Source: Bacteroidota bacterium (GTDB taxonomy: Bacteria; Bacteroidota; Bacteroidia; Chitinophagales; Chitinophagaceae). Taken from it: a stretch of DNA of 33,096 nt. Made by a program: the position numbers and the translations under genes. The stretch is from assembly GCA_013288285.1 (NCBI GenBank), contig JABDCE010000030.1, forward strand, positions 1 to 33,096, given 5' to 3'. A model generated the notes under the pieces. It saw only the letters and a program-made list of their open reading frames with translations. It did no database searches and was not told the origin of the DNA. This document shows, piece by piece, positions 1-33,096 of the stretch (positions within the stretch are counted from its first letter, which is position 1; each line of letters begins with the position of its first letter).

Positions 1-1
1 C

Positions 2-1720
2 TTCTCCATGCGAGAAGAATTGATGCGAGCTATTTCTGACCTTGGCTTTGAGACACCTACTCCTATTCAGCAAAAAGTAATACCTCAACTACTATCGGAG
101 CCGATAGACATAATAGGGCTTGCACAGACCGGTACCGGAAAAACCGCCGCTTATGGCCTTCCGCTACTTCACCATGTCGACGTGGCTGTAAAGCACGTTC
201 AATGCCTGGTGCTTAGTCCCACACGTGAACTCTGTATGCAGATACAAGAGGAGATGACAAAGTATGGCGTGCACATACGCGGGTTGCGGGTAACAGCTGT
301 ATACGGCGGTGTGCCCATAGGTGGCCAGATCAAGGACCTGAGGTATCATCCACAGGTAATAGTGGCTACTCCCGGTCGTCTTATAGACTTGCTGGAGCGT
401 AAGGCAATATCGCTGGACGAGCTGCAGTTTGTAGTGCTCGATGAGGCCGATGAAATGCTGAACATGGGTTTCCGTGAGGATATCGATGTAATACTGAAGA
501 ATACACCATCACGTGAGCATACCTGGTTGTTCTCTGCTACCATGAGCAATGAAGTGCGCGGCATAGCCAAGCGCTTCATGAAAGACTGGAAAGAGTTTGC
601 AGCAGGTGCGGCAAATGTGACCAACGAAAATATCGACCACCAATATTATGTGACCAACCATTCTAACCGTTTTGAAACCCTGCGCCGTTTGCTCGATTTT
701 AATCCCGGTATCTATGGTGTCATATTCACCCGTACCAAACAGGACGCCCAGGAAGTATCTGAGAAGCTGATGAAGATGGGCTACCACGTGAGTCCGCTGC
801 ATGGCGACATGGACCAGAAGATGCGTAGCAAGGTGATGGAGCGGTTCAAGAGTAAAGCGTTGCAGTGCATAGTTGCTACCGATGTAGCTGCAAGGGGTAT
901 TGATGTGAACGACATTACGCACGTAATTAATTATGAGTTGCCCGATGATCCGGAAGTATACACCCACCGCAGCGGACGTACCGCGCGTGCCGGTAAGTCT
1001 GGTATATGTATGTCTATCGTATCTCCAAAGCAGATATCCAATGTCCGCCAGATAGAGCGTCTGGTAAAACAGAAATTTCACAAGAGCGATATACCTGATG
1101 GTGCTGAAGTGGTGCGCAAGCGTTTGTTCTTCTACTTAGAGCAGATAGCCAATGCAGAGCCCCAGGCCGACTTTGCCAAACTGTATCGTGAATCGATCCA
1201 CGAGACATTTGCCGAAGTAGACAAGGACGAACTGATCCGTAAGCTGATCTGGCTGCAACTGAGAGATACCATAGATGCTTACCAGAACACTGACGACCTC
1301 AATGCTGGTTATGAAGGTAAAGACAAGGATAGGAGCAGGGGCAACAGGTATGTGCGCCTCTTCATCAACCTGGGTGAAAAAGATGGCCTTACGGCACAAA
1401 AGCTCACACAGTTTATTGTAGAAAATACAGACGTACAACCGAACCTTATAGACCGTATGACCGTGCGTGATATGAGCAGCTTCTTCAACGTTCCCGGAGA
1501 TACATCTGAGTTCATCATGGAGCAGTTGTCACAGAAGAAATTCAAGGGACGTAAAGTGCGCCTTGAGGAAGCTGAGCAGCGTTCGTTTGGCGGTGGTGCC
1601 AGCAGCGGTGGCGGAGACCGCGCCAGCAGGCCAAGGCCACAGGGCCCACGGTTTTCCGGCGATGTAAAGTCGTATGGTAACAGGGAAAGCGCTGGTGGTT
1701 ACAAAGGTAAAAGGAAGTAA
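2..1720 (+). CDS. DEAD-box ATP-dependent RNA helicase with DbpA-type RNA-binding domain (5' partial)
   Basis: ATP-driven RNA unwinding, acting in the cytoplasm on rRNA or mRNA. Numbering from the ATG at 8, the motifs run in order: Q motif GFETPTPIQ (13-21), Walker A AQTGTGKT (39-46), PTREL (71-75), TPGR (121-124), DEAD (145-148), SAT (176-178), ATDVAARGID (290-299) and HRSGRTARAG (320-329). After about residue 440 comes a DbpA-like RRM fold (starting RYVRLFINLG), then a Gly/Arg/Ser-rich basic tail that probably adds non-specific RNA binding. The frame is open to base 2 and codes Phe-Ser before the ATG. Family members normally have an aromatic residue and further N-terminal residues here, so the true start is probably left of the window. 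Helicase class is certain; whether it should be called DeaD/CsdA or DbpA is not resolved. Confidence 0.93.
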   Translation, partial: FSMREELMRAISDLGFETPTPIQQKVIPQLLSEPIDIIGLAQTGTGKTAAYGLPLLHHVDVAVKHVQCLVLSPTRELCMQIQEEMTKYGVHIRGLRVTAVYGGVPIGGQIKDLRYHPQVIVATPGRLIDLLERKAISLDELQFVVLDEADEMLNMGFREDIDVILKNTPSREHTWLFSATMSNEVRGIAKRFMKDWKEFAAGAANVTNENIDHQYYVTNHSNRFETLRRLLDFNPGIYGVIFTRTKQDAQEVSEKLMKMGYHVSPLHGDMDQKMRSKVMERFKSKALQCIVATDVAARGIDVNDITHVINYELPDDPEVYTHRSGRTARAGKSGICMSIVSPKQISNVRQIERLVKQKFHKSDIPDGAEVVRKRLFFYLEQIANAEPQADFAKLYRESIHETFAEVDKDELIRKLIWLQLRDTIDAYQNTDDLNAGYEGKDKDRSRGNRYVRLFINLGEKDGLTAQKLTQFIVENTDVQPNLIDRMTVRDMSSFFNVPGDTSEFIMEQLSQKKFKGRKVRLEEAEQRSFGGGASSGGGDRASRPRPQGPRFSGDVKSYGNRESAGGYKGKRK

Positions 1721-1762
1721 TTGTATCCTCTGAATGAGGGTGTACACTAACTATATAAAACT

Positions 1763-1790
1763 AAAATGCCCCTGGTTTCAGGGGCATTTT
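1763..1790. terminator. Bidirectional intrinsic terminator
   Basis: A perfect 12-bp stem (AAAATGCCCCTG paired with CAGGGGCATTTT) closes a 4-base GTTT loop. It has A-runs on one side and T-runs on the other, so it can work on both strands. It lies between the convergent helicase gene and the outer-membrane protein gene, which end 42 bp before and 23 bp after it. Confidence 0.85.
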
Positions 1791-1812
1791 ACACTATGTT
1801 AAGCAACCGGTA

Positions 1813-2676
1813 TTAATTAAGCCGGTCGTGTTTGTTGTAAGTATCGTAGGTATTATACCACGCTGTTTCATGCCAGCCACCAGAGAATGGCATAATAATG
1901 AGCGACAGTATCAGGTTTGAGGTAGATACTACCTTGAACGGGCCATCAGTCACACCGGGATAAGTATTGGTAGTGTTAGGAATAGCTTTGTTCACGTCTA
2001 TCAGTGTGATATCACCGAGTGTGTACATTGCCCTTAACTTGATGTCAAGCCCGGCGAATATAGACAACTCTATTTTGGCGTAAGGTGTGCAGCCAAAGCT
2101 ATATTTAGAATCTACGCTGCTCGCGCTCGTACTCGTCATATCGAACTGCGGTATCAACCCCACACCCATAGACGTACCAAATGGCAGGCGTTTTGTTTTA
2201 ATGGCGTGATTACCAGCCATCCAGTCAATACCTATTGGCAACCCTATGCTGATGGTGGTAGCGTCAAGAGAGGTAGTTGGTGTATTTACAGTGCCATCCG
2301 GCGCTTGTGTAGAGTTGAGGTAGGTCCAGCTATACATATTGCCCATTAAGTGGAAGGATACCGCCCAGCAACTGATATGGCCTGTAGCTTTAAATGGCAG
2401 TGAGAGGCCTATGTCGCCACCTATGCCCTGGGCTGCAGTGATGTTTCTTTTAGTAGTGGTATCGCCAAGAAAGGTATGTCCGCTATTATATACAGGGGTA
2501 ACGCCGGCAAACTGGCCGAATGGCATTACATAATTAAAACCTAATTCATAACGCTGGCCATCCCCAAAATAAGTCAGAAGCGGGTCTACCTCGAATTTAT
2601 ATTGGGCTAACCCGGTAGCGGGTATTGCCAATATACCTATTGCAAGAGAAAGTAATGGCTTCTTAAAGAAATTCAT
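1813..2676 (-). CDS. Predicted outer-membrane beta-barrel protein, unknown function
   Basis: A 287-residue exported protein. The N-terminus MNFFKKPLLSLAIGILAIPATGLAQ is a clear signal peptide, probably cut near Ala24/Gln25. The rest is rich in alternating hydrophobic, aromatic and glycine residues (for example LGFNYVMPFGQF, DIGLSLPF, IKLRAMYTL), as expected of amphipathic beta strands in an outer-membrane barrel of the Bacteroidota 'hypothetical OMP' kind. There is no sorting domain and no lipobox. It is transcribed alone, divergent from the SET-domain gene (84 bp apart) and convergent with the helicase. I do not recognise a specific family. The barrel call is an inference from composition; a soluble periplasmic beta protein is the alternative. 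Confidence 0.6.
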   Translation of the reverse strand: MNFFKKPLLSLAIGILAIPATGLAQYKFEVDPLLTYFGDGQRYELGFNYVMPFGQFAGVTPVYNSGHTFLGDTTTKRNITAAQGIGGDIGLSLPFKATGHISCWAVSFHLMGNMYSWTYLNSTQAPDGTVNTPTTSLDATTISIGLPIGIDWMAGNHAIKTKRLPFGTSMGVGLIPQFDMTSTSASSVDSKYSFGCTPYAKIELSIFAGLDIKLRAMYTLGDITLIDVNKAIPNTTNTYPGVTDGPFKVVSTSNLILSLIIMPFSGGWHETAWYNTYDTYNKHDRLN

Positions 2677-2760
2677 ATCGAGTACCTTTAGGCTTGTAAA
2701 AATATAAAAATACTCTTAAAAAGCACTATTTTATTCAAAACCAGCACTTTTAGTCGCACT

Positions 2761-3150
2761 ATGGCCAATTCAGAACTTTACATAGGCGAAACCACGAATA
2801 AAGGCAGAGGGGTATTTACCCGCGATAAGCTGAATGCTGGGGTTATTGTAGAAAATGCCCCGGTCATTGTAATGAGCAATGACGACCGTAAGCTATTGGA
2901 CCAGACCCTGCTGCACGATTATATATTTGAGTGGCAGCCCGATGGGGCCGAGATGTGCTGCATGGCGCTGGGCTGGGTGCCCTTGTTCAACCACTCTTAT
3001 AGCGCCAACTGCGAGTACTTTATGGACTATGACGAACAGTCGATGTACATACAGACCGTAAGGGATATAACAGCGGGCGAAGAACTGACCATTAATTATA
3101 ATGGCGACTGGAACAACGAGGATAAAGTTTGGTTTGACGCGAAATCCTGA
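2761..3150 (+). CDS. Small SET-domain protein (putative protein-lysine methyltransferase)
   Basis: A 129-residue protein that is little more than a SET domain. Visible SET motifs are the N-terminal NKGRGVFT (13-20), which contributes to the S-adenosylmethionine site, LFNHSYSANC (75-84), matching the conserved N-H-S of the pseudoknot, and GEELTINYNG (106-115), carrying the catalytic-region tyrosine. No pre-SET or post-SET zinc-binding cysteine clusters are present. The expected activity is methyl transfer from SAM to lysine side chains, but the substrate of such minimal bacterial SET proteins is generally unknown. No signal peptide is seen, so it should be cytoplasmic. It ends 10 bp before the convergent M14 peptidase gene. 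The fold call is strong; activity is inferred. Confidence 0.85.
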   Translation: MANSELYIGETTNKGRGVFTRDKLNAGVIVENAPVIVMSNDDRKLLDQTLLHDYIFEWQPDGAEMCCMALGWVPLFNHSYSANCEYFMDYDEQSMYIQTVRDITAGEELTINYNGDWNNEDKVWFDAKS

Positions 3151-3160
3151 ACTACCTGTT

Positions 3161-4903
3161 TCATTCCAGCCGGTATACCGGGTAGCGGTTAGCGCTTAGT
3201 TCTGCATACTTTGAATGACGGTAAACGAAGTCGAGTTGTGCCGCGGCATTCTTTGCAAACTCAGGGTCTGTGTTTCTCTTTTCTTCCAGCATGGTTTTCA
3301 GGGCCGGATCTTTCTCCAGTATCGTTGCGGCCAGGTCTTCAAAAACATAATCGCTGAAATATTCCTTCTGCTGAAGTATGCCATCAAAGAAATTCCAGGC
3401 GAAGAAACCGTCGGGGGCAGTAGGTTCAAGTGTTTCAATAAGGTAACGCTTTGCCGGCTGATCCAGCCACACCACATAGTCACCTTCTGAGAAACGCAAG
3501 CTGATGGTAGACGGCGTTACCTGTACATTGCGGTGCAGATAGTGCTTCTCATAAGGGTGGGGTGGGGAGTCGTAATTGTCTATATGGTAAGCAGTAACGG
3601 ACATTGTAGTGTCGGCATCCATACGAACTATATGCACGCCGCTGCTACGTAGAACAGTGATCACCGGCACCCATGTTTTAGGTATGATGTAGGCTTGTGG
3701 CGCTGAAATAGTTTTTGTTGGCACAAAGTGATCATAAAAAGGCACGTTACGGGTAAAGGGTTTACTGTGGTCGTAGTGCAGGCGTGGCAGGCCGGATACC
3801 TTACTGGTGATGTATTCAGCCTCATAGCCCTTGAACTGCACACTATCCCAACGGGTGGTATCTGCTCTCCAGTCGAGTGTGAATGTAGTCTGCTCCCTCA
3901 GCGCCTTGCGGTCCGTTGCACGTGCTGCTTTTATTTCGCTGGCATGGGCAGAGCCTACTTTTATAAAACTCTCCATAAGCGCATAAGTGGACATTACGCG
4001 GTCTTTAAAAGGCTTGAGCATGTGCGTCTCAGGCACGTAGGCGAAGGTGGAGAACAGGGAAGCATAACCGCTGGAGTAACGTGGAGATTCGAAAAATGCC
4101 GTCCAGCCGTGCTCGGGGGTGTTCTTAAAATCGTTGACGTAAGGCACCATGTCGTAACCCCTCTCCTTCATTTCCTGGTACAGCAAGGGTGTAAGGGTAT
4201 GATACATATAGTCGCCACAGGCGCCGCCCAGCTTGTCGTGCTGCGACGCCAGCAGTGTCATGATATGCTGGTAGTCGGCGCCGTCGCTGACGTGGTTATC
4301 TATGAAGATGTCGGGGCTCATCTTAGCAAACAACTCTTCAAGGCATATTGTTTCCGCAGCGTCGCATTTTGTGAAGTCCCGGTTGAGGTCAAGGTTGCGG
4401 CTGTTACCCCGGAACCCGTAGCTTTCAGGCCCGTTCTGGTTTATCCGGCTGATGCTGTTCCTGTTTAGTGCGCCGCCTATATTGTACATGGGCACCACAG
4501 CCAGCACTACGTTATCCGGCACTTTTATTTTTCCGGCAACAGCATCCCGCAGCAGCATCATAGAGGCATCTACGCCATCAGGTTCGCCAGGATGAATATC
4601 ATTATTGATCAGTATGATGATCCTGTTGTTTTTCTTCCAGTCGTCTTTAGCGAATTTCCCATCACTGGTATAAAGCACAGCCCTGAGTGGATAACCTATG
4701 TCAGTAATGCCGAGTTCTATCATGCTCACGTTGCGGCTCGATGACAGCAGCTTTTTATAGAAGTCCATTGCCTCGGTGTAGGTGGCCGTCTGTTGGCCTT
4801 TCGAACGCTCGAAAGGGGTGATAAGCGTGCTGTCAGCGGGTGCCGCATGCACAGCTGACACAGCAAATAAAGCGATCAGGAAAAACAGGAAATGGTTCTT
4901 CAT
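3161..4903 (-). CDS. Secreted M14-family zinc carboxypeptidase
   Basis: A 580-residue metallopeptidase expected to release C-terminal residues or cleave peptide-like bonds outside the cytoplasm. MKNHFLFFLIALFAVSAVHA is a signal peptide. Zinc ligands of the M14 fold are HPGEP (His104, Glu107) and a later His in FIDNHVSDG (His204). LDLNRDF supplies the substrate-binding Arg (175), and PETHMLKPF carries the probable catalytic Glu (292). The C-terminal 250 residues are beta-rich and I cannot place them. I start it at the ATG at 4903; a TTG three codons upstream is possible but would only lengthen the signal peptide. No sorting domain or lipobox is visible, so periplasm or outer-membrane association is inferred. 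The M14 call is confident, the substrate unknown. Confidence 0.88.
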   Translation of the reverse strand: MKNHFLFFLIALFAVSAVHAAPADSTLITPFERSKGQQTATYTEAMDFYKKLLSSSRNVSMIELGITDIGYPLRAVLYTSDGKFAKDDWKKNNRIIILINNDIHPGEPDGVDASMMLLRDAVAGKIKVPDNVVLAVVPMYNIGGALNRNSISRINQNGPESYGFRGNSRNLDLNRDFTKCDAAETICLEELFAKMSPDIFIDNHVSDGADYQHIMTLLASQHDKLGGACGDYMYHTLTPLLYQEMKERGYDMVPYVNDFKNTPEHGWTAFFESPRYSSGYASLFSTFAYVPETHMLKPFKDRVMSTYALMESFIKVGSAHASEIKAARATDRKALREQTTFTLDWRADTTRWDSVQFKGYEAEYITSKVSGLPRLHYDHSKPFTRNVPFYDHFVPTKTISAPQAYIIPKTWVPVITVLRSSGVHIVRMDADTTMSVTAYHIDNYDSPPHPYEKHYLHRNVQVTPSTISLRFSEGDYVVWLDQPAKRYLIETLEPTAPDGFFAWNFFDGILQQKEYFSDYVFEDLAATILEKDPALKTMLEEKRNTDPEFAKNAAAQLDFVYRHSKYAELSANRYPVYRLE

Positions 4904-4936
4904 ATAATGCAAAGATAATCAGGAGCGGCACTACAC

Positions 4937-4963
4937 AAAAAAAGGCCGGTGTTTCCACCGGCC
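4937..4963 (-). terminator. Intrinsic terminator of the giant surface-protein gene
   Basis: On the minus strand an 8-bp perfect stem (GGCCGGTG paired with CACCGGCC) with a 4-base loop is followed by seven T. It starts 23 bp after the stop codon of the 2215-residue protein and lies before the M14 peptidase start, so the peptidase should be a separate unit. Confidence 0.85.
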
Positions 4964-4986
4964 CTTCGTCTATCCAATTAACTGCT

Positions 4987-7900
4987 TTACTGCTCTACAA
5001 CAATATGAAACACATTGTTTGCAACATCAGAGTGAAGGCTGAGGATATACATGCCGTTTGCAAGCGTATTGCTCAGTTTTATGCGTTCGTTGATATTGCC
5101 GCTATGCGCCATTACTTTATTGGTGTATACTACCTGGCCAAGCATATTGGTGATTTCCAGTATTGCTTCTTCATCCATGTCTGTACCTAATGTACCTTTT
5201 ACTACAAACTCACCCCTATTCGGGTTAGGTAATACGGTTACATCGGCTGCACCAGTATTAACCTGTTTCGTAGATAGGTTGGTGAGCAGAGCTTTAGTGT
5301 AACCTACAGCACCACCACCACCACATGCACCTAACCTCGTTACCACACAACTTGCGCTATCGCCATTGAATACATTGCGGTCAATATACAGGGATGAGGT
5401 AGCGCCATCAAGCGGGTTACCATCCAAGTACCACTGGTAAGCGTACGGAGTGTTCGGGTCATTGTTAATCTTCGCGAAGAAGGTATCTACCTGTCCTACG
5501 CCCACCACAGGGCCGATCTTGGATGAAACAGTCACCACCGGCATGATCAGCGAATCGACACGCATGATAACAGGAATACTGAAGAAAGTGTCGATAGTAC
5601 GGCACTGGTAGTTGCTTATAAGCCTGAATGTGATGACATCGCCGTTATTAGCAGTGGTAGGAATGTATGTATAAGTAGTCCCCTTCCCAACAGGCACACT
5701 GTTGTTCAGCCAGGTATACACAGGAGCCATACCACCAATAGAAGGTGTAGCTGTAAAGGTTACCGGTATGCCATGGCAAACATAATTGCCAGGGTCTGTA
5801 ACCACAGTAGCACCAGGTGTTTCGAATGGCAGCACGGTCATTCTTACAGAGCCCGATGCTCCGGGTGTAGTAGCGCAGGTAGCACTTCCGGTCATCGTTG
5901 CGGTTACAAGGTCATTATTTGCAGGCAGGTAGCTGAATGTGCTGCCATATGCTGTGGTCAATCCGCCAACGCTCCATGAGAATGTAGGGGTAAGGCCGCC
6001 ATTAACCGGAGTAACGGTAAAGGTGGCTATAGCCCCCGTGCATATGTTGTTTGTTGCGGTTATAGTTACAGCCGGGGTTACTGTAGGGTCGACAGTTACA
6101 AAAACGCTATCCATCATATTGTTCGTGCACGATGTGGTGGTGCTGGCCGCTATCACTGAGTACAAGCCCGGGAGTGTCTGTGGCCCGAAGTTCAGCGCAA
6201 TTCCCGTACCACCAAACGGTGTACCTACAGAAATACCGTTATTGTATAGCTGATAATTTACGTCTGTTTCAGTTCCGGCAAGTGATACGTTTACGCCTGT
6301 ACTACCGAAACAATAGTGGCCACCGCCCATAACAGATTGTACAACCGGTAAAGAGTTAACATTAATGGTTCCGCTGCCGGCCATATTATCTGCGCATGAA
6401 GTGGTGATGTTTGCTGCAGTTACAGTGTAGGTCCCCTTAGCGCCAAATGCGCCGAAGTCCATCGCAACCCCTGTACCTGTGATTGGTGTGCCAATTGCGG
6501 TTGAGCCATTATATAGCTGGTAGCCAACACCTGATTCTGAACCGCTCAGGTTGATGTGTATACCTGCCGCTCCCGCACAGATAGTGCCACTACCAGTAAC
6601 GGTATATACATTTGGTACGGGAGTTGCCGTAGCAGTAGCACTACCGGTCATTATTTTTGTACAGCCTGATCCCATATCTGTGGCAAGTACGGTATATATA
6701 CCGCTGGTTTGGAAACCAAGATCAAGCGGCGCATTCATACCAGTTACACCTGAACCAATCGCCACACTGCCTTTGTACAACTGGTAACTGATGCCAGCGT
6801 CAGCATTCGAAAGTGTAATATCCGCACCTATACCGCCTGCGCAGTAGCTGCCGCCACCTTTTACTGTATCAACAGCGGGCAACGGATTAACGATCACTGC
6901 TACGCTATTAGACATATCAGCTATACATCCGGTGATCACATTGGTTGCCGCAACAGTGTAAGTGCCTGCAACTGTTTGCAAACCGTAGTTAAGCGATTTG
7001 CCGGCAACGCCAGGTAATGTGGCTATTGTTTTGGTGCCATTTGAAAGTGTATAGTTTATTCCCGCAGTAGAAGTATTTAAGCCTACCGGAACGCCTGTAC
7101 TTCCGGCACAGATCGCTCCGCCGCCAGTTACTGTATTTGCTGTTGGCAATGGGTTAATAGTGATAACAACACTTCCTTTCATTGTATTTGTGCAACCGCT
7201 TACGGAATCCGTAGCCTGCACTGTGTATATACCCAGCGGGGTCAGTGATCCAAAGCTTATTGCAGAACCGGTAGTTCCTTTAGCTGTACCACCGCTTACC
7301 GGGTTAGGCCCATTATACAACTGGTAGCTGATTCTGTTATCTGAACCACTGAGCCCTACAGGTACACCTGTACCGCCAGAACAGTAGCTGCCGCCACCGG
7401 TAGTTGTGTAGGCCACCGGAACCGGATTCATCACTACTACTGCGCTGTCTGTCATATTGCTCGAGCAATGGGTGGTGTTATTGGTTCCTATAATTGTATA
7501 CGTACCGGTAGTAGTAAACGCGCCATAATCAAGGGCCGCTGTATTGCCTGCTTTCGGCGTGCCCACAGTGGTCGTGTGTGCTTTATATAACTGGTAGCTT
7601 ACGCCGATGTCAGAGAAACCAAGGCCAATATGAACACCTGTACTGCCTGCGCAGAAGTTGCCTCCGTTTGTTTCGGTAACTGCATAAGTAACAGGCAATG
7701 AATTAATAGTTATTGTTGGGTTGCCATTCATATTTGCAGTACATGTGGTGGTGGTATTGGTAGCTACCACTGAATAAGCTCCTGTAGCAGTATCCAAACC
7801 AAAATCAAGCGAAGTGCCTGTTCCTATCTTTGTGCCTACAATTGTACTTGAATTTATAAGGTCGTACCTGATACCCAATTGTGAGCCACTGAGTAAAAGA

Positions 7901-10900
7901 TGAAGGCCTGCACCACCTGCACAATAAGCCCCTCCGCCAGATACGGTAAGGTTGTATACAGTGAGTGCCGGGTAAGTAGCTACAACAGCGTTGCCTGTGA
8001 GTGTATCTGCACAGCGTGTGGTATTGTCTGTTGCAACGATAATATATGTTCCGTTGCTTGTTACATATCCGAAGTCCAGGGCAATTCCTGTTGAACCATG
8101 TAACGGCAGACCCACGGGAACGGTACCTTCAAATAACTGGTAGTTGATTCCATTATCCGAATTACCGGTCTTGATGTGTACGCCTGAGGTACCGCTACAG
8201 AAACTGCTGCTGCCAATGACATTGAGCGGATAAGGAACAGGCAATGGTTCTTTATTCACGATAGCATTACCAGTCATAGTATCGCTGCAACCGCTTACTG
8301 AATTTACACCTACTACTATATAGGTATCGGCAGTATCTGTTCCGAAGTCGAGAGGCGAATTAGCGCCGGGCAATGTTTTTATGAATCCGGCGCTGCTCCA
8401 CAACTGGTAGTCAATACTTGTATTTGCGTAATCGAGACCTACGCGTACACCCTGAGTGCCTGCGCAATAGTTGCCAGAGTTTGTTACGGTTACGTTATGC
8501 AGCCCGGGAAGCGGATTGATCCCCACAGTTACACTGCCGGTCATCCAGTTTGGGCAGAATGTGCCGGGAGCATTTGCGAGTACTGTATAGGTGCCAGTTA
8601 CGCTTTGCGGGCCAAAATCAATTGGTGAGCCGGTTCCGACGGTTAGCGGGCCCGGAACACCATCAATGTACAATGTATATGCATATCCCGACTGGGAGCC
8701 ACTAAGCACAAGGTCTGTACCTGCTGTGCCGGCGCAGAAATTACTGCTGCTGCCTGTGAAGCTTAGGTTATAAATTATTGGTAATGCATCTACTACAATA
8801 TTAGGGCTGCCGGGCATGTTGTTTGCGCAACCGGTAGCAGTGTTTGTACCTACAACGGTATAGCTACCAGCAGCGGTTTGCGATCCGAAATCGAGTACAC
8901 TATTTGTACCTCCGAATGGGGTGCCGTCTATGACGCTATTAATATACAGTTGATAGCTGACTGCCGATTCTGAATTCACAAGCTGAATGTCAATGCCTGT
9001 GCCTCCAGAGCAATAGTCGGCGACACCACCGGGTATCACGAGATTAAATGGAATAGGTAGTGGGTTGACCGAAACTGTTTGTGTGACATTACATCCGGTA
9101 GCCGGCAGTGCATAAGTGATCGTAGCAGTACCAGGCGTTACAGCAGAAACAAGCCCGGAACCCGACACTGTAGCCACAGTAGTCGTATTGCTCGACCAGG
9201 CACCGAATAGCGTAGCGTCATTAAGTGTGGTAGTGGCTCCGAAACATATACCTGTAGGCCCTGTTATTGTGGCAGGAACCGGATTCACAGTTACAGTTGT
9301 TGTGCTGGAGCATCCTGTTGTTGGTAAAGTATATGTCATTACCGGGTTGCCTGGTATTAAACCGGTAACCACACCGCCTCCGATGGGGCCGGGTGTAATA
9401 GATGCGAGGCCCGGGGAACTGCTTGCCCACGTGCCGCCTCCGCTTATAAACAAAGGACTGCTGCTGCCGACGCATACACTGGTATTGCCACTCACTGCTG
9501 CAGGAGCGGGGTTAACAGTTATAGTTGTAATGGTAAGACAACCGGTATGCAATGTATAAGATATAGTGGGCGTGCTGAATCCTGAAACGCCTGTCACTAT
9601 ACCTGTGCCGGAACCAATAGAAGCAAACGAACTGTTGCTGCTGCTCCATGTGCCACCGAAAGAAAAATCAGTTAAGTATATCGTAGCATTGCCACACACC
9701 GTGTTCGGTCCGCCTATTGGCTCCGGTAATGGATTAATGGTGTAGGGCAGAGTGGCGTAACATCCTGTTGGTAATGTATAGCTGATGGTTGTAGTGCCGG
9801 CTGTAAGCCCAGTTACATCTCCGGAATAGGAAACAATGGTAGCTATTAGCGGGTTGGAAGAACTCCAGGAACCGGTACCTGTTCCATCAACCAAAGTTAC
9901 TATCGGATTGATCGGATTTGTAATGCATGAACCTAACGCTGGTGCTGTAATAGGTACAGGGAGTGTATTTACCGTAATAGCTGTGGTCAATAAACATCCT
10001 GTAGGCAGTGTGTAAGTAATTGTGGGTGACGAAGTACCTGATACACCACTTACAGATGCTGTGGTTGACGTCACTTTGTTGACTGTGGCCTGGGTGGTAT
10101 TGCTGCTGCTCCATGTGCCGCCTGTTGAGGTTTCTCCCAGGGTGATCGAGGAGGTCTGGCATACAGAGGTCGGCCCGGTGAATGCTGCCGGCAATGGATG
10201 TACTGTGAAAGGAGTAGTAATTACACAACTATTGGGCTGTGTATATATGATATTGGGAAAGCCAGCCGAAACACCAGTAGCTACTCCGGTAGAAGGATCG
10301 ATTGTTGCCAAAGCAGTATTGCTGGTCGTCCATGTGCCGCCCGTATATGATTCTGCAAGCGGTGTGGTCAGGCCAACGCACGCTACAGCAGTTCCGGTGA
10401 TAACATCTGTACCAAGCACCGTAACGTTTTGCGTCACATAGCAACTTGTGCCTATCTGGTAGGTAAGGGTAGTTGCGCCGGGATTAATGCCAGTTGCTAT
10501 ACCTGAACCTGGATCAATGCTGGCTATTGTATTGTCATTGCTGCTCCAGGCGCCGCCGCCAGATGAAGTATAGGTTGTGGTCTGATTCTGACAAATTGTT
10601 GCAGAACCCGAAATGTAAGTAGGTGCATCGGCTACCGAAAAACTGAATGTAGAGAATACGGTACCACAGGCAAGTGCATTTGTATAAGTAATAGTTGTTG
10701 CACCTGCAGCAACGCCTGTAACGTCACCCGTCACCGGATCTATGGATGCGATAGTGTTATCATCGCTGGTCCATGTGCCGCCAGGTACATCGGCGGTCAG
10801 AGTTGTTGTATATCCTGTACATACAGCACTGCTGCCCGATATATTTCCCGCAGTGCAGTTTTCTGTAATGGTAACAGAGCCGTCGCTGCCGTTATATCCC

Positions 10901-11634
10901 TGGTAATGAGAAACATTACTTGCCAATACTGCATCAGTATAAGAAGAACCGCCGCCGCCGCCGCCATAATATCCGCCGCCGCCGCCATAGTATCCACCAC
11001 CGCCACCGCCGCCATATCCGCTGCCATCGCCTCCAGTTCCCTGGTATCCTCCACTGCCACCATAGTAGCCGCCGGAGCCCCCGGAATATTGATTGCCGCC
11101 GTAACCGGTAAACCCGCCGTTGTAATAAGAATAACACATGGCCCCGCTTTGGCCGTTAAGGTCGCCGCCATTGCCGCCCCAGTCACCACCGCCGCAGTCA
11201 TAGCCTGCGCCGCCGCCGCCACCAGCTACTACCAGGCGATCATTGACTGTGTAGGGCGATTGCATGATGTCTGATGCACCGCCGCCGCCGCCGCCAAAAC
11301 GGTAGGTACAGTTTCCCCCGCCGTTAAAGCCGCCGCTACCTGCGCTATAATAACCACCATCTCCACCTGCAGCTCCTACATTCACATATAGTACCTGGGT
11401 AGGCGTCACAGACAACGTGCACACCACACGGCCTCCATAACCACCGGCACTGTAGTTATTACCACCTCTGCCGGCACTCATGTCTACTGTTATTGATGTT
11501 ACACCCGACGGAACCGTGTACGTATAAGTCCCTGGCGATGTGAAATACGTTTGGGCGTTACCTGCTCCGCTGCATCCCAGCAGTATGAGCACAAGGATAG
11601 CAAGTTTTGTTGAGTGGAGTTGTTTCATAAACAT
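4987..11634 (-). CDS. Giant modular T9SS-secreted surface protein (glycine-rich domain plus Ig-like repeats)
   Basis: A 2215-residue cell-surface protein, probably an adhesin or matrix protein. Order: signal peptide (1-28; starts at 11634 and 11628 both possible); glycine-rich domain (about 30-262) with GGGGGGASDI and DRLVVAGGGGGAGY, patterns typical of glycine-rich domains including that of ALK/LTK; eight units of about 75 residues with GGTWTSSN and VTGVxxGxxTITYT, resembling bacterial Ig-like (BIg2) folds; eleven units of about 90 residues with YCxGxxGVxxxL, YQLYxG and GTYTVxAT; three PKD/Ig-like units; and a T9SS type A sorting domain (about 2125-2215; PNPNRGEF, LEITNMLGQVVY, NGMYILSL). 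Each repeat has about two cysteines, suggesting disulfides. It has its own terminator and faces a 620-bp AT-rich gap. The ligand is unknown. Export route is confident, adhesion inferred. Confidence 0.9.
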   Translation of the reverse strand: MFMKQLHSTKLAILVLILLGCSGAGNAQTYFTSPGTYTYTVPSGVTSITVDMSAGRGGNNYSAGGYGGRVVCTLSVTPTQVLYVNVGAAGGDGGYYSAGSGGFNGGGNCTYRFGGGGGGASDIMQSPYTVNDRLVVAGGGGGAGYDCGGGDWGGNGGDLNGQSGAMCYSYYNGGFTGYGGNQYSGGSGGYYGGSGGYQGTGGDGSGYGGGGGGGYYGGGGGYYGGGGGGSSYTDAVLASNVSHYQGYNGSDGSVTITENCTAGNISGSSAVCTGYTTTLTADVPGGTWTSDDNTIASIDPVTGDVTGVAAGATTITYTNALACGTVFSTFSFSVADAPTYISGSATICQNQTTTYTSSGGGAWSSNDNTIASIDPGSGIATGINPGATTLTYQIGTSCYVTQNVTVLGTDVITGTAVACVGLTTPLAESYTGGTWTTSNTALATIDPSTGVATGVSAGFPNIIYTQPNSCVITTPFTVHPLPAAFTGPTSVCQTSSITLGETSTGGTWSSSNTTQATVNKVTSTTASVSGVSGTSSPTITYTLPTGCLLTTAITVNTLPVPITAPALGSCITNPINPIVTLVDGTGTGSWSSSNPLIATIVSYSGDVTGLTAGTTTISYTLPTGCYATLPYTINPLPEPIGGPNTVCGNATIYLTDFSFGGTWSSSNSSFASIGSGTGIVTGVSGFSTPTISYTLHTGCLTITTITVNPAPAAVSGNTSVCVGSSSPLFISGGGTWASSSPGLASITPGPIGGGVVTGLIPGNPVMTYTLPTTGCSSTTTVTVNPVPATITGPTGICFGATTTLNDATLFGAWSSNTTTVATVSGSGLVSAVTPGTATITYALPATGCNVTQTVSVNPLPIPFNLVIPGGVADYCSGGTGIDIQLVNSESAVSYQLYINSVIDGTPFGGTNSVLDFGSQTAAGSYTVVGTNTATGCANNMPGSPNIVVDALPIIYNLSFTGSSSNFCAGTAGTDLVLSGSQSGYAYTLYIDGVPGPLTVGTGSPIDFGPQSVTGTYTVLANAPGTFCPNWMTGSVTVGINPLPGLHNVTVTNSGNYCAGTQGVRVGLDYANTSIDYQLWSSAGFIKTLPGANSPLDFGTDTADTYIVVGVNSVSGCSDTMTGNAIVNKEPLPVPYPLNVIGSSSFCSGTSGVHIKTGNSDNGINYQLFEGTVPVGLPLHGSTGIALDFGYVTSNGTYIIVATDNTTRCADTLTGNAVVATYPALTVYNLTVSGGGAYCAGGAGLHLLLSGSQLGIRYDLINSSTIVGTKIGTGTSLDFGLDTATGAYSVVATNTTTTCTANMNGNPTITINSLPVTYAVTETNGGNFCAGSTGVHIGLGFSDIGVSYQLYKAHTTTVGTPKAGNTAALDYGAFTTTGTYTIIGTNNTTHCSSNMTDSAVVVMNPVPVAYTTTGGGSYCSGGTGVPVGLSGSDNRISYQLYNGPNPVSGGTAKGTTGSAISFGSLTPLGIYTVQATDSVSGCTNTMKGSVVITINPLPTANTVTGGGAICAGSTGVPVGLNTSTAGINYTLSNGTKTIATLPGVAGKSLNYGLQTVAGTYTVAATNVITGCIADMSNSVAVIVNPLPAVDTVKGGGSYCAGGIGADITLSNADAGISYQLYKGSVAIGSGVTGMNAPLDLGFQTSGIYTVLATDMGSGCTKIMTGSATATATPVPNVYTVTGSGTICAGAAGIHINLSGSESGVGYQLYNGSTAIGTPITGTGVAMDFGAFGAKGTYTVTAANITTSCADNMAGSGTINVNSLPVVQSVMGGGHYCFGSTGVNVSLAGTETDVNYQLYNNGISVGTPFGGTGIALNFGPQTLPGLYSVIAASTTTSCTNNMMDSVFVTVDPTVTPAVTITATNNICTGAIATFTVTPVNGGLTPTFSWSVGGLTTAYGSTFSYLPANNDLVTATMTGSATCATTPGASGSVRMTVLPFETPGATVVTDPGNYVCHGIPVTFTATPSIGGMAPVYTWLNNSVPVGKGTTYTYIPTTANNGDVITFRLISNYQCRTIDTFFSIPVIMRVDSLIMPVVTVSSKIGPVVGVGQVDTFFAKINNDPNTPYAYQWYLDGNPLDGATSSLYIDRNVFNGDSASCVVTRLGACGGGGAVGYTKALLTNLSTKQVNTGAADVTVLPNPNRGEFVVKGTLGTDMDEEAILEITNMLGQVVYTNKVMAHSGNINERIKLSNTLANGMYILSLHSDVANNVFHIVVEQ
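5290..6077 (-). repeat. Three type-C PKD/Ig-like coding repeats
   Basis: Three units of about 85-90 residues with a xxPxYxWxxNxxxVGxGxTYxY core, ending just before the sorting domain. They resemble the PKD or Ig-like 'stalk' modules commonly found next to T9SS signals. The third unit, with YQWYLDGNPLDGA, is the most diverged. Confidence 0.7.
6078..9054 (-). repeat. Eleven type-B coding repeats (about 90 aa each)
   Basis: Eleven tandem units averaging 270 bp. The core consensus is GGGxYCxGxxGVxVxLxxS, then xxxYQLYxG, then xxLDFGxQTxxGTYTVxAT and xxxGCxxxMxGS, ending in xxINPLP. Units are clearly homologous but diverged at the DNA level, so this is an old expansion rather than a recent one. 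I do not recognise the family name with confidence; cysteine spacing suggests one disulfide per unit. Confidence 0.82.
9055..10850 (-). repeat. Eight type-A Ig-like coding repeats (about 75 aa each)
   Basis: Eight diverged tandem units can be aligned by eye. Each starts near xxxGxxxVCxG, passes GGTWxSSN, then SIDPxTGxVTGV, then TITYTLPTGC, and ends in a proline linker such as VNPLPxP. The pattern fits bacterial Ig-like (BIg2-like) domains. Unit boundaries are approximate (to within about 10 residues). Confidence 0.8.
10930..11340 (-). repeat. Glycine-codon tract (GGC/GGT runs) in the giant gene
   Basis: Coding-strand runs of GGC and GGT triplets, up to five or six in a row, separated by Tyr, Ser and Asn codons, encode GGGGGG and GGYYGG-type blocks. 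GC content is far above the flanking DNA. The coding strand is strongly G-rich, the template strand C-rich. Confidence 0.85.
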
Positions 11635-12255
11635 GAATTAAAGAGGTGTTGAAATGTATTTTCGATAGTGTCTGTAAAGTAGTGCTGCTGATATTGCTCT
11701 TCCAACCTGGAAGCAAAAAATAGTGACAGTTTTAATTAATTTGTAAATGCTTTGTTAACAAAAATAAAATATTTCATCAAAATTACCTAATTAACAAATG
11801 ATTTACTTCAAAAAATCGCTGCTAAATTGTTAATTTTTTATCAATACATAGATATAAATAAAACAATAAATATGATATTTGTTACATTTTGATAATTAAA
11901 GCTTTAATCTATTTTTTTTGAGTGGTCAGCCGTTCATATTTTCCTTGTGCTGGTATCCTTTTATCAGACTGAGTTGCATTAAAGCTAATTTGTGCAAAGA
12001 AACGAGTAGCCCTCTTATAGAGACGTAGAAAAAGTGCGAAAAGTTTGTACATTAAATATATTTTTAATTTGCATTAACCAACAGTTATTTTTTTGGACTT
12101 TTTTCACAATAAATACACATATATTAATTACTGTAAAATCATGCCGCTGAGGAAATAAGCCGATATACTTGAAGGAAAATGTTATATCTGCGTGAGGCCT
12201 GTCGAAAAACCAATTGAACTTTTACGCCTACATTTACTCCGAAATCGGACACACA
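11635..12255. other. AT-rich intergenic region between divergent surface-protein and arylsulfotransferase-like genes
   Basis: About 620 bp with no convincing gene on either strand. It is much more AT-rich than its flanks, with long A and T runs. It holds a possible promoter for the giant gene (11778-11811), a perfect 12-bp palindrome TTTGTTAACAAA (11751-11762) and two more TTGTTAA/TTAACAA copies (11791-11797 and 11827-11833), roughly 36-39 bp apart. In DNA this AT-rich such short matches can arise by chance. No perfect promoter for the plus-strand gene was found; TATACTTG at 12164-12171 is a one-mismatch -7 element. Confidence 0.6.
11778..11811 (-). promoter_or_regulatory. Candidate Bacteroidota promoter for the giant surface-protein gene
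   Basis: On the minus strand, TTG (11811-11809) and a perfect TAATTTTG -7 element (11785-11778) are 23 bp apart, at the upper end of the usual TTG-N17-23-TAnnTTTG spacing. It would give a leader of roughly 140 bases containing the TTTGTTAACAAA palindrome. The region is AT-rich, so a chance match is possible. Confidence 0.35.
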
Positions 12256-13848
12256 ATGCATAGGGTACTAAGTATATTTTTTTGCCTATTTGCTGTTCAT
12301 GGACAACTGAGGGCGCAGACATTCCCAAAGGAGGGTGCTAAGGTGCATTACAGGATCATTGGGTTTTCTTTTGAAAAGGTGAAGCAGGTAAGTGAATATA
12401 AATTAGAAATTGCAAAAGGCTACTACAATTCGGACGACTCATTCAGGAAGAATATAATTATTTCTGTAACTTCTGCTGAAAATAGAAAAGTGGTTGAGGC
12501 ACCTGACTTTGGCAGCCAATATACCTGGCAGGTTTCCTATGTGACTAAAGGTAATACGCCTACACAGCGAATAAAACATCATTTTAGTATCGGCACAGTG
12601 CCGGAGGCAGACACCAACATAGTCCGTTTCAGGGTCATTGACAAGGCAGTTAAATATAAGGACGCATACGTCTTCCTCGATGGGAATAATGGCTTGTATG
12701 ACATGGCCGGCCATCTTGTATGGTATATGCCGCAAATAGATACCAAAGCAAATACTCATGCACAGGTAAATGACCTGAAGATGACGCCACAGGGCACGAT
12801 CACATTTATGGAGAACAACCGGGCTTACGAAATAAATTATAACGGTGACATATTATGGAGATCTCCGGTTAAGATAGGCCGCGAAGATTCAATAGAACAT
12901 TATCATCACGAATTTACGAGGCTCAGTAACGGGCACTACATGGTGCTGAGTTCTGAATCGGTACTGTGGAAGCCAGACTTACCGCCTGAAAAAGACAGTA
13001 GTCTGTATAAGGCAACGGGGGGCAGAATGAAAAATGATACTAACAAAACGAAAACACACTTTGGTACTGTAATTGAGTATGATGAAAAAGGTAACATGGT
13101 CTGGTCGTGGAAGTCATCGTCTTATTTTATGCAGTCTGATGTTAAGTACTTCAATCCTAAATTGAGAAGGCAGATAATTGACGTGCATGAGAATTCATTT
13201 TTCTTCGACGAGAAGAACGGGTATATATACGTAAGCTTCAAAAACATCTCGCGTATAGTAAAAGTGAAATACCCCGAGGGGAACGTCGTCGCTGCTTACG
13301 GCGAAGTATACAAGCCCGATGTGCCGCAGACCGGAAATGGGTTGTTTTGCAGCCAGCATAGTTGTAAGATATCGGATGACGGATACCTGTACCTGTTTAA
13401 TAACAACAACTGTGATAGCGATGGTATAATGCCTACAGTAGTGATGATGCGCGAACCGGGAGCCTCGAATGGTGCCCTGGAAAAGGTATGGGAATATACC
13501 TGTACGGATGACGGCATTTCGGAGAATCCGCTTTTCGACCGCAAGGCCCAGGAGGAGAAGGTAAGAGCAAAGCATCCCAACTTCAAGAGCATGAATATGC
13601 GTATGATGCATCCTACATCCGGCGGCAGCGTTACTGAGTTACCAGACCATTCATTTTTTGTTTCCATGAACAATGAGTATAGTAAAGTATTTATAGTAGA
13701 CCGGGATAAAAAAGTATTGTGGAGCGGTGTATCTGAGAAATGGAATGCAGGAGAGAACAGGTGGATCATCATACTTCAGTATCGGGCAAGCCTGGTGAAC
13801 AGCCGTAAGCTGCTGGAAAGTATGATATGGAAAGGCAGGAGTATTTAA
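12256..13848 (+). CDS. Secreted arylsulfotransferase-like protein, copy 1
   Basis: Resembles the ASST family, which moves sulfuryl groups from aryl sulfates to other phenols without PAPS in the periplasm. I start it at the ATG at 12256 because that gives a clean signal peptide (MHRVLSIFFCLFAVHGQLRAQ); a TTG at 12214 adds 14 unlikely residues. Residues about 22-120 look like a fibronectin-III-like domain, followed by a beta-propeller with blades such as GLYDMAGHLVWYMP and AYEINYNGDILW. Candidate catalytic histidines are His218 (HYHHEF), His311 (DVHENS) and His368 (FCSQHSC); His368 matches the transiently sulfated His of E. coli ASST. The position where I expect the catalytic Arg appears to be Lys (SFKNIS). 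A paralogue lies 27 bp downstream, so the two are probably co-transcribed. No sorting domain; periplasm inferred. Confidence 0.8.
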   Translation: MHRVLSIFFCLFAVHGQLRAQTFPKEGAKVHYRIIGFSFEKVKQVSEYKLEIAKGYYNSDDSFRKNIIISVTSAENRKVVEAPDFGSQYTWQVSYVTKGNTPTQRIKHHFSIGTVPEADTNIVRFRVIDKAVKYKDAYVFLDGNNGLYDMAGHLVWYMPQIDTKANTHAQVNDLKMTPQGTITFMENNRAYEINYNGDILWRSPVKIGREDSIEHYHHEFTRLSNGHYMVLSSESVLWKPDLPPEKDSSLYKATGGRMKNDTNKTKTHFGTVIEYDEKGNMVWSWKSSSYFMQSDVKYFNPKLRRQIIDVHENSFFFDEKNGYIYVSFKNISRIVKVKYPEGNVVAAYGEVYKPDVPQTGNGLFCSQHSCKISDDGYLYLFNNNNCDSDGIMPTVVMMREPGASNGALEKVWEYTCTDDGISENPLFDRKAQEEKVRAKHPNFKSMNMRMMHPTSGGSVTELPDHSFFVSMNNEYSKVFIVDRDKKVLWSGVSEKWNAGENRWIIILQYRASLVNSRKLLESMIWKGRSI

Positions 13849-13875
13849 TACATGTTTGTAAAAAGCTGATCATTT

Positions 13876-15480
13876 ATGTCTGGAAAATTCGGTGCGTTCT
13901 TTGTTTGTTTTTTAATTCCGTTGAGGCTCTTCTCGCAGATGCAACCCGCCGAAGGGGCTAAACTACATTACCGGATGATCACTTTTTCTGTACCCCGAAG
14001 TCCTAAAGCTGATAAGTATAAAGTGGAAGTAGCCGCCGGTAACTACAACGCAGAGGCACTGTTCGACAAGAATATTGTGGTATCAGCAAGTGGTAACACG
14101 GGCACTATTATTGTCACTGTACCATCATTCGGTAAAGAATATACATGGCAGATGGTATATACGGGCAAGTCGAAAACAACGAAGAGTGGCCTGTATCATT
14201 TTACTACCGGATCTGTGCCCGAGACCGATACAACCCTCGTTCGGCTTAGGTTAATTAATCCTGCTACTGAGAAGTATCGCGATGACTATGTTTTTATAGA
14301 TGGTAACCGGGCACTGTATGACATGAATGGGAATGTTGTGTGGTACTTGCCGGATATGAATGGACTCGCAAATCCTAAAGCCATTATACGCGATATGAAG
14401 ATTACTTCCGTTGGCACCATTACATTTATGAGCGATGATAAAGCCTATGAGATAAACTACAATGGCGAAGTACTATGGAAAGCGCCTAATACAGGGGTAG
14501 TAAACGGCGAGAACAATGAGCATTATCATCACGAATTTCAGAGGCTAGCCAACGGCCATTATATGATCATGGGTATGGAGAGTGTGCCGTGGAAGAGCAA
14601 GGTGCCGGTTACCGTTGATGCAAATTTACCACCCGCCATGCAGAGCAGGATGCTGCAAGATACCGGAACTCATAAAACGACTTTCGGCACCATTATAGAA
14701 TATGACAACAGCGGAAAAGTAGTATGGTCGTGGAAGTCGTCAAAGTATTTTATTGGCTCTGACCTCGAATATTACAATCCGGCGTTCAGAATGCCTACCA
14801 CGGATGTGCACGAGAACTCATTTTATTTCGATGAAAAGAATAACATGATCTATGTCAACTTCAAAGGTATAGCACGGATCGTGAAAGTGAAATACCCTGA
14901 AGGGAATGTTGTGCGGGCCTATGGAGAAGTATATAAGCCCGGCAGTAAGGAGCAGGGGAATGGCCTGTTTTGCGATGAGCATAGCTGCCGCCTTTCCAGC
15001 GAAGGGTACATATACCTGTACAACAACAACGCCTGTACAGGAGAGCAGGCTATACCTACTGTAGAGATGCTGCAGGAGCCACAGTCGGACACCGGAACTT
15101 TGAAGAAAGTATGGGAGTATGTTTGTAACACAGCGGGTGTAAATGCAAACCCAAATAACAAGGTTATGGAGCAAAACCAGAAAATGGCTGTGCAGCGCAA
15201 CAGGGATCTGCACTTGCAGAATGCGTTCAAAATGCACCCTACATCCGGCGGCCATGTGCTGGAAATGCCGGATCACTCGATGTTTATTTGTATGAATACG
15301 GAGTATTGCAAATTATTTATCGTAGACCGGGATAAAAAGATACAGTGGAGCGCGGTGCCTGAAAAATACAACCAGAACACAAAGGAATGGCGTATAAGCG
15401 CACAGCAATACCGGGCAAGTATCATATCGGCACAAGACCTGGAAAGCCTCGTCAGGAAAGGGGTAAAAGCAGGTAGCTGA
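13876..15480 (+). CDS. Secreted arylsulfotransferase-like protein, copy 2
   Basis: A 534-residue tandem paralogue of the preceding gene, aligned along its whole length, for example AYEINYNGEVLW, EHYHHEFQRLANGHYM, DVHENSFYFDEK, RIVKVKYPEGNVV and DRDKKIQWS. The signal peptide is about residues 1-21. The same architecture follows: an FN3-like N-terminal domain and an ASST-type propeller. Candidate catalytic residues are His219, His312 and His369, the last again between two cysteines (FCDEHSC), and again a Lys sits at the expected Arg position (NFKGIA). The copies differ clearly at both DNA and protein level, so the duplication is old and both appear intact. It converges on the ACMSD gene with 10 bp between stops. 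Substrate unknown; a non-catalytic or different-transfer role cannot be excluded. Confidence 0.8.
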   Translation: MSGKFGAFFVCFLIPLRLFSQMQPAEGAKLHYRMITFSVPRSPKADKYKVEVAAGNYNAEALFDKNIVVSASGNTGTIIVTVPSFGKEYTWQMVYTGKSKTTKSGLYHFTTGSVPETDTTLVRLRLINPATEKYRDDYVFIDGNRALYDMNGNVVWYLPDMNGLANPKAIIRDMKITSVGTITFMSDDKAYEINYNGEVLWKAPNTGVVNGENNEHYHHEFQRLANGHYMIMGMESVPWKSKVPVTVDANLPPAMQSRMLQDTGTHKTTFGTIIEYDNSGKVVWSWKSSKYFIGSDLEYYNPAFRMPTTDVHENSFYFDEKNNMIYVNFKGIARIVKVKYPEGNVVRAYGEVYKPGSKEQGNGLFCDEHSCRLSSEGYIYLYNNNACTGEQAIPTVEMLQEPQSDTGTLKKVWEYVCNTAGVNANPNNKVMEQNQKMAVQRNRDLHLQNAFKMHPTSGGHVLEMPDHSMFICMNTEYCKLFIVDRDKKIQWSAVPEKYNQNTKEWRISAQQYRASIISAQDLESLVRKGVKAGS

Positions 15481-15490
15481 TCTTGCGCTG

Positions 15491-16483
15491 TTAATGGATA
15501 TTCAGCCAGTTCATCGCGTTTTTGAACAGCAGTTGTTCTTTCCGCTCTTTTGAATAGTTCATGCTTTCTATCAGTTTCCCCGGATGATGTTCACCAAGCG
15601 GGAATGGGTAGTCGCTGCCCATGCATACTTTATCATGGCCCATGATGTCTGTAACAAAGTTGAGCGCCTTAGGGTCATGTACCAGGGCGTCGATCCAGAA
15701 TTTACCGATGTAGTCGCGGGGATTAACAGCATTGTCAATAGCGCAGAGGTCGGGTCGTACATTGAAGCCGTGTTCTATACGGCCTATTGTAAGCGGAAAG
15801 CTGCCGCCGCCATGCGCAAACGCCACCCGCAGCTTGGGATATTTTTCAAACACACCACCGAATATCATAGAGCAGATTGCTCTGCTGGTTTCAGCGGGCA
15901 TACCTACCAGCCAGGGTAGCCAGTACTTCTGCATGTCGTTTTCGCCCATCATCTCCCATGGATGCACGAAGATGCAACAGCCCAACTCTTCTGCGGCTTC
16001 CCAAAATGGTGCAAAAGAAGCATCGCTCAGGTTTTTGGTGTTTATGTTAGAGCCTATCTCCAGGCCGGGCATCTTTAATTCTTTTACGCAGCGTTCCATT
16101 TCTTTTATAGCCGCATCCACATCCTGCATAGGTATAGTGCCTATGCCAATGAAACGGGTAGGGTGGTCTGCTACGCACTGCGCTATGTGGTCATTGAAAA
16201 AACGGGATGTTTCTGTTGCATGTTCCGGCTTGGCGAAATAGTTGAACAATACGGGTATGGTAGATAACACCTGCATGCTCACTTCCGTCATATCCATCTC
16301 TTTCATGCGCACATGCGGGTCCCAGCAGTTCTGCTCTATTTCCCGGAATACTTTGTCGCCCTTTATCATGCGCGCGCAGCATGGTTTATGATGCTCCAGC
16401 CTGATGAACTCGCCATAACCGAATTTCTGAAACCAGTTCGGTATATGCTCTGGCATAATGTGGGTATGGATGTCTATTTTCAT
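15491..16483 (-). CDS. 2-amino-3-carboxymuconate-6-semialdehyde decarboxylase (ACMSD)
   Basis: A zinc-dependent amidohydrolase-superfamily decarboxylase. It converts aminocarboxymuconate semialdehyde, from 3-hydroxyanthranilate in tryptophan (kynurenine) breakdown, to aminomuconate semialdehyde, diverting it from NAD synthesis. The metal site is complete: His6-x-His8 (KIDIHTHIMP), His174 (FVHPWEMMG), His224 (AFAHGGGSFP) and Asp291 (GSDYPFPLGE). Arg47 before ENCWDP-like QNCWDP and the RPDLCA segment (Arg243) match ACMSD substrate-binding arginines. I use the ATG at 16483, which gives 330 residues, the usual family length; an ATG at 16525 would add 14 residues and overlap the upstream gene. It lies 19 bp behind the ART-like gene, but no other kynurenine-pathway gene is in the window. 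Confidence 0.9.
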   Translation of the reverse strand: MKIDIHTHIMPEHIPNWFQKFGYGEFIRLEHHKPCCARMIKGDKVFREIEQNCWDPHVRMKEMDMTEVSMQVLSTIPVLFNYFAKPEHATETSRFFNDHIAQCVADHPTRFIGIGTIPMQDVDAAIKEMERCVKELKMPGLEIGSNINTKNLSDASFAPFWEAAEELGCCIFVHPWEMMGENDMQKYWLPWLVGMPAETSRAICSMIFGGVFEKYPKLRVAFAHGGGSFPLTIGRIEHGFNVRPDLCAIDNAVNPRDYIGKFWIDALVHDPKALNFVTDIMGHDKVCMGSDYPFPLGEHHPGKLIESMNYSKERKEQLLFKNAMNWLNIH

Positions 16484-16502
16484 TGAGCAATCGTTTAATG
16501 TA

Positions 16503-17117
16503 TTATACTGTTGGGTATCGGTCATTCAATACTCTGGGTAAGAAAAAACCTTTGATGCAATTCGGATTGCGGATACATACCTGGACGTGGTTTTTTTCTT
16601 TAAAACCGGCGTCTGGATAAATTTCATCACCTTCTAAGAAAACGCCTTTTACCGAATCATAAGGTTTTAGATTTAAGTCTACTCTCGATTGATGTATAAA
16701 CTCAATGATTGCACAATCAAGATCACGGAGCAGCAGGTCATTAAGGCTGCCGCCCTTCTTGTTTTCAGGCAAATCGAACCCGGATGCAATTTGTATTTCC
16801 CGGAATGATTCGTAGTTTTCTTTGAGTAGTTGCAGATTTTTATACTCTATCAGATCAAGGCAATGCCCAAGGTCTATAACTGCACCTAAAACGGCAGGCT
16901 TTTTAATGTTGTTATTATGATGTTTTTGTTTGCTTAGCCTCCGTGCATATTCTAATGCGCGCTCCTGGCTATATTCCCAAAAGTAGATACCGCTGCCTAA
17001 CCAGTCAAAAGTATTCTCACTGAAATTTAATTCACTTTTCCCATTGAGTACCTTATTTTGAACGGATATATCACAACCATGAAAGGCTAAGATCAAGCCG
17101 GGTCTCGTGGAATACAT
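16503..17117 (-). CDS. ADP-ribosyltransferase-fold protein, putative toxin of a two-gene module
   Basis: A 204-residue cytoplasmic protein without signal peptide. The pattern fits ART/PARP-like folds of the DUF3990 type: FHGCD near the N-terminus (His13), DWLGSGIYFWE (38-48, Tyr45) followed by a helix ERALEYARRL, and a C-terminal strand NHVQVCIRN (Gln179 as possible third motif residue). GSGIYF recalls the PARP 'GxGIYF' NAD-binding segment. If active it would transfer ADP-ribose from NAD to a protein or nucleic acid. Its start overlaps the end of a 57-residue gene by 25 bp, implying translational coupling, the usual layout of toxin-antitoxin pairs. The ART call rests on motifs only; the toxin role is inference. 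ACMSD follows 19 bp downstream and may be co-transcribed. Confidence 0.62.
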   Translation of the reverse strand: MYSTRPGLILAFHGCDISVQNKVLNGKSELNFSENTFDWLGSGIYFWEYSQERALEYARRLSKQKHHNNNIKKPAVLGAVIDLGHCLDLIEYKNLQLLKENYESFREIQIASGFDLPENKKGGSLNDLLLRDLDCAIIEFIHQSRVDLNLKPYDSVKGVFLEGDEIYPDAGFKEKNHVQVCIRNPNCIKGFFLPRVLNDRYPTV

Positions 17118-17266
17118 AGATTTCTATAAGGTTTTCTCAGATTGCCTTTAGGCGTGTAGATCCCTGCATCAACTAAGAATTTCCTTGCTGCGGCAGGATT
17201 CTCAACTAATTTTTTTCTAAGTTTTTTGAGGCCAATTAAATATTCATTCCTTTCTTTCTCCGACAT
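17093..17266 (-). CDS. 57-residue partner protein, putative antitoxin
   Basis: Read by hand from the minus strand: ATG at 17266, stop TGA at 17093-17095. The protein begins MSEKERNEYLIGLKKLRKK and continues with LVENPAAARKFLVDAGIY and TPKGNLRKPYRN. It is basic and mostly helical at the N-terminus, with a short 'x-A-G-I-Y-T-x-x-G-x-L-x-x-x-Y' tail that I recall from small conserved hypothetical proteins in many bacteria. It overlaps the ART-like gene by 25 bp in another frame and has a good promoter candidate 19 bp upstream. Size, order and overlap suggest an antitoxin or specificity partner; the function is not shown by sequence. Confidence 0.68.
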   Translation of the reverse strand: MSEKERNEYLIGLKKLRKKLVENPAAARKFLVDAGIYTPKGNLRKPYRNLCIPRDPA

Positions 17267-17284
17267 GGCTTTTTATTTCTTATT

Positions 17285-17313
17285 CAAAGTTACAAAATTA
17301 TTCATACAAACAA
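17285..17313 (-). promoter_or_regulatory. Bacteroidota-type promoter for the small-partner/ART module
   Basis: On the minus strand, TTG (17313-17311), an 18-bp spacer, then a perfect -7 element TAACTTTG (17292-17285). Transcription would begin about a dozen bases before the ATG at 17266. A second perfect -7 match, TAATTTTG, overlaps the spacer. The site lies between the PLP-enzyme stop and the small gene, so the pair need not depend on upstream read-through. Confidence 0.45.
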
Positions 17314-17332
17314 TCGGATTTCTGATGCTGAT

Positions 17333-18556
17333 CTATCCTACCGCCTGCTCCAGATCGTTCAGTATATCCGCCACGTTTTCTATACCGACACTCATGCGTA
17401 TCAAGCCATCTGTTATGCCAAACGCCAGCCGCTGTTCTCTTGCTACGCTCACGTGTGTTGTAGATGCAGGGTGTGATACCAGCGTATCGCATGTACCCAG
17501 CGATACAGCATTGGTGCATAATTTAAGCTGGTTGATAAATTTTACTCCCGCATCAAATCCACCTTTCAGTTCAAAGCTGAGCATAGCCCCGGCATGCTTC
17601 ATTTGTTTCAGGCACATGGCGTGATCGGGATGGCTGGTAAGGCCTAGGTAGTTAACGTGCGCTACTCCCTTATTGCATTCCAGGTAGTTGGCTACTTGTT
17701 GTGCATTGCTGCAGTGGCGTTCCATTCTCAGCCCGAACGTCCGCAGCCCGTTTGTGAGCAGAAAGGCTTCGAAGGCATTACTGTTGCCGCCCAGCAACCG
17801 GTGCATTTTAGTTACAGAAGTATTCATTTTATCCAGGTCCCTGCCTACTACTACGCCGCCAATGGCCGTACCATGCCCATTGAGGAACTTAGTGGTGGAG
17901 TGCATCACATAGTCCACGTTATATTTAAAGGGTTGCTGCAGGTAGGGTGTGGCAAATGTATTGTCCACGCATACTATGAGTCCGTATTTTTTACCCAATG
18001 CAGACAGCGCTTCCAGGTCTATGCATTGCAGCGTCGGGTTAGCCGGAGTTTCTATATGCATCAGTCGGATGGTTTTATCCGCTTTTATCGCATCTTCTAC
18101 TTTATTCAGATCATGAAAGTCAACAATGGTCGCTGCTACACCAAGGTCGGGGAGTATCTTCTCTACCAGCTCATGAGTGCCGCCGTACAGCGAGAAGTGA
18201 GTAATTATCTTTTGCCCCGCTTTTATATTGGCCATCAGCATAGTGCAGATCGCAGCCATACCCGATGCGTGCAGGATAGCTTTTAATTTCAATGGCGCAC
18301 CATCTTTATCAGTAAGACCATAAGCTTCCAGCAAGGCAATCTTTTCTTCAGCTTCACTGATCGTAGGATTGCCCCAGCGACTATAAATATATCCTTTCTC
18401 ATCGCCCTTGAAAGTAGCGATCGATTGCTCTGCGCTGTCGAAGGTATAGGTGCTCGATGCATATATCGGTGTCAGGTGTGCCCGGTTACTCTCGGGGGTA
18501 TGTCCGCCACGTATGCAAACGGTGTCAAATCCTAAAGAATTATTTTTATCAGACAT
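17333..18556 (-). CDS. Methionine gamma-lyase / cystathionine gamma-synthase family PLP enzyme
   Basis: A 407-residue fold-type I PLP enzyme of Cys/Met metabolism, cytoplasmic. Visible features are YSRWGNPT (58-65, phosphate-binding Tyr and Arg from the neighbouring subunit), ASGMAAI (97-103), Tyr124 stacking on PLP, VDNTFATP with Asp198, the Schiff-base lysine Lys223 in HSTTKFLNGHG, and the C-terminal SLGTCDTLVSHPASTTH substrate loop. Length is typical. Candidate reactions are methionine gamma-lyase (to methanethiol, ammonia and 2-oxobutyrate) or cystathionine/homocysteine handling. I favour the lyase from overall similarity, but motif reading cannot separate the subfamilies. It is divergent from the dinB-family gene with only 39 bp between starts. 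Confidence 0.85.
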   Translation of the reverse strand: MSDKNNSLGFDTVCIRGGHTPESNRAHLTPIYASSTYTFDSAEQSIATFKGDEKGYIYSRWGNPTISEAEEKIALLEAYGLTDKDGAPLKLKAILHASGMAAICTMLMANIKAGQKIITHFSLYGGTHELVEKILPDLGVAATIVDFHDLNKVEDAIKADKTIRLMHIETPANPTLQCIDLEALSALGKKYGLIVCVDNTFATPYLQQPFKYNVDYVMHSTTKFLNGHGTAIGGVVVGRDLDKMNTSVTKMHRLLGGNSNAFEAFLLTNGLRTFGLRMERHCSNAQQVANYLECNKGVAHVNYLGLTSHPDHAMCLKQMKHAGAMLSFELKGGFDAGVKFINQLKLCTNAVSLGTCDTLVSHPASTTHVSVAREQRLAFGITDGLIRMSVGIENVADILNDLEQAVG

Positions 18557-18567
18557 ATTTTTAATGC

Positions 18568-18586
18568 TAATTTTGCTGCAAAGTTA
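18568..18586. promoter_or_regulatory. Interleaved divergent -7 elements
   Basis: The 39-bp gap between two divergent genes holds a perfect plus-strand TAATTTTG (18568-18575) and a perfect minus-strand TAACTTTG (18586-18579), four bases apart. Each would start transcription 12-18 bases before its gene. Neither has a TTG -33 box at 17-23 bp, so the sites are incomplete. Confidence 0.4.
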
Positions 18587-18595
18587 CAAGATACC

Positions 18596-19090
18596 ATGAA
18601 GGAATCACTGTTGCAATACGCAGAATATAATGCATGGGCAAATAAACGGGTAACAGATGCGCTCCTCAAGCTGGACGATGGCCTTGTAGACAGGGAAATT
18701 GTCAGCAGTTTCTCTTCCGCCCGTGATACGGTCTGCCACACATTGGGAGCAGAATATATCTGGTTGCAGCGATTGCAGTTAGCAGAGCATCCTGTCTGGT
18801 TGGGCAGTGGTTATGATGGCACTTTTGCTGAAGCCTGCGCATTCTGGACCAAAGTATCCGCAGACCTTGTACACTTTGTTGCAAAACAATTTGATGATCG
18901 AGCACTGCAGCATGTGGTTCAGTATTACGACCGTGCAAAAGTGGCGCATAAAACACCTGTCAACGAGGTGCTGCATCATGTGTTTAATCATTCCACTTAT
19001 CATAGGGGGCAGTTAGTGACCATGATCCGGCAGTGCGGGGCTACGCAAATACCCGGAACTGATTTTATTGCTTTTGTACGTAAGGCGTGA
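18596..19090 (+). CDS. DinB/YfiT-family metal-binding protein
   Basis: A 164-residue four-helix-bundle protein of the DinB family. The three metal-binding histidines are at the expected places: His48 (VCHTLGAEYIW), His132 and His136 (HHVFNHSTYHRGQL). NAWANKR near the N-terminus is typical. Members include thiol-dependent S-transferases (bacillithiol or mycothiol types) and many of unknown role; this one has no signature that fixes a substrate. The gene starts 39 bp from the divergent PLP-enzyme gene and ends 75 bp before ku. The NHEJ link is only positional. Confidence 0.88.
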   Translation: MKESLLQYAEYNAWANKRVTDALLKLDDGLVDREIVSSFSSARDTVCHTLGAEYIWLQRLQLAEHPVWLGSGYDGTFAEACAFWTKVSADLVHFVAKQFDDRALQHVVQYYDRAKVAHKTPVNEVLHHVFNHSTYHRGQLVTMIRQCGATQIPGTDFIAFVRKA

Positions 19091-19165
19091 TTCCTCTCAT
19101 GAATTTGTTGTACTTATTCATTCGCAGGCATACTTTTTTTATCAGCTTTGCTAAAATACATCCTT

Positions 19166-19948
19166 ATGCACGCTATATGGACAGGGGCGATAGGTTTTGG
19201 GCTGGTAAACATACCGGTGAGGTTATTTAGCGCCACCCAGGAAAGTTCGCTGGACCTTGATATGCTGGACAAAAACGGGCATGCCAATATTAAGTATGTT
19301 CGTATTAACGCTAATACCGGTAAGGAAGTGCCCTGGGCCAATATCGTAAAAGGGTACAAATATCATGATGATTATGTTGTGCTTACAGACGATGATTTTG
19401 AAAAGGTAAGCCCACGGAAGAGTAAGATGATAGACATCAGCGAATTTGTGAAGGCAGAGGAAATTGATAGCACTTTTTACGACACACCATATTACCTCGC
19501 GCCCACAAAGGGGGGTGAGAAAGCCTATGTGCTGTTGCGCGAAGCGTTGAAACAAAGCGGCAAGATAGCTATCGGTGTATTTGTATTGAGGAATAAGGAA
19601 AACCTTTGTTTATTAAGACCCCAGGACGATGTAATACTATTGCAGAAAATGAGATTCGCAGAAGAGATCCGCACATATGATGATCTTGATATTCCTAAGA
19701 GCATAACCGTGAAACCGGCAGAATTGAAGATGGCGCAGTCGCTTATCAACCAATTGACGCCGAAGAAATTTTCCCTGGCAAAGTATAAGGATACCTACGA
19801 TGACGAACTGATGAAAATAATTACTGCAAGAGCTAAGGGTAAGAAGGTGACCGCACCCAAATTCAAGATCATACACAACAAGAGCAAAGACCTGATGGAA
19901 CAACTGAAGGCAAGCCTTGAAACCCGGCCAAAGAAAAAAGCATCCTGA
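19166..19948 (+). CDS. ku: Ku, DNA end-binding protein of bacterial NHEJ
   Basis: A homodimeric ring protein that loads on DNA double-strand ends and recruits LigD. The start MHAIWTGAIGFGLVNIPVRL is the hallmark of bacterial Ku and supports the ATG at 19166; a TTG at 19148 adds six unlikely residues. The Ku core follows (VRINANTGKEVPW, YHDDYVVLTDDDF, FYDTPYYLAPTKGG, AIGVFVLRNKENL, LRPQDDVILL). The protein is 260 residues and ends in a basic Lys-rich tail (RPKKKAS), as in other bacterial Ku proteins that bind DNA through the tail. Its TGA stop overlaps the ATG of ligD (TGATG), so the two are one operon and probably translationally coupled. Confidence 0.95.
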   Translation: MHAIWTGAIGFGLVNIPVRLFSATQESSLDLDMLDKNGHANIKYVRINANTGKEVPWANIVKGYKYHDDYVVLTDDDFEKVSPRKSKMIDISEFVKAEEIDSTFYDTPYYLAPTKGGEKAYVLLREALKQSGKIAIGVFVLRNKENLCLLRPQDDVILLQKMRFAEEIRTYDDLDIPKSITVKPAELKMAQSLINQLTPKKFSLAKYKDTYDDELMKIITARAKGKKVTAPKFKIIHNKSKDLMEQLKASLETRPKKKAS

Positions 19949-20541
19949 TGAGCCTCGAAAAATATAACAGTAAAAGAAATTTTAGCGATACCCCTGAGCC
20001 GTCCGGTAAAAAGGCAATAGACAAAGGCAAACTAACGTTTGTGGTGCAGCGGCATCACGCCAGCCATTTGCATTACGACTTCAGGCTGGAGTTGGGTGGG
20101 GCGCTCAAAAGCTGGGCTGTGCCTAAGGGCCCTTCGCTGAATCCCAAAGATAAGCGGCTGGCAATGATGGTAGAAGACCATCCCATCAGCTATGCGGGCT
20201 TTGAAGGAGACATACCGGCAGGGAATTATGGGGCGGGACATGTAGATGTATGGGATCATGGAACTTATGAACCCATAGATGAAGATGGAGGTGTGATCAC
20301 CGCTAAACAATTTTCGCAGCACCTTCACGCAGGCAGTATTAAGTTCCGGATGCACGGCAAACATCTGAAAGGTGACTTCGCACTGGTAAACATGAAAAAG
20401 GATGAAAAGACCTGGCTCCTGATAAAGCACCACGATAAGTATGCCACAGAAGAACCCTATAACAGCGAAGACTATGCCAAAAAGAGTTCGCTGGCATATA
20501 CTGCCGGACGCAATAAAGACAAAGTGGTAAAAAAAAAGTAA
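19948..20541 (+). CDS. ligD: LigD N-terminal part: 3'-phosphoesterase (PE) domain, split from the ligase by a -1 shift
   Basis: The 3'-end healing module of LigD, which trims 3'-phosphates and ribonucleotides at breaks. PE motifs are FVVQRHHASHLHYDFRLEL (31-49, metal-binding His and Asp), WAVPKGPS (56-63), EDHPISYAGFEG (76-87), GxYGAGxVxVWDxG-like GNYGAGHVDVWDHG (92-105) and the later FALVNM. The frame ends KKK-stop in a nine-A run (20529-20537). In the -1 frame the coding sequence continues without a stop from 20517 through a linker into the ligase domain, as in the one-piece PE-LIG-POL LigD of Pseudomonas aeruginosa. So this is either a stand-alone PE protein, one product of frameshifting or slippage, or half of a gene broken by a one-base error or mutation. 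Confidence 0.9.
   Translation: MSLEKYNSKRNFSDTPEPSGKKAIDKGKLTFVVQRHHASHLHYDFRLELGGALKSWAVPKGPSLNPKDKRLAMMVEDHPISYAGFEGDIPAGNYGAGHVDVWDHGTYEPIDEDGGVITAKQFSQHLHAGSIKFRMHGKHLKGDFALVNMKKDEKTWLLIKHHDKYATEEPYNSEDYAKKSSLAYTAGRNKDKVVKKK
20529..20541 (+). other. A9 run and -1 slippery heptamer at the ligD frame break
   Basis: Nine A (20529-20537) then G. In the PE frame the codons are GTA AAA AAA AAG TAA, so the heptamer A AAA AAG (20532-20538) is in exactly the phase of the dnaX-type -1 slippery site and is followed at once by a stop. The -1 frame is open from 20517 to 22487. One extra A would also join the frames. A weak CTC-AAAA-GAG hairpin lies downstream; no strong stimulatory stem or upstream Shine-Dalgarno was seen. 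Confidence 0.7.
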
Positions 20542-20648
20542 AGCCGATACTGCTCAAAAGAGAGCCGCTTCCTGAACCCGAGTCACGTTCGTATAAGAAC
20601 ACTTATCACGGCAGCAGCAATCCCAAATTTACGCATTACATAAAGCCT

Positions 20649-22487
20649 ATGCTGGCGAAGCTGCACGACACACCCTTCAATGATCCCAGTTGGATATACG
20701 AGATCAAGTGGGATGGCTATCGTGCTATAGCCGAGGTGGGTAAAAAAGAGACAAGACTATACTCAAGAAACGGTTTATCATTCGGTGAAGATTACCCGCT
20801 GGTGTATGACGAGTTGAAGAAAATAAAAAAACAAGTAGTGCTTGATGGTGAGATCGTAGCCCTTGATGAGAACGGTAAGCCTTCTTTTCAACTGATACAA
20901 CAGTACGCGCAGGGTGGGGAAGTGCCTATCGTATACTATGTATTCGATTGTCTCTCTATCAAGGGTAAGTCAATAGAAGACAAACCCTTGTCGGAAAGGA
21001 AGAAAATGCTGAAGGCTTTGTTACCGGCAAGCGACGTGATCAAATACTGTGATCATATTGAGGAGCAGGGTAAGGAGTTCTTTGCAGCGGTAAAGAAACA
21101 AGGCCTTGAGGGCATGATAGCCAAGCGCGCAGATAGTGTGTATACCGAGGGTTCGCGCTCGGGCGATTGGCTGAAGGTAAAGAACATAATGACCGAAGAA
21201 GCGGTTATCGCGGGTTACACAGCACCTGCGGGTAGCAGAAAATATTTCGGTGCATTGGTGCTCGGGCAGTATAACAAAGGCAAGTTGGTTTATATAGGCC
21301 ATACCGGTACTGGCTTTACAAATGCTATCCTCAAAGATGTGTACAGACAACTACAGCCGCTGAAAGTCACAGATTCGCCCTTTGACGCAAAAGTGCCGGT
21401 GAATGGTGCAGTAACATGGGTGAAGCCGCAATTGGTTTGTAACCTTAAATTTACAGAGATAACACAGGAAGGCCACAGACGTCATCCCGTGTTCATGGGG
21501 CTGCGTATTGATAAGCCTGCAGCCGAAGTACATGAAGAGGTACGCGACACAGATACTAAAACAGAAACCACCGAAAAAATGGAACCTGATAAAACCATCA
21601 ATGGAAAAAAGCTGGCCTTTACACATCTTGATAAGATATTCTGGCCTGACGAAGGATACACCAAGGGTGATGTCATTGACTACTACAATGCCATGTACCC
21701 GCACATTATCAAATACATGAAAGACCGCCCGGAATCGTTGATGCGCACACCCAATGGTATTAATGATAAAGGCTTTTTTCACAAAGATGCCGGGCTTGCA
21801 GGCCCCGCATGGTTGAAGTCAGTACCCTTGTATTCAGAAAGCGCCAATAAGGACATTAACTATATCATCTGCAATGACAAACAAACACTGCTCTATCTCG
21901 CCAACCTCGGTTGTATAGAGATGAACCCCTGGAACTCCCGTCTCAAAAACTTAGACAAGCCTGACTACCTGGTAATGGATATCGACCCCTCGGAAAAAAA
22001 TACTTTTGAACAGGTCGTTGATACTGCGCTGGTGATAAAGGAAATACTGGACAGGGCTGGTGCAGCATCATTCCCCAAGACCTCGGGAGCCACGGGTATA
22101 CATGTTTATGTTCCGTTGGGCGGTAAGTATACATATGATCAGGCAAAGGAATTTGCTCACGCTATCGCCGTGCTTGCCCAGGAGCAACTACCTGATTTTA
22201 CCAGTCTCGAACGTTCGCTGAGCAAACGCGGCAAAAGCAATATCTATATTGATTTCCTTCAAAACAGGAAAGGCCAGACCCTGGCTTGTGCCTATAGCCT
22301 GCGGCCAAAGCCGGGCGCTACGGTAAGTACGCCATTGGAATGGAAAGAAGTAAAAAGCGGCCTGCACCCTACAGATTTCAACATCAAAAACATAATGAAA
22401 CGCCTCGACAAAAAAGGTGACCTCTTTAGCGGCGTATTGCTGAAAGGCATAGATATGATGAAGTGCCTCAAAAAATTGGACGCGTAA
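20649..22487 (+). CDS. ligD: LigD C-terminal part: ATP-dependent DNA ligase plus primase-polymerase domain
   Basis: Seals and fills DNA ends delivered by Ku. Numbering from the ATG at 20649: the ligase nucleotidyl lysine is Lys20 in EIKWDGYRA, followed by YSRNG, the VLDGEIVALDE segment, YYVFDCLSIKGK, EGMIAKRADSVY and DWLKVK, then an OB domain. From about residue 315 the archaeo-eukaryotic primase-like polymerase domain starts (FTHLDKIFWPDEGYTKGD). Its metal-binding Asp residues are Asp444 and Asp446 (VMDIDPSE) and Asp535 (YIDFLQNRKGQT). The frame is open upstream to 20517, adding a linker of about 40 residues after the slippery site. The start at 20649 keeps the ligase core, so independent expression is possible. 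The full joined protein would be about 845 residues, near the usual LigD length. Confidence 0.93.
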   Translation: MLAKLHDTPFNDPSWIYEIKWDGYRAIAEVGKKETRLYSRNGLSFGEDYPLVYDELKKIKKQVVLDGEIVALDENGKPSFQLIQQYAQGGEVPIVYYVFDCLSIKGKSIEDKPLSERKKMLKALLPASDVIKYCDHIEEQGKEFFAAVKKQGLEGMIAKRADSVYTEGSRSGDWLKVKNIMTEEAVIAGYTAPAGSRKYFGALVLGQYNKGKLVYIGHTGTGFTNAILKDVYRQLQPLKVTDSPFDAKVPVNGAVTWVKPQLVCNLKFTEITQEGHRRHPVFMGLRIDKPAAEVHEEVRDTDTKTETTEKMEPDKTINGKKLAFTHLDKIFWPDEGYTKGDVIDYYNAMYPHIIKYMKDRPESLMRTPNGINDKGFFHKDAGLAGPAWLKSVPLYSESANKDINYIICNDKQTLLYLANLGCIEMNPWNSRLKNLDKPDYLVMDIDPSEKNTFEQVVDTALVIKEILDRAGAASFPKTSGATGIHVYVPLGGKYTYDQAKEFAHAIAVLAQEQLPDFTSLERSLSKRGKSNIYIDFLQNRKGQTLACAYSLRPKPGATVSTPLEWKEVKSGLHPTDFNIKNIMKRLDKKGDLFSGVLLKGIDMMKCLKKLDA

Positions 22488-22496
22488 ATACTATTC

Positions 22497-22730
22497 TTAG
22501 TTTTCGGTACCGTCTACAGAGAAATTGTCAGTGCCCAAAAGATTGAGTGGCTGGCCGAAAATACCTATTCCCGGAGTTCGGCTTTCTTTAAGATATTCGT
22601 CGCTAAAGGTATTGCCGTGCAATTGATATAATGCCTCAGAATTCATTCGCGCAAAATTATTCCAGGATTCTATATCTATGACTACTGCTGTTTGTTTACC
22701 CGTTGCATCTGTAATATAGCTGATTGCCAT
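22497..22730 (-). CDS. Small antitoxin-like protein, orphan
   Basis: A 77-residue protein. Its start MAISYITDATGKQTAVVIDIESWNNF resembles the N-terminus of small Phd/YefM- or RelB-like antitoxins of Bacteroidota, which often read 'YITDxxGKxTAVVLPIxxWE'. The C-terminal half (SDEYLKESRTPGIGIFGQPL) is unfamiliar. No toxin-like gene adjoins: the gene converges on ligD (9-bp gap), and dnaK lies upstream behind a terminator. It could be an orphan antitoxin, a remnant or an unrelated small protein. The antitoxin likeness is a visual judgement of the first 26 residues only. Confidence 0.5.
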   Translation of the reverse strand: MAISYITDATGKQTAVVIDIESWNNFARMNSEALYQLHGNTFSDEYLKESRTPGIGIFGQPLNLLGTDNFSVDGTEN

Positions 22731-22790
22731 AAAGCCTTATTTTGTTTATCAAATATAACAAATAATCAGCACAACATAACATTCGCCGTA

Positions 22791-22823
22791 AATAAAAAGC
22801 GGCCGGTTTTTCAACCAGCCGCT
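22791..22823 (-). terminator. Intrinsic terminator of dnaK
   Basis: On the minus strand an 11-bp stem (AGCGGCTGGTT with AACCGGCCGCT, one G-T pair), 4-base loop, then TTTTTAT. It begins 33 bp after the dnaK stop and separates dnaK from the small antitoxin-like gene. Confidence 0.82.
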
Positions 22824-22855
22824 CTTATCGTCTTTAAGTAAAGTCCCTTAGAAGC

Positions 22856-24766
22856 TTACTTCACTTCTTCATATTCTGCATCTGCTACATGGCCATCACC
22901 ACCTGCATTAGCATGTTCTTGTTGTCCGCCACCTGCAGCGCCATCTGTTGGTGCACCACCTTGCTGACCAGCCTTGTACATTTCTTCACTTGCTGCCATC
23001 CATGCTGCATTCAATGCTTCTTCTGCCTTGTCTATGCCATCTATGTCTTCTGCTTTATGTGCTTCCCTCAGTTTTGCAGCGGCGTCTTCGATCACCGCTT
23101 TTTTCTCAGCAGGTATCTTGTCACCGTATTCCTTCAGTTGTTTTTCAGTGTTGAAAAGCAGGCCGTCGGCTTTGTTCAGCTTTTCCACGCGCTCACGCAC
23201 TTTCTTGTCGCTTTCTTCATTGGCTTTCGCTTCGTTCTTCATGCGTTCTACTTCTTCCTTGTTCAGGCCGCTTCCCGCTTCTATACGTATGTTCTGTTGT
23301 TTGCCGGTGCCCTTGTCCTTTGCAGTTACATGCAGCATACCATTCGCGTCAATGTCAAATATCACTTCTACCTGTGGTACGCCACGCGGTGCCGGTGGTA
23401 TACCGTCCAGTATAAAGCGTCCCAGGTTCTTATTGTCCTTTGCCATTGGGCGCTCGCCTTGCAGCACATTTATTTCCACGCTTGGCTGGCTGTCGCTGGC
23501 CGTTGAGAATGTTTCGCTCTTCTTTGTTGGTATTGTTGTGTTCGATTCGATGAGGCGTGTCATTACACCGCCCATTGTTTCAATACCCAGTGAAAGTGGC
23601 GTTACGTCAAGCAGCAACACATCTTTTACGTCACCGGTAAGTACACCACCCTGTATAGCGGCGCCTATTGCTACCACTTCATCCGGGTTCACGCCCTTAT
23701 GTGGCTTCTTACCAAAGAATTTCTCTACTACTTCCTGTACCTTAGGAATACGTGTAGACCCACCTACCAATATTACTTCGTCAATTTCACTGGCGTTAAT
23801 GCCTGCATCTTTCAGTGCTTTGCGGCAAGGTTCCAGTGTGCGTTCTATCAGGCTGTCAGACAGTTGTTCAAACTTTGCACGGCTCAGTTTGCGTACCAGG
23901 TGTTTTGGTGCACCGTCAATAGCTGTGATATAAGGGAGGTTGATCTCAGATTCCTGTGAAGAAGACAATTCGATCTTTGCTTTTTCAGCAGCTTCTTTAA
24001 GACGCTGCCATGCCATTGGGTCCTTACGGAGGTCCATATTTTCGTCCTTCTTGAATTCATCAGCCAGCCAGTCCATCACCACTTTATCAAAGTCATCGCC
24101 ACCCAGGTGGGTATCACCGTTGGTAGATTTTACTTCAAATACGCCATCGCCCAGTTCCAGCACTGATACGTCGAATGTACCACCGCCAAGGTCGAATACT
24201 GCTATCTTGCTGTCTTTATGTTGTTTGTCCAGGCCGTATGCCAGCGCTGCTGCTGTAGGTTCGTTAATGATCCTGCGCACTGTCAACCCTGCAATTTCAC
24301 CGGCTTCTTTCGTAGCCTGGCGCTGTGCATCGTTAAAATATGCCGGTACGGTGATTACCGCTTCCTTCACTTCATAACCCAGGAAATCTTCTGCTGTCTT
24401 CTTCATTTTCTGAAGGATCATTGCTGATATTTCCTGTGGGGTATACAAGCGGCCATCAATGTCCACACGTGGTGTGTTGTTGTCGCCTTTTGTCAGTTTG
24501 TAAGTGAAGTGCGACATTTCGTTGGTTACCTCGTCAAAACGGCGGCCCATAAAACGCTTAATGGATTGTACCGTGTTTATCGGGTTAGTGATCGCCTGGC
24601 GTTTTGCAGGGTCTCCTACCTTACGCTCTCCGTTCTTCAGAAATCCTACCACCGAAGGTGTCGTGCGACGCCCTTCGTCATTTGCAATAACCACCGGTTC
24701 ATTGCCTTCCATTACAGATACACATGAGTTCGTGGTTCCGAGGTCTATTCCTATAATTTTTGCCAT
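22856..24766 (-). CDS. dnaK: Chaperone DnaK (Hsp70)
   Basis: The ATP-driven Hsp70 chaperone, working with DnaJ and GrpE on nascent, misfolded and aggregated proteins in the cytoplasm. 636 residues, the usual length. The N-terminus [54 protein letters not shown] and [12 protein letters not shown] are the Hsp70 signatures of the nucleotide-binding domain. The linker [15 protein letters not shown], the substrate-binding domain and the helical lid follow, then a Gly/Ala/Gln-rich tail ending EEVK. It is a single-gene unit between its own -7 promoter element and terminator; dnaJ and grpE are not adjacent. No CIRCE operator was seen upstream. Confidence 0.98.
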
Positions 24767-24810
24767 AATCTTTAATATTTAATTATTTTCTTATTTAAAT
24801 GGTACACTCG

Positions 24811-24818
24811 CAAACATA
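24811..24818 (-). promoter_or_regulatory. Candidate -7 element of the dnaK promoter
   Basis: Minus-strand TATGTTTG, a perfect TAnnTTTG match, 44 bp before the dnaK ATG, giving a leader of about 40 bases. The nearest TTG on that strand (24846-24844) is 25 bp upstream, slightly beyond the usual spacing, so the -33 box is uncertain. Confidence 0.4.
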
Positions 24819-24905
24819 GTTTTTGAGTCTATTATTAGCTACACAATCAATATGCCACAAACCATTTATCTGAAATATTGGCAGAAAGGCTGTCAGTATG
24901 GAAAC

Positions 24906-24938
24906 AAAAATGCCTTAATGAGGTACATTAAGGCATTT
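24906..24938 (-). terminator. Intrinsic terminator of the lipoprotein gene
   Basis: A perfect 13-bp stem (AAATGCCTTAATG with CATTAAGGCATTT) and a 5-base loop, followed on the minus strand by TTTTTGTTTC. It begins 24 bp after the stop at 24963 and insulates dnaK from upstream transcription. Confidence 0.85.
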
Positions 24939-24962
24939 ATTCTTGCATTCATATTTTATTTA

Positions 24963-26045
24963 TCAGTAAGCTGTTCCTGATATCCGCAGCGGTTGTGTCA
25001 GCGGATTCTGCATCAGTGAATCTATCGTATTTAATGTTATCGTTATTTTTCCTGACTGGTAGCCACGTGATGTATACAGCCCAAGCGCATTTGCACCCTT
25101 TATATTGGTGTAGATAGGTTCTATCTCTGACCCTGTAAGCCCGGTACCCTGGGTGGCGCTGGCTTGCTGATAGGTAGAGAAATCTGCGGTACTCATATAT
25201 ACCAATACTTTCGCGCGATCCAATAACCGGTATACATTTGCCGGTGCAACACCCATACCCGCAGCTACGGCACTATACAGATTCAGGTCGGATATCTGGT
25301 AGTCATAATTATTGTAAGACAAATTCTGGAAACCAGCGTTAAAGTCAAACGAGTCTGTTGTTTTTACTTTCGTCACATTATTTGAGTCGACCCAGATGAA
25401 CCGTATATAGGTTTGAACGATGATCGCAGGGCTGGTAGCACCCTCAAACAGAAAGTTACCGGCTGGTGTATAATGCCCTTGTACCTCGAAAAATTTATTG
25501 ATACCTGTAGATGCAAAGTCCATCCCTGCACGGTTGCCATCTGTGTCGTCAAGCACATACACATAAAATGCGCCGCTTACATCATCGATCACCGGTGCAT
25601 CTGATGAGTCAATAGCGCCGGTAACTAAGTTCACGACTTTAAGACGGTAGATATAATTCGGATCTAATTTATTAGTGAATTTATAAGCATAGTTAGGAGC
25701 AGTAAAGAATGCGCCCGGCTGCTTGGGGTAACCTTCGTTGTTCAGGTCCACCCTGTTCAGGTGAATACTGTCCTGGTATACGCCTGTGAAAGATATACGC
25801 TCTATACGAACATTGATGCTCTGAAAAAAGCTGGAGTCAGCTGTTTGCGCCATGGTTATAGCACTTTTATTCTGGTCCAGGAATGCTTTCTCTATCCGGA
25901 TATAGTGCGCCGTATCAGTCATATCCAGCAAGCCGTAAACGACCGCAATATTTTTATATGGCGCAGCCACATTGAATTTCTCGGAACACCCGGTTACGAG
26001 AAACAATACTGCCATGGCTATTAATGGAAAATTCAGCTTCTTCAT
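24963..26045 (-). CDS. Predicted outer-membrane lipoprotein, unknown function (DUF4249-like)
   Basis: A 360-residue protein with a lipoprotein signal: MKKLNFPLIAMAVLFLVTGC with the lipidated Cys at 20. The mature part is beta-rich (VVYGLLDMTDTAHYIRIEKAFL, YIYRLKVVNLVTGAIDSSDA, FFEVQGHYTPAGNF) and recalls DUF4249-type lipoproteins of Bacteroidota, which often accompany TonB-dependent receptors. No such receptor is in this window. It sits 158 bp downstream of the second T9SS repeat-protein gene, same strand, and could share its transcript; it has its own strong terminator. Family assignment is tentative, lipoprotein status strong. Confidence 0.65.
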   Translation of the reverse strand: MKKLNFPLIAMAVLFLVTGCSEKFNVAAPYKNIAVVYGLLDMTDTAHYIRIEKAFLDQNKSAITMAQTADSSFFQSINVRIERISFTGVYQDSIHLNRVDLNNEGYPKQPGAFFTAPNYAYKFTNKLDPNYIYRLKVVNLVTGAIDSSDAPVIDDVSGAFYVYVLDDTDGNRAGMDFASTGINKFFEVQGHYTPAGNFLFEGATSPAIIVQTYIRFIWVDSNNVTKVKTTDSFDFNAGFQNLSYNNYDYQISDLNLYSAVAAGMGVAPANVYRLLDRAKVLVYMSTADFSTYQQASATQGTGLTGSEIEPIYTNIKGANALGLYTSRGYQSGKITITLNTIDSLMQNPLTQPLRISGTAY

Positions 26046-26203
26046 GAATTGTATCTTCTTATATAGAACCCCTAAAAGGTAAATTTAATCGGGTAAAGTT
26101 ATCAGTTGTCTGTCAAATACCCTTGCATCAGGCACAAAATTCACCCCTTATTTCTCCCAATGAAAAGTTAATTATATGAGTATAAAGACTTTTTTATACC
26201 CGT

Positions 26204-28588
26204 TTACTGCTCTATAACAATATGGAATACTTTATGCGCAGTTGCCGATCGAAGGTTGAGCAGGTACATGCCGTTGGCCAGCCCTGAGGTAGCCACCTGT
26301 TCGCTCACGTTCCCATTCCTGGTCACAAATCCATCTTTATATACAGTCTCTCCCAGCATATTAGTAATTTCTAGTGTCGCGGGTTCATCCATATTGGTTC
26401 CCAGGAAGCCAGTGATCAAAAATGCCCCCTTGCTCGGGTTAGGCGTCACATTGATATTTGCAACTGATGATGCAATTTGTTTTACACCCACATTATTCAG
26501 CAGCCTGAAGAAGTTGAACGTAGTCAGGTAGCACGCGCCATAATGGGTCACAACGCAGGTGATGGAGTCATTGCCATCATAGTTGAACTGGTTGCTGATA
26601 AAAGAATCCGTTGTGGCGCCGGCTATCACGGAGTCGTTGAGTATCCACTGATAGCTGAACGGCCCGGTAGTATTGGTAACAATGGCCGACAAAGTGTCCA
26701 GTTGGCCCGGCGATGTAAGTATAGGTGACGATGCCGTTATGACAAAGAACGGGATCACCGGTGTGTCCACAACAGCTGCTAACGAGCCGGATACCGTGTC
26801 TGCCAGCCGGCAGAAGAAGTCACTGACGAGATAGCATGTAAAAACATCTTTGTCTGAAGGCTTGTAATGAAGTACCGGGCCTGCGCCTACTACTGTACCG
26901 TTTCTCGTATAATAATAAGAAGGAGAAGTGCCGCCATAAACCGGTGTTGGTGTAAGGGTAAATGCACTGCCCATACATACTACCGATGGGGTAGCAGTTA
27001 GGCTCACTGTCGGTACCGCGCGGTCTACCACGGTCATTACCAGTGTATCTCTCGCTGAGTCAGGGAAGCCACACAAGGTATCGCTGGCCATGGTCACTAT
27101 GATGGAATCGTTATTGCCGGGTATGTACACATATGCCGACGTGTCAATGACCAGCAGCGAACCATTGATCATCCATTGGTAATGTGGCGCCACACCCGAG
27201 TTTACGGGCACCGCCGTGAAAATTTCTGTCGTACCACCGCAAACTGTATCTCCCGCACTGGCGCTGATGCCTACAGCAGTAAGTACGGAAGGTATGACTG
27301 TTACTGTTGCGCTGCCCGACATTATATTACTGCACCCGGTAAATGGGTCAGTAGCCGTAGCAGTATAGGCACCTCCCAACATCTGCAACCCGAAGTCTAG
27401 CGTAGTGCCGGTACCAAAGAAAGGTCCCACCACACTCGTGCCTATATGTAAATAATAGTTAGTCCCAAAATCCGATGGCAGCATATATATATGTACTCCC
27501 GAATCAGCGGCGCAATAGCTACCTCCGCCAAATACTGAATAAACAGAGGGAAGTGCGTTCACTAATATGCCCTGTACAGCCGCACAGCCCGTGCTCGGAT
27601 AGGTATACGAGATATTTGCAGCGCCTACCGTCAGTCCTGACATGATACCTGTCACCGGGTCAATGGTAGCGTTGGTTGTATTGTCGCTGGTCCATACGCC
27701 GCCGGTGCTGCCGTCTGACAAAGTTGCAGTGCCACCTATACACACCATCGGAAAACCTATTATTGGGTTTGGGTTCGGGTTGATGGTCTCGGTCACAAAA
27801 GATATGCAGCCTGTAGTATAGGTGTAGGTAATAGTTGCCGTTCCTGCCGATACGCCGGTCACGTCTCCGCTTCCCGCTACTACGGTTGCCATGCCCGGGC
27901 TGCCGCTGGTCCATGTGCCACCGGGTACTGCATCAGAAAATGTAGTGGTAAGGCCGGGGCAAATAACAAAATTTCCGGCAATCGGCGATGTGGGGTTAAC
28001 GGTAACGTTTTTTGTACTGCTGCAGCTACCTACCGTATAACTAAACGCAACCAAACCGCCGGATACGCCGGATACCAGCCCCGATGTAGTAATAGTAGCT
28101 ACAGACGTATTGCTGCTGGTCCATGTGCCGCCGGATATAGGATCACTCAGCGGAATGATATGCCCCTGGCAAACACTGGTGGCACCGGCTATGGTTGGTG
28201 GAAGCGCTGTAATGGTTACATATATTTTCACCACGGAGAAAGGAATTCCGTTGTCGCTGCCTTGTATCGTAAAAGAATCAGGGCCTGAATAACCGATATG
28301 AGGCGTATAAATAAGACCGGATGGAGTGGTAGGCGTTCCTGTAGATACTGCGGCGGCAGTGAAACCTCCTAATGTACCGTTAGGAGGGGTGGCACTCACC
28401 GACCATCCTATTACGTCGCCTGAAGGTGCATTAAAGGTTAGTAAGCTATTGATACTCGTTGCCCCTGAATTTGCGCAAACAGTCAGGGATTGCGGGCTGC
28501 CGCCGGTAAAACCGGTTTGTGCATACCCGCTCAAAGAAACAAACAACGCAAAAACAAAGCAGAGTATAAGATATGGGTTCCTTTTCAT
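26204..28588 (-). CDS. T9SS-secreted modular surface protein, smaller relative of the giant protein
   Basis: 794 residues. Signal peptide 1-23 (ending SGYAQ), then a domain of about 105 residues (SLTVCANSGATSINSLL ... SGPDSFTIQGSDNG) recalling cadherin-like/VCBS-type modules. Three type-A Ig-like units follow (GGTWTSSNTSVATI, GDVTGVSAGTATITYT, GGVWTSDNTTNATI), one type-B unit (GGGSYCAADSGVHIYML), three type-C PKD/Ig-like units, and a T9SS type A sorting domain (about 705-794; VTPNPSKGAF, LEITNMLGETVY, NGMYLLNLRS, ending FHIVIEQ). The module families and sorting domain are those of the 2215-residue protein 15 kb away, in different numbers and with a different N-terminal head. Probable surface adhesin or matrix component; ligand unknown. 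Confidence 0.87.
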   Translation of the reverse strand: MKRNPYLILCFVFALFVSLSGYAQTGFTGGSPQSLTVCANSGATSINSLLTFNAPSGDVIGWSVSATPPNGTLGGFTAAAVSTGTPTTPSGLIYTPHIGYSGPDSFTIQGSDNGIPFSVVKIYVTITALPPTIAGATSVCQGHIIPLSDPISGGTWTSSNTSVATITTSGLVSGVSGGLVAFSYTVGSCSSTKNVTVNPTSPIAGNFVICPGLTTTFSDAVPGGTWTSGSPGMATVVAGSGDVTGVSAGTATITYTYTTGCISFVTETINPNPNPIIGFPMVCIGGTATLSDGSTGGVWTSDNTTNATIDPVTGIMSGLTVGAANISYTYPSTGCAAVQGILVNALPSVYSVFGGGSYCAADSGVHIYMLPSDFGTNYYLHIGTSVVGPFFGTGTTLDFGLQMLGGAYTATATDPFTGCSNIMSGSATVTVIPSVLTAVGISASAGDTVCGGTTEIFTAVPVNSGVAPHYQWMINGSLLVIDTSAYVYIPGNNDSIIVTMASDTLCGFPDSARDTLVMTVVDRAVPTVSLTATPSVVCMGSAFTLTPTPVYGGTSPSYYYTRNGTVVGAGPVLHYKPSDKDVFTCYLVSDFFCRLADTVSGSLAAVVDTPVIPFFVITASSPILTSPGQLDTLSAIVTNTTGPFSYQWILNDSVIAGATTDSFISNQFNYDGNDSITCVVTHYGACYLTTFNFFRLLNNVGVKQIASSVANINVTPNPSKGAFLITGFLGTNMDEPATLEITNMLGETVYKDGFVTRNGNVSEQVATSGLANGMYLLNLRSATAHKVFHIVIEQ

Positions 28589-28754
28589 GTGTATATTTTA
28601 CACGAAATTAGTTGTTTTTTTAATTCAGACCGTTTCCGGCCACTATCGCAGGCGCATTTACGTGACGCCATATTCAGAAGCTTCATCACAAGGTTCACAT
28701 TTTAAATATTAATTGTAATTTACTTTTTGATTTTTTCTTTAGCTTGCCGCCTCA

Positions 28755-30791
28755 ATGCAGTGGATCTACTGGCTTATAGCCATATTATTATCGTTGGGTG
28801 CCGGTTATTGGGTGTTTCGTGCCGACAAGCGACGTGCGGTGCCTTATCCCTGGCTTACTTCATTGCTCCGAAGCCTTGTCGTATTTTTTACCCTCTTGCT
28901 CATACTGGTACCTACCATCACTATTACAAAGAACGTGGTAGAAAAACCCATCGTGCTCATCCTCCAGGACAATTCCCGTTCTATAGGCAATGCGCTTGGC
29001 AATGACTCCGCCGCTTACCGTAAGAATGTACAGGCCCTTGCACAGCGTTTGTCCGACAAGTACAAGGTGGTGCAATGGGGGTTTGGCAACACCATAGAGA
29101 ATGACACCCTTTTCCGCTATCGGCAATCCGCTACAGATATTTCTGCGGCGCTGTCCCGGGCACAGGAGTTTTTCGGTATGCAGAACCTGGGCGCGCTGAT
29201 ACTCGCCACTGATGGTCGGTTCAACCAGGGCATGAACCCGCAGTACCAGCAGTTGGCCATCCATAGCCCGGTATATACTGTGGCTATTGGCGACAGTGTC
29301 ACGCAGAAAGATCTGCGTGTAGCCAAGGTATATGGCAATAAAGTAGTCGCAATCAACAGCAGTTTTGAGGTTCGTGCCGACATCGTGGCTGAACTGTGCA
29401 AGGGATATAACAACAGTGTAAGTATAAAGGAAGAAAACGAAACAATGTCCTCTGTCCCGCTGGTGGTCAATACCGATAAGTACGACCGCTCTGTTTCCTT
29501 TACCATAAAAGCATCCAAGGTAGGATTGCACCACTATATCGTTTCGGTACCTGAAGCGGACGGCGAAAAAAATACAGCCAACAACCGCAAGGATATTTTT
29601 GTGGAAGTGGTGGATGAAAAGAAGAACATTCTCATTGTATCTGCTGCCCCGCACCCCGATGTCAATGCCATAAAAGATGCACTTGCGGAGTTGGAAACCT
29701 ACAAGATCACCGTATGCAGTGCAGATAATATGCCCGCATCGCTGAGCGGTTACAACGTCATCATACTGCATGGCCTGCCGTCGTTGCGCAATAACATTGC
29801 TCCGCAGGTACTGGCCGCACGGAAGCCCGTTTGGTTTATCCTCAGTACTCAATCCGCTATACCGCTCATAAACGGCATGGGCCAGTTAACGCATACAACA
29901 CTTACACCATCGCAGCCGCACAATGTTCAGGCGGTCTTTCATCCGGCCTTTAATGCGTTTACGTTGCCACCACAGATACAGGCGGTAACAGACAAAATGC
30001 CCCCGCTGCTTGTCACTGCCGGTAATATAGTGGCAGCTCCTGGCAGCAGCGCCCTGTTCAATCAAAGTAATACCCCGGAGCAGGTACCGCTTTGGGTACT
30101 GCAGCAGGGTAGCGTACCCACCGCCATATTACTGGGCGAGGGCCTGTGGCGCTGGCGTTTGTATGAGTTCAAGAATTTTAATGAGCATAATGTAGTTGAT
30201 GAATGTATCCGCCAAACGGTGGCATTCCTGGCAGCAAATAACAATGAGAAGCCACTCAGCGTTGCATTACCGAAATATGTTTGGAGCGACCAGGAGGCTG
30301 TATCGCTTAATGCGTACCTGCTCAATGCCAATAATGAACAGGTAAATACCGCTGATGTACAACTTACTATCTCAGATAGTGTCGGCCGCAAACAGAATTT
30401 TTCTTTCGAGCGTTCAGGCAGTGCATACAGCCTCAACATAGGTATATGGGCAGGTGGTACCTACACCTATAGCGCGCATACTACTTATAACGACAAGCCT
30501 TATGTGGCCGCTGGTAGCTTTGTGGTAGAGAGTATGCCGCTTGAATTTATGGAATCCGGCGCCGATTATCCGTTGTTGTACGGCGTGGCTAAGAAATACA
30601 ATGGCGCATTGGTACCTGCGGCAAATGTCGCTGCCCTTTACGATAGTATCACGCACAATGAGCGCGTGAAGCCATTGATCGTCACAAACTCCGAGACCGT
30701 TCCGCTGGTCGACCGTAAATGGTATTTCTTCATCATTCTTATCATTGCGGTTACCGAATGGCTGTTGAGAAAATATTGGCTGGCGCAGTAA
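28755..30791 (+). CDS. Membrane-anchored von Willebrand factor A domain protein (BatA-like)
   Basis: 678 residues. Two N-terminal membrane helices (about 3-21 and 37-53) and one near the C-terminus (about 655-671) bracket a large periplasmic part. A vWA domain starts after helix 2: strand IVLILQDNSRSIG gives a MIDAS DxSxS (Asp72, Ser74, Ser76), and LILATDGRFNQG gives the Thr-Asp (152-153). Later segments (NILIVSAAPHPDVNAIKDAL, YNVIILHGLPSL) have the look of the class I glutamine-amidotransferase-like fold often fused to vWA in such Bacteroidota proteins, without a catalytic triad. It probably scaffolds an envelope complex; no MoxR ATPase or other Bat gene is adjacent. The DUF5683 gene follows 63 bp downstream. 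Confidence 0.78.
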   Translation: MQWIYWLIAILLSLGAGYWVFRADKRRAVPYPWLTSLLRSLVVFFTLLLILVPTITITKNVVEKPIVLILQDNSRSIGNALGNDSAAYRKNVQALAQRLSDKYKVVQWGFGNTIENDTLFRYRQSATDISAALSRAQEFFGMQNLGALILATDGRFNQGMNPQYQQLAIHSPVYTVAIGDSVTQKDLRVAKVYGNKVVAINSSFEVRADIVAELCKGYNNSVSIKEENETMSSVPLVVNTDKYDRSVSFTIKASKVGLHHYIVSVPEADGEKNTANNRKDIFVEVVDEKKNILIVSAAPHPDVNAIKDALAELETYKITVCSADNMPASLSGYNVIILHGLPSLRNNIAPQVLAARKPVWFILSTQSAIPLINGMGQLTHTTLTPSQPHNVQAVFHPAFNAFTLPPQIQAVTDKMPPLLVTAGNIVAAPGSSALFNQSNTPEQVPLWVLQQGSVPTAILLGEGLWRWRLYEFKNFNEHNVVDECIRQTVAFLAANNNEKPLSVALPKYVWSDQEAVSLNAYLLNANNEQVNTADVQLTISDSVGRKQNFSFERSGSAYSLNIGIWAGGTYTYSAHTTYNDKPYVAAGSFVVESMPLEFMESGADYPLLYGVAKKYNGALVPAANVAALYDSITHNERVKPLIVTNSETVPLVDRKWYFFIILIIAVTEWLLRKYWLAQ

Positions 30792-30823
30792 GCTTGGGGT
30801 AATCCAATTTGGTCATTTAGAAT

Positions 30824-30831
30824 TAACTTTG
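30824..30831 (+). promoter_or_regulatory. Candidate -7 element before the DUF5683 gene
   Basis: TAACTTTG is a perfect TAnnTTTG match, with start of transcription expected about 18 bases before the TTG start codon at 30855. No TTG lies at the usual 17-23 bp spacing upstream, so the promoter is incomplete by eye. Read-through from the vWA gene is also possible. Confidence 0.35.
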
Positions 30832-30854
30832 CACGGGTTTAAGCAACATTTTAT

Positions 30855-31550
30855 TTGAAAAAAGCGGCATCATACTTTCTTTCGTTTTCCCTTCTGTTGG
30901 GTATTCTTATTGTAGCATCGCATCATTGTGCTGCGCAATCCGTACCTGATACTGCCCGCATGGAAACAGCAAAGGATACTTCAGTGCACATAACTGCCTC
31001 CGCAAATTCTTCTAAAGTGGTAAAGGACACTGCCACTATCAATGCCGATTCGCTCGCCTTCGCCATGAGGCCGCACCCTTATCAGCCCAATCCCAAAAAA
31101 TCAGGCTTGTATTCCGCCGTTTTACCAGGCCTGGGGCAGGCAAACAATCATCAGTACTGGAAGATACCTATTGTCTATGCAGGGCTGGGTACAGCCGTTT
31201 ATGTGTTTATACATAACTATACTTTGTACCAGGGTTATCGTGCGGCTTACATAAGCCGCCTTCCCGATAACCCGAACCCGACAGACAAATATGCGCTTAT
31301 ATACAACACAGCCGCTTTACAGCAGCTACAGAGCGATTATAGCAAGTATGTAGACCTTACAGCCCTTTTTGGCGGATTGGGTTACTTCTTGCAGGTACTC
31401 GATGCCATTACTTCAGCGCACCTCAAGAACTTTGATATTTCCCGCGATATTTCTATGCACCTCGCACCGGTCGGAAGCCCTTATGGTGTTGGCTTTGGCA
31501 TGGTTATGAACTATAAATACCCTTCCGGCATTTACAGCCCTTTAAAGTAG
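30855..31550 (+). CDS. DUF5683-family exported/membrane protein
   Basis: 231 residues. The start is a TTG: MKKAASYFLSFSLLLGILIV is a good signal peptide, while the first in-frame ATG (30960) would remove it. A Thr/Ser/Asp-rich stretch follows (about 30-70), then the DUF5683 core: KKSGLYSAVLPGLGQANN, HQYWKIPIVYAG with a membrane helix, LYQGYRAAYISR, and a second hydrophobic stretch ALFGGLGYFLQVLDAITSAH. The family is common in Bacteroidota and has no known function. Its last 19 bases overlap, tail to tail, the end of the glycosyltransferase gene on the other strand. Confidence 0.85.
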   Translation: MKKAASYFLSFSLLLGILIVASHHCAAQSVPDTARMETAKDTSVHITASANSSKVVKDTATINADSLAFAMRPHPYQPNPKKSGLYSAVLPGLGQANNHQYWKIPIVYAGLGTAVYVFIHNYTLYQGYRAAYISRLPDNPNPTDKYALIYNTAALQQLQSDYSKYVDLTALFGGLGYFLQVLDAITSAHLKNFDISRDISMHLAPVGSPYGVGFGMVMNYKYPSGIYSPLK

Positions 31551-32566
31551 CTGATCGCTGTTTTAGCACGTTCGTCCAGCGAATATTCCCTGAGCGCTCT
31601 TTTATAGCCAGCCTCCTGTATCTGCAGGCGCAGAGGTTCGTTGGCTAAAAAATAGCTCACCTGCTTAGCCATCTCATTCGCATCGCCGAAAAATCCAGCC
31701 TCTTCATTTTCTTTAAAGTAAAGCACCGATTCCTCATTACGCTCGTGCAGTAGGAACCCCGACGAACCGGGGATATGGAACGTTCTTGAAGTAATCAAGT
31801 CTCCCGATGATGATCCCGAAACCTGCTCCGATAGTATGCCCAGGTTTATTTTTGAGCATTGTATGGCTATGGCATACAGGTCGCCCAGCACAGCAGTATG
31901 TTGTATGCAGGGTTTTATTTCAGTCGTGGTCGATTTAAACCACTGCTCACCCCATATCTTCAGCGCTATGTCCGGGCATGCGCGTTTCAGCGTAGCCAGC
32001 CATTGTTCTTTTTTCGGCGACCACGTGCCTATGAACGATACATCACAGTCAAAGCTGTTTTTGTCTGCATCGCTTATCGGTAGCTTCCGGTGTATCTCCG
32101 GGTCAAAGCCATGAGGTATGAACTGCGCGTTCTTTACGCCATACTTCGCCTTCATGTCTGTTATCCCGAATGTCTTGGTAGTAAATATCAGGTCGTAAAG
32201 CGGTATGGCCTTAGGTATGTTGGTGCCATGTGCCGTCATGCTCACATCGGGGTAGAAGAGCGCTAGTTTACAACCATGCTGTCGGGCAAACTCCAGCGTT
32301 TCAGTCAATACAAAAGCGCCCTTGTACACAAAAAATATATCCGGTTTGAAAATGGCTATCTTCTTTTTGATAGCTGCATTGAATTCATCCGTTTGCAGCG
32401 GACGCAGCAGCCGTTCAAATACCTTGGTTGTTTTCGTCCTTGTTTGTAAGCTGATAAAGTAAAACTCATCCACCACTTCCAGCAGGCAGCCCTGCCTGCT
32501 CAGCGCCCTGAACAGCCCTCCGGCATTACTGCCTCTCCATAATGGGCCTATAGCCAGTATTCTCAT
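31532..32566 (-). CDS. CgeB-like glycosyltransferase
   Basis: 344 residues from the ATG at 32566 (MRILAIGPLWRGSNAGGLF); a GTG further upstream adds 29 unlikely residues. GT-B fold features are an N-terminal glycine-rich loop, FKPDIFFVYKG, YDLIFTTKTFGITDMKAKYGV, FIPHGFDPEIHRKL, DVSFIGTWSPKKEQWL, and a C-terminal donor-site region SRTFHIPGSSGFLLHERNEE. The closing segment AGYKRALREYSLDERAKTAI is typical of CgeB/DUF3880-like glycosyltransferases. It should act in the cytoplasm on surface-glycan synthesis; sugar and acceptor unknown. Divergent from the acyltransferase-3 gene (114 bp), which could modify the same polymer. Confidence 0.8.
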   Translation of the reverse strand: MRILAIGPLWRGSNAGGLFRALSRQGCLLEVVDEFYFISLQTRTKTTKVFERLLRPLQTDEFNAAIKKKIAIFKPDIFFVYKGAFVLTETLEFARQHGCKLALFYPDVSMTAHGTNIPKAIPLYDLIFTTKTFGITDMKAKYGVKNAQFIPHGFDPEIHRKLPISDADKNSFDCDVSFIGTWSPKKEQWLATLKRACPDIALKIWGEQWFKSTTTEIKPCIQHTAVLGDLYAIAIQCSKINLGILSEQVSGSSSGDLITSRTFHIPGSSGFLLHERNEESVLYFKENEEAGFFGDANEMAKQVSYFLANEPLRLQIQEAGYKRALREYSLDERAKTAISYFKGL

Positions 32567-32680
32567 TGAGCACGATAATAGGTGTGAAGATAGCGTTTCC
32601 GTCAAACAAGTAAAAATAGGGGAGCAACCCTTTTTTATTACTTTTGTTGCCACCCCACAGAAAACCGCCGCGCGGAAAAT

Positions 32681-33096
32681 ATGGCAGCACCCAAGGGCAA
32701 TTGGATAAATGGTATGGATAGCATCAGGTTTTTTTTAGCCCTGATCGTGCTGTTGTCTCATTTTCATGATCCTTTTGTTTCGCTGCTCAAAGCTGCTCCT
32801 GTCAGGCCATTGCAGTATTTGGGTATTGCTATCAATCATCTTTATTTTGGTGTGGCCGCTGTTATCGCTTTTTTTGTCATTTCGGGTTTTGTGATCCATT
32901 ATCCCAATCGGAATAAAGAACATTTTGATGTAGTTCCATTTTTGTTGCGCCGCTTACTGCGTATAGGCTTGCCATTATTGGTAGTAGGGCTTATCGCCGG
33001 CTATTTTAATTACTACGACCACATACCTGTATGGAGTTTGTATTGCGAGATGATCTACTATGCAATATATCCGGTTTTGTTTCGTGTTAAGATCAG
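32681..33096 (+). CDS. Acyltransferase 3 family membrane protein (3' partial)
   Basis: Translated by hand from the ATG at 32681; the frame stays open for 138 codons to the right edge. WINGMDSIRFFLALIVLLSH is the usual first helix of the acyltransferase-3 (OafA/YrhL) family, with a conserved-type Arg and the catalytic-region His. AAVIAFFVISGFVIHY and FLLRRLLRIGLPLLVVGL follow as family motifs. These multi-span proteins O-acetylate or otherwise acylate surface polysaccharides and lipids. Expected length is about 350-400 residues, so roughly a third is seen. Divergent from the glycosyltransferase gene. Confidence 0.88.
   Translation, partial: MAAPKGNWINGMDSIRFFLALIVLLSHFHDPFVSLLKAAPVRPLQYLGIAINHLYFGVAAVIAFFVISGFVIHYPNRNKEHFDVVPFLLRRLLRIGLPLLVVGLIAGYFNYYDHIPVWSLYCEMIYYAIYPVLFRVKI

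Follow-up and report, generated by a model that had tools for sequence, protein, structure and literature searches.

The ligD gene of this Bacteroidota genome poses the question of how a three-domain DNA-repair enzyme can be produced from two reading frames offset by one base. In the window (the whole stretch of 33,096 nucleotides analyzed here, which comes from a MAG that is 57.67% complete), the frame encoding the LigD 3'-phosphoesterase domain (PE) ends with GTA AAA AAA AAG TAA. The ligase (LIG) and primase-polymerase (POL) domains follow in the -1 frame, which is open from position 20517 through a linker, as stated in the preliminary description of this DNA. The domain models for PE, LIG, and POL all scored above their curated cut-offs, though they are spread over two frames, and both LIG and POL are complete. 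The domain order is PE-LIG-POL with ku adjoining; the stop codon of ku (TGA) and the PE start codon share one base (TGATG). The nine-A run at the junction is directly followed by a G at position 20538. The -1-frame linker contains no ATG, GTG, or TTG; the first such codon is the ATG of the LIG-POL frame, which coincides with the start of the ligase domain (Table 1).

Table 1. Features of the ku-ligD locus in the window.
Feature	Position	Strand	Supporting match or remark
ku gene	19148..19948	+	PF02735, TIGR02772
PE open reading frame, 197 aa, LigD 3'-phosphoesterase domain (LigD_N)	19948..20541	+	PF13298 (145 bits), TIGR02777
Frameshift box, where PE frame and -1 frame overlap	20517..20541	+	
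Nine-A run, proposed slippage site	20529..20537	+	
A_AAA_AAG heptamer, in phase for -1 frameshifting (site of the rival ribosomal mechanism)	20532..20538	+	
TAA stop codon ending the short (PE-only) product	20539..20541	+	
Linker in the -1 frame, starts VKPILLK, under protein-level constraint	20538..20648	+	
LIG-POL open frame, 612 aa	20649..22487	+	TIGR02776 (560 bits)
ATP-dependent DNA ligase domain (DNA_ligase_A_M)	20676..21182	+	PF01068, residues 10-178 of the 612-aa frame
DNA ligase C-terminal domain (DNA_ligase_A_C)	21237..21515	+	PF04679, residues 197-289
LigD primase-polymerase (POL) domain (LigD_Prim-Pol)	21660..22427	+	PF21686, residues 338-593

The comparison with relatives indicates that the junction is not a private error, as the gene is present in 14 genomes of the genus, and 11 of these have the same A9 with the same frame relation (10 of 13 when the window genome is set aside). 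The remaining three members have an A8 with LIG in the other frame (G004, L034), no long run and an in-frame stop (G008, L044), or no LIG (G013, L043). The fused, in-frame state was seen in none of the 14. Of 121 invariant residues other than Met and Trp, only 6 have the same codon throughout the 11 members with the run, yet the A9 is present in every one of them; the per-column count is approximate at the end of L040, whose final codons the genus alignment shifted by one column. The linker beyond the PE stop gave a pN/pS of 0.39 in the -1 frame versus 1.00 and 1.34 in the other frames (nine genus sequences), and no -1-frame stop occurred in any of the 16 linkers inspected; judged by these substitution patterns, this stretch is constrained as protein in the -1 frame only. 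The two frames are evidently joined during expression, yielding free PE plus PE-LIG-POL. The comparison thus supports the core of the preliminary description, which had proposed one gene with two products joined by slippage at the A run.

The survey was then extended to 143 non-identical loci, obtained from 181 stretches (the window, L032-L131, and L168-L247) by removing identical PE sequences. It should be noted that these loci are a non-random sample: one set comprises the best 80 of 302, other searches mainly targeted short PE frames, and further loci were picked as fused comparators (plus G494). Nor are the loci independent, as the Fisher tests assume. In 56 of the 143 loci PE and LIG are separate, LIG being in the -1 frame, and 52 of these 56 have a run of A9 (38 loci) or A10 (14 loci) at the junction and no other length; four lack the run. 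The run occurs in all three codon phases and lies inside the frame overlap except in L172 and L197, where it begins 2 nt ahead of it. At all 52 run-bearing junctions LIG is in the -1 frame, and at none in the +1 frame. No A9 or A10 junction run was found in the seven other splits or in the 18 PE genes without LIG, defined as having no LIG start within 1,500 nt; some of the latter look decayed, with a stop inside the PE match in L049, L196, and L217 and a partial LIG further on in L101. Among the 62 fused genes, 19 carry at least nine A in the linker; their -1 frame closes at a stop 2-27 codons downstream, and a slip at the run would therefore yield the short form. Ku lies at most 400 nt upstream in 24 of the 27 -1 split loci having at least 900 nt of upstream sequence.

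Less biased figures came from a family and a class sample, in which this form of ligD was present in 25 of 112 PE-bearing genomes (244 searched) and 8 of 50 (395 searched), respectively; only near-complete short-frame matches were examined in these samples (43 and 12), a few partial matches were left out, and long frames were counted as unsplit at the PE-LIG junction. The searched genomes that show it fall into 23 genus groups. At the LIG-POL junction of relatives in which LIG and POL are also apart, no A run of eight or more was present. Among all 38 other runs of at least nine A in the same MAG, a table of which was read by eye, no second gene with the ligD layout was noticed.

Synonymous codons were shuffled within each gene, which gave an expectation of at least nine A in 21.2 of the 56 -1 splits, as compared with the observed 52. 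Composition alone would therefore produce the run in over a third of the split genes, and the observed count exceeds chance. In the LIG-POL part, runs of this length are rarer than expected, both in split (5 versus 8.7) and in fused genes (2 versus 10.6). By this comparison of codon usage, the run is conserved beyond its amino-acid meaning and its synonymous sites are constrained. On the tree, which was built by a "quick" method, contains several long branches, and omits L181, L200, and the 18 LIG-less loci, the fused and split states interchange through at least 15 changes, 12 of them forced by the starred branches. For example, L066 (A10, fused) and L118 (A9, split) are neighbours with a support of 87. 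On this tree, too few informative pairs were available for the independent-pairs test of split versus run, which was not significant (median p 0.22).

Taken as a whole, the ligD of this Bacteroidota lineage is probably one gene with a slippage site built into the PE-LIG linker, the slipping enzyme being RNA polymerase. The mRNAs that retain the nine A of the gene would be translated into free PE. In a fraction of the mRNAs, RNA polymerase would slip on the run and add one A, and ordinary translation would then run on through the linker, LIG, and POL to give full-length PE-LIG-POL. The two frames, the conserved run, the protein constraint in the -1 frame directly after it, and the lack of a run in genes without LIG are direct observations; the slip itself, its transcriptional level, its rate, and the benefit of having both products are inferred.

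The main competitor is programmed -1 ribosomal frameshifting of the dnaX/IS type, in which two tRNA-Lys would step back one base on A_AAA_AAG or A_AAA_AAA and the same two products would arise from one mRNA. We consider it unlikely. The preliminary description had stressed the dnaX-like phase of the heptamer, and the heptamer of the window does sit in the exact -1 phase that it claimed; moreover, an in-phase A_AAA_AAG or A_AAA_AAA is contained in all 52 run-bearing junctions. The phase is nevertheless probably not the key feature. None of the 56 junctions rests on an in-phase heptamer within a run shorter than nine, yet such heptamers without a longer run occur in 19 of the 62 fused genes and 8 of the 18 LIG-less genes. 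Likewise, the first A of the run, which comes from the upstream codon, is dispensable for the heptamer, yet it is present for any residue (V 29, S 3, L 2, I 1, and A 1 at 36 phase-2 junctions). A homopolymer of at least about nine at the frame change in nearly all -1 splits, always A9 or A10 where present, in any of three codon phases, and no bare heptamer used alone together point to polymerase slippage, the other of the two mechanisms named in the preliminary description.

Accessory signals of ribosomal frameshifting were also considered. Downstream RNA structure at the 52 loci was no stronger than in a control stretch (mean z -0.49 versus -0.57 in 60-nt windows), with z under -2 in 4 of 52 loci versus 7 of 52 in the control. 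Visual inspection of the window for the motifs listed in part of PMC4066793 showed no SD-like motif ahead of the run. Both tRNA-Lys(UUU) and tRNA-Lys(CUU) are present in G000 (L280, L285) and G719 (L254, L255), unlike in E. coli, which has tRNA-Lys(UUU) as its single tRNA-Lys (PMC5009743, excerpt); that review regards tRNA-Lys(CUU) as possibly relevant to Thermus using polymerase rather than ribosome slippage. The direction of the frame change speaks for the ribosome. According to the rule of the GeneTack authors (PMC3711429, excerpt), a single frame direction suggests ribosomal frameshifting and both directions suggest transcriptional slippage; here the direction was -1 in 52 of 52, the nearest exception, L034, having an A8. 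Insertion-biased slippage, though, also yields one main direction. We favour polymerase slippage over ribosomal frameshifting on the strength of the junction patterns, the lack of a structure signal, and the presence of tRNA-Lys(CUU).

It is improbable that PE and LIG-POL are simply two separate proteins, the latter being made from its own ATG or by restart after the PE stop. Such layouts do occur: in L082, L181, and L227 the two frames overlap at ATGA and a long run is lacking, and L216 has an ATG 17 nt past the stop codon. In the window, by contrast, the first start codon is 107 nt past the stop, at the edge of the ligase domain, which is not a layout for translational coupling. No start codon precedes the LIG domain start in 29 of the 52 run-bearing loci, the linker 5' of ATG 20649 is constrained in the -1 frame, and PE genes lacking LIG also lack the run. 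In 21 of the 52 run-bearing loci (4 of 11 in the genus), however, the PE stop and a start codon are no more than about 25 nt apart, and restart could contribute there.

Still less probable is phase variation, in which a hypermutable A tract would toggle the full enzyme, or a tolerated frameshift drifting in a lysine-rich linker. The interchange of fused and split states on the tree, the L066-L118 pair, and the runs expected from composition would fit it; against it stand the distribution in the genus, with A9 in 11 genomes and an in-frame state in none, the constrained synonymous sites of the run, and the 52:0 direction. Sequencing or assembly error or a pseudogene, the dull alternatives of the preliminary description (a missed A or an inactivating deletion), has a negligible probability: the source MAG is incomplete and the A8 of G004 could be such an error, but relatives with the same junction rule it out. 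The run recurs in MAGs from differently named projects, similar A10 junctions lie outside the genus in records that carry no MAG label (Mucilaginibacter lappiensis ATCC BAA-1855 L125, sp. OK268 L121, and sp. SG564 L122), three other A9 runs of the same MAG (L135, L144, and L147) are within frames open for at least 500 nt on both sides, selection acts in two frames, and the ligase and POL domains are intact.

Polymerase slippage at the linker run could also have a wider role. The A run might serve end joining in Bacteroidota generally as a dosage device, in which slippage would set the ratio of free PE to PE-LIG-POL in both layouts (split with run and fused with run), like Thermus tau/gamma, and which would have been repeatedly gained, kept, or inverted across Chitinophagaceae, Mucilaginibacter, and other families; about this extension we are slightly more doubtful than confident.

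No published LigD recoding was among the matches listed in our literature searches. The main text of PMC3711429 mentions a single "ligase", a Mur ligase, and the portion of PMC5009743 that was searched does not mention LigD or DNA ligase. Gene callers would be expected to annotate a ligD of this kind either as a pseudogene or as two pieces, a PE standing alone and a shortened ligase, and many Bacteroidota may therefore be misjudged in surveys of bacterial end joining. If the proposed slippage is true, a DNA-repair enzyme joins the cellular genes known to yield two products through slippage, and it becomes testable why a cell would want a 3'-end-cleaning PE apart from the ligase to which it is usually fused.

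The window gene shares PE, LIG, and POL in this order, beside ku, with conventional LigD acting with Ku; it differs in that its PE is in another frame, where one survey holds that all Bacteroidetes with NHEJ carry a conventional three-domain LigD (PMC7719229, excerpt). Blochmannia and Buchnera likewise keep old poly(A)-tract frameshifts in otherwise intact genes, as described in part of PMC3017870. Those are tied to endosymbiont AT bias and affect several genes, whereas in ligD one linker is concerned, in many lineages, and the run is absent without LIG. E. coli dnaX, a case of -1 ribosomal frameshifting, has an in-phase A_AAA_AAG identical to that of the window, together with an upstream SD-like element and a downstream hairpin (PMC3711429, excerpt); ligD gave no structure signal at the 52 loci, and in the window no SD-like motif by eye. 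The Thermus thermophilus dnaX gene, in which RNA polymerase slips on nine A, resembles ligD in that a gene containing an A9 gives two products of different length (PMC1088944 and PMC5009743, excerpts). Its long product comes from the unslipped frame, whereas that of the window ligD, a repair ligase, would need the slip; the Thermus layout is matched by the 19 fused ligD genes with a run. A similar layout is that of Citrobacter rodentium tssM1 and Yersinia pseudotuberculosis tssM3, where, according to part of PMC4256274, an A run stands shortly before a premature stop and an added A gives the long form. Transcriptional frameshifting yields two length variants there, and a related gene has the mirror layout, as is also the case in ligD. 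The gene there belongs to a secretion system, with an A11 in tssM1, and slippage was demonstrated experimentally; in ligD it is inferred.

The window forms contig 30 of a MAG of 2.57 Mb that is 57.67% complete. The preliminary description placed a split of ligD at a run of A, with the ligase (LIG) and polymerase (POL) domains in the frame -1 to that of the phosphoesterase (PE), and the window sequence, the open reading frames and the domain matches bore out these details. Either slippage of RNA polymerase or ribosomal frameshifting would connect the PE and LIG frames.

Layout of the ligD locus in the window
Feature	Position	Remark
ku gene	19148-19948	overlaps the PE start by one base
PE frame, 197 aa	19948-20541	terminates GTA AAA AAA AAG TAA
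-1 frame with ligase and polymerase domains	open from 20517	
ATG, first start codon of the -1 frame	20649	at the ligase domain edge

Elsewhere in the window, the similar genes at 12214-13848 (+) and 13876-15480 (+) adjoin, a tandem duplication by appearance, and large secreted-looking repeat proteins with similar C-terminal tails are encoded at 4987-11634 (-) and 26204-28588 (-); the shared tail is presumably a sorting signal. Another stretch of the same MAG (L162) has a further A9 on the minus strand at 1002; the open frame around it extends 855 nt upstream of this run and ends 45 nt after it.

The PE gene is patchy in the genus, being found in 14 of the 35 genomes, the window's included, and in 9 of the 25 with completeness of 90% or more and contamination of 5% or less. 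The run reported for this strain in the preliminary description recurred when ligD was checked in related genomes: 11 of the 14 carriers have the exact A9 at the same position and their LIG in the -1 frame. The exceptions have A8 with LIG in the other frame (G004), an in-frame stop without a long run (G008), and a PE gene without LIG (G013). LIG-POL of G004 (L052/L034), with A8 in place of A9, is intact; the A8 may be an error, may have arisen by recent mutation or may represent a different slippage length. Three genomes of the genus have LIG and POL, too, in separate frames (L058 at ~6611 in G033, L060 at ~6590 in G027, L067 at ~5813 in G008); no run of eight or more A was found at these LIG/POL junctions, and POL seems to start there at an ATG of its own. 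In G015, ~400 nt of other sequence separates LIG from POL (L059, 6605-7010), and in G006 LIG terminates (L068, from 3977), with no POL match on the short contig.

One genome per species was scanned (84,980 species), yielding 302 relatives; the best 80 of these were retained. Additional searches of 395 class-level genomes, 244 family-level genomes and 149 genomes congeneric with M. lappiensis added 80 further stretches. After the removal of duplicates, the 143 loci comprised 62 fused genes, with PE and LIG in one frame, 56 -1 splits, 7 splits in other relations and 18 loci without LIG. At least nine A were present at the junction or linker of 52 of the 56 -1 splits, 19 of the 62 fused genes and none of the 7 other splits, and in none of the 18 PE tails of the loci without LIG (Fisher p = 1e-12, 6e-7 and 1e-13, respectively, against the -1 splits, in tests that take the loci as independent). 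The four -1 splits without the run show an ATGA overlap (three) or an ATG 17 nt past the stop codon (one). The ATGA overlap is the usual sign of translational coupling. There thus seem to be two kinds of split, namely coupled genes without the run and genes joined by it.

Run-joined splits were found in 25 of 112 PE-bearing genomes of the family sample and 8 of 50 of the class sample, and together with the Mucilaginibacter set they span 23 genus groups. Three Mucilaginibacter records without a MAG label (L121, L122, L125), among the best 80 of the 302 relatives, have A10 elsewhere in the linker. Two PE copies from the genus of M. lappiensis (L216 of G210, L217 of G547) contain an in-frame stop within the match. 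The near-identical fused ligD genes of L073 (labelled Azovibrio restrictus, Pseudomonadota) and L119 (labelled Bacteroides) group with Chitinophagaceae loci, and their contigs are probably mislabelled or misbinned; the same may hold for L111 (Doudnabacteria label) and L120 (cyanobacterium label).

To obtain the expected number of runs, synonymous codons were shuffled within each gene with the protein kept. Linkers with at least nine A exceeded expectation in split genes (52 observed vs 21.2 expected, of 56) and in fused ones (19 vs 7.9, of 62), and runs within LIG-POL of these genes fell below it (5 vs 8.7 and 2 vs 10.6). All 11 genus members have the A9. Of the 121 invariant residues (Met and Trp excluded), by contrast, 6 use one codon throughout, and the codon varies in all six invariant valine columns. 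Right behind the run, the -1 frame starts VKPxLLK in 7 of the 11, and the pN/pS of this stretch in nine genus sequences is 0.39 when read in the -1 frame, against 1.00 for the PE frame and 1.34 for the third. All 16 linkers inspected were free of -1-frame stops. Since the stretch is constrained in the -1 frame yet holds no ATG, GTG or TTG there in 7 of the 11 members, its translation in those seven is best explained by ribosomes arriving from upstream.

The 19 fused genes with A9 or A10 in the linker show the mirror layout, a -1-frame stop following 2 to 27 codons on. Ten share the context GAA AAA AAA AG and fall within a single Mucilaginibacter section of the tree. The tree, built from 123 loci, has at least 15 interchanges between the split and fused forms, and well-supported branches force 12 of them; split vs run gave no significant result on it in an independent-pairs test (median p 0.22). 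The cell may need both LigD products.

The frames are probably joined by polymerase slippage. At the -1 junctions the run is nine (38 loci) or ten A long (14 loci), never shorter; it occurs in all three codon phases, and at the 36 phase-2 junctions its first A comes from codons of five different residues. In-phase A_AAA_AAG or A_AAA_AAA heptamers lie in shorter runs of 19 fused and 8 LIG-less genes having no longer run, and none of the 56 -1 junctions rests on such a heptamer alone. Downstream RNA structure at the junctions was not stronger than in a control stretch. We also count for the polymerase that tRNA-Lys genes for both AAA and AAG are present in the window's genome and in G719, itself a genome with a run-joined split; a review considers the two tRNAs to have a possible bearing on why Thermus dnaX uses polymerase slippage (PMC5009743). 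Ribosomal frameshifting, which we consider unlikely, would account for LIG always lying in the -1 direction, a single direction being its mark in a statement by the GeneTack authors (PMC3711429). However, according to the same review (PMC5009743), slippage at the Thermus site inserts one or more A, in falling proportions, and therefore insertion-biased polymerase slippage too predicts one main direction.

No paper on ligD recoding was among the matches listed in the literature searches, and a survey gives the conventional LigD form for all Bacteroidetes with NHEJ (PMC7719229). Mechanisms of this kind are already known. What appears new, within the literature searched, is the gene, the breadth and the presence of two layouts in end joining. 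In the run-bearing fused ligD, slippage would shorten the protein to PE alone, as it shortens the product of Thermus dnaX, and experiments have demonstrated the same pair of layouts for tssM of Citrobacter and Yersinia (PMC4256274).
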